NCBI RefSeq assembly: GCF_013166655.1
Contig: NZ_JABKCA010000011.1
Location: 1 to 64,000 of the forward strand
Length of the DNA stretch: 64,000 nt
Direction of reading: 5' to 3'
DNA from: Lentimicrobium sp. L6
Lineage (GTDB): Bacteria; Bacteroidota; Bacteroidia; Bacteroidales; UBA12170
The position numbers and the translations under genes were made by a program. A model generated the notes under the pieces. The model was not told the DNA's origin, ran no database searches, and saw nothing but the letters and a program-made list of their open reading frames with translations. Below, piece after piece: positions 1-64,000 of the stretch (its first letter is position 1; each line of letters opens with the position of its first letter).

Positions 1-55
1 CTTGAGAATTACTCATGGTGGTAAAGTTTCTTACAAAAAGGTTGTTATTCAATAG
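1..55 (+). CDS. C-terminal end of a T9SS-sorted protein (partial)
   Basis: Reading frame 2 from the window edge gives 17 residues and a TAG at 53-55; the last residues read THGGKVSYKKVVIQ. A glycine turn followed by a K-K-hydrophobic-hydrophobic end is the usual finish of a Bacteroidota type A T9SS sorting domain (family knowledge), so the gene upstream of the window probably encodes a secreted or surface protein. Only the tail is visible, so nothing can be said about the cargo domain. A strong terminator follows at once. Confidence 0.6.
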   Translation, partial: LRITHGGKVSYKKVVIQ

Positions 56-70
56 TTAGTAATTTTTTAT

Positions 71-110
71 AAAAGGCTGGCTTTTCTTAAGTGAGAAGTC
101 AGCCTTTTGT
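71..110 (+). terminator. Rho-independent terminator after the partial T9SS gene
   Basis: The arms AAAAGGCTGGCTTTTC and GAGAAGTCAGCCTTTT pair along their full length with G-T wobbles around a short loop, and a T-rich tract follows. It lies 15 bases after the upstream stop codon. Confidence 0.8.
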
Positions 111-162
111 TATTTTATAATGAATATTCGTGAGCAAGGCTTTAATAATCAATGGAAATGAG

Positions 163-170
163 TATATTTG
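163..170 (+). promoter_or_regulatory. Bacteroidota -7 box for the TAXI-type gene
   Basis: TATATTTG matches TAnnTTTG exactly and lies 27 bases upstream of the ATG at 198. It overlaps the in-frame TTG at 168, which argues that the TTG is not the translation start. Confidence 0.5.
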
Positions 171-197
171 AACTTAAAACTAATCAAATCCCAAATT

Positions 198-1112
198 ATG
201 AAAAACATTCACTCTTACTTATTGATAGGCATATTATTAATATCCTCTTTTACTTCATTTTCTCAAATTGAAGTATTGTCGGGGACTGAAAACGGTACTT
301 ATATTGCTTTAGCAAATGATATGAATAAGGTGCTTCCCAAGAAGGCTAAAGGAGAAACAGAAGTAGATTTTTTAAATGTAAAAGCCACACAAGGTTCTTC
401 GTTTAACTTCGATTTATTAGCTGATGCCAACCACCCTGCAAAAGCAGCATTTATGCAATTAGATCTTCTTTTATTAAAGAAATCTGAAGACATGTTAAAT
501 GGAACAAAAAATACTGAAAACCTTATTGTTTTGATGCCTTTGAACACAGAGGAAATACATTTAGTAAGTAAAGAGGGCTCTGGTATTAATTCATTAAATG
601 ATTTAAGTGGTAAAACTGTAGGAATCGGAAACAGTGGTGAAGGGACCTATAGTACAGCTATCTACATACAAAACTCCAGCAAATTAGATTGGAAAAATAG
701 GAATCTGAATACACAAGATGCCATGAAAGCTTTATTGCTTAATAAAATTGATGCTTTCTTTGTGGTTGCTGCAGCTCCTTATGAAATGATTGCTACTATT
801 CCTGTTAATTTTCCTTTGAAAATGCAATTGGCTAGCCTTGAAAACGTGAATGGTTGGGCCGAATACTATACTCCCATTACTATGGAGGCCGAAACATATC
901 CTTGGCAAAAAGAGGTTATAAATACTTTTGGTGTACCTAGTGTTGTTGTAGTAAACAAAAACAAATTAAGTGAAGAAGATATAGCAGATTTAAAATTGTG
1001 GAAATCGACTACTATTGAAAATTTGGAAACTTTAAAAACTACAGGACATAGCTCTTGGAAAACGGCTAATCCTGCAGAATGGAACAATTCTATTTGGACA
1101 TCAATGGAATAA
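198..1112 (+). CDS. TAXI-type periplasmic solute-binding protein
   Basis: 304 aa from the ATG at 198. A Sec signal peptide (KNIHSYLLIGILLISSFTSFSQ region) is followed by IEVLSGTENGTYIALANDM, like the ligand-loop start of TAXI/NMT1-type binding proteins, and by DLSGKTVGIGNSGEGTYS near residues 138-155, the hinge motif of that fold. An in-frame TTG at 168 is rejected because it sits inside the -7 box. The family normally delivers small organic acids to a TRAP membrane protein, but no TRAP permease lies nearby, so ligand and partner are unknown. It stands alone between two terminators and converges on iorAB. Confidence 0.65.
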   Translation: MKNIHSYLLIGILLISSFTSFSQIEVLSGTENGTYIALANDMNKVLPKKAKGETEVDFLNVKATQGSSFNFDLLADANHPAKAAFMQLDLLLLKKSEDMLNGTKNTENLIVLMPLNTEEIHLVSKEGSGINSLNDLSGKTVGIGNSGEGTYSTAIYIQNSSKLDWKNRNLNTQDAMKALLLNKIDAFFVVAAAPYEMIATIPVNFPLKMQLASLENVNGWAEYYTPITMEAETYPWQKEVINTFGVPSVVVVNKNKLSEEDIADLKLWKSTTIENLETLKTTGHSSWKTANPAEWNNSIWTSME

Positions 1113-1128
1113 TGTTTTAAAATATGAT

Positions 1129-1168
1129 AAAAAAATGCTGCAATCCGATAGGATTGCAGCATTTTTTA
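1129..1168. terminator. Bidirectional terminator between the TAXI-type gene and iorB
   Basis: AAAAAATGCTGCAATCC, a GATA loop and GGATTGCAGCATTTTTT form a perfect 17-bp stem with A/T tails on both sides, so it can serve both convergent genes. Confidence 0.85.
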
Positions 1169-1199
1169 TTAATGATTAGACTTCTCTAATTCTTGTATA

Positions 1200-1778
1200 C
1201 TATCTTGCATCTGCAACAGCTCGCCCAGCTCTTAGTGCTTCAATATTTGCATTGATAATTTTATCTCCTTTTTTCTTAAAGATTAATTTGATAGCCTCCT
1301 CAAAAGATTCAAATGGAATATCGATAAATGGAGTAGCGGCTCCTAAGGCGACGATATTACTGGAACGTGGAGAACCTATTTCTTTTGCAATTTTATCAGC
1401 ATCCAAAATAATCACATTCTTTCTTTCTTTAATTTTAGCTATCACCTCATCCACATCGGGATAATTAGGGATATTTACAAAAGGTGTTGAGTTGGTAATA
1501 ATCCAGCCATCTTTCTTTAAGAAATCAATGTATCTCAATGACTCCATAGGCTCAACTGACAAAATAATGTCGCATCCACCTTTAGGAATTAAATCGGAAG
1601 CAATAGGCTTAGAAGATAAACGGAAGTGTGACTGTACCGCTCCTCCTCTTTGGCTCATTCCATGAACCTCGGCTTGTTTCAAATGAAGATTATTGGACAA
1701 AGCACTCATGCCAATAGTTGCAGCGATGGAAAGAATACCTTGTCCACCAACTCCTGCTAATATAATATCTGTTTTCAT
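1200..1778 (-). CDS. iorB: Indolepyruvate:ferredoxin oxidoreductase, beta subunit
   Basis: 192 aa, the usual IorB length. The N-terminus GVGGQGILSIA is the typical start of the 2-oxoacid oxidoreductase gamma-type domain, and the motif HGMSQRGGAVQSHFRL (about residues 39-54) is characteristic of this subunit. With IorA it oxidatively decarboxylates aryl-pyruvates from Trp, Phe and Tyr to acyl-CoA, passing electrons to ferredoxin. The start lies 13 bases downstream of iorA, so both are read from one transcript. It ends at the shared terminator at 1129-1168. Confidence 0.9.
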   Translation of the reverse strand: MKTDIILAGVGGQGILSIAATIGMSALSNNLHLKQAEVHGMSQRGGAVQSHFRLSSKPIASDLIPKGGCDIILSVEPMESLRYIDFLKKDGWIITNSTPFVNIPNYPDVDEVIAKIKERKNVIILDADKIAKEIGSPRSSNIVALGAATPFIDIPFESFEEAIKLIFKKKGDKIINANIEALRAGRAVADAR

Positions 1779-1791
1779 TTTTTTATATTTT

Positions 1792-3420
1792 TTATCTGAG
1801 GTTCAATTCTCTGATTCTTTCATTTAAGGCTACATTCTTAGTAGTTTGAATACACTGGCGACGAGGAATAATGACAGAAACACCTTTATAAGCCAATTCC
1901 TTTTTCATAATCGCAACCATTTCGTCATGATTTTTCTTAAGAGGAGTGAAGACAATGATATGCTCTGGATCTACACCGATTCCTTTACAAATATCTTCAA
2001 TTTTACCTAGTGCAGCAGAATCTTGTCCGCCTGTCATACCAGTAGTGAAGTTATCGGAAATCATAACTGTTATTGGGCTGCTTTCGTTCACAGCATCAAT
2101 TAATCCTGTCATTCCAGAGTGAGTAAATGTTGAATCTCCAATAACAGAAACAGCAGGAACTAAACCAGCATCGGCGGCCCCTTTTGCCATAGTGATAGAA
2201 GCTCCCATATCTACACAACTATTAATGGCATTATAAGGAGGAAGTGCACCTAAAGTATAACATCCAATATCACTAAATACTCTACCTACACCATAATCAC
2301 TTAAAGCTTCGTTTAAGGCGTTATAAGCATCAATATGACCACAACCTACACACATGGCAGGTGGGCGATTTTTAACGATATCTTTTACATCTTCAGAAAT
2401 CTCAGTTACTTCTTCTTCGCTGGCTAACTTTAATGCTTTTGCAATGAGGTTAGGATTTAACTCACCATCTCGGGGTAAACTACCATCTAAACGACCGTGA
2501 ACTTTTTCCTTGCCTAAATAACCTTTTAATAACTCCTCAATAATTGGATAACCATCCTCAAGTATTAATACCTCGTCACATTCCTTCATTAGCTTTTCAA
2601 CCTTGGCGCGTGGCATAGGATATTGACCAATCTTTAATAGAGGATGAGTCAATTCGGTTTCAGAATAATTTTCCATCAAGTAATTATAGGCTAACCCACA
2701 AGCTATAATTCCTAATTTCTTATCAGTTCCTTCAAAATAATGATTGAATGGAGACTCTTCAGAATCTTCTATGAAACCAGCGAAGCTGTTTAATAATCCT
2801 TTGTATTGTTTTCTAGCAATGGATGGAAGAAGAACAAATTGAGTCGGATTAGAAGGTAAAATGAGTTCGTTTTGATCGAGTAAAGGTTTTCTTTCCACAC
2901 CTGCTCTGGAGTGAGCTAGGCGAGTAGTGATTCTAATCATCACTGGAATACTGAATTTTTCGGACAATTGAAAACCAAAATAAGCCATATCATAAGCTTC
3001 TTGTTGGCTGGCAGGTTCCAAAATTGGGATTTGAGCAAATTTTCCGTAATAACGACTGTCTTGCTCGTTTTGTGAAGAGTGCATGCTTGGATCATCGGCC
3101 ACTGTTACGAGTAGTCCACCATTGGAACCTGTGATAGCGGAATTTATAAAAGCATCGGCTGCCACGTTTAATCCAACGTGTTTCATACAAACCATAGCTC
3201 GTTTTCCGGCATATGACATTCCTAGTCCTGCTTCCATAGCAGTTTTTTCATTAGCTGACCACTGGCTGTGAATATTGCGCTCCTTAGCTAAATCGTAATG
3301 TTGCACATATTCTGTTATTTCAGTTGAAGGAGTGCCCGGATATGCGTAAACACCAGACATACCGCCGTCAATTGCACCTTGCGCAATGGCTTCAGCACCT
3401 AACAATAATAACTTTTGCAT
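1792..3420 (-). CDS. iorA: Indolepyruvate:ferredoxin oxidoreductase, alpha subunit (short form)
   Basis: 542 aa. The N-terminal pyrimidine-binding half has GAEAIAQGAIDGGMSGVYAYPGTP. The C-terminal TPP-binding half has CVGCGH near residue 356, GDSTFTHSG near 427 and the downstream D-N plus MTGGQ near 463, the diphosphate/Mg site. The protein stops about 80 residues after MTGGQ, and no C-terminal CxxCxxCxxxC ferredoxin-like module is present, although longer archaeal IorA proteins carry one. Electron transfer may need a separate ferredoxin. It is the first gene of the iorAB operon. The start is the ATG MQKLLLLGAEA. Confidence 0.9.
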   Translation of the reverse strand: MQKLLLLGAEAIAQGAIDGGMSGVYAYPGTPSTEITEYVQHYDLAKERNIHSQWSANEKTAMEAGLGMSYAGKRAMVCMKHVGLNVAADAFINSAITGSNGGLLVTVADDPSMHSSQNEQDSRYYGKFAQIPILEPASQQEAYDMAYFGFQLSEKFSIPVMIRITTRLAHSRAGVERKPLLDQNELILPSNPTQFVLLPSIARKQYKGLLNSFAGFIEDSEESPFNHYFEGTDKKLGIIACGLAYNYLMENYSETELTHPLLKIGQYPMPRAKVEKLMKECDEVLILEDGYPIIEELLKGYLGKEKVHGRLDGSLPRDGELNPNLIAKALKLASEEEVTEISEDVKDIVKNRPPAMCVGCGHIDAYNALNEALSDYGVGRVFSDIGCYTLGALPPYNAINSCVDMGASITMAKGAADAGLVPAVSVIGDSTFTHSGMTGLIDAVNESSPITVMISDNFTTGMTGGQDSAALGKIEDICKGIGVDPEHIIVFTPLKKNHDEMVAIMKKELAYKGVSVIIPRRQCIQTTKNVALNERIRELNLR

Positions 3421-3533
3421 GAGTTTTTTATATTTCTTGACCTTAAAAATATTTCAAGGTTTCTTGTGGACTCTTTCTTTTTCGCTAGATTTGGGTAGCT
3501 AGCTTCCCTGCCCCTCGGGATTTCAATCGTTTG

Positions 3534-3541
3534 CAAAAATA
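3534..3541 (-). promoter_or_regulatory. Bacteroidota -7 box for iorAB
   Basis: On the minus strand this reads TATTTTTG, an exact TAnnTTTG match, about 114 bases upstream of the iorA ATG. No convincing -33 TTTG was found at the right distance. Confidence 0.35.
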
Positions 3542-3687
3542 CAGAAATAACCATTTTGTTTTACCATTAAAAAACACCAGAACTATATATTTAGATTGGG
3601 TATAATTAAGAAGGAAACCAAGTGAAACTCAACTTTTAAGTTTTTTTCTTATAGAATGAAGCCTCAATTAATATACCTTTACAATCT

Positions 3688-4038
3688 ATGAAAAAAATCG
3701 GATTCCTTTATATTCTCCTTATTATTTTATCAGTTTCGGCTTGTAAGAAATATGATATTGCGGATGGTACTCCCGCATGTATTGAGCAATTGATAAAAGA
3801 TTTTAACTCCGAAACAGATTGTATTGTGGCAGTAGATGTAAGAAAGTATGAGTTTCAGGGAGGAGAAGTATACCTTTTTAATCCTGGTGATTGTGAAACA
3901 GATGAGGGTTCTGAGATATACGATTCGGAGTGCAACAGCATTGGTTTTTTGGGAGGTGTTGATGACAATCAGATCATCAATGGAGAAGACTTCTCCAATG
4001 CAATATTAATAAGTGTCATTTGGTCAAAGCAACCATAG
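3688..4038 (+). CDS. Small lipoprotein of unknown function
   Basis: 116 aa. The signal peptide ends in a lipobox (LSVSAC, Cys near residue 19), followed by KKYDIADGTPACIEQLI. The mature part has paired acidic/cysteine segments (NPGDCETDEGSEIYDSECNSIGFLGG) and an NGEDF end, similar in style to small uncharacterised Bacteroidota lipoproteins whose cysteines probably form disulphides. The T-rich stretch upstream holds no clear -7 box. It is followed after 13 bases by an unrelated unknown gene. Export and lipidation are well supported; the role is not known. Confidence 0.7.
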   Translation: MKKIGFLYILLIILSVSACKKYDIADGTPACIEQLIKDFNSETDCIVAVDVRKYEFQGGEVYLFNPGDCETDEGSEIYDSECNSIGFLGGVDDNQIINGEDFSNAILISVIWSKQP

Positions 4039-4051
4039 TAAAATAAGCACC

Positions 4052-4678
4052 ATGGAAAAAACAAATATCGAAATACTTCAGGATTATGCTAAGTCGAGCA
4101 AAAGAGAAATAACAATAAAGGAAACACCCTATCCAAAACCCAAGGGAATTCGTAGAATCATTAAGTATAAAAGAACGGCATTCACTCCACTAAATCCTTC
4201 AGAAGAAAGTTTTTTACTTTGGTTTTACGATTACCATACTCCTACTATTGAATTATCAACCTATTGTGGAACTTTCATCCCAATTTCTATTTCCAAAGAA
4301 GTCAAAATTCATATTCGAAGCAAAACCATCCTTCATAAACTTCAATTATTTGGAAGAAGTAAACATTTAAAGACGGGCTCCAAATCATTTGACTCAAAAG
4401 TACTCATTACTACTAATCATGCTCAAGAAGCTAAAAAGCTATTATCCAAAAACAAGATTCAAAAAGCTATACTCAAAGCTTTATCCTTAGATCCTGCTAT
4501 GTGTATTTCGGTAAATGAAAAGGATATAGATTTTGTTTCTCAGCTCAAAAATAAATCTTATATCTCCATCCTTCGTCCTGGTTTTTGGTATGTGGAGAAA
4601 AAAGAAATAGAATCATTAATAAGAGTTTCAGAATCATTAGAAAACTATTTATTCGAAACATCCTCAAAAAATTCATAG
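4052..4678 (+). CDS. Conserved hypothetical cytoplasmic protein
   Basis: 208 aa from the ATG at 4052; a longer GTG start at 4013 would overlap the upstream lipoprotein gene and is less likely. No signal peptide or membrane segment. It is basic and lysine-rich, with an FDSKVLITTNHAQEAKKLLSKNKIQKAIL segment around residues 113-141 that recalls the core of Bacteroidota proteins measuring 'F-x-x-K-F-x-I-x-T-x-x' strands, but I do not recognise the family. It may be cotranscribed with the lipoprotein upstream. Confidence 0.55.
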   Translation: MEKTNIEILQDYAKSSKREITIKETPYPKPKGIRRIIKYKRTAFTPLNPSEESFLLWFYDYHTPTIELSTYCGTFIPISISKEVKIHIRSKTILHKLQLFGRSKHLKTGSKSFDSKVLITTNHAQEAKKLLSKNKIQKAILKALSLDPAMCISVNEKDIDFVSQLKNKSYISILRPGFWYVEKKEIESLIRVSESLENYLFETSSKNS

Positions 4679-4793
4679 GGGAAATTACCCTGTCTATAGA
4701 TTAAATATCATTTCCTATTGATTTCATTTTCTGAAAGCCATTTCAGACTATATTTTTACGCCATATTCATCATAAAAATAAGAGGAGGGAAAT

Positions 4794-5450
4794 ATGAAGT
4801 GGATGGAAAAGAAATATATTATCATATTAATAATCTTAGGTATTGTTTCAGTTAATTATGCTCAAACCACTATTAACGAGTTCCAAGGAAGAACGAGTGC
4901 CGAGATTATCTTTAAACCAATCAAGAAGTTAAGTTTAAGCTTTTCACCAGAGCTCAGGTTCGATGAGGATTTCAGTATAGACAATTATCATTTTCAATTG
5001 CAAGCAGATTATAAATTCAGTAAGGTATTTAAAGCTGGTGTTCGTTATCGTTTTGTGGTTAATCCAAGAGATGTTAAGGATACCGAATATGCTTCACGAT
5101 ATGGTGTGTTTCTTAAGTTTAAAAAGGAATTTAATGACTTTAGCCCGTTTTTACGTTTGAGTTATACTAACGATGCGGATGAGGATTTTAAGACCGAAAG
5201 AAGTAATTATCTTAGATATAAGATCGGTGTTCAATATGATATCCCAAAGTGTAAAATCACACCTGCTATTGGCTTGGAAGCATTTCAGGAATTATCGGGA
5301 GATGGTTTGTATAAAATGAGGTATTTTGCTGGTGCCGATTACAAAATTAATAAGAAAAACAGTATTGGACTCGATTACAAATTCGATTATTATAGAACAT
5401 CCTATTATAACAAACATATCGTAAATCTTACTTATAAATTCAAATTCTAA
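4794..5450 (+). CDS. DUF2490 outer-membrane beta-barrel protein
   Basis: 218 aa with a signal peptide ending near VNYAQ. A strong ribosome site (AGGAGGG) lies just upstream of the ATG at 4794; an internal ATG at 4803 is an alternative. The mature part is a run of amphipathic beta-hairpins (FQLQADYKFSKVFKAGVRYRF, LRYKIGVQYDI, HIVNLTYKFKF) ending in an aromatic residue, as outer-membrane barrels do, and fits the DUF2490 family. Eleven bases separate it from the CotH gene, so they form one operon. DUF2490, CotH and DUF4956 genes recur together in Bacteroidota; function is unproven. Confidence 0.75.
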   Translation: MKWMEKKYIIILIILGIVSVNYAQTTINEFQGRTSAEIIFKPIKKLSLSFSPELRFDEDFSIDNYHFQLQADYKFSKVFKAGVRYRFVVNPRDVKDTEYASRYGVFLKFKKEFNDFSPFLRLSYTNDADEDFKTERSNYLRYKIGVQYDIPKCKITPAIGLEAFQELSGDGLYKMRYFAGADYKINKKNSIGLDYKFDYYRTSYYNKHIVNLTYKFKF

Positions 5451-5461
5451 AAACAAAACCT

Positions 5462-6841
5462 ATGAAAGCTTATATCATATTATTATTTTCTATCACAATG
5501 TTGGCCAGTGGATGCCGAAAAGATGATATTGTTGTTGTAGATACGGAAGGAATAGACTATTCTGACTGGAGCGAAAGTACCCATGGTTCTTCTGTTTCAC
5601 CAGATTATTCCATTGTGTTTAATCAAAATAAAGTTCAACGATTTGATATTGTCATCAGTAGTGACAATTACACAATTATGCAAAACGATTTAGATGAAAA
5701 CATAGGTAGTAGCGGAGGAGGGCCTGGTGGTGGATTTGGTGTAGATGCTACATCATCTGATTACGATCCTGTTTGGGTACCTTGTTCTTTTAATTATGAA
5801 GGCATAGAATGGTATAATGTTGGGATTCGGTATAAAGGCAATTCCAGTTTGACTTCCGCCTACCAATCGGGGAACAATAAACTCTCTTTAAAGCTAGATT
5901 TCGATCAGTTTGAAGATGCCATGCCCGATTATCCCAATCAAAGGTTTTACGGTTTCAAACAACTCAATCTGAATAATAATTATGATGATGCCTCATTGAT
6001 GCGTGAAAAAGTAGGCGCAGATTTGTTTCGAGAATTTGGCTTGGCTTCAGCTCAAACCTCCTTTTGCGTGGTTTATGTTGATTTTGGTGATGGACCTCAA
6101 TACTTTGGAGTTTATACAATTGTAGAAGAAGTGGACGATACTGTATTGGAAAGCCAGTTTTCTGATGATAGCGGAAACCTATACAAACCCGATGGTGATG
6201 CGGCTTCTTTTGCACAAGGTACTTTCGATGAAGGAGAAATGGAGGTAAAAACCAATGAAGAGTTAGCTAATTATGCCGATGTACAATCTTTGTATGATAT
6301 CATTAATAGTTCAGAAAGAACCATAAATCCTGATACTTGGAAAACCAGCCTAGAGTCTATTTTTGATGTAGACACATTCATTAAATGGATGGCTGCCAAT
6401 ACAACTATGCAAAACTGGGATACTTATGGGATCATGACACATAATTATTATCTATATAATAATCCATCTAATCATAAACTCACATGGATTCCTTGGGATA
6501 ATAATGAAGCCTTACAAGAAGGAAAACAGGGTGGAGCATTGAGTCTGTCATTAAATGAAGTTAATGATAACTGGCCCCTTCTCAGATATATTAAAGATAT
6601 TGAGGAATATGATGCCTTATATAATCTATATTTACAACAATTTATTGATGAGGTGTTTATCCCTAGCAAGATGGTTAGCACTTATGAGAATTATTATGAA
6701 ATGTTACATGATTATGCATATGCAGAAGAAGAGGGTTATACCTTCCTCCGTTATGCTTCTGAGTTTGATGAGGCATTATATGAGCTTCAATCACATGTGC
6801 AAACTAGAAATAATAATGTGGAAAGCTACTTATCAAAATAA
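5462..6841 (+). CDS. CotH kinase-like lipoprotein
   Basis: 459 aa. The lipobox LASGC sits near residue 18. The CotH domain runs from about residue 50: YKGNSSLTS near 124, NLNNNYDDASLMREKV near 170-185, YFGVYTIVEEVDD near 217, and a catalytic-type region NWDTYGIMTHNYYLYNNP with LTWIPWDNNEAL near 320-350. These match the divergent kinase fold of spore-coat CotH proteins, where the Asp pair binds metal (family knowledge). A Gly-rich GGGPGGGFG linker lies near residue 84. The protein should face the periplasm or cell surface. It is preceded by the DUF2490 barrel and followed by DUF4956; all three probably act together at the envelope. Confidence 0.85.
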   Translation: MKAYIILLFSITMLASGCRKDDIVVVDTEGIDYSDWSESTHGSSVSPDYSIVFNQNKVQRFDIVISSDNYTIMQNDLDENIGSSGGGPGGGFGVDATSSDYDPVWVPCSFNYEGIEWYNVGIRYKGNSSLTSAYQSGNNKLSLKLDFDQFEDAMPDYPNQRFYGFKQLNLNNNYDDASLMREKVGADLFREFGLASAQTSFCVVYVDFGDGPQYFGVYTIVEEVDDTVLESQFSDDSGNLYKPDGDAASFAQGTFDEGEMEVKTNEELANYADVQSLYDIINSSERTINPDTWKTSLESIFDVDTFIKWMAANTTMQNWDTYGIMTHNYYLYNNPSNHKLTWIPWDNNEALQEGKQGGALSLSLNEVNDNWPLLRYIKDIEEYDALYNLYLQQFIDEVFIPSKMVSTYENYYEMLHDYAYAEEEGYTFLRYASEFDEALYELQSHVQTRNNNVESYLSK

Positions 6842-6891
6842 GATAGTTTATAAGGCTATTAAACTTAACGCCAAATAACAAATTATAATAT

Positions 6892-6899
6892 TAAATTTG
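6892..6899 (+). promoter_or_regulatory. Bacteroidota -7 box for the DUF4956 gene
   Basis: TAAATTTG is an exact TAnnTTTG match, 65 bases upstream of the DUF4956 ATG and 50 bases after the CotH stop. It suggests DUF4956 can be read independently of the CotH operon. Confidence 0.45.
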
Positions 6900-6964
6900 C
6901 ATGAAGAAATAACAAGTTTATTAGAGCTTGGCTTCTTTGTGCAAATATTGAAAAACAAATATAT

Positions 6965-7681
6965 ATGTTGAAATTCATCCAAAATACAATATTGAATGTC
7001 TCAAAAACAGCAGAAAATATTGTCGATACTCCAACTTGGGAAGACAGCTTTCGGTTTTTAGATATTAAATTAATCAATGTTCCTGATTTTACAGAATTAG
7101 TGGTTCGATTTGCTCTCAACTCCATTATGATTCTTTTGGTCATACATTATATGTATGCCAGAACAAGCAAGCGAAAAGACTTTTACTTTAGTTATATTGC
7201 CATTGGAGGAACCGTTTTCCTTTTGAGTTTTTTGCTTAATAATGTAAAGCTAGAATTAGGGTTTGCACTTGGTTTGTTTGCTATCTTTGGGATTATTCGT
7301 TATCGAACCGATGCTATTCCTATCAAGGAAATGACCTATTTATTTGTGGTGATAGGCATATCGGTAATGAATGCTTTGGCTAGTAAAAAAGTGAGCTATT
7401 CCGAATTGTTATTTACTAATGCAGCTATTGTAGCAGGACTTTGGTTCCTCGAAAAAAGGCTCTTATTAAAAGAAGAAAAATCTCTTCGTATTATTTACGA
7501 AAAGATTGAGAATATTCATAAAATGAAAGAAGAAGAGTTGAGAGAAGACCTTCAAAATAGAACTGGAATTACTATCATCCGATATGAAATCACCAAAATA
7601 GACTTCCTTAGAGATGTAGCTGATATTGAGATATTCTATAGCCCAAAAGAAAATGCTACTCTGATTCAGAATAATGAGTAA
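6965..7681 (+). CDS. DUF4956 membrane protein
   Basis: 238 aa. An N-terminal soluble segment is followed by about four membrane helices (residues 45-160), including FALGLFAIFGIIRYRTDAIPIKEMTYLFVVIGISVMNAL, the hallmark of DUF4956. A cytoplasmic tail (about 165-238) begins with a lysine/glutamate-rich helix. DUF4956 genes usually neighbour a VTC-type polyphosphate polymerase and a CotH protein; the CotH partner is here but no VTC-like protein is visible in the window. Its biochemical role is not established. Confidence 0.8.
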   Translation: MLKFIQNTILNVSKTAENIVDTPTWEDSFRFLDIKLINVPDFTELVVRFALNSIMILLVIHYMYARTSKRKDFYFSYIAIGGTVFLLSFLLNNVKLELGFALGLFAIFGIIRYRTDAIPIKEMTYLFVVIGISVMNALASKKVSYSELLFTNAAIVAGLWFLEKRLLLKEEKSLRIIYEKIENIHKMKEEELREDLQNRTGITIIRYEITKIDFLRDVADIEIFYSPKENATLIQNNE

Positions 7682-7709
7682 TTCAGAATTACTTACTTAA
7701 AGAGGAAAG

Positions 7710-7743
7710 AAAAAGCCATTAAAATCATTTTATTGGCTTTTTT
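7710..7743 (+). terminator. Terminator after DUF4956
   Basis: AAAAAGCCATTAAAAT pairs with TTTATTGGCTTTTT (one internal mismatch) and ends in a T run, about 30 bases after the stop codon. Confidence 0.65.
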
Positions 7744-7773
7744 GTTGATATGAGAATGGCCATAACAATCAAT

Positions 7774-7904
7774 TTATACAATTGTATAAAGAAATTAGTT
7801 ATAAAGGCATTTCATTATTGCAATGGTTATTACCGATAGGAAATCATACGTTTTTTTTAAGATTAAATTTAATCCTAACTTCATTTTATCATTGGTATTA
7901 GTTC
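7774..7904 (+). repeat. Dispersed two-hairpin intergenic element, copy A
   Basis: This 131-bp stretch aligns over its whole length with 31349-31478 and, in reverse, with about 10965-11100. It opens with TATACAATTGTATA, a perfect 14-bp palindrome, and is built as two successive imperfect hairpins: CAATTGTATAAAGAAAT against ATTTCATTATTGCAATGG, then ACCGATAGGAAAT against ATTTTATCATTGGT. No open frame. It fills most of the gap between DUF4956 and trxB. Confidence 0.7.
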
Positions 7905-7987
7905 TTCATTCTAAAGAAAAACATTCTTATATTAAACTCGACAGTCACTTTGTCACAAAAACAGTCATAGCTTCTTATTTTTTTGGC

Positions 7988-7995
7988 TAAATTTG
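7988..7995 (+). promoter_or_regulatory. Bacteroidota -7 box for trxB
   Basis: TAAATTTG is an exact TAnnTTTG match 93 bases upstream of the trxB ATG, leaving an untranslated leader. The leader contains the near-inverted pair AAAGCTGTGCTAAATT / AATGGCACAGTTTT (about 8001-8043), which could form a small hairpin. Confidence 0.45.
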
Positions 7996-8088
7996 CAGAC
8001 AAAGCTGTGCTAAATTTATTTATTTGCTAATGGCACAGTTTTAGACTGAACACATTTAAAATTGAATACACAAATAAATAATACTATA

Positions 8089-9042
8089 ATGAGCGAGGCT
8101 ATAGAGAAAGTAAAAACCCTGATCATTGGTTCAGGTCCTGCTGGTTACACAGCTGGTATTTACGCTGGTCGTGCAGCACTTAATCCTGTGATGTATCAAG
8201 GAATGCAGCCAGGTGGTCAGCTAACTATTACTACAGAAGTAGAGAATTTTCCAGGTTATCCAGAAGGAACTGATGGTCCTGCTATGATGGAAGACTTGAA
8301 GAAACAAGCTGAAAGATATGGAACTCAAGTAAGATGGGGCGAAATTGTAGAAGCTGACTTCTCAAAAAGACCATTTATCTGTAAAGCCGATGATGGTAAT
8401 ATGATTGAAGCTGAGACCGTAATTATTGCTACAGGTGCTTCTGCTATGTGGTTAGGACTACCTTCTGAAGAAGAGTATAATGGTGGTGGAGTATCTGCTT
8501 GTGCTACTTGTGATGGTTTCTTCTATAAAGGAAAAGATGTTGCTGTTGTAGGTGGTGGTGATACTGCTGCTGAGGAGGCTTCCTACTTAGCTAATATCTG
8601 TAATAAGGTATACATGATTGTGAGAAGAGACGAGTTAAGAGCCTCTAAAGCTATGCAAGAAAGAGTGAAGAAAAATCCAAAAATAGAAATCCTTTGGAAT
8701 CATAATACCAAAGAAATTCTTGGAACTTCTCAAGGTTTTGCAAAAACAGTAACTGGGGCATTATTATTAAATAATAAGACCAACGAAGAAACAACAATCA
8801 ATATCGATGGTTTCTTTGTAGCTATTGGTCACACGCCAAACTCTAAAATATTCAAAGGACAAATTGATATGGACGAAACTGGATATATCAATACGATTCC
8901 AGGAAGTACAGCAACAAATATTCCTGGTGTTTTTGCAGCAGGTGATGTACAAGATAAAACTTATCGTCAAGCGATTACTGCAGCCGGAACAGGTTGTATG
9001 GCTGCTATTGAAGCGGAACGCTTTATTGGCGAGAATGAGTAA
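8089..9042 (+). CDS. trxB: Thioredoxin reductase
   Basis: 317 aa, standard for bacterial TrxB. The FAD-binding GSGPAG lies at residues 14-19, the redox-active CATC at 138-141, the NADPH-binding GGGDTAAEEA at 155-164, and a second FAD motif (AAGDVQD) near 283. It reduces thioredoxin with NADPH in the cytoplasm. The ATG at 8089 (MSEAIEKVKTLIIG) is preferred over the in-frame TTG at 8062, which adds nine unconserved residues. It is a single-gene unit with its own promoter and a strong terminator. Confidence 0.95.
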   Translation: MSEAIEKVKTLIIGSGPAGYTAGIYAGRAALNPVMYQGMQPGGQLTITTEVENFPGYPEGTDGPAMMEDLKKQAERYGTQVRWGEIVEADFSKRPFICKADDGNMIEAETVIIATGASAMWLGLPSEEEYNGGGVSACATCDGFFYKGKDVAVVGGGDTAAEEASYLANICNKVYMIVRRDELRASKAMQERVKKNPKIEILWNHNTKEILGTSQGFAKTVTGALLLNNKTNEETTINIDGFFVAIGHTPNSKIFKGQIDMDETGYINTIPGSTATNIPGVFAAGDVQDKTYRQAITAAGTGCMAAIEAERFIGENE

Positions 9043-9220
9043 ATAGTGACTTCAAGAAAACTCCGATAACTTCGTTATAATCTTTTTGAAAACAGTCATT
9101 TACACATGTAAACTCCTTGTTTTTCATAAAGACCAAGCCTCGTTCTCGGAGATTTCTTATCAGTCACGTGAGATTGGATAGGTTCTTTGCTAATACAAAG
9201 TGGAATTTAACCTAGAAATA

Positions 9221-9257
9221 ACAAAATCCGTTTAGCCTTAGGCTAAACGGATTTTGT
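9221..9257. terminator. Bidirectional terminator between trxB and a T9SS gene
   Basis: A perfect 17-bp stem (ACAAAATCCGTTTAGCC with its exact complement) around a TTA loop, with an A-rich left flank and T-rich right flank, lies between convergent genes. Confidence 0.85.
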
Positions 9258-9280
9258 TTTAACACTAACTCTTTGTTGAC

Positions 9281-10882
9281 CTACTCTACCACCAATTTAG
9301 CACTCCCCACCATATGGTTTTCGCTTCTTACAATAATGACATATATACCTGCCGACCATTGGCTAATATTTAAGGCCTCCTCCTTTATACCATTGGCTAA
9401 TTTCTTTTGATAAACCTCCTCGCCAGTTTGATTATACACTGATAATTGCAAACCTGTAACTTCATTTTTATTTTCGATGATTAGCTTAGCAATGGTATGG
9501 GCAGGATTAGGATGTATTTGCAACTCTATTTTATCTTTTGTTTGGGCATAATGCTTAGGGCTTTGTAATTCATCTATACCCACAATAGTATGGCAGGTAT
9601 AGGGTAAAAACCCAGAAACTACACCACCAGGGCATAAACTATCGTATTGCCCTGTCCAATTGGGGTATACAGTATCATAAGTAAAGTCCAGATTACGCTT
9701 GCTCATATAAATATCATATTTACCAGAGGAATTATTCTCTTTCATTCTACCTACGGTTACGATTTTGTCATTATAGCTATAAATTAAATTAGCTGGGTCT
9801 TTCCATCTGTCATCTTCTTTATAGTCTATGATATTAAGAGCCGTATCAAATTTAATATATCCGTAGTGGTAATTATACTCTTCAATGGTATACAAATACC
9901 GCCAAATACTGATAAAACTAGTGTCGCTAATTTGAATAGATCCAGCCAGACGGGTGGAAAAATAATCCTCAGGCATGATTTGCTTTGACACAAAGGATTG
10001 CTCTTCTCCATTTTCATTAAAATACATCAACACAGGGTGATGGGTTTGATAGTTACTGCCTATAGCTACAAAATTCCCTTCAGATAAATTGTGAATACTC
10101 CAAGGTTTACTATATAGGCTATCATAAATACCAAAGGGCAATATCCATTCCTCTTCCCCATTAGGATTAACCTTAATAAATAAAGACCGAGTTCCCCAAC
10201 CTTGGGAGGGGTCATTATTAATTGGCCATTCTGCTTCTCCAGCTATATAATAGTCATTTTCTTCACTTATCAATATCTTATCTGGCATGGCATTCCATAT
10301 CACAGGGTAATCATCCATGGTAGCATAATCACCCTTCCAAATAATATGTCCTTCAGTATTCAGTTTAATTAAATTAATACGCTCTTCATACAACTCTCCA
10401 TAATCTGCACACAATACAATAATATCCCCATTCTTATCAATCGCTATATCCTTAGCAAAAGAATATTCGGGCCATTCAAATATTTTACACCATTCTACCT
10501 CCATACAGGCATTTAATTTGGATACCCACGGATTAGCAACGCCTGTAAAATTGCTTATCCCACACATAATAAGTCCACCATCTTCATGATTCTTCATGGA
10601 TAATATATAGTTTTGATAGGTAGAATCCATTCTTCTTTCCCAAAGATAATAACCATTTATATCCGTTTTTTTAATAAAAGTTTTACCCTCCATGAATTCC
10701 TCATAATTGGCATGGAAAATATAACCTTTATCATAATGTTCTATATCATTTTTATAAGCCAAAGCCGATTCATTATTATTTTGCGCCCCATACCACCTTT
10801 CCCAAGTGGTATCAGAGTAGATAAATTGAGCATTTGCATAAATTGAAAAAAACAGAAATATATTTATTAGAAAATTTCTCAT
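9281..10882 (-). CDS. T9SS-sorted secreted propeller-like protein (tandem copy 1)
   Basis: 533 aa from the ATG at 10882, whose signal peptide (RNFLINIFLFFSIYANAQ) supports that start; the upstream ATG at 10939 adds 19 residues. Residues about 20-430 consist of repeated short blades such as GGLIMCGISNFTGVANPWVSKLN and KILISEENDYYIAGEAEWPI, typical of beta-propeller 'delta-60/SBBP-like' surface proteins. Residues about 455-533 form a T9SS type A sorting domain (IHPNPAHTIAKLII to GSAKLVVE). It is a close paralogue of the next gene upstream (11137-12741). No enzymatic motif was recognised. Confidence 0.8.
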   Translation of the reverse strand: MRNFLINIFLFFSIYANAQFIYSDTTWERWYGAQNNNESALAYKNDIEHYDKGYIFHANYEEFMEGKTFIKKTDINGYYLWERRMDSTYQNYILSMKNHEDGGLIMCGISNFTGVANPWVSKLNACMEVEWCKIFEWPEYSFAKDIAIDKNGDIIVLCADYGELYEERINLIKLNTEGHIIWKGDYATMDDYPVIWNAMPDKILISEENDYYIAGEAEWPINNDPSQGWGTRSLFIKVNPNGEEEWILPFGIYDSLYSKPWSIHNLSEGNFVAIGSNYQTHHPVLMYFNENGEEQSFVSKQIMPEDYFSTRLAGSIQISDTSFISIWRYLYTIEEYNYHYGYIKFDTALNIIDYKEDDRWKDPANLIYSYNDKIVTVGRMKENNSSGKYDIYMSKRNLDFTYDTVYPNWTGQYDSLCPGGVVSGFLPYTCHTIVGIDELQSPKHYAQTKDKIELQIHPNPAHTIAKLIIENKNEVTGLQLSVYNQTGEEVYQKKLANGIKEEALNISQWSAGIYVIIVRSENHMVGSAKLVVE

Positions 10883-10953
10883 TTGCTTTATTTTAAAAAG
10901 GGAAAAGGAATGCAAATAAATTGCATTCCTATCTCCCATGGATTCTCATCTTC

Positions 10954-10961
10954 CAAATTTA
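10954..10961 (-). promoter_or_regulatory. Bacteroidota -7 box for T9SS tandem copy 1
   Basis: Minus strand TAAATTTG, an exact TAnnTTTG match, 72 bases upstream of the ATG at 10882. The surrounding 27 bases (10941-10967) recur almost unchanged at 12791-12817 upstream of tandem copy 2, which supports a real shared promoter. Confidence 0.6.
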
Positions 10962-10964
10962 CTT

Positions 10965-11100
10965 AATTATACCGATGATTAATCAAAATTTGACTTTATT
11001 TCCCTATGGTCATAAAGCCGATTTGATTATATATCGGCATAAACCAATGTAACAAGCAAAATGGCTTAAAAGCGCATTTTGGTGTACATTTGGTATCATA
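10965..11100 (-). repeat. Dispersed two-hairpin intergenic element, copy C (inverted, diverged)
   Basis: Read on the minus strand it follows the same order of landmarks as 7774-7904 and 31349-31478: ATACCAAATGTA, a TTTTAAGCC loop, TTACATTGGTTTATGCCGAT and finally ATCATCGGTATAAT. Hairpin 1 pairs CAAATGTACACCAAAATG with ATTTTGCTTGTTACATTGG; hairpin 2 pairs GCCGATATATAATCAAAT with TTTGATTAATCATCGGTAT. The stem bases differ from the other copies but still pair. No open frame. Confidence 0.6.
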
Positions 11101-11136
11101 TTAAATGTAGAACTTTTGATGGTTTGTTATCTTGTT

Positions 11137-12741
11137 TTACTCCACCACCAATTTAGCACTCCCCACCATATGGTTTTCGCTTCTTACTATAATCACATAC
11201 ATACCTGATGACCATTGGCTAATATTTAAGGCCTCCTCCTTTATACCATTGGCTAATTTCTTTTGATAAACCTCCTCGCCAGTTTGATTATACACTGATA
11301 ATTGCAAACCTGTAACTTCATTTTTATTTTCGATGATTAGCTTAGCAATGGTATGGGCAGGATTAGGATGTATTTGCAACTCTATTTTATCTTTTGTTTG
11401 GGCATAATGCTTAGGGCTTTGTAATTCATCTATACCCACAATAGTATGGCAGGTATAGGGTAAAAACCCAGAAACTACACCACCAGGGCATAAACTATCG
11501 TATTGCCCTGTCCAATTGGGGTATACAGTATCATAATTAAAGTCCTGATTACGTTTGCTCATATAAATATCATATTTACCAGAGGAATTATTTTCTTTCA
11601 TTCTTCCTACGGTTACGATTTTGTCATTATAAGTGTGTACTAAATCTGAAGGCCCAGTCCACCTGTCATCTTCTTTATAGTCTATGATATTTAGAGCCGT
11701 ATCGAATTTAATGTATCCAGAATGATAGGTGTATTCCTCTGAGGTATTTTTATATAAAAAAATACTAAAAAAGCTAGTGTCACTTATTTGAATGGCTTCC
11801 CCTAATCGAGTGGCGAAATAATTCTCAGGCATAATTTGCTTTGAAACAAAAGATTGTTCTTCTCCATTTTCATTAAAATACATCATAACAGGGTGATGGG
11901 TTTGATAGTTACTGCCTATAGCTACAAAATTTCCTTCTGACAAATTGTGAATACTCCAAGGTTGGGTATATAGGCTATCATAAATTCCAAAAGGCAATAT
12001 CCACTCCTCTTCCCCGTTGGGATTAACCTTTATAAATAAAGACCGAGTACCCCAACCTTGTGAGGGGTCATTATTAATTGGCCATTCAGCCTTCCCAGAT
12101 AAATAATAATCATTTTCTTCGCTTATTAATATTTTATCAGGCACGGCATTCCAAATCACAGGGTAATCATCCATGGTAGCATAATCACCCTTCCAAATAA
12201 TATGACCTTCAGTATCCAGTTTGATTAAATTAATACGTTCTATATCGCCATAACCAAAACCATAGCATAAAACAATAATATCACCGTTATTATCTATAGC
12301 TATATCCTTAGCAAATGAATATTCGGGCCACTCAAACAATTTACACCATTCCACCTCCATACAGGCATTTAGCTTGGCTACCCAAGGATTACCTATATCA
12401 TTATAGTAGCTAACACCACACATTACAAGTCCTCCATTATGGACATTCTTCATAGATAGCATATAAGTCTGATAAGTAGAGTCCAATTTCCTTTCCCAAA
12501 GATAATAGCCATTTATATCTGTTTTTTTAATAAAGGTTTTCCCGTCTGCTATTTCTTCATAATTGGCATGGAAAATATAGCCTTTATCATAATGTTCTAT
12601 ATCGTTTTTATAAGCCAGAGCCGATTCATCATTATTTTGTACTCCATACCATCTTTCCCAAGTAGTATCGGAGTATATATATTGTGAAAAGGAAGATAAA
12701 CTTAAAAAAAGAATTAGAATTAATAGGATCGTTGATTTCAT
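11137..12741 (-). CDS. T9SS-sorted secreted propeller-like protein (tandem copy 2)
   Basis: 534 aa from the ATG at 12741, with signal peptide KSTILLILILFLSLSSFSQ. It matches tandem copy 1 blade for blade, with differences concentrated in a few loops (for example residues about 150-190 and 330-370). The 3' parts, 9354-9680 and 11210-11536, look identical by eye at the DNA level, pointing to recent duplication or gene conversion. The C-terminal T9SS sorting domain is IHPNPAHTIA to GSAKLVVE. Its -7 box lies inside the 3' end of the headless ORF at 12808-13641. Confidence 0.8.
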   Translation of the reverse strand: MKSTILLILILFLSLSSFSQYIYSDTTWERWYGVQNNDESALAYKNDIEHYDKGYIFHANYEEIADGKTFIKKTDINGYYLWERKLDSTYQTYMLSMKNVHNGGLVMCGVSYYNDIGNPWVAKLNACMEVEWCKLFEWPEYSFAKDIAIDNNGDIIVLCYGFGYGDIERINLIKLDTEGHIIWKGDYATMDDYPVIWNAVPDKILISEENDYYLSGKAEWPINNDPSQGWGTRSLFIKVNPNGEEEWILPFGIYDSLYTQPWSIHNLSEGNFVAIGSNYQTHHPVMMYFNENGEEQSFVSKQIMPENYFATRLGEAIQISDTSFFSIFLYKNTSEEYTYHSGYIKFDTALNIIDYKEDDRWTGPSDLVHTYNDKIVTVGRMKENNSSGKYDIYMSKRNQDFNYDTVYPNWTGQYDSLCPGGVVSGFLPYTCHTIVGIDELQSPKHYAQTKDKIELQIHPNPAHTIAKLIIENKNEVTGLQLSVYNQTGEEVYQKKLANGIKEEALNISQWSSGMYVIIVRSENHMVGSAKLVVE

Positions 12742-12802
12742 AATTGTATTTTTTAGAAAGGCAGGAATTGACTTTGTCAATTCCTGCCGGATTCTCATCT
12801 TC

Positions 12803-12810
12803 CAAATTTA
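12803..12810 (-). promoter_or_regulatory. Bacteroidota -7 box for T9SS tandem copy 2
   Basis: Minus strand TAAATTTG, identical to the box of copy 1 and in the same flanking sequence. It overlaps the stop codon (12808-12810) of the neighbouring open frame, so the duplicated segment seems to have joined directly to that gene's end. Confidence 0.55.
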
Positions 12811-13641
12811 CTTAATAATATTGAATGTGGTACTATTAATAGCTTTACCATCAATTTTTAGAGTAATAATATAGTTGCCTGATTTAAATGATTTTAAATC
12901 TATGGTCTTACTGTCTTGTTTTTGTTCGATGGCAATGTTATCTAAACGCTTACCGGTGGAGGTTTCTGTAATCACCAATTCGGCCGATTGAAATGCTATT
13001 TTAATATCGTATTCACAAATCACATAATCTCTGGCTGGATTGGGATACATATTGATTTCAGCATATTCTTCTTTTGGTATATTTATATCAAAAGGCTCGG
13101 TAATTAGAGCCGATTTGTTTTCGAACTCCGGTAAATATATGGGGGCTTGATATTCTTTCTCGCCCAAATAGATGAGTAAATTGCGAGCCCAAGCCGAAGC
13201 TAAATTCACCGTATCCTTTGATAATAGAAGTATTTCAGCTTTTTCAGTATCAGTTAGCTCATAAATACTTCTATTATTGTTTTTTACATTGGCCAATATC
13301 TGATAATATTCTTGCAATTTATCTAATTCGTAGGCATCCTCATTATCCAAAGTAAAGTCTGTTGCTATGGAGTTCAATACTTGATTGGCAGCTGTGGTTT
13401 CATTATTCTGTAAGTAAATACCTGCCAATTGATAGCGCGATTCTATATTCTGTGATTGACTTAATAAATACAAAATACTATCGCTATTATTATTTACAGT
13501 ATCGTGAGTATAGCGGGCCAATATATGATTGAAGGCATTGCTATATTCAGCTTTGCTATTTTGCAATTGTGCTTCTAAATTCTCTTTGGCACCTATAATG
13601 GTTTGCCCATTAATAATTTGCTGTTTCATATATTCGGGCAT
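12808..13641 (-). pseudogene. Headless T9SS cargo gene (5'-truncated remnant)
   Basis: 277 aa from the first ATG. There is no signal peptide: the frame opens with MPEYMKQQIINGQTIIGAKENLEAQLQ, a helical segment that looks like the inside of a larger T9SS protein. The in-frame sequence upstream runs only 17 codons (IIRKPTQIQIPKSRTNP) to a TGA at 13693-13695. Residues about 195-277 are a T9SS sorting domain (INMYPNPARDYVICEYDI, ending TFNIIK). A T9SS domain is useless without Sec export, so this is probably the 3' remnant of a longer gene broken when the neighbouring duplication formed. It could also be an intact gene joined upstream through an assembly error. Confidence 0.55.
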
Positions 13642-13855
13642 GGGGTTGGTCCTGCTTTTGGGAATTTGTATTTGAGTAGGCTTTCTGATAATTCAAAGGA
13701 GCATAAATTTCATCATTAAATTGATGTTAGATAGGATCTTTGTTTTGTAGTGCCTTAATGCAAATATATGTAGGTTAATTTCAAACTTTGATTAATAATA
13801 CTACAGAAAATTAATGAGGAAACCAGCCTTTCTTTTTTCTACTTACTTGAAAAAC

Positions 13856-15457
13856 TCAATTAGACTCAGAATGATTCAATAAAAACTCCTTAGCAAACTC
13901 CTTCCCAACTTGTTCGCGGGCGTTATAAATGAAATCTACTCCATTATCGTGAAGTTCTTTGGCCTGATCGCGGAACTCACATACTGCACCAATTTTAATT
14001 CCACTGTGCTCAATATTTTTAAGTTCAATACTTGTATTTACATTAGAGGTATGATTACTAAAAGACAAGAATATCATATTAATTTTACTTAAATCTACAT
14101 TTTGCCAAAAATTACTATCTGTAGCGTCTCCCCAAATCACATTCTTATTTTCTGACTGAGCTCCTTCCACAGTATCATGATTATAATCCACTCCAACTAC
14201 TTTGTCATTATATTCTTGGCAAACTTGCCGATAAACGGAACGTCCTATCCTTCCCATCCCACAAACCAACACCTCAGCATCTCCTAAATTGCTTGGTTCG
14301 TCATCGGGGTGAACTTTACTGGAATTCAAACGCATTAGTTGTGGTTTAAAATGGTTGAATATCTCATGTGCTCTATGGTTAAATGGAGCAGCTATTAAGA
14401 ATGATAAACTCAAAGCTAATGCTAAAGTAACCAACCAACTTGACTCCATCCAACCTGCTTGCACACCAATTGCCGCTACTATCAAACCAAATTCACTATA
14501 TGTTGACAAGCTTAACGTTGTTAGCAAAGAGGTACGCGCTCGAAGATTGAAACGAGTAAACAAGTACATAAAAAGACCCGATTTTAAAACCAGCATCATT
14601 GTCATGATTACAGCAATGAGCAAGGTACTCCAAGTGGGTAATCCTGACAGTCCTATCTCAAAAAAGAAGGCAATCAGAAAGAAATCTTTATAGCCACCCA
14701 TATGTGTAGATAGTTCTTTAGCCCGACCATGATTTCCCAATAAAACCCCCATAATAAGCGCCCCTAAGTCAGCTTTTAAACCCACCATATCGAAACTCAT
14801 TGCACCTGCCACAAAAGCTGCAAAAAAGCCAAAAAGCGTTAATAGCTCTCCGTGATCAATGGTTTTTAAAATGCGATAGAAGAGAAATCTTATTAAATAG
14901 AGATAAACCGGAAGTCCAAGAGCCCAAAGACTAGGGATTTCATTCTTTGAAATCGTTAAAAAGATAACCGCCAGAACATCTTGTATGACCAGTATCCCAA
15001 TGGCTATATTTCCGTGGAAGGAATTGACTTCTCCACGCTCCTCTAATATTTTAATGGTAAAAACAGTACTGCTAAAACTTAAAGCGAATCCAATGATCAG
15101 AGCAGTTTTAAAACTAAGAGGAGTCAAATATCCTAACCCAATGGTAGAAATAATGCTTATCAAACTTGCAAACACCAGTGTAGTTATAACAGAATGAATC
15201 CCTGCACTAGCCCATATTTCCTTATGCAGCAGTGATTTAAGATTTATTTTAAGCCCAATATTGAATAATAAAAGCATCACACCCAATTCCGCTAAGGCAT
15301 GAATAGCAATATTACCTTCTGACATACCAATAAAGTTCAATAAAAATCCTGTAGCCAAGAATCCTATTAAAGGAGGTAGATTTACTTTTTTAGCCAAAAA
15401 GCCAGCTATGAAAGCAATACTGATCCAAATTGCGTCGATATGCCAAGTTGCAAACAT
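13856..15457 (-). CDS. Kef/CPA2-type cation:proton antiporter with TrkA-N domain
   Basis: 533 aa from the ATG at 15457 (MFATWHIDAIWIS); the TTG at 15466 adds three residues and is less likely. About 12-13 membrane helices (residues 10-375) contain the CPA2 signatures LPPLIGFLATGFLLNFIG and GFALSFSSTVFTIKILEERGE. A cytosolic Rossmann TrkA-N domain (about 400-525) has VLVCGMGRIGRSVY, a GxGxxG nucleotide site. Such proteins exchange K+ or Na+ for protons across the inner membrane under NAD(H) control. It is a single gene; the family of gating (KefB-like or YbaL-like) cannot be set from sequence alone. Confidence 0.88.
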   Translation of the reverse strand: MFATWHIDAIWISIAFIAGFLAKKVNLPPLIGFLATGFLLNFIGMSEGNIAIHALAELGVMLLLFNIGLKINLKSLLHKEIWASAGIHSVITTLVFASLISIISTIGLGYLTPLSFKTALIIGFALSFSSTVFTIKILEERGEVNSFHGNIAIGILVIQDVLAVIFLTISKNEIPSLWALGLPVYLYLIRFLFYRILKTIDHGELLTLFGFFAAFVAGAMSFDMVGLKADLGALIMGVLLGNHGRAKELSTHMGGYKDFFLIAFFFEIGLSGLPTWSTLLIAVIMTMMLVLKSGLFMYLFTRFNLRARTSLLTTLSLSTYSEFGLIVAAIGVQAGWMESSWLVTLALALSLSFLIAAPFNHRAHEIFNHFKPQLMRLNSSKVHPDDEPSNLGDAEVLVCGMGRIGRSVYRQVCQEYNDKVVGVDYNHDTVEGAQSENKNVIWGDATDSNFWQNVDLSKINMIFLSFSNHTSNVNTSIELKNIEHSGIKIGAVCEFRDQAKELHDNGVDFIYNAREQVGKEFAKEFLLNHSESN

Positions 15458-15463
15458 TGGTAA

Positions 15464-15471
15464 CAAAGATA
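15464..15471 (-). promoter_or_regulatory. -7 box directly against the antiporter start (possible leaderless mRNA)
   Basis: Minus strand TATCTTTG is an exact TAnnTTTG match ending six bases before the ATG at 15457. With the usual -7 spacing, transcription would begin at or next to the start codon. No good -33 element was found. Confidence 0.3.
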
Positions 15472-15635
15472 CTATTTATACGGGCTTTTACTATTCTATA
15501 TTTTGAAGAGATTTTCAATAATCTGTTAAATCCAAGTTACAGTATAGTCTCTTTTATCAGAGAATTTTAAAAATAAGTTAAAAGCGAAAGCATATCCCGT
15601 TTATTATCTCCATATTTGTATGATAAAATATAGTG

Positions 15636-16091
15636 ATGCGATTTCTATACTTACTTTTCTTCCTCTTTTTAGCCCCCTGCCTTATAGCACAAAACATGCT
15701 TGTAGTTGAGAAACCGGGGACGGTAAATAATAAAATCTATTATGCAGGAAATAATATCGACCTCAAAACCATAGATGGTCTCAGAATCTCCGGCCCCATA
15801 AATGTCATTCGTGATAGTATGATGGTGGTTGATTTCGTTCATGAAGTTAAGATCAAGGATATTGAAATCATCTATAAACTTCGATATGGTCTCAATATCA
15901 CAGGAAGTGCATTGATAAGTGGAGGAGCTTTATATTTGGGATTAGATTTGATTAATAATCAATCCATTGATGAACAAGGAATATGGGTAGCTTCTGGAGT
16001 CATTGTATCCGGAATCATCATGAAACTTTTTGCTAAGAAGAGAATGCGCTTGGAGGAGGGTAAATGGAGAGCTAAAATCCTAGTAGAGTGA
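15636..16091 (+). CDS. Small envelope protein coupled to the Nramp-like transporter
   Basis: 151 aa from the ATG at 15636; the adjacent GTG at 15633 is an alternative. A signal peptide (RFLYLLFFLFLAPCLIAQ) is followed by a beta-rich domain (VEKPGTVNNKIYYAGNNIDLKTIDG) and two hydrophobic segments near residues 90-105 and 118-133. The stop codon overlaps the start of the Nramp-like gene (GTGA), which means translational coupling, so a role alongside that transporter is likely. The family is not recognised. Confidence 0.65.
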   Translation: MRFLYLLFFLFLAPCLIAQNMLVVEKPGTVNNKIYYAGNNIDLKTIDGLRISGPINVIRDSMMVVDFVHEVKIKDIEIIYKLRYGLNITGSALISGGALYLGLDLINNQSIDEQGIWVASGVIVSGIIMKLFAKKRMRLEEGKWRAKILVE

Positions 16092-17311
16092 GGCTGAAAA
16101 GTTTGGTTAAAGACCTGGGGCCTGGTTTAGTAGTTGCAGCTACTGGAGTTGGAGCGGGTGATTTAGTAGCTGCCTCTGTGGGCGGAGCTCATTTTTCTTA
16201 TGTCATATTATGGAGTGCCTTATTAGGTGCTTTATTAAAATACGCACTAAACGAAGGTATTGCTCGCTGGCAATTGGCTTCCGGAAAATCTATGATTGAA
16301 GCCTGGAAATCCTATTTCCCTTCCTGGGTTTCCTATTATTTCTTATCATATTTAATCATTTGGTCTTTTATAGTTGGAGCGGCATTATCAGGTGCTTGCG
16401 GCTTAGCCGCTCATGCCATATTTCCTATTCTTTCAGTGGCCCAATGGGGAATTATTCATGCAGTTTTAGCCTTTGTTTTGGTTCTGTTTTTCCAATATAA
16501 CTTCTTTGAACGCATCATGAAGGCGATGATAGCTTTGATGTTTATCATCGTAATATTGACCACCATTATCTCACAACCTAATTGGTCTTTGGTAATAAAA
16601 GGAACTTTTCTCCCAAGCATTCCTAAGGGATCCATTTGGTTAATTCTAGGAATCATTGGTGGAGTTGGAGGTTCTGTTACTTTACTTTCCTATGGATATT
16701 GGATTAAAGAGCGAGAGTGGAATAGTGTTTCCTTTTTGCCTAAAGTAAAGATAGACTTATCTGTTGCCTATATTTTAACCGGACTTTTTGGAATGGCCAT
16801 TATGATTATTGCGGCCCAATTACAGCCCGAAGTGGTAAATGGAAACGGAATGGTGCTGTCATTAGCTGATAAAATAGGCGAAAATAGCGGTGAAGTGGGA
16901 AAATGGATCTTTTTATTGGGATTTTGGGGTGCTGTTTTTAGTTCTATGCTTGGGGTGTGGCAAGGGGTTCCATTTCTATTTGCCGACTATATGCGTACTC
17001 GTTCAAACTCAATGACTCATTCTTCTATTTCAAATATTGATTTGAGTAAAGACAATTCCTATAAATATTTCCTAGCATTTATTGCTTTACCTCCTCTAGT
17101 TCTTCTCTTTTTTCAGAAACCAGTATGGATTATCATTGCCTATGCCGTTACAGGTAGCATGTTTATGCCTTTTCTAGCTTTTACCTTATTCTGGCTCAAT
17201 AATAGAAAAAATGAGGTCTTGAAGAATTCTATTTTTATTAATTTCTTACTTTTTATTGCCTTTGCTTTATTTAGTCTATTGATGGGAATGAAGCTTTGGG
17301 AGTTTGTTTAA
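16088..17311 (+). CDS. Divergent Nramp-family transporter
   Basis: 407 aa with about 11 membrane helices. The start GPGLVVAATGVGAGDLVAASVGGAHFSYVILWSALLGALLKYALNEGIARWQLASGKS follows the Nramp TM1-TM2 pattern, but the canonical DPGN metal site in TM1 is GAGD here. The TM6 region GGVGGSVTLLSYGYWIKE lacks the M-P-H motif. Classical Nramp proteins move Mn2+ or Fe2+ with protons; with those ligands replaced, the substrate here is uncertain. The GTG start overlaps the stop of the small upstream gene. Confidence 0.8.
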   Translation: MRLKSLVKDLGPGLVVAATGVGAGDLVAASVGGAHFSYVILWSALLGALLKYALNEGIARWQLASGKSMIEAWKSYFPSWVSYYFLSYLIIWSFIVGAALSGACGLAAHAIFPILSVAQWGIIHAVLAFVLVLFFQYNFFERIMKAMIALMFIIVILTTIISQPNWSLVIKGTFLPSIPKGSIWLILGIIGGVGGSVTLLSYGYWIKEREWNSVSFLPKVKIDLSVAYILTGLFGMAIMIIAAQLQPEVVNGNGMVLSLADKIGENSGEVGKWIFLLGFWGAVFSSMLGVWQGVPFLFADYMRTRSNSMTHSSISNIDLSKDNSYKYFLAFIALPPLVLLFFQKPVWIIIAYAVTGSMFMPFLAFTLFWLNNRKNEVLKNSIFINFLLFIAFALFSLLMGMKLWEFV

Positions 17312-17566
17312 CACTAACAATCCCCTCTGACTTTCATTCGAACTCCACTCCCTAAAGATTTTAACTCTATGAACCAAAAGCACCTTATTTCCTATTTGTA
17401 ATTCCACATAAAAAAAATTAACAAGGTAATTAAGATCCGAAACTAGCCTTTCTGTTAACTGTATATTCAACACTTTTATTGGGGGCGATATATTGTGAAA
17501 GTTCTGATCATTTGATAGTTTCTTTATTGATTGTTCTTACTGAATATGTTATTTAATTGACAAATA

Positions 17567-17580
17567 AATGAACGTTCATT
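17567..17580 (+). promoter_or_regulatory. TetR-type operator palindrome
   Basis: AATGAACGTTCATT is a perfect 14-bp palindrome of the kind bound by TetR/AcrR regulators, 36 bases upstream of the tetR-like ATG at 17616. A TTGACAAA stretch lies just before it and a CATATTTTG box just after, so a bound repressor would cover the promoter: likely autoregulation of the regulator and nitroreductase. Confidence 0.55.
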
Positions 17581-17615
17581 CATATTTTGTAATATTGCCT
17601 TCTCAAATAGATAAG

Positions 17616-18206
17616 ATGAACAAATTGATACCAAAACTTCAAAAGAGCAAGGACAAGAGAGTGGCATTATTGCAAGCTACCCTTCAGCTGATCAATCAAG
17701 GAGGAATACAAGAGGCTTCCATGTCGAAGGTAGCCAAACTGGCCAAGGTATCTCCTGGAACCATCTATCTTTATTTTGAGAACAAGCAGGATTTAGTGAA
17801 TCAGTTATATTTGAGTATAAAAGCAGCATTTAGTAAAGAAGCATTTAAAGATTTTAAAGAGGATGATCCAGTAAAGGAGAGTTTCAGGAAAATCTGGTAT
17901 CGTATTGCTGGTTTTAAAATCAAGCAAACTGAGGAGTCTTCTTTTTTAGATCAATGCGACAATACACCTATTTTAGATGAAAAAAGCAGGCAAGAAGGAT
18001 TGAGGCATTTGCAACCGCTTCTCGATTTATGGAATCGTGGACAAGAGGAGGCTTTAATTAAAAAAATCTCTCCTTATTTATTGTACGCATTCACCATTTA
18101 TCCTATGGCTTTTTTAATGAATACCAAAAACAGATCCCACTGTAAATTAAATGAACAAATTTTAGAAAAGGCTTTTGAAGCGGCTTGGGATAGCATTAAG
18201 CTTTAA
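17616..18206 (+). CDS. TetR/AcrR-family transcriptional regulator
   Basis: 196 aa from the ATG at 17616. A longer ATG at 17568 would begin inside the operator palindrome and is rejected. The N-terminal helix-turn-helix spans about residues 14-60: LLQATLQLINQGGIQEASMSKVAKLAKVSPGTIYLYFENKQDLVNQLYL, with the recognition helix around SPGTIYLYF. The C-terminal ligand-binding helices are not assignable. It sits 29 bases upstream of the nitroreductase ATG and probably represses that operon until a quinone, nitro compound or other electrophile binds. Confidence 0.85.
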   Translation: MNKLIPKLQKSKDKRVALLQATLQLINQGGIQEASMSKVAKLAKVSPGTIYLYFENKQDLVNQLYLSIKAAFSKEAFKDFKEDDPVKESFRKIWYRIAGFKIKQTEESSFLDQCDNTPILDEKSRQEGLRHLQPLLDLWNRGQEEALIKKISPYLLYAFTIYPMAFLMNTKNRSHCKLNEQILEKAFEAAWDSIKL

Positions 18207-18235
18207 AGCTTTTCTAACACATAAAAATGATAAAA

Positions 18236-18868
18236 ATGGAATTGTTAGATAAATTAAACTGGAGATATGCTGCCAAAGCCATGAATGGTGAAAAAGTAGC
18301 ACAAGAAAAAATCGATAATATTATTGAAGCCATCTCTTTGGCTCCTACATCAAGTGGATTGCAACCATTCGAGGTGTTTGTGATTACCAACCAAGAAATA
18401 AAAGAGAAAATCAAACCCGTAAGTTGGAATCAGTCAGTGATTACTGATTGTTCTCATTTATTAGTGTTTGCTGCTTGGGATACCTATACCGAGGATCGTA
18501 TCAATAAGATGTTCGACTTAACCAATGAGGTACGTGGTTTCAAAAACCAAGGCTGGGAAGATTACCGTCAGTTGCTTTTGGGAGCTTATCCACAAAGAGA
18601 TGCAGAGGTGAACTTCAATCATGCAGCTCGTCAGGCTTATATTGCTTTTTCACAAGCCATTGCAGCGGCTGCTTTTGAAGGAGTTGATGCAACACCTTTA
18701 GAAGGATTTGATCCTGTTGCTGTAGATGAAATTTTAAACCTAAAAGAAAAGGGATTAAGATCTTGTGTGATGCTTCCTCTAGGTTATCGTGATACCGAAA
18801 ACGATTGGTTGGTGAATCTAAAAAAAGTAAGAAAAAGTAAAAATGACTTAGTGACTGTAATAGACTAA
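18236..18868 (+). CDS. NAD(P)H-dependent nitroreductase-family flavoprotein
   Basis: 210 aa from the ATG at 18236 (MELLDKLNWRYAAKAMNG); the ATG at 18227 adds three residues. The N-terminal RYAAKAMNG and SLAPTSSGLQPFEVFVIT contact FMN in the nitroreductase fold; a late ATPLEGFDP and a C-terminal CVMLPLGYRDTENDWLVNLKKVRK region match the NfsB-like subgroup. It probably reduces quinones or nitroaromatics in the cytoplasm, with the TetR gene in the same operon. A terminator follows at 18890. Confidence 0.85.
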   Translation: MELLDKLNWRYAAKAMNGEKVAQEKIDNIIEAISLAPTSSGLQPFEVFVITNQEIKEKIKPVSWNQSVITDCSHLLVFAAWDTYTEDRINKMFDLTNEVRGFKNQGWEDYRQLLLGAYPQRDAEVNFNHAARQAYIAFSQAIAAAAFEGVDATPLEGFDPVAVDEILNLKEKGLRSCVMLPLGYRDTENDWLVNLKKVRKSKNDLVTVID

Positions 18869-18889
18869 TCTTTATTGGAATATACAAGT

Positions 18890-18928
18890 AAAGCCAGTTA
18901 CTCTTAACCAGAATAGCTGGCTTTTTTG
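18890..18928 (+). terminator. Terminator after the nitroreductase
   Basis: AAAGCCAG pairs with CTGGCTTT around a long A-rich loop and ends in a T run (18921-18927), 21 bases after the stop codon. Confidence 0.7.
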
Positions 18929-18946
18929 TAGTATATTATATTTTTA

Positions 18947-19125
18947 CTAATCCACCATAAACTTAGCACTGCCAACCATATGGTTTTCGTCTCTAACAAT
19001 AATCACACATATGGCTGTTGACGATTGGCTAATTTACAAGAGTTCCTCCTTTTTGCCATTGGCTAATTTTATTTGATAAACATCCTCTCCAGCCTAGTTA
19101 CAACGGATCATTTGTAAACCTGCGA
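18947..19125 (-). pseudogene. Decayed T9SS sorting domain, third relative of the tandem T9SS genes
   Basis: The minus strand translates to fragments GEDVYQIKLANGKKEELL, a stop, then ISQSSTAICVIIVRDENHM and VGSAKFMVD ending in TAG (18947-18949). This lines up with the C-terminal residues of the two tandem proteins at 9281 and 11137 (GEEVYQKKLANGIKEEALNISQWS... and VGSAKLVVE). Two in-frame stops (TAA in place of the Leu-Asn pair, TAG within the QTG region) and several substitutions show decay. Homology fades beyond about 19125. No signal peptide or cargo domain is attached. Confidence 0.8.
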
Positions 19126-19203
19126 ATACACATTGGGGGTTTTAAACACCTAATAGGCGAAATGATATAAGTCTATATTTACTATAGATATATAGGAGCT
19201 TCT

Positions 19204-19710
19204 CTACTTCTCTATCTTAAACTTAAAGCTAGTCAGGTTAGGGATATTTCTATCGCGAATATAAATATAGAATGGAGGATGTATATTTTCTGGAATAGGG
19301 ACGGTGGTGTAATTCCAATAAAAGTTTCCTGCGGGTAGTTCCGAAGATTTATATGCCAATTTATGCTCCCACAGTTTTTCTTTATCATCTTCTCCTCTAA
19401 TGATAAACATAAACCATTTCATATTAGCTAAAGATTGTTCATATCGAGTAATGTAAAATTCTAAGTATGCCTTCTCAGCTGATGAAACGGCATCATGATA
19501 GGCTATAGAAGTAATCATACCTGTTGTAGAATTTCTCGAACCACCATAATCGGCTCCATTTACTCGCCTCACTTCGTAGCCATTAATACTTCTTATTTCA
19601 CCATCTACCCAGGTTTTGTATGTGAGTTCTCTATTGATTTCGTTGAGACTTTGTCCGAAAGACATCAAACCTAATCCTAAAAATAGGGCTATAAATGCTA
19701 ATTTCTTCAT
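19204..19710 (-). CDS. Secreted protein of unknown function
   Basis: 168 aa from the ATG at 19710 (KKLAFIALFLGLGLMSFGQ signal peptide); the ATG at 19734 is eight codons earlier and unlikely. The mature part is beta-rich, with GYEVRRVNGADYGGSRNST, a charged IRGEDDKEKLWEHKLAYKS and a proline-rich PIPENIHPPFYIYIRD. No family recognised. It is not T9SS-sorted. It lies next to the pseudogene and diverges from the ABC exporter, so it may be a periplasmic or outer-membrane-associated protein. Confidence 0.6.
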   Translation of the reverse strand: MKKLAFIALFLGLGLMSFGQSLNEINRELTYKTWVDGEIRSINGYEVRRVNGADYGGSRNSTTGMITSIAYHDAVSSAEKAYLEFYITRYEQSLANMKWFMFIIRGEDDKEKLWEHKLAYKSSELPAGNFYWNYTTVPIPENIHPPFYIYIRDRNIPNLTSFKFKIEK

Positions 19711-19771
19711 GTTATAAATTGTTAATTGAGCCATATCAAAGATAATAAAAACAAAGAAGCGGCAAATTGAC

Positions 19772-19779
19772 TATTTTTG
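19772..19779 (+). promoter_or_regulatory. Bacteroidota -7 box for the ABC exporter
   Basis: TATTTTTG is an exact TAnnTTTG match 23 bases upstream of the ATG at 19803. It lies downstream of the in-frame TTG at 19767, so that TTG cannot be the start. Confidence 0.5.
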
Positions 19780-19802
19780 CGAATTGTAAAAATGCATATT
19801 TC

Positions 19803-21632
19803 ATGAAGAAGCTATTTAAAATCCTTACCTATGTTAAACCCTACTGGCCTTACGCTAGTTTGAATGTATTCTTTAATATCTTGGCGGTTATCTTTTCATT
19901 GGCTTCGTTTGCGGTGTTTATCCCCATACTAAATATGCTTTTTAAAATGCAGGATATTCCGGAGGAAGCTGTTCCTCTTGATATTTTCAACTTCGATTCC
20001 ATCTCTGAGAATTTCAATTTCTATGCCGGACAACTGATTAAAATGCATGGTGAAATGGAAACTCTATTGTATATCGCATTTATTATTCTAGGACTATATT
20101 TCCTTAAAAATCTCTTTCGTTATTTGGCCATGTTCTTTTTGGCACCCATACGTAATGGTGTGGTGAGAGATCTAAGAAATGATATGTATAAAAAAGTACT
20201 GATCCTTCCCATCAGTTATTTTAGCGAAAAGAAAAAGGGGGATATTATCTCCAGAATGACTTCTGATGTTTTAGAGATAGAATGGTCTATTATGAGCTCT
20301 TTGGAATCGGTTTTTAGAGAACCCATTGCCATAATTGCTTCCATTGCAGTCTTGTTTTTTATGAGTCCAAGCTTAACTATTTTCGTGATGGTATTATTGC
20401 CCATTAGTGGCTTCTTGATTGGTCAAATTGGTAAAAGTCTGAAAAGAACCAGCGATAAAAGCCAGAAAAGTATGGGTTTTATATTGAGCGTAATTGAAGA
20501 AACCATTGGAGGCTTAAGAATTATCAAAGGCTTTACAGCCATCAATAGTACCGAAAAGAAGTTTCAAGCCATCAATCAAGATTATACCAAGTTGATGATT
20601 AAACTATATCGTAAACGAGATATGGCCTCTCCGCTAAGTGAATTTATGGGAGTAGGTGTGGTAGTTACCATTCTTTGGTATGGCGGTAGATTAATCCTAA
20701 GCGAAGATTCCACAATGGAAGCAGCAGAATTCCTTGTTTATTTAGGGATTTTCTCGCAGATTTTGAATCCAGCTAAAGCCATCACCACTGCTTTCTATAA
20801 TATTCAAAAAGGTGCGGCCTCAGTGGAAAGAGTAGAAGGCGTATTAGATGCGCCTGAAATCATAGAAGAAAAGCCCCAAGCCATTGCTAAAAAAGAATTT
20901 ATTGATACTATTGAATATAAAGACCTCAGCTTCTCCTATCAAAATCATGTAGAAGTCTTGAAAAAGATTAACTTGAAGATAGCAAAAGGAAAAACCATTG
21001 CGCTTGTTGGGGCATCAGGAGGAGGTAAATCAACATTAGCCGATCTATTACCACGTTTTTACGATCCTCAAGAAGGAAGTATTTCTATTGATGGAGTAGA
21101 TATTAAAGACATTGTAATTGATGATGTGCGTGGTTTAATGGGTATCGTGACTCAAGAGTCTATTCTTTTTAATGATACTGTATTTAATAATATTGCTCTA
21201 GGAATTGAAGACAAGGTCACTTTAGAGGAGGTTAAAAACGCAGCCAAAATCGCCAATGCTCATGAGTTTATCGAGCAAATGGAGGAGGGCTACGATAGCA
21301 TTATTGGTGATAGAGGACAAAAATTATCTGGTGGACAAAGACAGCGATTGAGTATTGCGAGAGCAGTTTTGAAAAACCCACCCATTATGATATTAGATGA
21401 GGCTACATCAGCACTCGACACTGAGTCAGAAAGACTCGTTCAACAAGCTTTGGAAAACCTTATGAAGAACAGAACTTCACTCATTATTGCACATCGCTTG
21501 TCGACTATTCAACATGCCGATGAGATTATTGTAGTAGATAAAGGTGAAATTGTAGAGCGAGGAATTCACGAAGAGCTCCTCAAAGAAAAAGGGATATATC
21601 ATCGCTTGCATGATATGCAAGCATTTGCTTAA
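19803..21632 (+). CDS. MsbA-like ABC exporter (fused membrane and ATPase domains)
   Basis: 609 aa from the ATG at 19803. Six membrane helices occupy residues about 20-310. The ATPase domain has Walker A GASGGGKST near 403-411, the Q-loop TQES near 450, signature LSGGQRQRL near 507, Walker B MILDEATSALD near 528 and the H-switch IIAHRLS near 560. The half-transporter length fits a homodimeric exporter of the MsbA/lipid-flippase type; which lipid or drug it moves is not shown. It is the sole gene of its unit and converges on pgi across a 50-bp palindrome. Confidence 0.85.
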   Translation: MKKLFKILTYVKPYWPYASLNVFFNILAVIFSLASFAVFIPILNMLFKMQDIPEEAVPLDIFNFDSISENFNFYAGQLIKMHGEMETLLYIAFIILGLYFLKNLFRYLAMFFLAPIRNGVVRDLRNDMYKKVLILPISYFSEKKKGDIISRMTSDVLEIEWSIMSSLESVFREPIAIIASIAVLFFMSPSLTIFVMVLLPISGFLIGQIGKSLKRTSDKSQKSMGFILSVIEETIGGLRIIKGFTAINSTEKKFQAINQDYTKLMIKLYRKRDMASPLSEFMGVGVVVTILWYGGRLILSEDSTMEAAEFLVYLGIFSQILNPAKAITTAFYNIQKGAASVERVEGVLDAPEIIEEKPQAIAKKEFIDTIEYKDLSFSYQNHVEVLKKINLKIAKGKTIALVGASGGGKSTLADLLPRFYDPQEGSISIDGVDIKDIVIDDVRGLMGIVTQESILFNDTVFNNIALGIEDKVTLEEVKNAAKIANAHEFIEQMEEGYDSIIGDRGQKLSGGQRQRLSIARAVLKNPPIMILDEATSALDTESERLVQQALENLMKNRTSLIIAHRLSTIQHADEIIVVDKGEIVERGIHEELLKEKGIYHRLHDMQAFA

Positions 21633-21633
21633 A

Positions 21634-21683
21634 GCCTAGGTTCGACGACCCCTAGCTTAAGCTAGGGGTCGTCGAACCTAGGC
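21634..21683. repeat. 50-bp perfect palindrome between convergent genes
   Basis: Two exact 25-base inverted arms: the left begins GCCTAGGTTCGACGACC and ends CCCTAGCTT at 21658; the right runs from 21659 to 21683. The axis is between 21658 and 21659 (CTT/AAG). It starts 1 base after the ABC exporter stop (21630-21632) and ends 3 bases before the pgi stop codon (21687), so it fills the whole gap. It is GC-richer than its surroundings and has no T tail. Possibly a terminator or attenuator for both convergent transcripts, possibly a cruciform-prone repeat. Confidence 0.85.
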
Positions 21684-21686
21684 CAG

Positions 21687-23027
21687 CTATAAGCGAGCCT
21701 TTATAGCTTTAGTAGCTTCTTCAAAACCTGGTTTTCCCAGAAGAGCAAACATATTCTTTTTATAGGCTTCAACACCTGGTTGGTCGAATGGGTTTACATC
21801 TAAAATATAACCACTTAATCCACAGGCAAACTCATAGAAATAAATCAACTGGCCAATATTCTCTTCGTTTAATTCTGGGATACTGATTCTTAAATTGGGT
21901 ACTCCACCATCAACGTGAGCAATGGCAGTTCCAAGTTCTGCATTATAATTCACCTCAGTAATGGTTTTTCCTTTTAGGTAATTTAAACCATCGAGGTCGG
22001 CAGCATCCAATGGGATCTCGAGCTTTCTTTTGCTCTTCTCCACACTAATTACTGTTTCAAAGAGATTTCTAATTCCCTCTTGGATATATTGGCCCATACT
22101 GTGTAAATCGGTAGTGTTACTCACTCCAGCTGGGAAGATTCCTTTGTTCTCTTTTCCTTCACTTTCGCCATATAATTGCTTCCACCACTCTGTCATATAA
22201 TAAAGAGTAGGTTGGTAGTTCACCATGATTTCGGTGGTTTTTCCACTATTATAAAGTGCATTACGAGTGGCAGCATATAAGGCAACAGGATTGGTTTCTA
22301 TGGCAGTGTTCTTCTCGTTGAACTCTTGCATCTCAACTGCTCCTTTAACTAGGGCGTGAATATCGAAGCCAGCAACAGCAATAGGTAATAATCCAACAGG
22401 AGTTAAAACAGAATATCTTCCTCCAACATCATCTGGCACCACATAGGTTTTATAACCTTCTTTATCAGCAAGGGTTTTTAAAGCACCTCTAGATTTATCT
22501 GTGATGGCGATAATTCTATCGGCGGCCTCTTCTTTACCATATTTAGTTTCAAGATGGTTTTTGATAATTCTAAAAGCCAATGCGGGTTCAGTGGTAGTTC
22601 CAGATTTGCTGATTACAGTCACTGCATAATCAAGTCCGTCCAAAGCTTCCATCAGGTCCACCATATAATCTTCGCTAATGTTTTGTCCAGCGTAGATTAC
22701 TTGTGGTCTGTCAGATTTCACAAAACCTTTAAACTGATGTTGCAAAGCTTCAATAACAGCTCTAGCACCTAAATAACTTCCTCCAATTCCGATAACCACA
22801 AATACTTTTGCTTTTGCAGCCATTTTATCGGCATCGGCTTTAATCTCGTCTAAAAACTCAGTGCTAATAGAGGAAGGTAAATCTACCCAGCCCAAGAAAT
22901 CATCACCTTTTCCTGTTTTATTTAAAAGGTTTTGGTGATTTTTGTTGATCACATCTTGAAAGGCATTGATGTCTTCTTTCTTTACAAAGTCTAATGCTCT
23001 GCTAATATCTAAGTTGATGTTTATCAT
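21687..23027 (-). CDS. pgi: Glucose-6-phosphate isomerase
   Basis: 446 aa, matching the short bacterial PGI type. Substrate-site motifs are GIGGSYLGARA near residue 84 and SKSGTTTEPALAF near 135, with the catalytic-region GLSGYILDVNPFDQPGVEAYK near 405-425. It interconverts glucose-6-phosphate and fructose-6-phosphate in the cytoplasm. It is a single-gene unit; its 3' end abuts the palindrome. A transcript from the minus-strand promoter region 23028-23178 would carry it. Confidence 0.95.
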   Translation of the reverse strand: MININLDISRALDFVKKEDINAFQDVINKNHQNLLNKTGKGDDFLGWVDLPSSISTEFLDEIKADADKMAAKAKVFVVIGIGGSYLGARAVIEALQHQFKGFVKSDRPQVIYAGQNISEDYMVDLMEALDGLDYAVTVISKSGTTTEPALAFRIIKNHLETKYGKEEAADRIIAITDKSRGALKTLADKEGYKTYVVPDDVGGRYSVLTPVGLLPIAVAGFDIHALVKGAVEMQEFNEKNTAIETNPVALYAATRNALYNSGKTTEIMVNYQPTLYYMTEWWKQLYGESEGKENKGIFPAGVSNTTDLHSMGQYIQEGIRNLFETVISVEKSKRKLEIPLDAADLDGLNYLKGKTITEVNYNAELGTAIAHVDGGVPNLRISIPELNEENIGQLIYFYEFACGLSGYILDVNPFDQPGVEAYKKNMFALLGKPGFEEATKAIKARL

Positions 23028-23105
23028 GTTTTTATAAATTTTAATATCTAAATATGGTTGTTTGCAAATATCATAAATTTAGGAATACAAAAAAGAACCC
23101 TATTT

Positions 23106-23160
23106 AAAAAGTCATTGATTCTTAAAGAAAACGAGCATCCGAAAAGAATCAATGACTTTC
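23106..23160 (-). terminator. Terminator for the 1871-aa T9SS gene
   Basis: Minus strand: AAAGTCATTGATTCTT and AAGAATCAATGACTTT form a perfect 16-bp stem around a roughly 20-base loop, with TTTTTAAATA following. It lies 20 bases below the stop codon at 23179. Confidence 0.7.
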
Positions 23161-23178
23161 AAAAAATTTTAAAAGAGA

Positions 23179-26100
23179 CTATTTATTGATGACTATCTTA
23201 TGTTGTACTGTATTTTTCTCATTTTTCAGCTCTAACATATAGCTTCCAGAGGCCAAGAGACTTAAATCTAATTCTAATTTTTGGCTACCAGGCTTTATTT
23301 TGTCAGTAATAACTTTACTTCCATTTAGAGTCCAAAGTATAACTTCGGTATCAGCTTCTAATGGCTTATTGATTTCAATATAAAGTCTGTTCTGCGCAGG
23401 GTTGGGATATATCGCTACATCCATAATAGAGACCTCAAAAATTCCAATGGGAATAATTTCAATAAGCATTTCAGAGGCTTCACTTAGTCCGCAAAGATTT
23501 TCAGCGACCACTGAAAGCATACCTGAATTGGCATCCTCTGGGAAGTCTATGGTAATTTCATTACTTCCTGTTCCGGCAATCAAAACCCAACTTGGATCCA
23601 AAGTCCAATTATAGGATTCAGCACCATCAAGAGTCTCCACAGAATAGGTTTCTGTGTCCATTCCCCAAATTTGATCTAGGCCTGTAATACTACTAAGTTC
23701 ACTTAACACAGGATTAGAATTCAGTGCTTTTGAAGTTGCGGGGCTTAGTCCACACTCATTTTCTAAGACAACTGAAATATCGCCATCATTAGAACCAACG
23801 GTTACAGAAATCTGATGTGTAGCGCTAGTCCCAGCCCAGCCACTTGGCAAACTCCAATTATAGGAGACCCCGCTTTGCTCTTCCATGCTATATATTTCTG
23901 TTACTCCAGCACAAACTTCTTCTTCTCCCAATATTTCACTGGCTGGTATTGGCACCTGATTTACATCGACAGTCAAGCTATTTGAAGGACCATCTCCACA
24001 ACCATTGGAAGGGGTGACTATGATTTCGCCACCATTATTTCCGATACTTGCTTCTATTTCGTTGTTTGCGCTTGTTCCATTCCATCCGTTAGGCAATTCC
24101 CATGAATATTCAATACCATCAACAAATTCAACAGAATAAGTTTCTGTTTCTCCAGCACATATTTCTTGAGCTCCACTTATGGAGCTAGGCTGAGCAGGAG
24201 TACTTGTAAGGACTCCTAGAGTGGCTGTTTGTGGCGTTCCTTCACCACAAAAATTACTTGGTGTTACTGATATTTCACCACCAGTATTTCCCACTGTAAC
24301 GGTGATAGAATTGGTGTTGCTATTTCCTGTCCAACTACTTGGAAGCGACCATTCATAGCTATCTACTGATGGGTCGAATGGAACAGAATAGGTTTCTAAG
24401 AATCCTATACAAGCCATAATAACACCTTCGATAGGATCTGGCTGTGCTGGTCCTTCATTAGTTACTTCTAATGAAATGGATTGACTAGGGCCCGAACCAC
24501 ATTCATTATTCGGAATAACAGAAATATTTCCTCCATTACTACCAATGGTGACAGTAATTTCGTTACTTATACTTGTTCCTGTCCAGCCTGAAGGAATAGA
24601 CCATGTATAATCCTCCACATTCTCATCTAGTTCAACCGTATATAGCTCTTGAGTTCCCTCACAAACTGATGGATTTCCATCTATGGCACTGACTTGAAAT
24701 GGGATGGAAAATGATATAACATTTAATTGTCTCGGGGAACCATTTCCACATCCATTTACTGGAACAACTGAAACAACACCATCCTCTGTTCCAACTGAAA
24801 CCGTAATTGAACTCGTGCTACTTGTTCCAGTCCACCCACTTGGCAAAGTCCAAATATATGAATCTGCATTTGGGTCATTAGTAATTGAATAAGTGATAGA
24901 TTCTCCTTCACATGGAGTTTCGTCTCCACTAATAGCAGAAGGTTGCTCTGGTAGTGAGATAGCATCAACAGCCAAGGATCTTGAGGATCCATTTCCACAA
25001 TCATTCATTGGGCTCACTATAATATCTCCTTCTGTACTTCCTGCGGTAACAGTGATTGAGTTGGTATTGCTATTTCCCGACCATCCACTTGGAAGGGTCC
25101 AAGTATAAGACAATACATTAGGATCGTTATCTACAGTGTAAGTTATAGAGTTTCCTTCACATGGAGAAGTTTCACCAGATATGATAGAAGGCTGAGCTGG
25201 TAATTCATTTACCTCAATAGCTAAAACTCTAACAGGACCACTACCACATTCATTCTCAGGTATAACAGAAATATTTCCTCCTGTAGAACCAACAACTACA
25301 GTTATTGCACTATTTGTGCTTGTCCCTGTCCAAGTACTTGGTAAAGTCCAATTATAAGTATCTGCATCAGGGTCATTAGTGACCGAATAAGTTTGACTAG
25401 TGCCTTGGCAAGGCTGAAGATTTCCAGCCATGCTGCTCGGTTGTTGAGGTAATGTATTATTGGTGAGCGTTGCAGCAGCAGACAAGGCAGACATTTGTCC
25501 ATCTTTTTCTACTTTCCCTTTATACACCCCATTTACCAGATCTGGAAAAGTATAGAAGTTAGTATTAGCGGTGGCATTATCCAATACAGTACCTGAATTA
25601 TCTGTAAGGTAGAAAGTTTGGTTTCCACTCAAGCTACTCGTCACTTTAATGGCTCCAGTATTACAATCTGGAATGGCAGAAACTGTAGCCACAGGAGTAG
25701 GTGCAGAACCCTCGATATTGATATGATCAACAAACCAATCGTCACCATCATCATTAGTCATTACAAAAGCAATATAAATCTCTTGCCCAGCATAGGCAGA
25801 AAGGTCAATTGTTTTTTCTGAATAGTTAACAGAAAAGGTGTCTTCACCCCAAGAGTTAAGAGTTGAAAAAGACGAAATATTGGTTTGAGATGTTGTGGAA
25901 ACTTTAATATAATACATTGATCCATATTCTGCTTCGTATGCCTGCTTTTGGTAGAATGACATTTCAGCACCAGAGGATATAAGTATCTTAGGGCTGACCA
26001 ACCAGTCTTCAGCTAGACCTTCTGTATTTTCCCAAACTATGTGAGCTGATTGACTACCACTATAGGCATCATCTGAGGATTGCCAATCTTGTACAGTTCC

Positions 26101-28794
26101 TAGCCCATTAATTCCTCTATAAGAATCCCAACAGTTTGGTGGGAAAGTTGATGACTCAAAATCCTCAGTAAATGGTAATCCTAGTACTCCGCAATCAGTG
26201 GTAAAAACTTCCTGCCCTCCATAAGCTGTTCCGTAACTGTTTATGGCATAGGCTCTAGTATAATATGTTGTTGCTGGTGATAAGCCTGATACTGAGGCAG
26301 TATAGTTGCCTGTTCCTGTATTGGCATTTACTATTTTGAAATCATTAGTAGTAGGGTTCGAGGAGGTGCTATAAACCACTCCTCTCTCCGAAATATTAGA
26401 GCTTCCTTGGTTAATCACATTACCTCCTAGCGTTGCAGTAGTTTGAGTAATATTAGTTGGAGTAGTTGTTTGTACAGAAGGAAGGTCTGTATTTTCCAGA
26501 ACTAGTGGAGATTCCCATAAGCCTCTTCCATAGGAGGCCAGTCGGAGTTTGCTATCGGTAGCATCTCCGGCGTAATAAATCTCTAATTCTCCACATTGAA
26601 CCTTGGGGAGGTTGGTATTATATTCCGTCCAATCGTTACTACCCTCTCTAAAATATACGCCAAGCTCTGTTCCAAGATAAAGGTGACTTGTTGAGCTTGC
26701 CTGTGTGTTTTGAACTATAGTATATGCTGGAATGGAAGGTAAACCATCAGAAATATTATTCCAAGTGCTTCCTCCATTTGTAGTTTCATATACCAAATTA
26801 TTATTATATCCACTCAAGCTTACCCAAACGGTATTGGGATTATCAGCTTTTATGGCGATATAGGTAATATTGGAGCTGCTTGTTGGCAAATTAGATGTTA
26901 CGTCAGTCCAAGAACCTCCTCCATTAGTAGTTTTCCATATTTCATTAGGATCTGAGACGAAAAGCACATCATTATCAGAAGAAGCAATGGCCATGGCACG
27001 AATTTTTGAGGAGGTATTCATAGTTGAAATCTTGGTCCAATTATCTCCCTTATTGGTGGTCTTCCAAATGTCAGTATAACCAGCAAAGAGCGTGTTATGA
27101 TCTACAGGATCAATGACATAAGGCGTTACCCATGCGCCATCTCCAGCAGCAGAAGGCTCAATATCTGTACTTGAGGCCCAATGATTTGTGGTTCTTGTGA
27201 TTTGCCCATTAACATATGTAGCATATTGTGTGTTTGAGGAAGTATAGTCGATAAGACATTCCATACCGTCGCCTCCTTTTACATCGTCCCAGAAATTACT
27301 AAAAAAGAGCTTTGAACCATTGTCTTGCAATCCTGTAATAGTTTCAGTGGCATTGGTTTGAGACACTCCCAGTTTATACATTTGGCTGATGATCATCCCA
27401 TTAGTTTTGTCTGTCCAAGAAGTTCCGTTATTAGTAGACAGATAGATTCCTCCATCATTACATTCAAACAAATCACCATTATCTCTATATTTCAACATAT
27501 GCTTGTCGGCATGCACAGCAGGAACGCCATCGCCCCACCAATGATTAACTATTGACCAAGAGGAACCTCCATTTGTAGATCTCCAAGTATTAATTCCTCC
27601 AACCAATATGGTGTTGGCATCATTTGGAGAAACAGCAATGGATAAATCGTACCATCCTTGTCCTTGAGAACCTCCACCATTGGAATCCCATCCCAATAGG
27701 TTTGAACTATTTCCACTAAACACTTCAGAAAAACTATTCCCGCTATTTGTTGATTTATAAATTCCATCTAGAGCACTACTTGAGTTGGCTATTATGGCAT
27801 ACACATAAGTTGGCTCGTCAACAGAAACAGCTAGCTCTATTCTGTTACCTTGAGATAATTCTTCACTCCAGTCGCCTCCTCCATTTGCACTGCGATAAAT
27901 ACTTCCTGAGGTGGTTGAACCATAAAGGGTATTAAAATCACCTGGTTTGTATTCCATATCGATGAATGAAATTGAGGTAAGTTGATTATCCCAAGTGGAG
28001 CCCCCATTCGTGGTTTTATAAACACCATTGCTGGTGGCTGCAATAATGGTTTGGTTATCACTTGGGTGTAATAATAAACGAGTTACCATATCACCATCGG
28101 ATAAATTAAATTGTATTCCTGTAGTATTCCAAGTAAAACCTCCATTGGTGGATTTTAAAACTCCAATGCTTCTATTGTCCCATGCATCTCTATCTCCTGT
28201 GGCAATATATATGGTTTGGGAGCTGCTATAATCAGTTGGAATAACGATGTCAGAAACTCCCAATACATTATTTTCATCAGTTAGGCATGTCCAAGATGAC
28301 CCATTATTTGTGGTTACCCATAGTCCACCAGCAGGTGCTCCAACCCAATAGGTACTATTATCTGTTGGATGAAATGCCACACAGTTTAATCTGCCCACTC
28401 CAGCATAACCTCCAGTTGAACTACTTGGTCCTAAATTCGTCCAATTTGCAGATTTATAATTTCTTTGCTCAGGATTTGTTTTGATAAACTCATCATAAAC
28501 TTGTTGTGCTGTTTTACTTGGGAAAATTCCTGTACTCGGATTTACTTTGGCTTCCATTTGATAATACCAACGATAAAACTGTTTCCAACCAGGTGCTTTA
28601 ACTTCTTTGCCATCCTCTATATAGTATCCTTTATTATTAACTTGGTAGGGCTCCCAATATTGATGGAATGCACTTTCGTAATCATATAAGGTCCATTCTT
28701 CTTTGGATTTATTCTGAGGCATATTTTGCAGCCAAGGCTGTGCCATTAACAATGTAGAACTAAATAAAATTAAAATGAGTAATATTTTCTTCAT
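23179..28794 (-). CDS. Large T9SS protein with sialidase-like propeller, FnIII, jellyroll and PKD-like repeats
   Basis: 1871 aa from the ATG at 28794 (KKILLILILFSSTLLMAQ signal peptide); ATGs further upstream are leaders. Residues about 80-770 are VPS10/BNR-type propeller blades (Ser/Thr-x-Asp-x-Gly-x-x-W, for example STNGGSSW and TTNGGSTW). An FnIII-like module lies near 775-855 and a choice-of-anchor/cleaved-adhesin jellyroll near 870-1040 (DWLVSPKILISSGAEMSF). Eight PKD-like repeats follow, about 83 residues each (GxxxPCxG...YSVxxDPxAxxYxWxLPxxWxGxS...), each with one or two cysteines except the last. The end, YPNPAQNRLYIEI to HKIVINK, is a T9SS sorting domain. Probably an adhesin or surface exo-enzyme; no catalytic residue is evident. 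Confidence 0.85.
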   Translation of the reverse strand: MKKILLILILFSSTLLMAQPWLQNMPQNKSKEEWTLYDYESAFHQYWEPYQVNNKGYYIEDGKEVKAPGWKQFYRWYYQMEAKVNPSTGIFPSKTAQQVYDEFIKTNPEQRNYKSANWTNLGPSSSTGGYAGVGRLNCVAFHPTDNSTYWVGAPAGGLWVTTNNGSSWTCLTDENNVLGVSDIVIPTDYSSSQTIYIATGDRDAWDNRSIGVLKSTNGGFTWNTTGIQFNLSDGDMVTRLLLHPSDNQTIIAATSNGVYKTTNGGSTWDNQLTSISFIDMEYKPGDFNTLYGSTTSGSIYRSANGGGDWSEELSQGNRIELAVSVDEPTYVYAIIANSSSALDGIYKSTNSGNSFSEVFSGNSSNLLGWDSNGGGSQGQGWYDLSIAVSPNDANTILVGGINTWRSTNGGSSWSIVNHWWGDGVPAVHADKHMLKYRDNGDLFECNDGGIYLSTNNGTSWTDKTNGMIISQMYKLGVSQTNATETITGLQDNGSKLFFSNFWDDVKGGDGMECLIDYTSSNTQYATYVNGQITRTTNHWASSTDIEPSAAGDGAWVTPYVIDPVDHNTLFAGYTDIWKTTNKGDNWTKISTMNTSSKIRAMAIASSDNDVLFVSDPNEIWKTTNGGGSWTDVTSNLPTSSSNITYIAIKADNPNTVWVSLSGYNNNLVYETTNGGSTWNNISDGLPSIPAYTIVQNTQASSTSHLYLGTELGVYFREGSNDWTEYNTNLPKVQCGELEIYYAGDATDSKLRLASYGRGLWESPLVLENTDLPSVQTTTPTNITQTTATLGGNVINQGSSNISERGVVYSTSSNPTTNDFKIVNANTGTGNYTASVSGLSPATTYYTRAYAINSYGTAYGGQEVFTTDCGVLGLPFTEDFESSTFPPNCWDSYRGINGLGTVQDWQSSDDAYSGSQSAHIVWENTEGLAEDWLVSPKILISSGAEMSFYQKQAYEAEYGSMYYIKVSTTSQTNISSFSTLNSWGEDTFSVNYSEKTIDLSAYAGQEIYIAFVMTNDDGDDWFVDHINIEGSAPTPVATVSAIPDCNTGAIKVTSSLSGNQTFYLTDNSGTVLDNATANTNFYTFPDLVNGVYKGKVEKDGQMSALSAAATLTNNTLPQQPSSMAGNLQPCQGTSQTYSVTNDPDADTYNWTLPSTWTGTSTNSAITVVVGSTGGNISVIPENECGSGPVRVLAIEVNELPAQPSIISGETSPCEGNSITYTVDNDPNVLSYTWTLPSGWSGNSNTNSITVTAGSTEGDIIVSPMNDCGNGSSRSLAVDAISLPEQPSAISGDETPCEGESITYSITNDPNADSYIWTLPSGWTGTSSTSSITVSVGTEDGVVSVVPVNGCGNGSPRQLNVISFSIPFQVSAIDGNPSVCEGTQELYTVELDENVEDYTWSIPSGWTGTSISNEITVTIGSNGGNISVIPNNECGSGPSQSISLEVTNEGPAQPDPIEGVIMACIGFLETYSVPFDPSVDSYEWSLPSSWTGNSNTNSITVTVGNTGGEISVTPSNFCGEGTPQTATLGVLTSTPAQPSSISGAQEICAGETETYSVEFVDGIEYSWELPNGWNGTSANNEIEASIGNNGGEIIVTPSNGCGDGPSNSLTVDVNQVPIPASEILGEEEVCAGVTEIYSMEEQSGVSYNWSLPSGWAGTSATHQISVTVGSNDGDISVVLENECGLSPATSKALNSNPVLSELSSITGLDQIWGMDTETYSVETLDGAESYNWTLDPSWVLIAGTGSNEITIDFPEDANSGMLSVVAENLCGLSEASEMLIEIIPIGIFEVSIMDVAIYPNPAQNRLYIEINKPLEADTEVILWTLNGSKVITDKIKPGSQKLELDLSLLASGSYMLELKNEKNTVQHKIVINK

Positions 28795-28866
28795 GATGAT
28801 GCTTTTCGATGTTGTCAGTTTATTATAAAAAAACCTGTTGTGTGTTAATAGTGATGTGCCAAGTAG

Positions 28867-28874
28867 CAAAAATA
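28867..28874 (-). promoter_or_regulatory. Bacteroidota -7 box for the 1871-aa T9SS gene
   Basis: Minus strand TATTTTTG, an exact TAnnTTTG match, 72 bases upstream of the ATG at 28794. Confidence 0.45.
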
Positions 28875-28899
28875 CCATTTCTGAATAAACAAAATCAAT

Positions 28900-28928
28900 A
28901 AAAAATGCTGCCAGAAATCTGACAGCAT
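28900..28928 (-). terminator. Terminator of LruC gene 1
   Basis: Minus strand ATGCTGTCAG, loop ATTT, CTGGCAGCAT, then TTTTTT. The same hairpin recurs at 31802-31832 after the second LruC gene. Confidence 0.8.
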
Positions 28929-28965
28929 GAACATATTATCTACTATTATTATGAAATTATAATAT

Positions 28966-31152
28966 TTATGGAGTGTAAATTACATTTGTATTTCTATATC
29001 CAGCTCCATCACTATACCAATCAGGATAATTCGCTCCATCACTTTCTGCCCAATCACCAAAATAGTTATAAGCATCGATGATAGCTGATTTCTCAATTGG
29101 ATAATCAAAACCGCTTGAAATATCGATAGCCCAAGGTAGATTATTAAAAGATTTATAATAATATCCTGCACTGGGAACGCTTTCATCTTGGCCTGTGCCA
29201 AACAAACTTAAATTCGCTAAGTCAGTAGGCTTATTGTTTTTCAAATGTACTTCTCTACTTCTATCACCGTTTATAAAAATAAATGGGTTGAAAGGTGTTT
29301 GCCCAAGGTTGATATCACTTATTGGATAGGCAAAGCTAATTAAGAAATCTATTTGCTGAGGCTCCACATAAATAGAACCAGGCCTTGTGTTTACTCCAGT
29401 TCCGCCACCTGGGTGTGGAAGTAAGTCAAAGCCATTGTCAAAGAAAACAACAACAGCATTAGATTGTCCTGTTTCTAGATTTCTTCCATCTAAATTGATA
29501 ATGTTTTGTGTCATACTAAAGTCACCAGTAACTTCACTCACCATATCATTAGCAATAGGTAGCTCCATTCCAAATCCATTCTTGTAACTAGCACCAATTG
29601 CCATGACTTTTAAGCTCACATATATTTCAACTGCATTATCATTAGCATTGGTTACGGTATTAAAATTATAATCCACAACCAAATCGTTAAAGTCATAATC
29701 AGCTTTAAATGGCCATAAATCTTCAAAAGCTAAGGTGCCAAATGTGTTCTCATTAGGGTGGTAATTATTGAAAGCTCTTTCTGGATCATATGGATAATCA
29801 TCAAACTCATCAATTACTCCATCTCCATCTGTATCTAGACTTCCTGGTCCTTCGCTACCTGGATTACAATATGTTTCAGGTATACTTGCTTCACAAAATG
29901 TTACACTTGGAGCAATGGTTCCATTATTAGTTTCTATTTCATTCTCATCGCAGTAATCTATGTTTCCAGAGATGCTTCCAGAGCTATTTATGGTGGTGTT
30001 TCCTGTTACTACTATTTTAGAATAAGAAGAACCATTACCAACAATATCATCATTAATCATCATGTGAACTACATCAATCAAAGCTTGGTCATACATTTGT
30101 AACTCCCCATTACTATTAAGAGTTAGAGTTCCATTGATATCCATATATGAGTAATTATATAAGGTGCTATTATTATTGAAGTTGCCAGCAACATTAGCTC
30201 TACAGTGATTTTCAAATATTGCATTGGAATTATTGGCTACATTTCCTGCGAAATTCATAATTCCTTCATTATAGGTGAAACTATTATTGTTATAGTGATT
30301 AGAGAATGCTATAATACCATAATTGTAAAATTGACCACCACTGTTGATGTTAGCTCCAGCTAAGGCTATATATCCCCAGTTTTTAAAAATACCATTAACA
30401 TTAGGGCCAGCACTTACCATGAAAACATCACTATAATTTTCAATAACTAAATCGGAGCTGTTCATATTCAGCGAGTTTGAAATAAAAGCACCATCGTCAT
30501 TTATAATAATGGTTCCGCCACCATTTATCCATTGTGAAGTTAAGGTTCCGCAAACTTTAAGAGTTCCACCATTCATGGTTAAACCTCCGGTAAAAGTAGC
30601 TCCATTTAAAATACAAATTGTTTCTCCGCTATTTATTGTTAGCGTTCCAGTTAGATGATCAGAAATAGTAGTAGTACAATCGCTGCAACCGGGACCGGTT
30701 ACATTTCCTCTCATGCTATTTACCGATTTAGTATCTGTGAATATGTATTCTAATTTTTCACCATTAATATCCATTGTTACAGTTTCTATTACACCACTAT
30801 TTGTTGTACGACGGATGTAAATAGTTTCTTGATAAGCGGGTAAGATTATTGTCGTTTGGAATTCTTGGTTTCTATTAGTAATCCCTGATTTAATGGCTTT
30901 ACCATTCTCATTAGGGTTGGCATCAAAGAGTTCAATTTTTAGGGCTGGGAGACCAATATGGTCGCTCGCAATAATCTTTATATCTATAGTTTGGCTGGTT
31001 TTGAAATTAAATGTTTCGCTTACTAGCAAGTCCTCCATGGTTTTTTCAGGAATACATGGTGGGTCTTGTTCTAAGTCTTTAGAACAGGAAGAAAACCCCC
31101 AAACTAAAACAAATACTAAAAGTATAATTTTTAAGTCTTTCAGTAGTTTCAT
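28966..31152 (-). CDS. LruC-domain lipoprotein, copy 1
   Basis: 728 aa from the ATG at 31152. The signal peptide ends in a lipobox (FVLVWGFSSC, Cys near 23). The mature part has an IDIKIIASDHIGLPALKI domain, then a long Asn-rich beta-helix-like stretch of ladder repeats (INGGGTIIINDDGAFISN and similar). Before the end is a calcium-binding DTDGDGVIDEFDDYP motif near residue 440. The C-terminal region (about 480-728) carries AFEDLWPFKADYDFNDLVVDYNFN, the LruC/DUF4842 signature. LruC proteins are Bacteroidota surface lipoproteins of unknown role. It is a close paralogue of 31867-34061. Confidence 0.85.
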   Translation of the reverse strand: MKLLKDLKIILLVFVLVWGFSSCSKDLEQDPPCIPEKTMEDLLVSETFNFKTSQTIDIKIIASDHIGLPALKIELFDANPNENGKAIKSGITNRNQEFQTTIILPAYQETIYIRRTTNSGVIETVTMDINGEKLEYIFTDTKSVNSMRGNVTGPGCSDCTTTISDHLTGTLTINSGETICILNGATFTGGLTMNGGTLKVCGTLTSQWINGGGTIIINDDGAFISNSLNMNSSDLVIENYSDVFMVSAGPNVNGIFKNWGYIALAGANINSGGQFYNYGIIAFSNHYNNNSFTYNEGIMNFAGNVANNSNAIFENHCRANVAGNFNNNSTLYNYSYMDINGTLTLNSNGELQMYDQALIDVVHMMINDDIVGNGSSYSKIVVTGNTTINSSGSISGNIDYCDENEIETNNGTIAPSVTFCEASIPETYCNPGSEGPGSLDTDGDGVIDEFDDYPYDPERAFNNYHPNENTFGTLAFEDLWPFKADYDFNDLVVDYNFNTVTNANDNAVEIYVSLKVMAIGASYKNGFGMELPIANDMVSEVTGDFSMTQNIINLDGRNLETGQSNAVVVFFDNGFDLLPHPGGGTGVNTRPGSIYVEPQQIDFLISFAYPISDINLGQTPFNPFIFINGDRSREVHLKNNKPTDLANLSLFGTGQDESVPSAGYYYKSFNNLPWAIDISSGFDYPIEKSAIIDAYNYFGDWAESDGANYPDWYSDGAGYRNTNVIYTP

Positions 31153-31348
31153 AGGTCTAATTTTAAATGTCACCGATAATATCAAGAATTATGCCAATAG
31201 CTTCGGTTTGTCAGGATTCATTTTTATGTTTCAGATATTCAGTATCTTTAAGTTCGTATGCTCAGTTTCTATGTTTGTGAATATTTTCCATTGTAAAGAA
31301 TGTTTAAACCAGAATTAGAGATTGAATTAGGCCACAGTTTCAGATAAT

Positions 31349-31478
31349 TATACCAATTGTATAATGAAATTAGTTCTTAAGCATTTCATTATTACAATGG
31401 TTAATGCCGATAAGAAATGATCCATTTGTATTAAGATTAATTTTTAGGCTAAGTCCATTTCATCATCGGTATTAGTTC
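31349..31478 (+). repeat. Dispersed two-hairpin intergenic element, copy B
   Basis: Clear full-length relative of 7774-7904 and, in reverse, 10965-11100. Hairpin 1 pairs CCAATTGTATAATGAAAT with ATTTCATTATTACAATGG around TTCTTAAGC; hairpin 2 pairs GCCGATAAGAAATGATC with TTTCATCATCGGT. The order of landmarks is the same in all three copies. Confidence 0.7.
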
Positions 31479-31801
31479 ATATATGACACAGATTTATGAA
31501 GAGCTATCAGGATAGCCTAAAGAAAGTTGTGAAAATATAGGGGCTAATTTCGATATCCACTAGTGGAAAAACCAATAATACATTATCTTTTACTTAATCA
31601 TCCTTTGATGTAACCCGTTATAACTACATGATTATTAATGCAAATCTAATACATCATTGGCTTCCTGATGAATTATTTAATAATCGAACCTCAGGTTTTA
31701 AGGAATTTGAGAAATGCAAATAGCCCTACTGGCCTAAGGTTTAGTAAATGTTTTCATTCTGGATTTCTAAAAAAAGCACATAATGTATTTTATTTTCATG
31801 C

Positions 31802-31832
31802 AAAAAAAATGCTGCCAGAAATCTGACAGCAT
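31802..31832 (-). terminator. Terminator of LruC gene 2
   Basis: Minus strand ATGCTGTCAG, loop ATTT, CTGGCAGCAT, then an 8-T run. It is the same hairpin as at 28900-28928, and the flanking bases up to both stop codons are also alike, showing that the duplication included the 3' region. Confidence 0.85.
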
Positions 31833-31866
31833 GAACCTATTATCAATTATTATGAAATTATATTAT

Positions 31867-34061
31867 TTATGGGGTATAAATTACGTTAGTATTTCGGTAA
31901 CCAGCACCATTTGTATACCAATCTGGATAATTGGCTCCATCACTTTCGGCCCATTGTCCAAAATAGTTATAAGCATCAATAATGGCTGTTTTCTCAATTG
32001 GATAATCAAAGCCATCGATGATATTTATTGCCCAAGGAAGATTGTTTGAAGATTTATAATAATATCCTGAATTAGGAACACTTTCGTCTTGACCAGTTTG
32101 GAATAAACTTAAATCTGCTAAGTCAGTAGGTGTATTGTTTTTCATGTGTACTTCTCTTCCTCTATCCCCATTTACAAAGATGAATGGGTTAAATGGCGCT
32201 TGTCCAAGATTTGCTGCGCTCACAGGATAATCAAAGCTGATTAAGAAATCTACTTGTTGTGGTTCTACATAGGTAGCACCATTTCTAGTATTTACTCCTG
32301 TTCCATCACCAGGGTGAGGAAGCAAGTCGAATGCATTATCAAAGAACACAATAACAGCATTACTTTGTCCGGCCTCCATGTTTCTTTCATCTAAACTCAC
32401 TATATTTTGAGTCATGCTAAAGTCACCTGTTATGCCACTAACTGCATCATTTGCAATGGGAAGTTCGATTCCAAATCCGTTTTTGAATCCAGCACCTATG
32501 GCCATCACCTTTAAACTTACATATACTTCTACTGAATTATCATTGGCATTGGTTACCGTATTGAATTGATAGTCCACAACCATATCGTTGAAGTCATAAT
32601 CACCTTCAAAAGGCCATAGGTCTTCAAAGGCAAGTGTGCCAAAGGTGTTGTTATTAGGGTAATAATTATTGAAAGCTCTATCTGCATCATTTGGATACTC
32701 ATCAAACTCATCATCTACACCATCCCCATCTGTATCATTTCCTCCGGAACCTCCAGAACCGTTGCTGCCTGGGCTACAATAGGATTCAGGAATGCTAGCT
32801 TCGCAGAAAGTCACACTGGCTTCAATAGTTCCGTTATTGGTTTCTATTCCACTTTCATCACAATAATCTAAATTACCCCCAATTGTAGCATTATTCAATG
32901 TGGTATTATTAGAAACCATAATTTTTGCATAGCTATCACCTAAGCCGTACACATCATCATTAATGGTCATGTCTACTGTTTCAATTAATGCTTCGCTATA
33001 TAAATTCAAACCTCCATTACTATTATTGGTGAGCCTACCATTTATCTTAGCATAAGAATAGTTATTAAAGGCACTACTATTGTTTAAGTTTCCGGCAATG
33101 ATTAATCTACAATGATTGTCGAAAGTAGAATTTGAATTGTTTGCTACGTTTCCTGAGATATTCATAAGCCCCTCGTTATAAGTATAATCACTATTGTTGT
33201 AATGACCAGAAAAATTGATATTCCCATAATTATAGAACTGACCTCCACTATTAATATTAGCTCCTGCAAGGTTTATGGTACCGTAATTCTTGAAAACTCC
33301 TTTAAGGTTTGGAGCAGAGCTTACCATAAAGGCATCACTATAGTTTTCGAAAACAAGCTCATCATCGTTCATGTTCAAATTACTTGCTTGTAGTACTCCA
33401 TCATCATTAATAACAATAGTTCCATCACCATTTAGATTATTGATTATCAGTGTACCACACACTTTTAGTGTTCCCCCTTGCATTAATAAGTTTCCAGTAA
33501 AAGAACCTCCTGAAACAATACATATTACATCATTGTTCTTTACTTTTAGGACTCCATTCTGTGCGTTTGAAATGGTACTAGTACAATCCACACAACCAGG
33601 ACCATCTACATTTCCTTTTAGTGCATTAGCAGATTTGGTATCTGCAAATGTGTATTCGATATCTTCTCCAGTAATATCTAAAGTGACCGTTTCGAGAGAG
33701 CCATCTGTAATTGTTCTACGGAGATAAACCACTTCTTGACTAGCTGGTAGGGTAATGGAAGTAGAAAATTCTTGTTCTTTATTAGTGATGCCCGTTTTGA
33801 TAATTTGACCATCCTCATTAGGGTTGGCACTAAAGATGTCAATCTTAACAGCAGGTAGGCCAATCTTATCGCTAGAAACTACCTTAATATTAATAGTTTG
33901 ACTGGTTTGAAAATCGAAGGTTTCGGTTACGACCAAATCATCCATGGTTCTGGCTGGTGTGCCTGGATCATTATTGGTATCTAGTTTTTTGTACAAGATG
34001 TGGCTCCCCAAATAAATAAAAAAGCCAACATGGCATACTTAAAGTTCTTAATAGGTTTCAT
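31867..34061 (-). CDS. LruC-domain lipoprotein, copy 2; lipoprotein signal and body in different frames
   Basis: The body (714 aa) is open from 34011 down to 31867 with the same layout as copy 1: Asn-rich ladder repeats, DTDGDGVDDEFDEYP and AFEDLWPFEGDYDFNDMVVDY. It has no usable ATG at its start. In another frame, ATG at 34061 encodes a lipoprotein signal ending in a lipobox (LFIWGATSC) and then hits TAG at 33983-33981. The join lies in ACA AAA AAC TAG: -1 relative to the signal frame gives AAA AAA CTA GAT, which leads straight into the body (KKLDTNND). So the signal and body meet only through a -1 shift at A AAA AAC. Programmed slippage, a homopolymer mutation or a sequencing error are all possible. 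Confidence 0.75.
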
Positions 34062-34285
34062 AATACATTTTTTATTGTTCGTTTATCAATTCACAAATAG
34101 CGTACCAAATTATTACCAAATTATTAACAAAATATAATACAACCTGATACATAGAGGCATATGGGTAAATATATTTACTTGGTCATATTTATTGGTTAGA
34201 TAAATATATCTCGATATGAGAAATCACATCAATATGAGAACGTAAATAATATTCTTAAAAGAAAGTCTTTTTTAAATAAGCCAGA

Positions 34286-35047
34286 TTAAATATACAAAAC
34301 TTTTCGAAGCAACTGCAATCCAGAGCGTGATATATTTATTTTTTCGCCATTAGTCAGTAATAATAGATAGGAATCTTTATTGTAGTTTTCCAATTTTCTG
34401 ATAAAACTGGTATTTACTATATAGGAACGATGGACCCTTACATATTTTTTAGGGTCTAAATTTTCCTCAAAGAATTTCATTCGTGCATTCTTCAGGTATG
34501 TTCTTTCTTTGGTGTGAATAGAGATATAATCATCCTGCGCCTCCAGAAAAACCACATCCTCAATAGCGATTAGGTGAATATCCGTCTTATCTTTTACCGC
34601 AATCCGATCTAATTGTTTGTCATCGTTATCTTGGATGGAGCTTACTATATCTTTATAATCTTTTGTATTTATTGCTTTTGGGGAATTATTAAACTTTTCA
34701 TATGCCTTATCGATAGCATTAAACAATCTATCCTTTGCAAAAGGCTTGAGGAGGTAATCCACTGCGTTTTTCTCAAAGGCTTCAATGGCGTATTGATTAT
34801 ATGCTGTTGTGAAAATAATCATAGGAGCATCGTCAAGTAGTTCGAGTAATTCGAGACCCGTCAACTTAGGTAACTCAATATCTAAGAACACTAAATCAGG
34901 TTTTAAATCTTGTATGGCTTTTAATCCACTAAAGCCATTATCAAATTTACCTATCAGTTCTACCTTATTATTCTCCTCTATATTTTTCCCTAATAATTCA
35001 GCGGCTAAATACTCATCTTCTACTATAATTGCCTTAAGTTTAGTCAT
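34286..35047 (-). CDS. LytTR-family response regulator
   Basis: 253 aa. Receiver domain residues about 4-120: acidic pair E10-D11, phospho-acceptor D56 in LVFLDIELP, T/S of FTTAYNQ near 80 and the lysine of LLKPF near 102. A LytTR DNA-binding domain spans about 145-253 (FLEAQDDYISIHTKERTYLKN, YVRVHRSYIVN). The gene overlaps the sensor kinase gene by 8 bases. It acts as the output of the LytS-type kinase upstream, probably on envelope-stress genes given the LiaF-like neighbour. Confidence 0.9.
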   Translation of the reverse strand: MTKLKAIIVEDEYLAAELLGKNIEENNKVELIGKFDNGFSGLKAIQDLKPDLVFLDIELPKLTGLELLELLDDAPMIIFTTAYNQYAIEAFEKNAVDYLLKPFAKDRLFNAIDKAYEKFNNSPKAINTKDYKDIVSSIQDNDDKQLDRIAVKDKTDIHLIAIEDVVFLEAQDDYISIHTKERTYLKNARMKFFEENLDPKKYVRVHRSYIVNTSFIRKLENYNKDSYLLLLTNGEKINISRSGLQLLRKVLYI

Positions 35048-36107
35048 CAGTTTTTATGTTTTGAGGGATAATTAATCGAACCCTAAAGATATTACTTTTC
35101 TTCTCAATTTGAAATAAATGAAATTGCTTGAATAATATTTCGAGTCTTTTTCGCACTGTATAAAGGCCAGTCCCTGAACCTTTCCTATGTGCTGTCTTTT
35201 CATCGTAATTATTTTCTAATTCTAGGTATAAATTACCTTGTTCTACATGACAATTAAAGGTAATGTTTACCTGGTCCACATCTCCCTGTAAGCCGTATTT
35301 TATGGCGTTTTCAAGTAAGGGTTGTAGTATTAATGCCGGAATCTTCATTTCTTTGCAATTGACTTCCCCGTTTCTTTCAAAATGAATTTTGTTGCCAAAT
35401 CTCATAGTTTCAATGGCTAAATATCTTTCTAGGTTTAGCATTTCATCATCTAAGGATATGAGTTTTTTATAATCCTGATTCAAGCTAAATCTTAAATAAT
35501 CAGATAATTCCAGTAGCATATTAGTAGCTTTATCTGGCTGTATTTGAATAAGCGCATGTAAAGAATTTAAACTATTGAACAAGAAATGTGGATTTAGTTT
35601 AGAGCGGAGGAGGTTGATCTCTGTATCTTTGAGCGTTCTTACTAAGTCGTTCTCTTTCTTTTGACGCTGCTGCATATGAGAATAATAGCTGTTCAGGTAA
35701 TAGAAGAGGATAAGAACAATATACATTAAAAAACCATTAAGGTATCTCCAGCTGATTGCTTCCCAAAGGAAATCCTGAATTTCTGGAGTTTCAGAAAACA
35801 GTGCTGATAACAGATAAATACCGCTAATCACCCATATGCTTACTATAATAATTAAAGAACTGGCATGCTCCATAAAAATAGAGAATGTACTTTGTTTTTG
35901 AAACTCATTAAAACGAATAAAAAACCAAAGTCCTATTCCGAATAGATAAAACAACGCACCATATACCAAACCATCCACAACTGCATAATGCCAATCGAAA
36001 TTGAATAATTGCATGAGGGCAAATGTTTGAATGCTAATGATAAGGATCCAAGCCAAGCTATAGAAGGCCAAATTTGCTTTATTACTGAGAACAGGATGCG
36101 GTTTCAT
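35040..36107 (-). CDS. LytS-type sensor histidine kinase
   Basis: 355 aa. Four N-terminal membrane helices (residues about 15-150), then a His_kinase domain with LRSKLNPHFLFNSLNSLHALIQ, where the H of NPHF (near residue 173) is the phospho-site, and a GHKL ATPase end (LILQPLLENAIKYGL near 250, RKGSGTGLYTVRKRL near 310). It lacks a large periplasmic sensor, so it probably senses membrane state or its LiaF-like partner. Operon order is liaF-like, kinase, regulator; the kinase start lies 26 bases after the liaF-like stop. Confidence 0.9.
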   Translation of the reverse strand: MKPHPVLSNKANLAFYSLAWILIISIQTFALMQLFNFDWHYAVVDGLVYGALFYLFGIGLWFFIRFNEFQKQSTFSIFMEHASSLIIIVSIWVISGIYLLSALFSETPEIQDFLWEAISWRYLNGFLMYIVLILFYYLNSYYSHMQQRQKKENDLVRTLKDTEINLLRSKLNPHFLFNSLNSLHALIQIQPDKATNMLLELSDYLRFSLNQDYKKLISLDDEMLNLERYLAIETMRFGNKIHFERNGEVNCKEMKIPALILQPLLENAIKYGLQGDVDQVNITFNCHVEQGNLYLELENNYDEKTAHRKGSGTGLYTVRKRLEILFKQFHLFQIEKKSNIFRVRLIIPQNIKTDD

Positions 36108-36133
36108 AATTTATCTCCTTGTTGATGCTTTAA

Positions 36134-36955
36134 TTAGTATGATTTAATTTCAGCACCTCCAAAGATAACAAGCCCTTTGATTACAAGCACAGAATCGCTT
36201 CCTTCTCCCGTTTGTAGTTCTCGGGAGATGTATCTTTGGTCTGAAAATCCACCAAAAATAGGTGTAGCTTCCAATACAATATTCCAATCTGAAGGCACTA
36301 CAATCTCAGAGCCACCAAACATAAAAAACACATTGAGATAATTTCTTCCAGGAGCTAAACGAGAGCGAGTCATATTTACTTCAGAACCTCCAAAGATGGC
36401 CGTCATGCGACCACCTTTAAAGTTTGAAGAGTTTATTCTTTTTTTAGTACCACTAAATATAGCCACATCATCCACATAGTCGGCATCAGAAAAAGAGGTG
36501 TTTTGGTATTTTTTTCCATGAGGGCCTTGATGGGGAGGGGTGAATGGGCCAGAGCCATTTCCTTTGTCGTTTCTGTCATTCCCATCGTTATTATTGTTAT
36601 TCCATGGGCCATTAAAGTTATGACCAGGACGTTTGAAGAGCAACATGATACCAACAATGATAATCACTACAGGCCAGAAAAGCTGACCAGCTCTAACAGA
36701 TAGGTCGAAAATATTTGGTAGCCAAAAGAAAGTTCCAATGGCGATAAGGATAAATCCAGCTACTTTATTTCTAGAAAGGGTAAGGTTTAAGATACCGATT
36801 CCAATAAGTAAGGTTTTCCAGCTGAAAATATAATACCTTATTTCGGGAGTGAGGAAATCGAAATTACGGAGCAAGAAAAGTAGTCCGATAGTCAGTACAA
36901 CAATTCCTCCTATGAGGTGATTATTTGTTTTGTTGGCAGGGGCTTGATTTGTCAT
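36134..36955 (-). CDS. LiaF-like membrane protein
   Basis: 273 aa. Four short hydrophobic hairpin segments (residues about 12-110; GGIVVLTIGLLFLLRNFDFL, WPVVIIIVGIMLLFKR), a His/Gly/Asn-rich linker, then a beta-helix-like C-terminal domain about 165-273 (FGGSEVNMTRSRL, PIFGGFSDQRY, LVIKGLVIFGGAEIKSY), as in LiaF/DUF5668-type proteins. LiaF inhibits a partner kinase in Firmicutes; here it leads a LytS/LytTR operon, which suggests a similar envelope-stress circuit. Function by analogy only. Confidence 0.75.
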   Translation of the reverse strand: MTNQAPANKTNNHLIGGIVVLTIGLLFLLRNFDFLTPEIRYYIFSWKTLLIGIGILNLTLSRNKVAGFILIAIGTFFWLPNIFDLSVRAGQLFWPVVIIIVGIMLLFKRPGHNFNGPWNNNNNDGNDRNDKGNGSGPFTPPHQGPHGKKYQNTSFSDADYVDDVAIFSGTKKRINSSNFKGGRMTAIFGGSEVNMTRSRLAPGRNYLNVFFMFGGSEIVVPSDWNIVLEATPIFGGFSDQRYISRELQTGEGSDSVLVIKGLVIFGGAEIKSY

Positions 36956-36993
36956 GATTTCTATTTTTTAGTTTTATTTTCTAATTGATGAAG

Positions 36994-37001
36994 CAAAACT
37001 A
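36994..37001 (-). promoter_or_regulatory. Bacteroidota -7 box for the LiaF/LytS/LytTR operon
   Basis: Minus strand TAGTTTTG is an exact TAnnTTTG match, 38 bases before the ATG at 36955. A TTG at about 37022-37024 sits 20 bases further upstream, at the right distance for the -33 element. Confidence 0.5.
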
Positions 37002-37147
37002 GGTTCAGAAGGTTTTTTTCGCAATCGCTTTTCGGTGAACGGAGGTTATGTTTCGGTGAATGACGAAAATACAACCATTAAGCTCACTATTATATAAAAC
37101 AAACCCTCAAGAATAAGGATAAATTCTAAATGATAAGTTTAAACCAT

Positions 37148-38368
37148 TTAGGAAACAAGATTACTAGACAATTGTCTTAATGGATACAGAACAGAAATGG
37201 CACTCATGGTTAATACCATAAATAGGACTTTAAAGAAATCAGAGAAAATGATTTGGACAGGATAAGCATCAACAACGAAACCTGTCCCGCCTTGACCCAA
37301 AGAAATGACACCAAATTGCTGCTGAATAAACGCGATTAAACCACCCATTAGCAGCCCGATTAAACCACCAGCCAAGCTAATCATCATTCCTTCCATAGCA
37401 AAGATTCTCAGGATTAGTTTCTTAGAGGCCCCCATAGCTCTCAATGTCGCCATATCTGGTTTCTTGTCAACTATCAACATACTAATGCTACCGATTATAT
37501 TAAAAGTAGCTATCAGCAAGATAAAGCCAAGAATAAGATAAACCATAGCCTTTTCCGACTGCATGACTTGTAGTAGTACCGATTGCTGTTCGAGACGATT
37601 TTTCACAATAAAACCCTCCCCTAAAAGTTTCTTTATTTCTTTTTGTACTTCATTATAATCATAACCTTGTTCCATTGCTAATTCAAAAGAACTGCATACA
37701 TTTTTTTGACCTAAAATATCCTGTAGTGCTTGAAAGGAGATAAAAGCATAATGTTCATCATAATCTTGGCGCACGCTAAAATATCCCGAAGGAAACAAGC
37801 TCAACGTTTTAAAAGAATCGTCTAGTTTAGTACTGGCTTTTTTGCTTTTATCTGGCACATATACTTGTATTGAAGAATAAAAATCACTCAATCGGCTTTG
37901 TAAACGATAAGCCACTCCATAACCTAAAACTATGTAATCGGCTCGTTTTTCACGTAATTTAAACTGTCCTTGAACCATCAAAGTATCCATCTGACTCATG
38001 ATGGCAAAAGAGGAATCCACACCTTTTAATTTCACTATGGCTTGGCGGTCTTTGTATTTTAATAGTGCATTTTCTTCTAAAACAGGGCATACGTATTTTA
38101 CTCCTTTAATATTTTGTAGCTTCTCCAAAGGAAAATCTTTCATATGGATGGTTTTCCCTGTGGAGGGCTCTACCACTAATTCTGGATTAAAGCTATTGAA
38201 TAGTGAAATGACCAACTTTTCGAAGCCATTAAAAACAGACAGTACAATAATTAATGCAGCAGTAGTCAGCATCACACCAACAACAGAGATGATGCTGATG
38301 TAATTAATAATGTGATGCGATTTCTTGGCGAAAAGGTATCGTTTGGCTATGTAGAAGTCGGTTCTCAC
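37148..38368 (-). CDS. LolC/LolE-like ABC permease
   Basis: 406 aa from a GTG. Four membrane helices: one at about 20-45 after RTDFYIAKRYLFAKKSHHIINYISIISVVGV, and three in the last 140 residues (FILLIATFNIIGSISMLIV, ATLRAMGASKKLILRIFAMEGMMISLAGGLIGLL), with a large periplasmic domain between. This is the FtsX/MacB fold of LolC/E, which drives lipoprotein release to the outer membrane; the LolD ATPase is not adjacent. It follows the PorT-like gene by one base (TAA-A-GTG), so both are cotranscribed. Confidence 0.8.
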   Translation of the reverse strand: MRTDFYIAKRYLFAKKSHHIINYISIISVVGVMLTTAALIIVLSVFNGFEKLVISLFNSFNPELVVEPSTGKTIHMKDFPLEKLQNIKGVKYVCPVLEENALLKYKDRQAIVKLKGVDSSFAIMSQMDTLMVQGQFKLREKRADYIVLGYGVAYRLQSRLSDFYSSIQVYVPDKSKKASTKLDDSFKTLSLFPSGYFSVRQDYDEHYAFISFQALQDILGQKNVCSSFELAMEQGYDYNEVQKEIKKLLGEGFIVKNRLEQQSVLLQVMQSEKAMVYLILGFILLIATFNIIGSISMLIVDKKPDMATLRAMGASKKLILRIFAMEGMMISLAGGLIGLLMGGLIAFIQQQFGVISLGQGGTGFVVDAYPVQIIFSDFFKVLFMVLTMSAISVLYPLRQLSSNLVS

Positions 38369-38369
38369 T

Positions 38370-39107
38370 TTAGAAAATCACCCCTAGATTTAGTTCGAAA
38401 TAATAAGGAACAGCCTTTGCATCGACGCTGTTATCAACAGTGTTTGTCCCTTTTAGAATATTTGTAAATCCGTTATTAAAATTGATTCCGATCACAACAC
38501 TTACCGATTCGTCAATTACATACTCAGTTCCAGCTCCTACTAATAAGGAAGCTTTTACGAGAGTTGTTTCTTCTTTAATGTCTATTTTGTTCTCGCCATA
38601 TGAATATTTCCCAGTTATGGGATTACTTCCGCTATACTCATCATTGGCTTTCGCTCGTATATTGAATCCAGTATTAATCCCTATCTGTCCAAAAAACTTT
38701 AAATTTTTTGCCAATTCATTGGTTTTCATTTTCAGTGCCATTGGTACCTCAATATATCTTAGATTATAATCTCTTTGCATTTCACCAGTATAATCCATAG
38801 GAATTCCAGCAGTTTCAAGAGTGGCCATATGAGGGTATTTTAATTTTCCACCAAAATAACTCACATTAAAGCCTGTGGCTAGATAGTAATTCTCCATTAG
38901 CGTAATATCAGCTATTAAACCCCAAGAAAATGTAAAGTCACTTCCGTTTCCTTCGTAGTTTTTGGCATCTGGACTTAACCAACTAATAGCAGGGCTTAAT
39001 TTAAATCCAAATTTAAAAGGTTTCTGCTGGGCTCGGCTCGAGATGCTGAGCATCAAAAACAGAACGATAAGAGAACTAAAGAGCGTGTTTTTAATATAAT
39101 ATTTCAT
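38370..39107 (-). CDS. PorT-type outer-membrane beta-barrel protein
   Basis: 245 aa with signal peptide ending SSRAQ. The mature protein alternates beta-strands (KFGFKLSPAISWLSPDAK, GLIADITLMENYYLATGFNVSYFGGKL, YFELNLGVIF) and resembles PorT/outer-membrane-protein-2 barrels. The window lies in a T9SS-bearing genome and PorT proteins are implicated in T9SS, but this small barrel family is broad and the link is inference only. It is the first gene of a two-gene operon with the LolC/E-like permease. Confidence 0.75.
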   Translation of the reverse strand: MKYYIKNTLFSSLIVLFLMLSISSRAQQKPFKFGFKLSPAISWLSPDAKNYEGNGSDFTFSWGLIADITLMENYYLATGFNVSYFGGKLKYPHMATLETAGIPMDYTGEMQRDYNLRYIEVPMALKMKTNELAKNLKFFGQIGINTGFNIRAKANDEYSGSNPITGKYSYGENKIDIKEETTLVKASLLVGAGTEYVIDESVSVVIGINFNNGFTNILKGTNTVDNSVDAKAVPYYFELNLGVIF

Positions 39108-39286
39108 CCGTTTATATTTTATTTTCGTTGATTTATAAAAGTGTTTGAATTAAAAAAAAACATTTTTAACTGAAATTTGTGTAGATTATTCATGTTTTAA
39201 AGCTACCAAATGAGTGGTTTATGTGCTAAATTGGCATTAATTCCTTAAAAAACGAATGAAATCTCATTTCATTTTAACGAAAGTAT

Positions 39287-39294
39287 TATATTTG
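39287..39294 (+). promoter_or_regulatory. Bacteroidota -7 box for the PorT-like barrel gene
   Basis: TATATTTG matches TAnnTTTG exactly, 77 bases upstream of the ATG at 39372. It leaves a leader of about 70 bases. Confidence 0.45.
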
Positions 39295-39371
39295 AAAGTT
39301 CAAACAGCCAAGTGCGATGGCTATTTTTAAACAAATCTATGTTGAGTAAGTAATTATAAAATCTATATGTT

Positions 39372-40025
39372 ATGAGAAAATTATTCCTTGTTTTTACGGT
39401 GTTATTAATGAGCACAGCCTTAATGGCTCAATTGCCAAATATTGGTATTAGAGGAGGTCTAACGACTTCAAAATTATCAACAAATCTAAGTGAAAATTTT
39501 GCATCTGAAAATCAGTTGGGTTATCAAGGTGGTGTGTTTGTTCGATTAAAATTCAATAAGTTATATATTCAGCCAGAAGCGATCTATAACCATAGGAGTA
39601 CTAAATTAGAGTACGAAGTAGTACCTGTATTAGATTATGATAATCAGAAAGTGGGTGCTAAAACCAGTATGAAGATTGGTACTATAGATGTTCCTGTTCT
39701 TGTAGGTTTTTATTTGGTAAAAAGTAAAATGTTCAATTTGAGGATTTTTGCGGGACCAGAAATTTCTTTCGCATCTAGTAAAAGTGTAGAATATCAATAT
39801 ACAACTGGAGATGGTACTGATTTCAATGGTGAGGTAGTGGATCCGATTACCGTTGATGATTTCAACCAAACTACATGGTATATGCAGGCTGGAGCTGGGG
39901 TTGATGTTCTTTTCTTCACTTTCGATGTACGTTACGAAAAAGGCTTGAGTGATTTGTATAATAAAAGTGATTTCAACTTTAAAAATAATGTCTGGGTATT
40001 TACTTTAGGTTTTAAATTTATCTAA
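39372..40025 (+). CDS. PorT-family outer-membrane beta-barrel protein
   Basis: 217 aa with a signal peptide ending in ALMAQ. The eight-strand pattern (LPNIGIRGGLTTSKLST, GGVFVRLKFNKLYIQPEAIYNH, DVPVLVGFYLVKSKMFNLRIFAGPE, VWVFTLGFKFI) is typical of small porin-like barrels with an aromatic C-terminus. It is unrelated in detail to the barrel at 38370. It has its own promoter and terminator. Probable outer-membrane structural protein; substrate unknown. Confidence 0.75.
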   Translation: MRKLFLVFTVLLMSTALMAQLPNIGIRGGLTTSKLSTNLSENFASENQLGYQGGVFVRLKFNKLYIQPEAIYNHRSTKLEYEVVPVLDYDNQKVGAKTSMKIGTIDVPVLVGFYLVKSKMFNLRIFAGPEISFASSKSVEYQYTTGDGTDFNGEVVDPITVDDFNQTTWYMQAGAGVDVLFFTFDVRYEKGLSDLYNKSDFNFKNNVWVFTLGFKFI

Positions 40026-40040
40026 AGAAATAAAAAAATT

Positions 40041-40077
40041 ACAAAACCGTTTCCTTAATCAGAAACGGTTTTTTTTG
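40041..40077 (+). terminator. Terminator after the PorT-like barrel gene
   Basis: AAAACCGTTTC and GAAACGGTTTT pair perfectly around CTTAATCA, then a T run. Confidence 0.85.
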
Positions 40078-40097
40078 TAATCTATAATTTAATAAAA

Positions 40098-41087
40098 ATG
40101 AGGCAGGTAAAACACTTTAAACTCTCTTTGATATTTTTTGTAATTTTAATATTTGCAAGCTCATGCAATCATCCTTTTAACGTGGATGTTTCAGATATAG
40201 AAAGTAGGGATATTAAAATTCAACGCTATGAACAAGCTTTGTTTGCTGCGCCATTAAGTATAGGAAGAATAAATGAGCTACAAACACAATTTCCACTTTT
40301 TTTAGGCAACAAAACACTACAAGAAGACCAAATTGTACAGTTAAAAAACTATGTGAGCGACCCTTATTTGCAGAAGCTTTTCGACGAAACTGAGAAGGTA
40401 TTTCCTAACTTAACGTCTCAAGAAGTTGAACTATCAAAGGCCTTTCAGTATTTACAGTTCTATTTCCCCAAATTTCAAATTCCAGAAGTATATTCTTATA
40501 TCTCCGGCGACCAAGCGGAAACCTATTATGAGGATCCTGTTATAGTTATCAGTCTAGATCATTACTTAGGCTATAATCACGAAGCTTATAACATGGCTGG
40601 AACTCCAAAATACAAGCAGTTTTCTCTAGATAAAAAATTTTTCCTTAAGGATGTTCTAATGGCCATTGCTAAGTCTTATATTCCATCTCCAGGGAATAAT
40701 ACCCAACTTCTAGAGCAGATGATTTATGAAGGTAAAATGCTCTATTTTATCAAAAGTATGAGTCCTGCATTAAGCGACAAAGTGCTTTTTACTCAAACAG
40801 AAACTCATTTTCAATGGCTTCAAGAAAAAGAAAAAGATTTATGGAGGTATTATATTGAGAATGAATTATTATACACTTCAGATTACTTGACTTATAATAA
40901 GTTCATTTCAGATTCACCATTCACAACATCATTAGGTGATGATTCTGCGCCACGAACAGGAATTTGGCTTGGCTATCAAATTGTATTTTCTTACATGAAG
41001 AAAAATGAAGTGGAACTAAAAGATCTCCTTCAAAACAAAGATGCCCAGCAAATACTGATTAAGTCTGGGTATAAACCTGGATTGTAG
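40098..41087 (+). CDS. gldB: Gliding-motility-type lipoprotein GldB
   Basis: 329 aa. Lipobox ASSC with Cys at residue 23, then VDVSDIESRDIKIQRYEQALFAAP, the start of the GldB family. Further GldB-like segments are FPLFLGNKT, VISLDHYLGYNHEAYN (near 152-167; conserved in the family) and an NELLYTSDYLTYNKFISDSPFTTSLGDDSAPRTGIWLGYQIV end. GldB is required for gliding in Flavobacterium and belongs to the T9SS/gliding gene set. No other gld gene is nearby. It lies between a terminator and guaB; its start follows the previous terminator by 20 bases. Confidence 0.85.
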   Translation: MRQVKHFKLSLIFFVILIFASSCNHPFNVDVSDIESRDIKIQRYEQALFAAPLSIGRINELQTQFPLFLGNKTLQEDQIVQLKNYVSDPYLQKLFDETEKVFPNLTSQEVELSKAFQYLQFYFPKFQIPEVYSYISGDQAETYYEDPVIVISLDHYLGYNHEAYNMAGTPKYKQFSLDKKFFLKDVLMAIAKSYIPSPGNNTQLLEQMIYEGKMLYFIKSMSPALSDKVLFTQTETHFQWLQEKEKDLWRYYIENELLYTSDYLTYNKFISDSPFTTSLGDDSAPRTGIWLGYQIVFSYMKKNEVELKDLLQNKDAQQILIKSGYKPGL

Positions 41088-41203
41088 ACCTTTATAAATA
41101 TACTGCTAGTTGATTCTCTTAGGTGACAATCCATATAAAAATTATGATGTTATATATACCTTGGATTCAGGTTTTTTAACTTTTTAAGCAGTCTTATTTT
41201 TCA

Positions 41204-41211
41204 TACTTTTG
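41204..41211 (+). promoter_or_regulatory. Bacteroidota -7 box for guaB
   Basis: TACTTTTG is an exact TAnnTTTG match, 22 bases upstream of the guaB ATG. No clear -33 element. Confidence 0.5.
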
Positions 41212-41230
41212 CACAAATTTTTAAACATAA

Positions 41231-42697
<1,467 letters not shown>

Positions 42698-42734
42698 TTC
42701 ATTTATCCAATCATAAAGTCAAAACAATTAAAAA

Positions 42735-44744
42735 ATGAAATTCTTTAAATCTTTATTGTTAAGCTTAGTTGCTGTTCTTATCGTATCTCAAGTACAGTCG
42801 CAAAATGCAGAAAAAACCTTAATGACCGTTGGTGAGGAAGCCATCACTGTTGAGGAATTTTGGAATATCTATCAGAAAAACAACACTGATAAATCAATAG
42901 ACAAAAAATCTGTAGATGAATATCTTGACCTCTATGTTAACTTCCGATTAAAAGTAAACGAAGCCAAATCCATGAAAAAAGATACGGTTCCTTCTTTTAT
43001 TAAAGAGCTTGAAGGTTATAGAGATCAGTTGGCAAAGCCTTATTTGGTTGATGAGGATATCAATGAGGAATTAATGACGGAAGCTTATGACCGCATGCAA
43101 AAAGATGTGAGAGTAAGCCACATCTTATTATTTCTTGATGAGGATGCCTTACCAAAGGATACTTTGAAAATCTATAATAAAATTGATAAAATCAGAGCAG
43201 AAATTGAATCTGGCGAAATTAGTTTTGCGGATGCTGCAGTTAAATATTCTGATGATCGTTCTGCTAGAGATATGCCTGCTGAAGGGCGAAGACCAGCAAG
43301 AAAGGGGAATCAAGGTGATTTAGGCTATTTTACAGTATTCGATATGGTTTATCCTTTTGAAGTTGCGGCTTATAATATCGGTATTGATGAAATGTCAGCT
43401 CCAACTCGTTCTCGCTTTGGATACCATTTGATTTATAAAACAGATGAAATACCAGCGATAGGAAAAGCTCAAGTAGCTCATATTTTCATTAAAAGTATGG
43501 AGGGTGACACTGCAGTTGATCCAGTGGAAGCTAAGAAGAATGTAGAAGCTATTTATGCTAGATTTTTAGCGGGTGAGTCTTTCGAAGATTTAGTGAAGAC
43601 CATGTCTGATGATAAAGGTTCTGCAGTTAAAGGTGGGGAACTACCCATGTTTGGTGCAAATCGTATGGTTCCTGTTTTTATTAAGCAAGTTTCAGAATTT
43701 GATAGCATAGGGCAAGTTTCTGCCCCTATACAGACCATGTATGGCTGGCATATTGTGAAATTCTTAGACCAAAAACCCATTGGTTCTTTCGAAAGTGTTA
43801 AAAGTGAAATCAAAGACAGATTGAAGAAAGATGTAAGAAGCGAAAAAGGACGTCAGTCTAAAATTGCTCAAGTGAAAAAAGAGGAAGGTTTTAAAGAAAA
43901 CCCTGCTGCTTTAAAGGAGCTCACCACGCTGCTCGATTCTACTCTGTTGGCTCATAAATACGATGAAGAAAAAGCAAAAGAATTTACCACAGAATTATTC
44001 ACATTAGCTGATGAATCTTATACCCAGTATGATTTAGTGGTTTATATTCAAGCCAGCGGTAAGAAAGCTGCTATTACGGACTTATCTCGTTATATTTATA
44101 AGAAATATCAAGATTTCGTTGATGAAACAGTCATTGATTACGAGAACCGTCACTTAGAAGCTAAATATAAAGAGTTTGCTTTATTGATGAATGAATACCG
44201 TGATGGTATCTTATTATTCGATTTGATGGATGAGAAAGTTTGGTCAAAAGCCGTTAAAGATACTACTGGATATGAAGCTTATTTCAACGAACACCGCAAC
44301 GATTATATGTGGGACAAACGAGTGGATGCTGCTACTTTTACTTTTACCAATCCAGAAGCATTTAGTACAGTCCAAGCTCTGGTTCAGTTAAATAAAACTG
44401 ATTTAGATATTTTAGGTGAATTACAAAACGACAGCTTGAACGTAGTAAAATACGAGCGTGAAAAGTATTTAAAAGGCGACAATGCTGATATTGATAATGT
44501 AAAATGGAAAACGGGTTCATATGAAGTGATTAAGAACGAAGCAGGAACTCCATTGGCTTTAATCAGAATTCATGAGAAATTAAAACCCATGCAAAAAGAA
44601 TTATCAGAGTGCAGAGGTATGGTGATTTCTGATTATCAAAATGAATTAGAAAAGCGGTGGATAGTAGAATTAAAAGCAAAATATCCTGTGATTATCGATA
44701 AGGAGGTTTTAAAAGATTTAAAGTCTAATGGACTTGTAAAATAA
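42735..44744 (+). CDS. Periplasmic parvulin-type peptidyl-prolyl isomerase (two PpiC domains)
   Basis: 669 aa with a signal peptide ending in VQSQ. A SurA_N/PpiC-type N-domain is followed by two parvulin domains, about residues 120-230 (VRVSHILLFLDEDALPKD, AVKYSDDRSARD) and 240-345 (AQVAHIFIKSMEGD, MSDDKGSAVKGGELPMFGANRMVP). The last 300 residues form a helix-rich domain of unknown role. It helps fold outer-membrane proteins in the periplasm. It heads a set of three chaperone genes together with the lipoprotein PPIase-like protein and SurA. Confidence 0.88.
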   Translation: MKFFKSLLLSLVAVLIVSQVQSQNAEKTLMTVGEEAITVEEFWNIYQKNNTDKSIDKKSVDEYLDLYVNFRLKVNEAKSMKKDTVPSFIKELEGYRDQLAKPYLVDEDINEELMTEAYDRMQKDVRVSHILLFLDEDALPKDTLKIYNKIDKIRAEIESGEISFADAAVKYSDDRSARDMPAEGRRPARKGNQGDLGYFTVFDMVYPFEVAAYNIGIDEMSAPTRSRFGYHLIYKTDEIPAIGKAQVAHIFIKSMEGDTAVDPVEAKKNVEAIYARFLAGESFEDLVKTMSDDKGSAVKGGELPMFGANRMVPVFIKQVSEFDSIGQVSAPIQTMYGWHIVKFLDQKPIGSFESVKSEIKDRLKKDVRSEKGRQSKIAQVKKEEGFKENPAALKELTTLLDSTLLAHKYDEEKAKEFTTELFTLADESYTQYDLVVYIQASGKKAAITDLSRYIYKKYQDFVDETVIDYENRHLEAKYKEFALLMNEYRDGILLFDLMDEKVWSKAVKDTTGYEAYFNEHRNDYMWDKRVDAATFTFTNPEAFSTVQALVQLNKTDLDILGELQNDSLNVVKYEREKYLKGDNADIDNVKWKTGSYEVIKNEAGTPLALIRIHEKLKPMQKELSECRGMVISDYQNELEKRWIVELKAKYPVIIDKEVLKDLKSNGLVK

Positions 44745-44758
44745 TACTTAATAGCGAG

Positions 44759-44802
44759 CCCAAAGTTGAGCGTAGCGTTTCAAGAACCTCCTCTACTTTG
44801 GG
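44759..44802 (+). terminator. Inverted repeat between PPIase genes (attenuator?)
   Basis: CCCAAAGT with ACTTTGGG, extended by GAG/CTC, form a stem around a 28-base loop. The right arm overlaps the in-frame TTG at 44798, and no T run follows, so it may reduce rather than stop transcription into the next gene. Confidence 0.35.
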
Positions 44803-44809
44803 TTTACTT

Positions 44810-45673
44810 ATGATGAAAAAATGGACTCAAATATCACTTATTTTATTGCTGCTCATGTCTTCATTTGCTTGCAAGAGACATCTGTATTCCGATAAAGAAA
44901 CAGTATTGGCCAGAGTGGGTGAAAGTTATTTGTATCTTTCTGAATTATCTGAAAATATTCCTAGAAATATTAACAATACAGATAGTATTCAAATGCTTAA
45001 TAGCCTTGTTGACAACTGGGTGAGAAAAGAATTATTATTGCAACATGCCGATAAAAACTTACCTGATAGCTTAAAAGATTTCTCAGAACAGTTGAGAATC
45101 TATGAAAATAGTTTGACTATTTATGAGTTCAAAAAGAAATTGGTGAATCAAAGGTTAGATACTGTGGTTGAAACTAAGGAGATTGAAAAATATTATGAGG
45201 ATCATTTAAAAGATTTTCAGTTGAAAGACAATATTCTTCAGTTTGCATTTATTCAGATTCCTATTCAATCAGATTCAGTAGATCAGGCTAAGGAGTATAT
45301 TCAAAATATCGCAGATACTGCTCTTGATAGAAGTAGAGTTGAAGTGTTTTGCCAAAACAATGCCATTGATTATTACTTGAACGATGAACATTGGATATCT
45401 TTCAATGAACTCATTAAAAGAGTTCCTATCGAGACCTATAACCAAGAACTCTTTTTGGAGAATAATAAGTTTATAGAAATAAAAGACCATCCCTATTGGT
45501 ATTTTGCCAATTTGCGAGATTTTAAAATAAAAGAAGATGTGAGCCCTTTAAATTTTGAAAAGGATCACATACGAAATATTATTCTTAACCGAAGAAAGTT
45601 GAATATGTTGAATAGCTTAGAAAACGATATATACGAAGAAGCTACTCGACAACAACAATTCGAAATATACTAA
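44810..45673 (+). CDS. PPIase-like periplasmic lipoprotein
   Basis: 287 aa from the ATG at 44810 (next ATG 44813); the TTG at 44798 lies inside the hairpin arm and is unlikely. Lipobox SSFAC (Cys near 22). The N-terminal part (VLARVGESYLYLSELSENIP, IQMLNSLVDNWVRKELLLQHAD) matches the SurA_N/trigger-like chaperone fold. A parvulin domain is weak (QFAFIQIPIQSD near 150); active-site residues are not evident. The gene sits 2 bases before surA, so it is translated with it as a periplasmic folding helper. Confidence 0.7.
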   Translation: MMKKWTQISLILLLLMSSFACKRHLYSDKETVLARVGESYLYLSELSENIPRNINNTDSIQMLNSLVDNWVRKELLLQHADKNLPDSLKDFSEQLRIYENSLTIYEFKKKLVNQRLDTVVETKEIEKYYEDHLKDFQLKDNILQFAFIQIPIQSDSVDQAKEYIQNIADTALDRSRVEVFCQNNAIDYYLNDEHWISFNELIKRVPIETYNQELFLENNKFIEIKDHPYWYFANLRDFKIKEDVSPLNFEKDHIRNIILNRRKLNMLNSLENDIYEEATRQQQFEIY

Positions 45674-45675
45674 AT

Positions 45676-47067
45676 ATGATACAAAAAAACGTGCTTAGAT
45701 ACTTTTGGTTACTAGCAGGTGGATTATTCCTCCTTACTGCTCAAGCTCAAGAACAGACTGAAATTACGAAATTTGAAGATGATAAAATTCTAGATCAGGT
45801 AGTGGCTGTAGTTGGAAAAAATATCATCCTGAAATCGGATATTGAAACTCAGTATTTGCAATATAGAATGCAGGGTTTTATTGAGGGCAATAGCAGAACC
45901 ATTAAGTGCGATATTTTAAAAGATCTTATCTTCCAGAACTTATTGCTTAATCAAGCCGATGTGGATAGTATTGTGGTTGGTGAAAGCCAAGTTGACCAAG
46001 AGCTTGATCGTCGTTTTCGTTATTTTATTTCTCAGTTTGGCTCTAAAGAAAAGCTAGAGGAATACTATGATAAATCTGTTGATGAGTTTAAAGATGAGAT
46101 GCGTGTAGTAATTAAAAAGCAGCTGATACAGCAAAGTGTACAAGGTGAAATTGTTAGTAATGTGGGCATCACTCCAAAAGAAGTAAAAGCTTATTATAAG
46201 GAAATTCCTCAGGATAGTCTTCCACTCATCAATACCGAGTATTTTGTAGCCGAATTGGTGAAGGAACCCCAAATTACTGCGGTGGAAAAATTGGCTGTAA
46301 AAGAAAGACTTTTAGAACTCCGTAAGAGAATTTTAAAAGGAGAAAGTTTTGCCACTTTAGCTATCCTATATTCTGAAGACCCAGGCTCAGCAAAGAAAGG
46401 TGGGGAACTAGGAATGTATGGTAAAGGTGAATTGTACCCGGAATTTGAAGATGTAGCTTTTAATTTAAAGGAAGGTGAAATTAGTGGTATTGTGGAAACT
46501 GAGGCTGGATTTCATGTGATTCAAATGATTGAAAATCAAAAAGACTTTGTGAACGTTCGCCATATATTATTGCGCCCAAAGGTTACGCCTTATCAAATTC
46601 AAGAAACTGTAAGCTATTTAGACAGTATTTATAACCTGATTCAGGACAGTACTTATACTTTCGCACAAGCTGTTAAACTGTTTTCAGATAACCCAAACAA
46701 AATTAGTGGAGGATATTTAATCAATCCACAAACAGGAAATAATATGTTTCAAGCTGAAGCTTTGGACCCAAAGGTTTTTTATGTGATTGATAAGATGCAA
46801 GTGGGTGATGTAAGTAAACCTACATCATATACCAACGAAGATTCAAAAGAAGCCTATCGATTATTACAATTGGTGGAGAAGACACCTCCTCACCGCGCCA
46901 ATATTGAGCAAGATTACGATAAGATTTATAATATTGCACTCAATCAAAAGCATCAAGCCATACTAGACGAATGGGTGGTTGAACATGCTAAAAAAGCTTA
47001 TATCAGAATAGTAGATAATTATTCTGACTGTGAATTATATAATGACTTGATGTCCTCAAAGAAATAA
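45676..47067 (+). CDS. surA: Periplasmic chaperone SurA
   Basis: 463 aa. A signal peptide ending in AQAQ leads to the SurA N-domain DQVVAVVGKNIILKSDIETQYLQYR (about 30-150). Two parvulin domains follow, about 180-280 (VAELVKEPQIT, LYSEDPGSAKKGGELGMYGKGELYPEFEDVAF, GFHVIQMIENQ) and 285-390 (VRHILLRPKVTPYQ). SurA escorts barrels to the BAM complex. It is 2 bases from the PPIase-like lipoprotein and 3 bases before the MoxR ATPase, so one operon. Confidence 0.9.
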   Translation: MIQKNVLRYFWLLAGGLFLLTAQAQEQTEITKFEDDKILDQVVAVVGKNIILKSDIETQYLQYRMQGFIEGNSRTIKCDILKDLIFQNLLLNQADVDSIVVGESQVDQELDRRFRYFISQFGSKEKLEEYYDKSVDEFKDEMRVVIKKQLIQQSVQGEIVSNVGITPKEVKAYYKEIPQDSLPLINTEYFVAELVKEPQITAVEKLAVKERLLELRKRILKGESFATLAILYSEDPGSAKKGGELGMYGKGELYPEFEDVAFNLKEGEISGIVETEAGFHVIQMIENQKDFVNVRHILLRPKVTPYQIQETVSYLDSIYNLIQDSTYTFAQAVKLFSDNPNKISGGYLINPQTGNNMFQAEALDPKVFYVIDKMQVGDVSKPTSYTNEDSKEAYRLLQLVEKTPPHRANIEQDYDKIYNIALNQKHQAILDEWVVEHAKKAYIRIVDNYSDCELYNDLMSSKK

Positions 47068-47070
47068 ACC

Positions 47071-48042
47071 ATGAAAAAATACGCATCAGATGTGGAGGCA
47101 GTAGATGCTTTTGCAGAAAAGTATAAGCTTCTTAAAGCAGAGATTTCTAAAGTGATTATTGGTCAAGATGAGGTCGTTCGAGATGTAATTATTTCTGTAT
47201 TTAGTAAAGGGCATGCCTTATTGGTTGGTGTGCCTGGTTTGGCTAAGACATTATTGGTAAATACGATAGCAGATACATTAGGTTTAAATTATAAAAGGAT
47301 TCAGTTTACGCCCGATTTAATGCCTTCCGATATTATTGGTTCTGAAATTTTGAATGATAAAAGAGAGTTTAAGTTTATTCAAGGTCCAATTTTCTCCAAT
47401 ATTATTTTAGCGGATGAAATCAATAGAACCCCGCCTAAAACTCAATCGGCGCTTTTAGAAGCCATGCAGGAACAATCAGTTACTGTAGGTAGAACAAGTT
47501 ATCAGTTGGACAAGCCTTTCTTTGTTCTAGCTACTCAAAACCCCATCGAGCAAGAAGGAACCTATCCACTTCCAGAGGCTCAGCTCGACCGTTTTATGTT
47601 TAATATCATCCTTGATTATCCTTCCTACGAAGAAGAAGTACAAGTGGTTAAAGCAACAACTGGATCTCATAAAAACGAAACCAATGAGATTTTAGGAGCA
47701 GAAGAAATCCTGTTTTTCCAAGACTTAGTTCGTAAGATTCCTGTTACTGATAACGTATATGATTACGCCGTAAAGTTGGTGGCTAAAACTCGTCCGAATA
47801 CTCCAATGGCCCACCAAATTACCAACGACTATTTAAGTTGGGGTGCAGGGCCGCGAGCTTCACAATATTTAATTATCGGAGCAAAGTGCCATGCTGCCAT
47901 TAACGGGAAATACGCCCCAGATATTGAGGATGTTAAAGCCGTAGCTCCTCAGATTCTTCGACATCGCTTAGTCAGAAACTACAAAGCTGTAGCCGAAGGA
48001 ATTAGTATGGAATTTATTATTTCGGAATTGGGGAAGGCTTAG
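47071..48042 (+). CDS. MoxR-family AAA+ ATPase
   Basis: 323 aa. Walker A GVPGLAKT (near residues 50-57), Walker B ILADEINRTPPKTQSALLEAMQEQSVTVG (near 112) and sensor motif LATQNPIEQEGTYPLPEAQLDRFMFN mark a MoxR/AAA_3 chaperone. Members usually sit next to DUF58/vWA partners and assemble metallo-enzymes or envelope complexes; no such partner follows here. It is the last gene of the guaB-PPIase-SurA operon and is cotranscribed with SurA (3-base gap), so a link to envelope biogenesis is plausible. Confidence 0.88.
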   Translation: MKKYASDVEAVDAFAEKYKLLKAEISKVIIGQDEVVRDVIISVFSKGHALLVGVPGLAKTLLVNTIADTLGLNYKRIQFTPDLMPSDIIGSEILNDKREFKFIQGPIFSNIILADEINRTPPKTQSALLEAMQEQSVTVGRTSYQLDKPFFVLATQNPIEQEGTYPLPEAQLDRFMFNIILDYPSYEEEVQVVKATTGSHKNETNEILGAEEILFFQDLVRKIPVTDNVYDYAVKLVAKTRPNTPMAHQITNDYLSWGAGPRASQYLIIGAKCHAAINGKYAPDIEDVKAVAPQILRHRLVRNYKAVAEGISMEFIISELGKA

Positions 48043-48184
48043 GAAGGATAAAGGAGGAAGCCTGAAGTCTGAAATTGGAAGCGTGAAGTATGGGATGATA
48101 GCCCTTTACGGGATAGCGTCCCTGGTATTTTGTAGAAATTGACATTGAAAACAATACCCAGAAACTAGCACCCAGCACCCACCA

Positions 48185-49138
48185 CTACTTCAAGCGAAAA
48201 AGTTGAATGGCTTGTCCAATAATATATTTTGATGTGAGCCAATACTTGTCCAACAATTCTTCTGGTTGTCCTGATTCACCAAAACAGTCTGGCATTCCCA
48301 TGATCTTCATCTTAACGGGATGGTTTTGACTCACCACCTCAGCCACAGCAGAGCCTAAACCACCATGTATTTGGTGTTCTTCCACCGTAAGAATAGCTCC
48401 AGTTTCTCGTGCTGCTTTAATGATGGTTTCTTCATCGAGAGGCTTAATGGTATGCATATTGATAACTCTAGCATTTACACCCTCCTCCTTTAGTTTTTTG
48501 ACTGCTACTAATGCTTCCCATACCATATGTCCAGTTGCAATAATAGTAATATCATCTCCATCTACTAGGGTTTGAGCTTTCCCAATTTCAAAAGGTAAAT
48601 CAAAAGAAGTAAAATTAGGAACGGCTTCTCTACCATAACGAATATATACTGGTCCATTGGCTTGTTCAACGGCTGCAGACACCGCCAAATGTGCTTGATT
48701 GGCGTCGCATGGGGAAAGCACCGTCATATTTGGTAATACTCTCATAATAGCCAAATCTTCCAATGCTTGATGAGTTGCTCCGTCGGGGCCAACAGAAATA
48801 CCAGCATGAGCCCCGCCAATAATAGCATGCACATTATTATAACACAAGGAGATTCTAATTTGGTCGGTTGTACGTAATGCAGCAAAAACGGCATAAGTAG
48901 CAAAAACAGGGAGCTTTCCACTTAAGGCCAAACCCGCAGCAACACCAATGGCATTTTGCTCAGCAATCCCTAAAGAATAAAATCGTTCTGGAAAAGCATC
49001 AGCGAAAAAGTTCATGCAAACCGAAGAGGTGATATCGCTCCCTAATCCAATAATATTTTCTTCTTTTTCAGCAATAGATTTTAATCCCTCCCCAAAACCA
49101 AAACGAGTAGCTTTTGAGCCCAAATTTGAATATTTCAT
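48185..49138 (-). CDS. Transketolase, C-terminal half
   Basis: 317 aa from the ATG at 49138 (MKYSNLGSKATRFGFGEGL); upstream in-frame codons to 49300 give a non-conserved 54-residue extension and are rejected. It has the pyrimidine-binding domain with ENIIGLGSDITSSVCMNFF, FYSLGIAEQNAIGVAAGLA (catalytic Glu region) and GPDGATHQALEDLAIMRVLPN, then the C-terminal domain with TVEEHQIHGGLGSAVAE. The N-terminal (TPP diphosphate-binding) half, usually encoded next door, is not in this window, so the enzyme must pair with a partner elsewhere. Pentose-phosphate or related C2-transfer activity. Confidence 0.85.
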   Translation of the reverse strand: MKYSNLGSKATRFGFGEGLKSIAEKEENIIGLGSDITSSVCMNFFADAFPERFYSLGIAEQNAIGVAAGLALSGKLPVFATYAVFAALRTTDQIRISLCYNNVHAIIGGAHAGISVGPDGATHQALEDLAIMRVLPNMTVLSPCDANQAHLAVSAAVEQANGPVYIRYGREAVPNFTSFDLPFEIGKAQTLVDGDDITIIATGHMVWEALVAVKKLKEEGVNARVINMHTIKPLDEETIIKAARETGAILTVEEHQIHGGLGSAVAEVVSQNHPVKMKIMGMPDCFGESGQPEELLDKYWLTSKYIIGQAIQLFRLK

Positions 49139-49755
49139 ATATTTTTTCCTTTCTATCTCAAAGTTAAAGAAAAAGGGAAAATATTCCAAGGAGAAATTTC
49201 TGAGGAGGTCTTTTGGAGAAATTAGAGTGTGATTTAGTAAAGAAATGTTCAAAGTACTTGGAGGTAAAAGCTTATATTTATGTAATAAAATATCCTTCAA
49301 ATTGGATTCTTACAGAAAAAGACAACTATTAATCACTTTACATAGGTTACTGAACTTATCGAAGTGTTCCAAATGGTCAGCAAGACAGAATAGCCTGAAA
49401 AATGACCCCTAATTACAGATCAGCCTGAAGAAAATATTTTGCAGAACTTTTCAATATGTCAATGATAAGAATATTGAATTTGATTTCTCAGTGACAAGCT
49501 TGGAATACTATTCTCTAATAATCGAGACCATCATCCTTTACATAAGGGCATAAAAAAACGCCCGAATGAAACATCCGGGCGCAGAATATATATACTCTTG
49601 TTTTAATGATCTTATTATTTAGAAGTATTTAGCAAAAGATGTCAAGGTCGAGGTTTTTGCAGTCTTGAAATTTAGGAGTCCCGATAGAAATCATCGGGAT
49701 GACTGAATTTAAAACAATAAAAACGATGAGATTGGCTATTTCTTGCAAATACAAC
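49139..49755. other. 617-bp gene-free gap
   Basis: No open frame is convincing. It contains the terminator at 49552-49581, a short inverted pair CCCGAT (49680-49685) / ATCGGG (49693-49698), and AT-rich DNA with no tRNA-like fold seen. Confidence 0.5.
49552..49581 (-). terminator. Terminator for the T9SS deiminase gene
   Basis: Minus strand CGCCCGGATG, loop TT, CATTCGGGCG, then a T7 run. It lies about 175 bases beyond the stop codon at 49756. Confidence 0.75.
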
Positions 49756-51777
49756 TTACATTTTAATCCATTTTTGGATAGTTACTTCACCATTCTTTTG
49801 AAGTCTTACTAAATAAACTCCATTCTCCATTTCGGAGCCTTGAGAATTTCTACCATCCCAATTATACTGATAGCTTCCGCTAGATAATCTACTGTCTTCT
49901 AATCGCTGTATCAACTGCCCATTGATATGGAAAATCTCAAGCTGAACAGCAGCAGGCTCTTCCAAAACTAAACTGATGGTTCCATGATTATTGATTGGGT
50001 TTGGAGCAATAACAAAATATTCTTTAGAATCGAACTCATCATTAACACCTACTCCATCTGAAGCTACAATACTATGATAATTATTAGCTTCCGTTGTGAC
50101 AATAAGGCTATCATAAAAAATGGCTTTGCCTACTGCCACATCCAAATATACTTCAATAGACTCTGATGGTAATAACTCATAAGGATAAGAAGTGATTTCA
50201 GGAACAGTATGATTAATCCACCATAATGGAGAACCAGTTTCTCCTCTGACTATATTAGTTATTGCAGCAGGGCCATCACCAGTATTGTTTATAATGATAA
50301 CGTGCTCTTCAGTTTCATGAACAAATAAAGTATCAGGAGTGAATGTAATATTTTCAGAAACAGCTTCACCACTTACAGTAAATACAAATGGATCTGGAGC
50401 ACCAATATAAGGCATATTTTCGCTTCTTCCACTTTCATCGGCTGCATGAATATAGTAGGCCACTTCGTCACCTTCACTAGCGATAATATCAGCAGAGAAC
50501 ATCTCTTCTCCATTATCCGTCATGGTCATAAATTGGAAAGCTCCCCCATTGATTTGATAATAAACCAAAAGAGAATCTGCATAAAGACTTTCGTTGCTAT
50601 AAGGATGAATTTTAGCTTCAATGGTATAAGCGCTTTGTACTTCTACTTCGCCATGGAATGCTGGAATATGAGTGATTTTCAACATGCCGAAATCAGCAAT
50701 CTCATGGGTTCTACAGTGCAGAGCATCAGAGTTTAACCAACCATCGCTTCCTGCCATTACGGTAACAATATTATAACCCGGCATGGCTTCCTCGTAAGTT
50801 GCAATAGCAGTAGCATCGTGAGTGCTTCCTGTAATCGGCAAAAATACTGTATTGTTTAAAATGAGTGAATTAGTATAAGGTGTGTAAGGATAATTTCCTG
50901 GAGCATAAACTCTAATCACCTCAAATGGATAGCCATAAGCACAGTTTCTTGTGGCAAAGTAATTGGCAGCAGCTTCATAATCCTCATAACGATAATCACT
51001 TTCTGGAACTTGAGAAACCAATACCTTATCTACATCGAGGAATTTTCCCCAACAATCGATATGCATGATATAATCATCTAATGGATCAGTTACCACAAAA
51101 TTATCTGTCACCCCTAAATATTCTTCCATATAAGCATCTACTTGTGCATCTGAAATGGAGTTTTCTTCATAAACTAATTCTGTTTGAGCCGCAATGCCAA
51201 AGCCATCACACATATAGTTTCCACCTGTGTGAACAACAGGCATATTATAAACTGCAGCACCATATATATCGGCTATTTTAGCAGGAATAATATCATCATC
51301 TGGACGAGGTCTGTTATAGGTAAAGTTAACGATAGAAACCTGATCTTCTTCACGAATAAACCATGGACCGTAATCACGTGTCCAATAAGTATTATGAGGC
51401 TCCACCATAAAATCAACATTATCCATATTTACACCAGCATTTTCATACTGAGTAGTAACTGAGTTTTGTTGGCTAGTAGAATGTACTAAAGTGGTTACCT
51501 TAACCACATTCGACATTTCTACTATTAATTCCATTGGAATACCAAATGGATAAGCAATTAGAACCGCTTCCATGGGCTCAAACTCAGCAACTGGATTTAT
51601 AGGGCCTTCAGGAGCCTCGCTAGGTTGAAAGAATTTACCAACATTGCTTCTATTGTCATATTCTTCTTGTGATAACCATCTTCCTTTTTTCAATTCTTCT
51701 GAAGATAGTTGTTGCGCGAAAAGACTCATTCCTGACCAAAGAAAGGCCACAAATATCAATAGGTATTTTTTATTCAT
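49756..51777 (-). CDS. T9SS-exported peptidyl-arginine/agmatine deiminase-family protein
   Basis: 673 aa. Signal peptide (NKKYLLIFVAFLWSGMSLFAQ), then the PAD_porph domain at about residues 60-380: catalytic-type motifs WTRDYGPWFIRE near 129-140, HTGGNYMCDGFG near 180, MHIDCWGKFLDVDKVLVSQ near 237-255 and the active Cys in LHCRTHEI near 354. These positions run parallel to Asp130, His236, Asp238 and Cys351 of Porphyromonas PPAD. An Ig-like module (about 390-470) and a second sandwich domain follow, ending in a T9SS sorting domain (FVIAPNPINNHG to IQKWIKM). Secreted or surface deiminase; peptidyl-arginine versus agmatine specificity cannot be told. Confidence 0.85.
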   Translation of the reverse strand: MNKKYLLIFVAFLWSGMSLFAQQLSSEELKKGRWLSQEEYDNRSNVGKFFQPSEAPEGPINPVAEFEPMEAVLIAYPFGIPMELIVEMSNVVKVTTLVHSTSQQNSVTTQYENAGVNMDNVDFMVEPHNTYWTRDYGPWFIREEDQVSIVNFTYNRPRPDDDIIPAKIADIYGAAVYNMPVVHTGGNYMCDGFGIAAQTELVYEENSISDAQVDAYMEEYLGVTDNFVVTDPLDDYIMHIDCWGKFLDVDKVLVSQVPESDYRYEDYEAAANYFATRNCAYGYPFEVIRVYAPGNYPYTPYTNSLILNNTVFLPITGSTHDATAIATYEEAMPGYNIVTVMAGSDGWLNSDALHCRTHEIADFGMLKITHIPAFHGEVEVQSAYTIEAKIHPYSNESLYADSLLVYYQINGGAFQFMTMTDNGEEMFSADIIASEGDEVAYYIHAADESGRSENMPYIGAPDPFVFTVSGEAVSENITFTPDTLFVHETEEHVIIINNTGDGPAAITNIVRGETGSPLWWINHTVPEITSYPYELLPSESIEVYLDVAVGKAIFYDSLIVTTEANNYHSIVASDGVGVNDEFDSKEYFVIAPNPINNHGTISLVLEEPAAVQLEIFHINGQLIQRLEDSRLSSGSYQYNWDGRNSQGSEMENGVYLVRLQKNGEVTIQKWIKM

Positions 51778-51897
51778 GTTTGTTAATTATGATGTTTTTA
51801 ATAGCAGACCAAATTACATCATTAATGGTTGCCTTAGCACTTAGAAAGTAATTTATAATGATTTTTAGTTGTGAATCAAATATTAAATATTCATTTA

Positions 51898-51936
51898 TTC
51901 CACGCAAAGAAAACGCAAAGGAAAACCCGCAAAGGC
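51898..51936. repeat. CACGCAAAG-type degenerate repeat, left of the Sfp gene
   Basis: CACGCAAAGAAAACGCAAAGG and a following CCCGCAAAGG repeat an ACGCAAAG unit, similar in style to short intergenic repeats of Bacteroidota. A related CACGAAGCCCCAAAGACACAA lies right of the same gene. Confidence 0.4.
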
Positions 51937-52042
51937 CAGCTAAGAAAAGGAAAAAAAATCTCTACAAAGCCACAATATTTGAAATCTTCATTCATACATC
52001 TGTATAGCTGCGTAGCCAGATAGATTATTGGCATTTCTTCCC

Positions 52043-52050
52043 TACATTTG
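52043..52050 (+). promoter_or_regulatory. -7 box directly against the Sfp gene start (possible leaderless mRNA)
   Basis: TACATTTG is an exact TAnnTTTG match ending four bases before the ATG at 52055. No good -33 element was found at the expected distance. Confidence 0.3.
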
Positions 52051-52054
52051 CCTC

Positions 52055-52753
52055 ATGCTTAGCTTATACACATTTCAACTATTAGAGGAGGGTGAATTTA
52101 ATAGATTCTACCCAGAAATATGCTCCCAACTACCTATTTCTGTTCAGCAAAAAGTAGATACCTTTAGATTTCCTGCTGACAAACAAAGGAGTTTGATGGG
52201 TGATTTAATGGTGAGAAAGTTCTACAGTCAAAAGCTTAACCAAAATCCAAAGGAAATTGACTTTGAGTATACCGAGCATCAAAAGCCCCTGCTAAAAAAT
52301 GTAGATGGAGAATATTTCAATATCAGTCATAGTGGGAATTATGTGGTGGTGGCCTTTAGTGACAAACCTGTTGGCATTGATGTGGAATTGATAAAAAAAG
52401 ATCGAAGGAATATTGCAGAACGATTCTTCACTCCTTCAGAAATTATAGACATGAATGCGGCCGGTACCGAAGAAGAACAAATCAAATATTTCTATCAACT
52501 TTGGACCTTAAAAGAAAGCTATATGAAAGCCATTGGTGATGGCTTAACCATGTCATTAAGTTCATTTTCATTTGCTAAAAATGAGGAAGGTTACTATTTG
52601 TCCAAAAGCAAATATGGATCGGATTGGTTTTTTCATTCTCAAGAATGGAATGGTGATGCTTTTTTGAGTATTTGCTCTAAATATCCCCAGATACAAAACC
52701 AAAGCCCTTTTGAAATAGAACTCGCTCGAAAGCTTTTTACATCATCTGCTTGA
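52055..52753 (+). CDS. 4'-phosphopantetheinyl transferase (Sfp-type)
   Basis: 232 aa from the ATG at 52055; a TTG at 52028 lies upstream of the -7 box and is rejected. Sfp-type signatures are FNISHSGNYVVVAFSDKPVGIDVELIKKDRRNIAERFF (about 88-125; G-I-D-V-E binds Mg) and FYQLWTLKESYMKAIGDGL (about 148-166; W-x-x-K-E-x-x-x-K). It transfers phosphopantetheine from CoA to carrier proteins of fatty-acid, polyketide or peptide synthesis. No carrier-protein gene is nearby, so this is a stand-alone housekeeping or secondary-metabolism gene. Confidence 0.85.
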   Translation: MLSLYTFQLLEEGEFNRFYPEICSQLPISVQQKVDTFRFPADKQRSLMGDLMVRKFYSQKLNQNPKEIDFEYTEHQKPLLKNVDGEYFNISHSGNYVVVAFSDKPVGIDVELIKKDRRNIAERFFTPSEIIDMNAAGTEEEQIKYFYQLWTLKESYMKAIGDGLTMSLSSFSFAKNEEGYYLSKSKYGSDWFFHSQEWNGDAFLSICSKYPQIQNQSPFEIELARKLFTSSA

Positions 52754-52768
52754 AAAAAAGGTTTTATT

Positions 52769-52798
52769 GCCACGAAGCCCCAAAGACACAATATGGGC
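52769..52798. repeat. CACGAAG-type degenerate repeat, right of the Sfp gene
   Basis: TTGCCACGAAGCCCCAAAGACACAA contains CACGAAG and CAAAGACACAA units. It ends 3 bases before the stop of the glycerate kinase gene. Confidence 0.35.
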
Positions 52799-52800
52799 TA

Positions 52801-53925
52801 CTAAGCCTTTAGTTTCAGAGCAAATTCTTCAGCGACCCGTGCGAGATAGTTGGATGAGTTTTTAATGGAATCGTCGATATTTTTAGCATAAGCCTTTACT
52901 TCAGCCAAATAATCTACTCCATATTTCGCTAAGTCTTGCTCATCGAGCTCACTGAAACCACAGAAAACAGCTAATTTTTGATTGGTCTTTGAGTCCATCA
53001 CTCCTTTGATGACTTTTCCAGAGAAGGTTTGCTCATCGAGCCTCCCCTCGCCCGATATCATCCAATCGGCTCCTTTAATCTGCTCATCGAAATGGGCTAT
53101 TTCTTTAATTAAAGCTATGCCTGATTTTAATTCAGCATCTAAAAACAAAACTGTTCCAGCTCCAAGGCCTCCCGCCGCTCCAGAACCTGCAATATTCTGT
53201 AAATCAAAGTTGAACTGATTATTAATAATGTTACTGAAATTTTGCAATCCTCCATCTAAGGTGGCTACCATTGGTGCATGGGCTCCTTTTTGAGGAGCGT
53301 AAATATGAGCTGCACCATTTTCACCAAATAATGGATTATCCACATCACAAGCTACATGGAATTTAATGTCTTTGAGTTCGGAAAAAACAGATGTGGTATC
53401 AATATGCATCAATCGGTTTAAATCTTCTCCTTTCCCCAATAATTCTTCATGATTCAAATCATAAAATCGATAGCCTAGGGCACGGGCCATCCCCATACCT
53501 GCATCATTAGTAGCACTTCCTCCAATTCCTAAAATGATATGCAGGGCACCTTTTTCAATGGCATGCTTAATGAGTTCACCCGTTCCAAAAGTTGAGGTTT
53601 TTAATGGGTTCAGTTCTTCATTTTTTAATAGACGAATACCTGAAGCATCAGCCATTTCTATGAAAGCCATTCTCTTTTTTGGTGAATATAAATAGGATGC
53701 TTTAATCATTCTTGCTAGCGGATCATGTACTTCTACTTCCACTCGTTCACCTCCCATATAATACTCCAATACCTCCACCGTTCCGTCGCCACCATCGGCT
53801 AAAGGAAGCTTCTTTATTTCTACGGAGTCCAAATGTTTTTTAAGGGCCTCCTCCACAATATCACAAAACTGTAATCCACTGAGAGCGCCTTTAAACTTAT
53901 CGGGTGCGATTATGATTTTATACAT
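52801..53925 (-). CDS. Glycerate kinase (GlxK/GarK type)
   Basis: 374 aa, standard length. The N-terminus YKIIIAPDKFKGALSGLQFCDIVEEAL and LPLADGGDGTVEVL match the GlxK/GarK family; GIGGSATNDAGMGMARALGYRFYD near 138-160 and SGAAGGLGAGTVLFLDA near 248 are further family motifs. It phosphorylates D-glycerate (to 2-phosphoglycerate in this family). It is the downstream end of the minus-strand glycoside locus, 125 bases after the GH38 gene, separated by a hairpin. It fits as the step that uses glycerate from glycosyl-glycerate breakdown. Confidence 0.9.
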   Translation of the reverse strand: MYKIIIAPDKFKGALSGLQFCDIVEEALKKHLDSVEIKKLPLADGGDGTVEVLEYYMGGERVEVEVHDPLARMIKASYLYSPKKRMAFIEMADASGIRLLKNEELNPLKTSTFGTGELIKHAIEKGALHIILGIGGSATNDAGMGMARALGYRFYDLNHEELLGKGEDLNRLMHIDTTSVFSELKDIKFHVACDVDNPLFGENGAAHIYAPQKGAHAPMVATLDGGLQNFSNIINNQFNFDLQNIAGSGAAGGLGAGTVLFLDAELKSGIALIKEIAHFDEQIKGADWMISGEGRLDEQTFSGKVIKGVMDSKTNQKLAVFCGFSELDEQDLAKYGVDYLAEVKAYAKNIDDSIKNSSNYLARVAEEFALKLKA

Positions 53926-53943
53926 TTGTCAATTCTTTAAAAC

Positions 53944-53970
53944 GGCACCGTAAAAATACTTCACGGTGCC
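53944..53970 (-). terminator. Hairpin between the GH38 and glycerate kinase genes
   Basis: Minus strand GGCACCGT and ACGGTGCC pair perfectly around an 11-base loop, followed by a weak TTTT. It may terminate partly, so glycerate kinase would be expressed below the upstream genes, or it may be an RNA-processing site. Confidence 0.4.
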
Positions 53971-54050
53971 ATGGGGGTGTTATTAATCAAATCAATTATT
54001 GAACCAATCCTGTTTACGAAACCAGTTCATGAAAAAAAAATGTTTCAAAT

Positions 54051-56882
54051 TTATTCTGCATCGGGGTTTTTAAACTGCTTAATATAATCGTAAACTCTAC
54101 GTTGAACTCTAGCTTCGTTTAGTCCATAACCCAATTCAGTAGTCTTCACTTCATTAAACCTATTGCGAGCTAGAATAGCCGATAATTGCGCTTCCAATGC
54201 TGTTCTACGCCACATGGGATGATGGGCTCTATCTTTCAATGCGTCCGCTCTTTCTATTTCCGATTGAATATCTTCCTCTGTTACATAAGCGGCATATTCA
54301 TAATCTTCGAAAGATTCTCTGTTTTTATTTTGGTCAACAATGAGCTCACAATCTTTACTCATTTCTAAGTCTTCTCGATCAATATCCAATCTCAAGCTGA
54401 AAATCTTTTTAGAGGCCAAGTCAAAGGATACCGCTGACTTGTCCAGCTTCAATTCTTCTTGTGCTTCTTCTAAAAGATTGCTTAGACTGGCTTTGTTTAT
54501 CTTGAAAGCACTATTCACCGATACTTTTGTACTTTGCTCTGCTGAATTATATCCTCTAATAATGATGGATTTACCATCCTCGCTTCTCTTTATAGCCGTA
54601 ACTTTCATGGTATTTAATGAATCACTAGCCGAAAAGTAGGACTTATTTGTTTTTATCTCACCTTGATGTTTATCGGTTGTACAGCTAATGAGATCGGAAT
54701 TATAAATATTCGATTTTTGACAAACTTCAGCTTTCTCTATATTTCCTTCGTGGGGATAAACGGCATATTCAAATTGCATTTCACGCAGACACTGGGCATC
54801 TGGAGTAAAAATCTCTGGCCCTGCATCGCCAATTCTAGAATTGATTTCTTTGGCTATCCATCCTACTGAGCGGAATAAAGTAAGCGCAATTTGGTCATCG
54901 TTTATCACCTGATATTCTGGCAATCCTTTTGAAAAAACCGACAAACCATCCACACCATCATTTAAATCTACAAATTCACGATTCAAGAAAATAGTATTGG
55001 GTTTGGCTTCTCTAGCTCCAATAATCACTTTTTTTACATCCTCAGGAATAGAAGACTCATCATAATCTTCAATATGAATGGGACGCTTCACCACATCGAA
55101 TGGGCTTCCAGCATAAGCGATATCCGTATCAACACCACTTGGGAAAATCACACGCATCAGGTGGTCCTTTACGGTATTTCTCAGGTGAGTTTTACATTTT
55201 ACAATTCCTGAATCCGACTCAATGGTATAATAATTTATCAAAGGAAGCTTCCTCAATTTTTCGCTTCTGCAAGTATGGTTTTCAGCATCAGACTCTGGTA
55301 GCTCCAAATCATATTGAGTACGAATGATAACTTTTGAATCGCTTTGCTCTACAATTTCTATTTGTGCTTCTACATGTTCCGAAGTAATAATTTTATCTAC
55401 ATCGGGATAAGAATAATTATACTCATCACCAGTATCCGCTCTATCTTCTATGATACCTAAATTCTCAAATAACTTCCCACTACTCTTGTGAAGAATGGTA
55501 AAACTACCATTACTGTTGAAACATACTTTAATATGTTTATTACTAATATCTAAACCCCCAACTATAAGCTTATCTTCGTTTTCATCAGACTCCTCTATTA
55601 GTTTATATCCCATAGCTGGAATATCTTTCACATAATAAGAAGCATCTTCGAAATCCACATTCTCGGAGCGCTCTTGCATACTGGTATTGAAGACAATTTT
55701 CACATCCTCAGTAGCAGAATTAGAAGTATCGATAAGGCTACAAAGCTCTTTCAGTTTTTGTTCTGTTAAGGATTGAGTAAGCATATGAACCACTCTGGTT
55801 CGGTTTTCCATATCGGTATGAACATCATCGATACTCACCCCACAAATGCTATCGTGAGGATGATTTTTGAGGAGGGTTTTCCAAGCCTCTTTTATCTGGG
55901 TTTGTTCATATTCGCCTCCCAATGCCCATACTAAAGTTGACAAAGGTTCTACGCGTTTTTCGAGTGCCTTTTGCTGTTCATCGTTTTGCAGTTTTAAATA
56001 CATACGTGCCGACATCACGCCTGGAAAAACAGAAATAAACCTTCCACTATATAAAGCGCCTTCTAAGGTTTTCAAATCGGGTTTCTCCTCCATCACATCA
56101 CGGATATATTTCACCGGATTCGATTGGATGATTTCAAACTCCTCGGTATCCATTTTCCCATTACTGATATAGGGCTGGATATCATCAGGAATCATCTCCT
56201 GATCGTAACCATTCATCAATAAAATTTGATTGGTGGTGGCAAAAGGGCTGAGCTTGTTTACTTCATCGTAAACTCGATCTTTCATAATGTCATTATGCTC
56301 TGCTAATCGCATCACATTTCTATAACTATCTAATAAATACATGGATGGAAGCACTGTTCCATCGGGTGATTTCCACATAAACTCTGATTGTACATCAGTT
56401 GGCTCCATTTCTACACCACGCCAAACAAATAAGCCTTCCAAGTTAAACTGATTATGAAGCTGGGTAGTTTGTGAAATCTGACCGAAATTATCAAGCATCC
56501 AACCCACATTCATGGCGCCACCTAATTCTTTAGCCGCTTGAATTCCATAGGTGAAATTTCTTACCAAAGACTCCTCGCTGAGCAGTTGCCAATCGGGTTG
56601 TAAATAATAAGGACCTATGAATAAACGATTCTGCTTCACATATTTTCTAATCTGACGCTTGTACTCGTTTACATTATACTTATGCTTGTCCAACTCCTCA
56701 AAATAATCTTCTACCATAGCCATTTGACCATCGAGCACAAAGATATAATCTGGCTCTTTCTCAAACATCCTAAATAGATTATTAAAAAATGGAATCAACC
56801 ATTCGTTGGTATATTTACTATTGAGATACCATTCGCGATCCCAATGGGTATGAGATATAATATGAGCAGTTTTCTTTTTCAT
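54051..56882 (-). CDS. GH38 alpha-mannosidase-type hydrolase, likely mannosylglycerate hydrolase
   Basis: 943 aa. No signal peptide, so cytoplasmic. N-terminal zinc site HIISHTHWDREWY (residues about 6-18), catalytic nucleophile Asp in NVGWMLDNFGQI near 127, QPDWQLLSEESLVRN near 98-112 and the second zinc His in NHPHDSICGVSIDDVHTDMENR near 340. These fit the GH38 fold. The bacterial subgroup includes E. coli MngB, which hydrolyses mannosylglycerate (phosphate). The neighbouring glycerate kinase and glycoside genes suggest mannosyl-glycerate or mannosylglucosylglycerate here; general alpha-mannosidase activity cannot be excluded. The gap to the GH13 gene is 24 bases. Confidence 0.85.
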   Translation of the reverse strand: MKKKTAHIISHTHWDREWYLNSKYTNEWLIPFFNNLFRMFEKEPDYIFVLDGQMAMVEDYFEELDKHKYNVNEYKRQIRKYVKQNRLFIGPYYLQPDWQLLSEESLVRNFTYGIQAAKELGGAMNVGWMLDNFGQISQTTQLHNQFNLEGLFVWRGVEMEPTDVQSEFMWKSPDGTVLPSMYLLDSYRNVMRLAEHNDIMKDRVYDEVNKLSPFATTNQILLMNGYDQEMIPDDIQPYISNGKMDTEEFEIIQSNPVKYIRDVMEEKPDLKTLEGALYSGRFISVFPGVMSARMYLKLQNDEQQKALEKRVEPLSTLVWALGGEYEQTQIKEAWKTLLKNHPHDSICGVSIDDVHTDMENRTRVVHMLTQSLTEQKLKELCSLIDTSNSATEDVKIVFNTSMQERSENVDFEDASYYVKDIPAMGYKLIEESDENEDKLIVGGLDISNKHIKVCFNSNGSFTILHKSSGKLFENLGIIEDRADTGDEYNYSYPDVDKIITSEHVEAQIEIVEQSDSKVIIRTQYDLELPESDAENHTCRSEKLRKLPLINYYTIESDSGIVKCKTHLRNTVKDHLMRVIFPSGVDTDIAYAGSPFDVVKRPIHIEDYDESSIPEDVKKVIIGAREAKPNTIFLNREFVDLNDGVDGLSVFSKGLPEYQVINDDQIALTLFRSVGWIAKEINSRIGDAGPEIFTPDAQCLREMQFEYAVYPHEGNIEKAEVCQKSNIYNSDLISCTTDKHQGEIKTNKSYFSASDSLNTMKVTAIKRSEDGKSIIIRGYNSAEQSTKVSVNSAFKINKASLSNLLEEAQEELKLDKSAVSFDLASKKIFSLRLDIDREDLEMSKDCELIVDQNKNRESFEDYEYAAYVTEEDIQSEIERADALKDRAHHPMWRRTALEAQLSAILARNRFNEVKTTELGYGLNEARVQRRVYDYIKQFKNPDAE

Positions 56883-56906
56883 CTTCTCTTGTTTTTATTC
56901 TTGAAT

Positions 56907-58568
56907 TTAGACTGATTTCAACCACAAATAAGCATAAGGCTTCAGTTGTGTTTCTACAGGTTTCCAATATGTTATATTGACTTTATTGCTAATATGGGAT
57001 TCTATATTAATGGCTTTATCGGAAAAATTAAATAGACAATAAACACTTTCCGATTCGCTTTTCCTTTCGATAATAAACAAAGCATCTTCATTGGAAAAAA
57101 GAGCTTGACTAAAAGGATGGAATGCATCTTCTTGTTGACGCAATTCCAGTAATTTCTTATATTCTGAATAGACTCTATATCTTAGACTTGACTTATCTTC
57201 AAGCTCCCTATTCAAATCATCAACTTGAATTTTAGCTCTGTTGATTCTTCTATTTATGCCCGAAGCCTTCACTACCTCCACATCATTCTCCGAACCAAAA
57301 ACAGAATGATAGTAGACACCAGGCACGCCATTAAAACTCAACATCACTGCTTGAGTGAGCATAAATCGTTTGGCACGATAGGCTATACTTTCTTCTGGTG
57401 AACTGAGCAAATCCATATAATTACAATTGAGCTCATAGGGTGTTTTACTGCCATCGGGATTGGATTTATAGGAAACAAAACCACCATGACATTCTGCTTT
57501 ATTGGCCAACATGGAAATTTGCTCATCACTAACTATCCCTTGCAAAGGACGAACTCCAATACCATCGTGGCTAGCCGTAAAGTTGAAGAAGCAAGTTTTA
57601 TCAGAAGGCAATTTTAAAGACTGTGCCCAATTGCTTAAGGTGTCAACTTCCCTTGCATGTAGGCTATATGCCAATAATGGAGGCAAACTGAAATTATAAA
57701 TCATGTGTGCTTCATTCAAGCCATCTCCAAAATAGGAGATATTCTCGGGATGAGGAACATTGGTTTCTGTGATTAAAACTACTTGTGGTGCTATTTGTTC
57801 AATAATCTTGCGGTAAGCAATAATGATTTCATGGGTTTCATCTAAATGTATACAGGTAGTCCCAAGCTTTTTCCACATAAAAGCAATGGCATCTAGACGA
57901 ATAAATTTTGCTCCCTTTGAAATATAAAACAACAACACTTCCAAGACTCTCAAAAAAACCTGAGGATTCTCATAATTTAAATCTATCTGATCTTCAGAAA
58001 AAGTAGTCCAAATATATTTTTCTTGCCCTTGTTTTAAAAAAGGATGTAAGAGTGGTAAAGTTCGTGGACGAGTCACTCGATGTAAATCAGGATGCTTGGG
58101 ATTGGCTTCAATAAAAAACTGGTCATAGTTTTTATCTCCGCTTAAAAATCCTTGGAACCAATCAGATGATTTAGAAATGTGGTTAATCACCGCATCAAAC
58201 ATCAACTGAAATTCTTGATTGAGCTCCAAAACTTCCTTCCAAGTACCAAATTCGGGATTGACCTCTTTATAATCTACCACCGAAAAACCATCATCGGAAG
58301 TAAATGGATAAAAAGGAAGAATATGGATGGTATTGATCATGGATTTTAAATGTGTAGAACATACCTTCTTGAGACTTGTCAAATTGGGCTCATCACCCTG
58401 AATAAAACTGTCGGCATAGGCAATCAAAATCACATCTTCCTTACTCAGTAGAAAGTCCTTCTTTTCAATTAAGTCACTATACTCCTCAACTAACTTTGCT
58501 ATAGCCGACAGTGTTTCATTTAATTGCTCCGGATATAAAAATTCGATATGTTGCTTTATGATATCCAT
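56907..58568 (-). CDS. GH13_18 sugar phosphorylase, likely glucosylglycerate phosphorylase
   Basis: 553 aa from the ATG at 58568; an alternative TTG at 58574 would overlap the GT stop. The GH13 barrel has HILPFYPFTSDDGFSVVDYKEVNPEFGT near 82-110, nucleophile Asp in FIRLDAIAFMWKKLGTTCIHL near 222, acid/base Glu in VVLITETNVPHPEN near 266 and the third Asp in NFTASHDGIGVRPLQG near 328. The family includes sucrose phosphorylase and the glucosylglycerate phosphorylases. The glycerate kinase and GH38 genes beside it favour glucosylglycerate; specificity is inferred from context. Product would be alpha-glucose-1-phosphate plus D-glycerate. Confidence 0.82.
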   Translation of the reverse strand: MDIIKQHIEFLYPEQLNETLSAIAKLVEEYSDLIEKKDFLLSKEDVILIAYADSFIQGDEPNLTSLKKVCSTHLKSMINTIHILPFYPFTSDDGFSVVDYKEVNPEFGTWKEVLELNQEFQLMFDAVINHISKSSDWFQGFLSGDKNYDQFFIEANPKHPDLHRVTRPRTLPLLHPFLKQGQEKYIWTTFSEDQIDLNYENPQVFLRVLEVLLFYISKGAKFIRLDAIAFMWKKLGTTCIHLDETHEIIIAYRKIIEQIAPQVVLITETNVPHPENISYFGDGLNEAHMIYNFSLPPLLAYSLHAREVDTLSNWAQSLKLPSDKTCFFNFTASHDGIGVRPLQGIVSDEQISMLANKAECHGGFVSYKSNPDGSKTPYELNCNYMDLLSSPEESIAYRAKRFMLTQAVMLSFNGVPGVYYHSVFGSENDVEVVKASGINRRINRAKIQVDDLNRELEDKSSLRYRVYSEYKKLLELRQQEDAFHPFSQALFSNEDALFIIERKSESESVYCLFNFSDKAINIESHISNKVNITYWKPVETQLKPYAYLWLKSV

Positions 58569-58570
58569 CC

Positions 58571-59902
58571 TCAAAATATTTTTGCTAGCATCTTTTGTAA
58601 ACCATCGATGGACAGTTCGCGTTTTGCTGTATTATAATTTTCTTCTACTTGTTTTGTTCTATAATCAGCATCCAAAAGGTATTTAATAGATTCATCTGCG
58701 GCTTTTTCTATTTTCTCTTCATCAACACGCACCCAATTATTATCGGATTGATGTTGATGCCCAAATGAAAGCACATTGAACTGATACTTTTCGATATCTG
58801 ATTGATAAACGGGATATTTATAAACAGCCACAGGCAATTTGGCCACCAAAGCTTCTAAAAACTGGTTTCCCCAACCCTCCAAAATACTTGGATAAGTCAC
58901 CAAATCGGCCATGGTATAAACATCCCATAAGGAGAATTTCTTCTCCTCAGTATTTTCACTTCTCTCGGGTTCAACATTTGAACTGATGTCTTTTATCTTG
59001 ACGCCTTTTTCCAAAGCATAAAGCTTCAATTTCTTTAAATATTCTGGGGATTCTGACTGACCAGCTAGGACTAAGTATATATGACTTTTCTCCGTAAATG
59101 ATTCCCCATTATAGCCTTTCTGGTTGACGAGTAGGTCTCGTTTTTTCTCCAGAGCTGCTGCATAATCTATGGCTATTTCAATGGCTTTTCGCTCCACCAC
59201 TCGTGTGGCTTGAAGCAAAACAATATCGGAATTCTGAATTCCAAATTCCCTCCTCATCTCTCGGTTATAATCATCCACCTTCATCAAGTCATGATCAAAA
59301 TCGAAAACATTGGGAACTACATCGGCTTCTACTCCATGTCTAGATTTTAACTCGCCTTGCGCAATGCTATTGATACAAACATGCTCAATGCGTGGATGCA
59401 CAGGAGGAAAATAATCCTTCAGCATGTCTTCAATCATTTTATGATTAGGATGGGCATATAAATCTCTCTCCCAGTAAAAATCGTGGTGATGACATATGGC
59501 TTTCACTTTAGACTTCTTTATGGCATTGACAAAACCAATTCCCGCAGGCAATCCCCAACCCAAGGAAAGAATATTATTAGGTATCAACACATCTATGGCA
59601 CGGCATCGAATAATTTCTAGCAAAGCTTGTTCAATGAGTTCAGCCACCATGAGTATTCTGCCCCTAAGTTTTTCTTCTGACCAAGGATACTCTGTTTGGC
59701 CATAAGCTTGCTGCACTATTTTGTTATTAATAGCATATTGATAATGCAGCTCAGGAATAATCTCTGCCTCTCCCCTTTTATCGCTTCCGGCAATAAAAAT
59801 GACTTCATGCCCAAGCTGTTCAAGTGCTTTTTTCCACTTGTCCATCTCCAAGGAAACACCATCGGTTTCACCGACTCTAAAATGACATAAGGCTATTTTC
59901 AT
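58571..59902 (-). CDS. GT4-family glycosyltransferase
   Basis: 443 aa, GT-B fold. Acceptor side KIALCHFRVGETDGVSLEMDKWKKALEQLGHEVIFIAGSD, with glycine loop ETDGVS; linker HHHDFYWERD near 145; donor half ILLQATRVVERKAIEIAIDYAAAL near 235 and the E-x7-E motif EGWGNQFLE near 356. GT4 retaining transferases use a sugar nucleotide. The position inside an apparent catabolic operon (3 bases from the phosphorylase ATG) suggests it mannosylates or glucosylates glycerate-type acceptors, like the mannosylglucosylglycerate synthases of Rhodopirellula, but the acceptor is not shown by sequence. No signal peptide. Confidence 0.78.
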   Translation of the reverse strand: MKIALCHFRVGETDGVSLEMDKWKKALEQLGHEVIFIAGSDKRGEAEIIPELHYQYAINNKIVQQAYGQTEYPWSEEKLRGRILMVAELIEQALLEIIRCRAIDVLIPNNILSLGWGLPAGIGFVNAIKKSKVKAICHHHDFYWERDLYAHPNHKMIEDMLKDYFPPVHPRIEHVCINSIAQGELKSRHGVEADVVPNVFDFDHDLMKVDDYNREMRREFGIQNSDIVLLQATRVVERKAIEIAIDYAAALEKKRDLLVNQKGYNGESFTEKSHIYLVLAGQSESPEYLKKLKLYALEKGVKIKDISSNVEPERSENTEEKKFSLWDVYTMADLVTYPSILEGWGNQFLEALVAKLPVAVYKYPVYQSDIEKYQFNVLSFGHQHQSDNNWVRVDEEKIEKAADESIKYLLDADYRTKQVEENYNTAKRELSIDGLQKMLAKIF

Positions 59903-59917
59903 GAGCTCTAATAATTA

Positions 59918-61558
59918 TTATCCAAATATTTGCGGTACGAATAAACTAAAGACGAAAATCACCATAAAGAATACGATAAGCATGATTCCTTCTTTGGAGA
60001 AAAAATCTTCTTTTCTAATTTTATAATTAACTTGTGAGGTTTTGTTATTGGGGTCTTTCCTGATATAACTTACTACATAAGCTATAATCACACACATAGC
60101 AAATCCGGTAAAATTCAACCAAATCCAAAAGATATCGATTCCTGGATCGAAACCGAAAATTTGCTGCATGGTTTTAGAAAAAACCAGATTAATCAGTACG
60201 GAAAGAATAATACCTGCATTCATTCCATACTTATTCACTTTCTTGGAATAAATAGCCAATAAGAAGGTGGCTAAAACAGGTCCATAAAATACAGAACCAA
60301 TAGCATTTATAATTTCAATTACTGAGCTCTCACTTCCTCCTAATAAAAAAGCACTGGCAATACAAACCGCTCCCCAGAAGACTACAGCACCTTTTGAAAC
60401 CATCATATATTTCACTCCAGAAAGTTTCTTTTTCCCTCTGTTAAAGAAATCTTCCACGGTAACTGCTGATAAAGAGTTTACGGTAGAACTTAAAGAAGAC
60501 ATGGCTGCTGATAAAATCCCCACCATTAAAATACCTATTAAACCATGAGGTAAATAATTAACGATAAAAACAGGAACCATTAAGTCAGGTTTAATTCCAG
60601 AAGACGCATACTCTGCTGGGAAATATCTTTGTGTAACTACAGCTAATTGATCCACAAATTCTGGTGCCACTAAAATAAAACCGCCAAGTACCAATCCTAA
60701 ACTACAATAAATTAAAACCACTGGGAATCTTAGTACTCCATTTGCAAATAATAGCTGACGAATTGTTTTTTCATCTTTAGCAGATAAAAGTCTTTGGGCT
60801 TGAGTTTGGTCGGTACCATAATAAGAGGCATAGAGAAAGAATCCTCCAATAATCATGGGCCAAATACCATATTCACCATCTCCAAAACCGAAGTTATTAT
60901 TGATAACTTGTAACCTTTCAGGATCTACACTTGATAAAGATCCACCACTATCTGCCATTAGGAAGTAACCATAAACTAAGGCAATGACTAGTCCTCCGAA
61001 AAGAATCACCATTTGGATGGCGTCGCCCCAAACCACAGCTTTCATACCCCCTTGCCATGAATAAATAATGGTAACAATACTAATGAGCGGAATGGTATAA
61101 ATGAAATCGATATCCAATACTGCTTGTAGTATGATGGCAATGGTATAGACCATAACTCCAGTACTTAAAGCTCTAGATATCTGAAAAACTACACTTAAAA
61201 TCATTCGAGTTGAAGCATCAAATCTACGCTCCACAAACTCATAAATACTCACTACACCAGAACGGAACAAAGGCGGAACAAGTACGACCATTAAAAAGAA
61301 CATGGCCAATGGAACGGAAAACTCAAAGGTTAACCATTTCATTCCTCCTCCAGCTTTTAAAGCCACAAAGGCGGGTGCAGAAACAAAGCTAATGGCAGAC
61401 AATTGAGTAGCCATAGTTGACAAGCTCAAAGGCAACCAGCCCAAGCTTTTCCCTCCTAAAAAATAATCAGTGGAGTTTTTATTCTCCTTAAAGAAATAAC
61501 CCATTCCTAGGAATCCTGCAAAATACACTAGTATGATAACATAGTCTAGCCAATTCAT
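59918..61558 (-). CDS. Sodium:solute symporter (SSS family)
   Basis: 546 aa with about 13-14 membrane helices in the LeuT fold. MNWLDYVIILVYFAGFLGMGYFFKENKNSTDYFLGGKSLGWLPLSLSTMATQLSAISFVSAPAFVALKAGG shows the SSS N-terminus, and GMKAVVWGDAIQMVILFGG near 168 plus SAAMSSLSSTVNSLSAVTVEDFF near 345 are family signatures. It imports a solute with Na+ across the inner membrane. It sits between the TonB receptor and the glycosyltransferase, so it probably carries the sugar or glycosyl-glycerate taken up by the receptor. Confidence 0.88.
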   Translation of the reverse strand: MNWLDYVIILVYFAGFLGMGYFFKENKNSTDYFLGGKSLGWLPLSLSTMATQLSAISFVSAPAFVALKAGGGMKWLTFEFSVPLAMFFLMVVLVPPLFRSGVVSIYEFVERRFDASTRMILSVVFQISRALSTGVMVYTIAIILQAVLDIDFIYTIPLISIVTIIYSWQGGMKAVVWGDAIQMVILFGGLVIALVYGYFLMADSGGSLSSVDPERLQVINNNFGFGDGEYGIWPMIIGGFFLYASYYGTDQTQAQRLLSAKDEKTIRQLLFANGVLRFPVVLIYCSLGLVLGGFILVAPEFVDQLAVVTQRYFPAEYASSGIKPDLMVPVFIVNYLPHGLIGILMVGILSAAMSSLSSTVNSLSAVTVEDFFNRGKKKLSGVKYMMVSKGAVVFWGAVCIASAFLLGGSESSVIEIINAIGSVFYGPVLATFLLAIYSKKVNKYGMNAGIILSVLINLVFSKTMQQIFGFDPGIDIFWIWLNFTGFAMCVIIAYVVSYIRKDPNNKTSQVNYKIRKEDFFSKEGIMLIVFFMVIFVFSLFVPQIFG

Positions 61559-61595
61559 CTGCTGTAGTTTTTGTGATTTATAATGTTCTGAAAGT

Positions 61596-61630
61596 TAAAA
61601 AAAGAACCGGAGGTGAACAATCCTCCGGCT
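61596..61630 (-). terminator. Terminator between the TonB receptor and the symporter
   Basis: Minus strand AGCCGGAGGA and ACCTCCGGTT pair around TTGTTC, followed by a T7 run. Downstream genes may therefore be expressed at a lower level or from their own start. Confidence 0.75.
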
Positions 61631-61646
61631 CAAACAAATCATAAAC

Positions 61647-64000
61647 TTAGAATGTAAATGTTGCTCTAATGAACAATCTTCTTGGCAATATTGGACGACC
61701 AACAAAATAAACACCACTATTTGATTGTGATAAATCACGTGGATTACCTTCTGTAAGTCCTTTAGAATCTGTTAGGTTAAATACAGCTGCACCAAGGCGC
61801 AAAGTTTCTCCGTTATCACCTAAACGCATGGTGTAACCAGCGTCAAGTCTGAATATATTAATGGCATCTAATTCTACATTATTACTATCATCTGTGAATT
61901 TTTTACCTGTGTGGCTCATGGAAACTCCAGCATCAAATTTTTCACCAAAATAATCTAAAGCTAGATTTGATAAGAAGTTAGGTTGTCTTGCTAATTTATT
62001 TCCAACATACTCTGGAGTAGATTTATGCTCGTCATACTCGTGGTTTTGATAAGTTAAACTACCACTGAAGTGTAAATACTTCACGAATTCATAATCCCAA
62101 GTAGCTTCAACACCTATACTACGTGTACTCTTAGTGCTTACATCTTCTATAATTGTTCCAGGGTTATTTGGATCATCAATTAATCTCACATCTCTTCTGT
62201 CATTTAAATCAACATAATAACCAGCGATGGTAGCTTTTATTTTCTTATTGGCATATTTAGCACCAATTTCACCTTGATAAATCTTCTCTGTTTCGTAAGA
62301 ACCGACAGTTCCGTCAGATGAAACCTGAATTCCACGAGGTTGAGGGAAGAAATAACCCTTAGTTAAGTTACCATAAAGATTTACATTTTCATTTAACTGA
62401 TAGTTAGCTGCTAAAACGCCAGCCCAGTCTGTATCTTGACCATTACCAGTTAAATAGGCATTATTTCCCCAACTTACAGTCTGCAATTCAGAGGAAAGAG
62501 ACTCATCTTCGCTCATTTGGTAAGTTGTATTACCTTCTCTAGTTACATCAGCACTAATTTTCTCTACACGTAAACCTACGTCAATTCTCCAACGACCAAT
62601 TTGCATTTCGTCCGTTAAATAACCGGCCATTTTATTGGCAGTAATGAAGTTATTAGCATATGCCGCACCTGGATTAAAAACACCATTCTGGCTCAATACC
62701 ATATCGTTTCCACCTGAGGTATAAGTAATGTCCACCAACTGTGGAATAGAATTAAATTCACTTACATATCTTGATTGAATATTTTGGTCTTCCGCTTCAC
62801 TGCGAGAGAAGAAACCTCCTAAAGTAACGTGGTGTTCTAATTCACCAGTAACCCATTTTTGAGTCAAGTTCATTTCACCAGCTAAATCAGTCATCGGACG
62901 ATTACGATCTAATAAAGTATTCACTAAAACTTTGTCAGAATTAGGCATTGTTCTAGTAGTGCCTGTATTTGTTCCTACAATATTTGTAGCTTCAGGGTCT
63001 ATAGCTGTTACAAAATCAGTTAAAGATTGAGGATTTCCAGAACCCGCTAAGAATAGGTTAAACTGGTGCTGATAGCGAGCATAACGAAGTTTAGTGTTTA
63101 AACGTAAACCGCTAGAAAATTCTTGTTTATAATCGGCCATAAAATAACCACCTTTGGTAGAAACACCATCTTTTATTGGAGTATGATAAACTCCATTAGG
63201 AGTTTGATAAGAAATATTGCTGGCATGCACCGTTTGGATAGTATTCACTTCTTCACCATCGTTACCTGTAGCAAATTCTCTACTATCTCCATCTAATGGA
63301 AGGGGCAAGAAAAATTGTACTCTATCATCAATATATTGACCAGATAAAACTAAAGAACCATGGTCGAATAATTGTTTAACATTACCTCTTAATTGAAAAC
63401 CTTGTGTTGGAAGACCCGTTTTGATAGGACCTTCATCATAACGATAGAATCCACTAAGAGCGTAATAAGTTTTAGAACCTTCACCACCTAATTTTCCACC
63501 ACTATAGAAATCAGCTTTCATGCGACCTTGATCGGCAGCTTCAAATTGAATAATGTTTTCAGGAGTTTCTGTTCCTGTTTTAGAAATATAGTTGATTAAA
63601 CCAGCAACAGAACCTGCGCCATAAAGAATAGCAGCACCACCACGAGGGAAGTCTAACATACGAATACCAAAATCGTTTCTTACATAAACATCATGTGCAG
63701 ATGAGTTCAATCCGAAAGTACTAATTGTAGGCATTCCATCATACTGTAATGGATTAAATACATATTGTCCACCAGAAGGTAATCCACGAACAAATACATT
63801 AGTTGCTACTTCACCTCCTCCACCTTCAGCGGTAATTCCAGGAATCGAACGAAGGATGTCAGCTTGTCCGCTGGCTGCCTTCATTTGAATTTCTTTTGCT
63901 TTCATGGATGTCATAGACATGGCTGCTTCATTTTCTGTACGGACAGTCATTGAACCTGTAATGGTGACCTCCTCAAGCCCAACTCCACTTGCTAAAATAA
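61647..64000 (-). CDS. TonB-dependent outer-membrane receptor (5' end outside the window)
   Basis: At least 784 aa; the frame stays open to the window edge beyond the ATG at 63950, with upstream residues ILASGVGLEEVTITGS, so that ATG is internal. The plug domain begins there (EEVTITGSMTVRTENEA) and has GQADILRSIPGITAEGGGGEVATNVFVRGLPSGGQYVF; barrel strands run to the C-terminal aromatic FIRATFTF. TonB receptors import large or scarce ligands across the outer membrane. It is upstream of the symporter and glycoside genes in the same direction and probably brings in their substrate. No SusD partner is visible downstream. Confidence 0.88.
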   Translation of the reverse strand, partial: ILASGVGLEEVTITGSMTVRTENEAAMSMTSMKAKEIQMKAASGQADILRSIPGITAEGGGGEVATNVFVRGLPSGGQYVFNPLQYDGMPTISTFGLNSSAHDVYVRNDFGIRMLDFPRGGAAILYGAGSVAGLINYISKTGTETPENIIQFEAADQGRMKADFYSGGKLGGEGSKTYYALSGFYRYDEGPIKTGLPTQGFQLRGNVKQLFDHGSLVLSGQYIDDRVQFFLPLPLDGDSREFATGNDGEEVNTIQTVHASNISYQTPNGVYHTPIKDGVSTKGGYFMADYKQEFSSGLRLNTKLRYARYQHQFNLFLAGSGNPQSLTDFVTAIDPEATNIVGTNTGTTRTMPNSDKVLVNTLLDRNRPMTDLAGEMNLTQKWVTGELEHHVTLGGFFSRSEAEDQNIQSRYVSEFNSIPQLVDITYTSGGNDMVLSQNGVFNPGAAYANNFITANKMAGYLTDEMQIGRWRIDVGLRVEKISADVTREGNTTYQMSEDESLSSELQTVSWGNNAYLTGNGQDTDWAGVLAANYQLNENVNLYGNLTKGYFFPQPRGIQVSSDGTVGSYETEKIYQGEIGAKYANKKIKATIAGYYVDLNDRRDVRLIDDPNNPGTIIEDVSTKSTRSIGVEATWDYEFVKYLHFSGSLTYQNHEYDEHKSTPEYVGNKLARQPNFLSNLALDYFGEKFDAGVSMSHTGKKFTDDSNNVELDAINIFRLDAGYTMRLGDNGETLRLGAAVFNLTDSKGLTEGNPRDLSQSNSGVYFVGRPILPRRLFIRATFTF

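Follow-up and report, generated by a model that had tools for sequence, protein, structure and literature searches.

Among the described systems closest to the locus analysed here are two gene clusters of E. coli: mngR-mngA-mngB, which joins a local repressor to a cytoplasmic GH38 enzyme freeing glycerate from a mannosyl-glycerate, and the ycj cluster, in which a glucosylglycerate phosphorylase (GGaP, GH13_18) is encoded next to an importer and a repressor. GGaP loci with a neighbouring glycerate kinase have been reported, and for many producers of glucosylglycerate GGaP is the only known sink of this solute (PMC7178133). Among the producers of glycosyl-glycerates are marine cyanobacteria, planctomycetes, red algae and thermophiles.

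As window we considered the whole analysed stretch of 64,000 nt from Lentimicrobium sp. L6 (contig C11). A sequence-only reading of it had claimed a same-strand set of six genes for the uptake and turnover of glycosyl-glycerates. All six were found, in the stated order from TonB receptor to glycerate kinase and all on the minus strand (Table 1), and the gene families proposed were correct; the receptor is incomplete in the window, the end of which cuts the gene, and the GT4 enzyme, until then anonymous, belongs to a named family. We consider it likely that this operon, probably LacI-controlled, serves to feed on glycosyl-glycerate compatible solutes from outside the cell, the putative substrates being glucosylglycerate, mannosylglycerate and mannosylglucosylglycerate (MGG).

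Table 1. Genes of the predicted glycosyl-glycerate locus, with positions in the window
Feature	Position	Strand	Details
TonB-dependent receptor	61647..64000 in window; full gene 61647-64274 of contig C11	-	875 aa; Pfam plug + beta-barrel
SSS-family sodium/solute symporter	59918..61558	-	PF00474 137 bits; TIGR00813 above cut-off
GT4, MGG synthase (MggS) family	58571..59902	-	NF041101 420 bits
GH13_18, GGaP type	56907..58574	-	TETN, PYELN motifs
GH38 alpha-mannosidase, MngB type	54051..56882	-	PRK09819 480 bits; four-domain set
Glycerate kinase, GlxK/GarK type	52801..53925	-	TIGR00045 411 bits

The intergenic gaps are of 88 (receptor-symporter), 15 (symporter-GT4), 24 (GH13_18-GH38) and 125 (GH38-glycerate kinase) bases, while the GT4 and GH13_18 genes overlap by 4 bases. 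The locus ends at 52801, beyond which lies a convergent 4'-phosphopantetheinyl transferase gene (52028-52753). The comparison of neighbourhoods in other Bacteroidota that the sequence-only reading had proposed gave the same six-gene order in Marinifilum, Carboxylicivirga and another Bacteroidales MAG, with 55-80% identity between the GT4 proteins; hence, these genes have not come to lie together by chance. A further locus (L111) is the same operon minus GT4. In Bacillota, Mycoplasmatota and Chloroflexota, GT4 and GH13_18 genes lie beside ABC importers, often with a glycerate kinase and often with CdaR-like (diacid-type) or LacI regulators, and in most related loci, over several phyla, GT4 adjoins or sits near GH13_18. 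This core is accompanied by a GH125-like enzyme and a ROK kinase in L039 and by galactarate-to-glycerate genes in L042, and in L052 a GH125-like domain and GT4 are joined in one open frame of 1080 aa. The C-terminal half of the GH125-like partner matches GH125 alpha-1,6-mannosidases by profile; the structure model of this partner is poor (pLDDT 64). A GH32 gene adjoins the locus of the congener.

The acid/base loop of the GH13_18 protein carries TETN, in agreement with the (T/S)ETN motif that defines GGaP (EC 2.4.1.352; PMC7178133), and its loop A reads TPYELN, with the Glu (PYELN) found in GGaP where the motif of sucrose phosphorylase (SP) ends in YQ (PMC10608839). The SP loop A motif is absent, and on these motifs we rejected an SP identity. 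The protein is 44% identical to E. coli YcjM over 515 aa; its Pfam match is alpha-amylase/GH13. It would convert glucosylglycerate and Pi into Glc-1-P and D-glycerate. The glycerate kinase scored 411 bits with TIGR00045, above the cut-off of 168, and 431 bits with Gly_kinase, and is the last operon gene also in L036-L038 and L041; it would phosphorylate glycerate, the common product, and so feed glycolysis.

The GH38 protein, the only one of its family in the genome, has no apparent signal peptide and is cytoplasmic. It is 26% identical to MngB over 901 aa, and the zinc-ligand and nucleophile motifs HTHWD, DNFG and HPHDS are intact and aligned with those of MngB; its score with PRK09819 is under the equivalog cut-off (480 vs 1138 bits). 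Judging from these features, we classify it as a predicted enzyme that works like MngB and do not file it as MngB itself. It would free mannose by hydrolysis from mannosylglycerate and perhaps also from MGG. Its place is taken in the congener G674 (L110) and in a flavobacterium (L041, Flavobacteriales) by a GH63-type relative of mannosylglycerate/glucosylglycerate hydrolases (MgH/GgH; PMC6608630). Among solved structures, TTHA0978 (4wva, the MgH of T. thermophilus) is closest to the L110 protein, followed by a mycobacterial GgH.

The N-terminus of the receptor is signal-peptide-like, with a CarboxypepD_reg-like domain as in the relative from L037. Receptor orthologues are the first operon gene in L036, L037, L038, L041 and L111, and relatives of the symporter sit in these operons and in those of L045 and L110. 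Neither the gene list nor Pfam gave a SusD partner neighbouring the receptor at the locus, and we therefore rejected a polysaccharide utilisation locus, which is recognised by a SusC/SusD pair; from its gene content, the locus is of a putative small-solute type. Together, the TonB receptor and, as inner-membrane importer, the sodium symporter would carry the intact solute into the cytoplasm.

A LacI gene lies in divergent orientation beyond the receptor gene. The palindrome GTAAACGTTTACGTAA has a single copy in the whole genome and is kept at the corresponding place in L036 and L038, while weak copies inside the window are near chance level. We considered the operator-like GTAAACGTTTAC as the candidate LacI operator; the operon would probably be LacI-controlled and self-regulated, in response to a putative ligand.

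With regard to de novo synthesis, the search of the window genome covered GpgS and MpgS and found neither; the best score with the GpgS model (PRK13915) was 47 bits against a cut-off of 262. GpgS was above cut-off in G143, G384 and G211, and in none of the 11 uptake-locus genomes tested, nor in G674 and G296. Since neither gene was found, we give recycling of an own osmolyte, which had been proposed as an alternative to feeding, a lower likelihood than the use of external solutes. Red algal mannosylglycerate, the source proposed at the same time, stands as one of several possible ones, and cyanobacteria and mats, as suppliers of glucosylglycerate, are no less likely. The general proposal of glycosyl-glycerate uptake and turnover is strongly supported by the GGaP motifs, the exchange of GH38 and GH63-type MgH/GgH, the glycerate kinase together with the CdaR-like regulators or further glycerate genes of the more distant loci, and the missing GpgS and MpgS.

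The GT4 enzyme matches the NCBIfam MGG synthase model NF041101 over 442 of 443 aa, the next best model reaching 35 bits, and its 420 bits are under the curated cut-off of 640; among the controls for this model, T. maritima alone remains at E 1e-30 and one control is above cut-off. It keeps EX7E and the conserved Arg/Lys. Its AlphaFold model (pLDDT 93.5) has a GT-B fold with MshA, BshA and sucrose-phosphate synthase as PDB neighbours, a match that does not separate phosphate from nucleotide use, and a PDB sequence search with the GT4 profile gave nothing at E 1e-6. In a tree built without T. maritima or Petrotoga sequences, the uptake clade is apart from the synthesis-like clade (SH-aLRT 99-100), compared with the examined members of which it has changes of its own at Gln347, Ala232 and the N-terminal loop. 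This family points to MGG as a third, perhaps the main, substrate. Since the tested genomes of the clade are without GpgS, its sister clade is found in loci that contain GpgS and resemble biosynthesis loci, and no GH38, GH63-type or GH125 gene was found in Halanaerobacter (L040) or Mycoplasmatota RS_13_21 (L047), both of which have the core, GT4 probably works in MGG breakdown, as a phosphorylase or as a GDP-dependent reverse transferase. It would take mannose off MGG, either phosphorolytically as Man-1-P or with GDP as the acceptor, and leave glucosylglycerate. That the whole uptake clade arose with one of these two activities inside an osmolyte synthase family, giving several phyla a complete energy-saving MGG route, is a proposal that we hold as evenly balanced.

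Some observations stand against the preferred reading: the actions of GH38 and GT4 on MGG would in part duplicate each other, the operon contains no gene for handling Man-1-P, GH38 is far under the MngB cut-off, and MGG has been reported from Petrotoga and Rhodopirellula only (PMC3694870), which makes its supply uncertain. Moreover, the chemistry of GT4 might be that of synthesis. In fact, its characterised T. maritima relative reportedly uses GDP-mannose to turn glucosylglycerate into MGG (Fernandes et al. 2010). Glucosylglycerate could then be imported under salt stress and converted by GT4 into MGG as own solute, with GH38 and GH13_18 removing it at lower salinity; a synthase beside its degrading enzymes would make such a turnover cycle, and Halanaerobacter and Halanaerobium are halophiles. 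We consider this unlikely, because uptake genomes are without GpgS, the synthesis-like clade branches separately, the glycerate kinase, the CdaR-like and LacI regulators and the galactarate-to-glycerate genes indicate catabolism, and the joining of GT4 to a GH125-like domain in L052 would serve no purpose with a GT4 that makes the substrate of the hydrolase.

The operon without GT4 in L111, and the fact that mannosylglycerate and glucosylglycerate are the commoner natural solutes, would fit a locus for these two only, with GH38 and GH13_18 as working pair and GT4 in an unrelated mannosyl transfer; the overlap of the GT4 and GH13_18 genes and their proximity across phyla make this quite improbable. 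We give hardly any credit to the use of sucrose or alpha-mannan oligosaccharides by a sucrose phosphorylase and an N-glycan mannosidase: the best NCBIfam model of GH13_18 is indeed sucrose phosphorylase (224 bits, under the cut-off of 334), solved GH38 relatives include the alpha-mannosidase 2wyh and GH32 lies next to the congener's locus, but the loop motifs are those of GGaP and the operon has a glycerate kinase and neither SusD nor a secreted glycosidase.

Under the preferred reading, the operon is a candidate for a complete route of glycosyl-glycerate consumption in Bacteroidota. If this is true, the enzyme that opens MGG is identified and a gap in osmolyte recycling is closed; GT4 phosphorylases, of which only trehalose phosphorylases were known as of 2022, would be extended beyond trehalose (PMC8950772). 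Marinifilum caeruleilacunae, Halanaerobacter jeridensis and Halanaerobium salsuginis are hosts suited to direct testing.

Each gene family is known; the combination and a catabolic GT4 are not described in the literature searched, in line with the doubt already expressed on the full set, and searches on MGG, or on glucosylglycerate and TonB, gave no locus of this kind. Likewise, a link of GGaP loci to GT4, GH38 or TonB/SSS import is not described there. The GT4 enzyme resembles MggS of Petrotoga and Thermotoga in its whole-length family match and conserved residues, but lies among importer and glycerate kinase genes with no GpgS found. Relatives of T. thermophilus MgH and M. hassiacum GgH, which are not homologous to the window GH38, occupy sister operons, presumably doing its step. 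Finally, whereas E. coli mng imports by a PTS and cleaves a phosphorylated solute, here SSS/TonB import and an unphosphorylated substrate are predicted, and a GH38 26% identical to MngB is joined in one operon by GT4, GGaP and glycerate kinase.

All six genes that the sequence-only reading had placed on one strand (TonB receptor, SSS symporter, GT4, GH13_18, GH38 and glycerate kinase) are present in that order, with intergenic distances of 88, 15, -4, 24 and 125 bases, respectively. The TonB receptor gene is truncated by the window edge, its complete product being of 875 aa, and past it lies a LacI-family gene (L031) in the opposite orientation. Between the two lies GTAAACGTTTACGTAA, for which the 5.14 Mb genome holds no second copy even when up to 2 mismatches are allowed; at the corresponding site it is identical in Marinifilum and has one change in Carboxylicivirga. 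Given this unique, conserved sequence beside a LacI-family gene, a dedicated repressor and operator probably serve the locus, which on its downstream side is bounded by a convergent 4'-phosphopantetheinyl transferase gene.

Coordinates of the locus and of features in the window genome and in related loci
Feature	Source	Coordinates	Remarks
Six-gene locus	window	52801-64000	minus strand
TonB receptor gene, complete	contig	reaches 64274	
GTAAACGTTTACGTAA	contig	64348-64363	
LacI-family gene, likely start	contig	64429	MKRVTLKDLAK
Agmatine/peptidylarginine deiminase-like protein (by eye)	window	49756-51777	signal peptide; apparent type IX secretion C-terminal domain
Two more PF22422-like genes	window genome, contig C14, outside window	10775-17312	open frames of ~460 and ~700 aa
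GH32 and second GH13 enzyme	L110, congener	1314-4567	after operon
SSS-GT4 pair, uptake clade	L045, Candidatus Uabimicrobium amorphum	8372-11263	GGaP absent nearby
Divergent GH13_18-like gene adjoining GT4	L056, Methylothermaceae	10650-12416	TETN and parts of catalytic motifs gone
Divergent GH13_18-like gene adjoining GT4	L059, Methylothermaceae	2638-4371	TETN and parts of catalytic motifs gone
GH125-like domain fused to MggS-like GT4	L052, Anaerolineaceae MAG	8006-11248	single 1080 aa open frame

We consider the predicted role of GH13_18 as a glucosylglycerate (GG) phosphorylase (GGaP) the firmest assignment within the locus. The protein has both TETN and PYELN, the two published GGaP marks (PMC7178133; PMC10608839), and shares 44% identity across 515 aa with E. 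coli YcjM, a characterised GGaP (PMC8950772). Nearly all the GH13_18 copies of related loci keep these marks; those of L044 and L047 differ by one residue, and the Methylothermaceae copies have lost them, their activity being probably changed or lost.

The GH38 had been read as MngB-type. It is a complete four-domain protein with intact zinc and nucleophile motifs and 26% identity over 901 aa to MngB, the E. coli mannosylglycerate (MG) hydrolase; its score of 480 bits is under the MngB equivalog cut-off (1138). The window genome has no second GH38. The best evidence on the substrate is that, in the operons of a congener (L110) and of a Flavobacteriales MAG (L041), GH38 is swapped for a PF22422 enzyme; the nearest solved relative of the congener's copy is TTHA0978 (4wva, the T. 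thermophilus MG hydrolase), followed by a mycobacterial GG hydrolase (PMC6608630). MG is thus a plausible common substrate of the GH63-type glycosidase and the GH38 alpha-mannosidase. The enzymes after the congener's operon suggest that sucrose-type sugars are used along with it.

The GT4, whose role had been left unexplained, matches the NCBIfam mannosylglucosylglycerate (MGG) synthase (MggS) over its whole length at 420 bits, under the cut-off of 640, and in related loci mostly lies next to or near GH13_18. We labelled the loci before building a tree of 38 GT4 relatives, which splits: the window falls in a clade with TonB/SSS or ABC importers (12 of 13 rows pre-labelled as uptake loci, the remaining one adjoining an SSS gene), and the other clade holds loci with HAD phosphatase and further glycosyltransferase genes. 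Importers are not limited to the window's clade, since two Chloroflexota uptake loci fall on the other side as a separate group. Six further loci (L112-L115, L120, L121) of the window's order form a third, long-branched MggS-family clade, with GH13_18 absent nearby.

In Bacteroidota loci of the other clade (G143, G384, G211), the GT2 gene is a true glucosyl-phosphoglycerate synthase (GpgS; 390-396 bits vs a cut-off of 262), therefore these loci look biosynthetic. No GpgS over the cut-off was found in any of 11 uptake-locus genomes, nor in the window genome, the congener or G296; a PF09488 mannosyl-phosphoglycerate synthase is likewise missing from the window genome. A biosynthesis-like Bacteroidota cassette (L033, L034, L035, L116, L117, L122, L123) comprises an M20-type peptidase homologue, GpgS, HAD phosphatase and GGaP; a 480-640 aa GT4-like gene is present in the three examined versions with MggS-like GT4 and absent from four GG-only versions.

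The direction of the window's GT4 can be weighed on its neighbours elsewhere. Halanaerobacter (L040) and a Mycoplasmatota MAG (L047) have GT4, GH13_18, glycerate kinase and an ABC importer, and their possibly incomplete assemblies gave no genome-wide match to GH38, PF22422 or GH125; should MGG be among their substrates, the strongest candidate for breaking its mannosyl bond is the GT4. The GH125-like enzyme adjoining a ROK kinase in L039 and the fusion in L052 are easier to reconcile with successive steps of breakdown than with activities that oppose each other. CdaR-like regulators (L039, L040), and the galactarate dehydratase, dapA/KDG-aldolase-type lyase, 2-hydroxy-3-oxopropionate reductase and hydroxyacid dehydrogenase of L042, tie the core to glycerate metabolism. 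On these grounds we lean, with some reserve, towards a catabolic GT4, phosphorolysis being more likely than GDP-dependent reversal by parallel with GH13_18. Against a catabolic role stands a T. maritima relative, which Fernandes et al. reportedly found in 2010 to have synthesis activity. Residues fixed differently between the two clades include Gln347 (within the EX7E motif), Ala232 (directly before a conserved Thr-Arg) and His7/Phe8/Gly11 (N-terminal loop), positions that lie at the donor phosphates in GT4 structures, so a changed donor is plausible but unproven.

In the catabolic model, the intact solute would enter via the TonB receptor and then SSS, GH38 would cleave MG, and GT4, perhaps also GH38, would convert MGG to GG; GH13_18 would phosphorolyse GG, Glc-1-P conserving the glucosyl bond energy, and glycerate would finally be phosphorylated. 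Red algae, which contain MG, are a possible supply. Others are Prochlorococcus NATL2A, with GG among its main osmolytes (PMC11631117), a saline lake mat where GG is prominent (PMC3985010), and Rhodopirellula, an MGG producer (PMC3694870).

The locus is rare: among 395 sampled Bacteroidota genomes, only the window genome has a GT4 of its clade, and 295 genomes of its order add only one congener, two other genomes of the genus being without the locus. The literature searched, with subscription papers largely outside it, held no description of a GT4 within a catabolic MGG/GG operon, of the TonB/SSS form of such an operon or of the GH38/GH63 exchange, which is not proof of novelty. Already known are the glycerate kinase neighbouring GGaP (PMC7178133) and mngAB.
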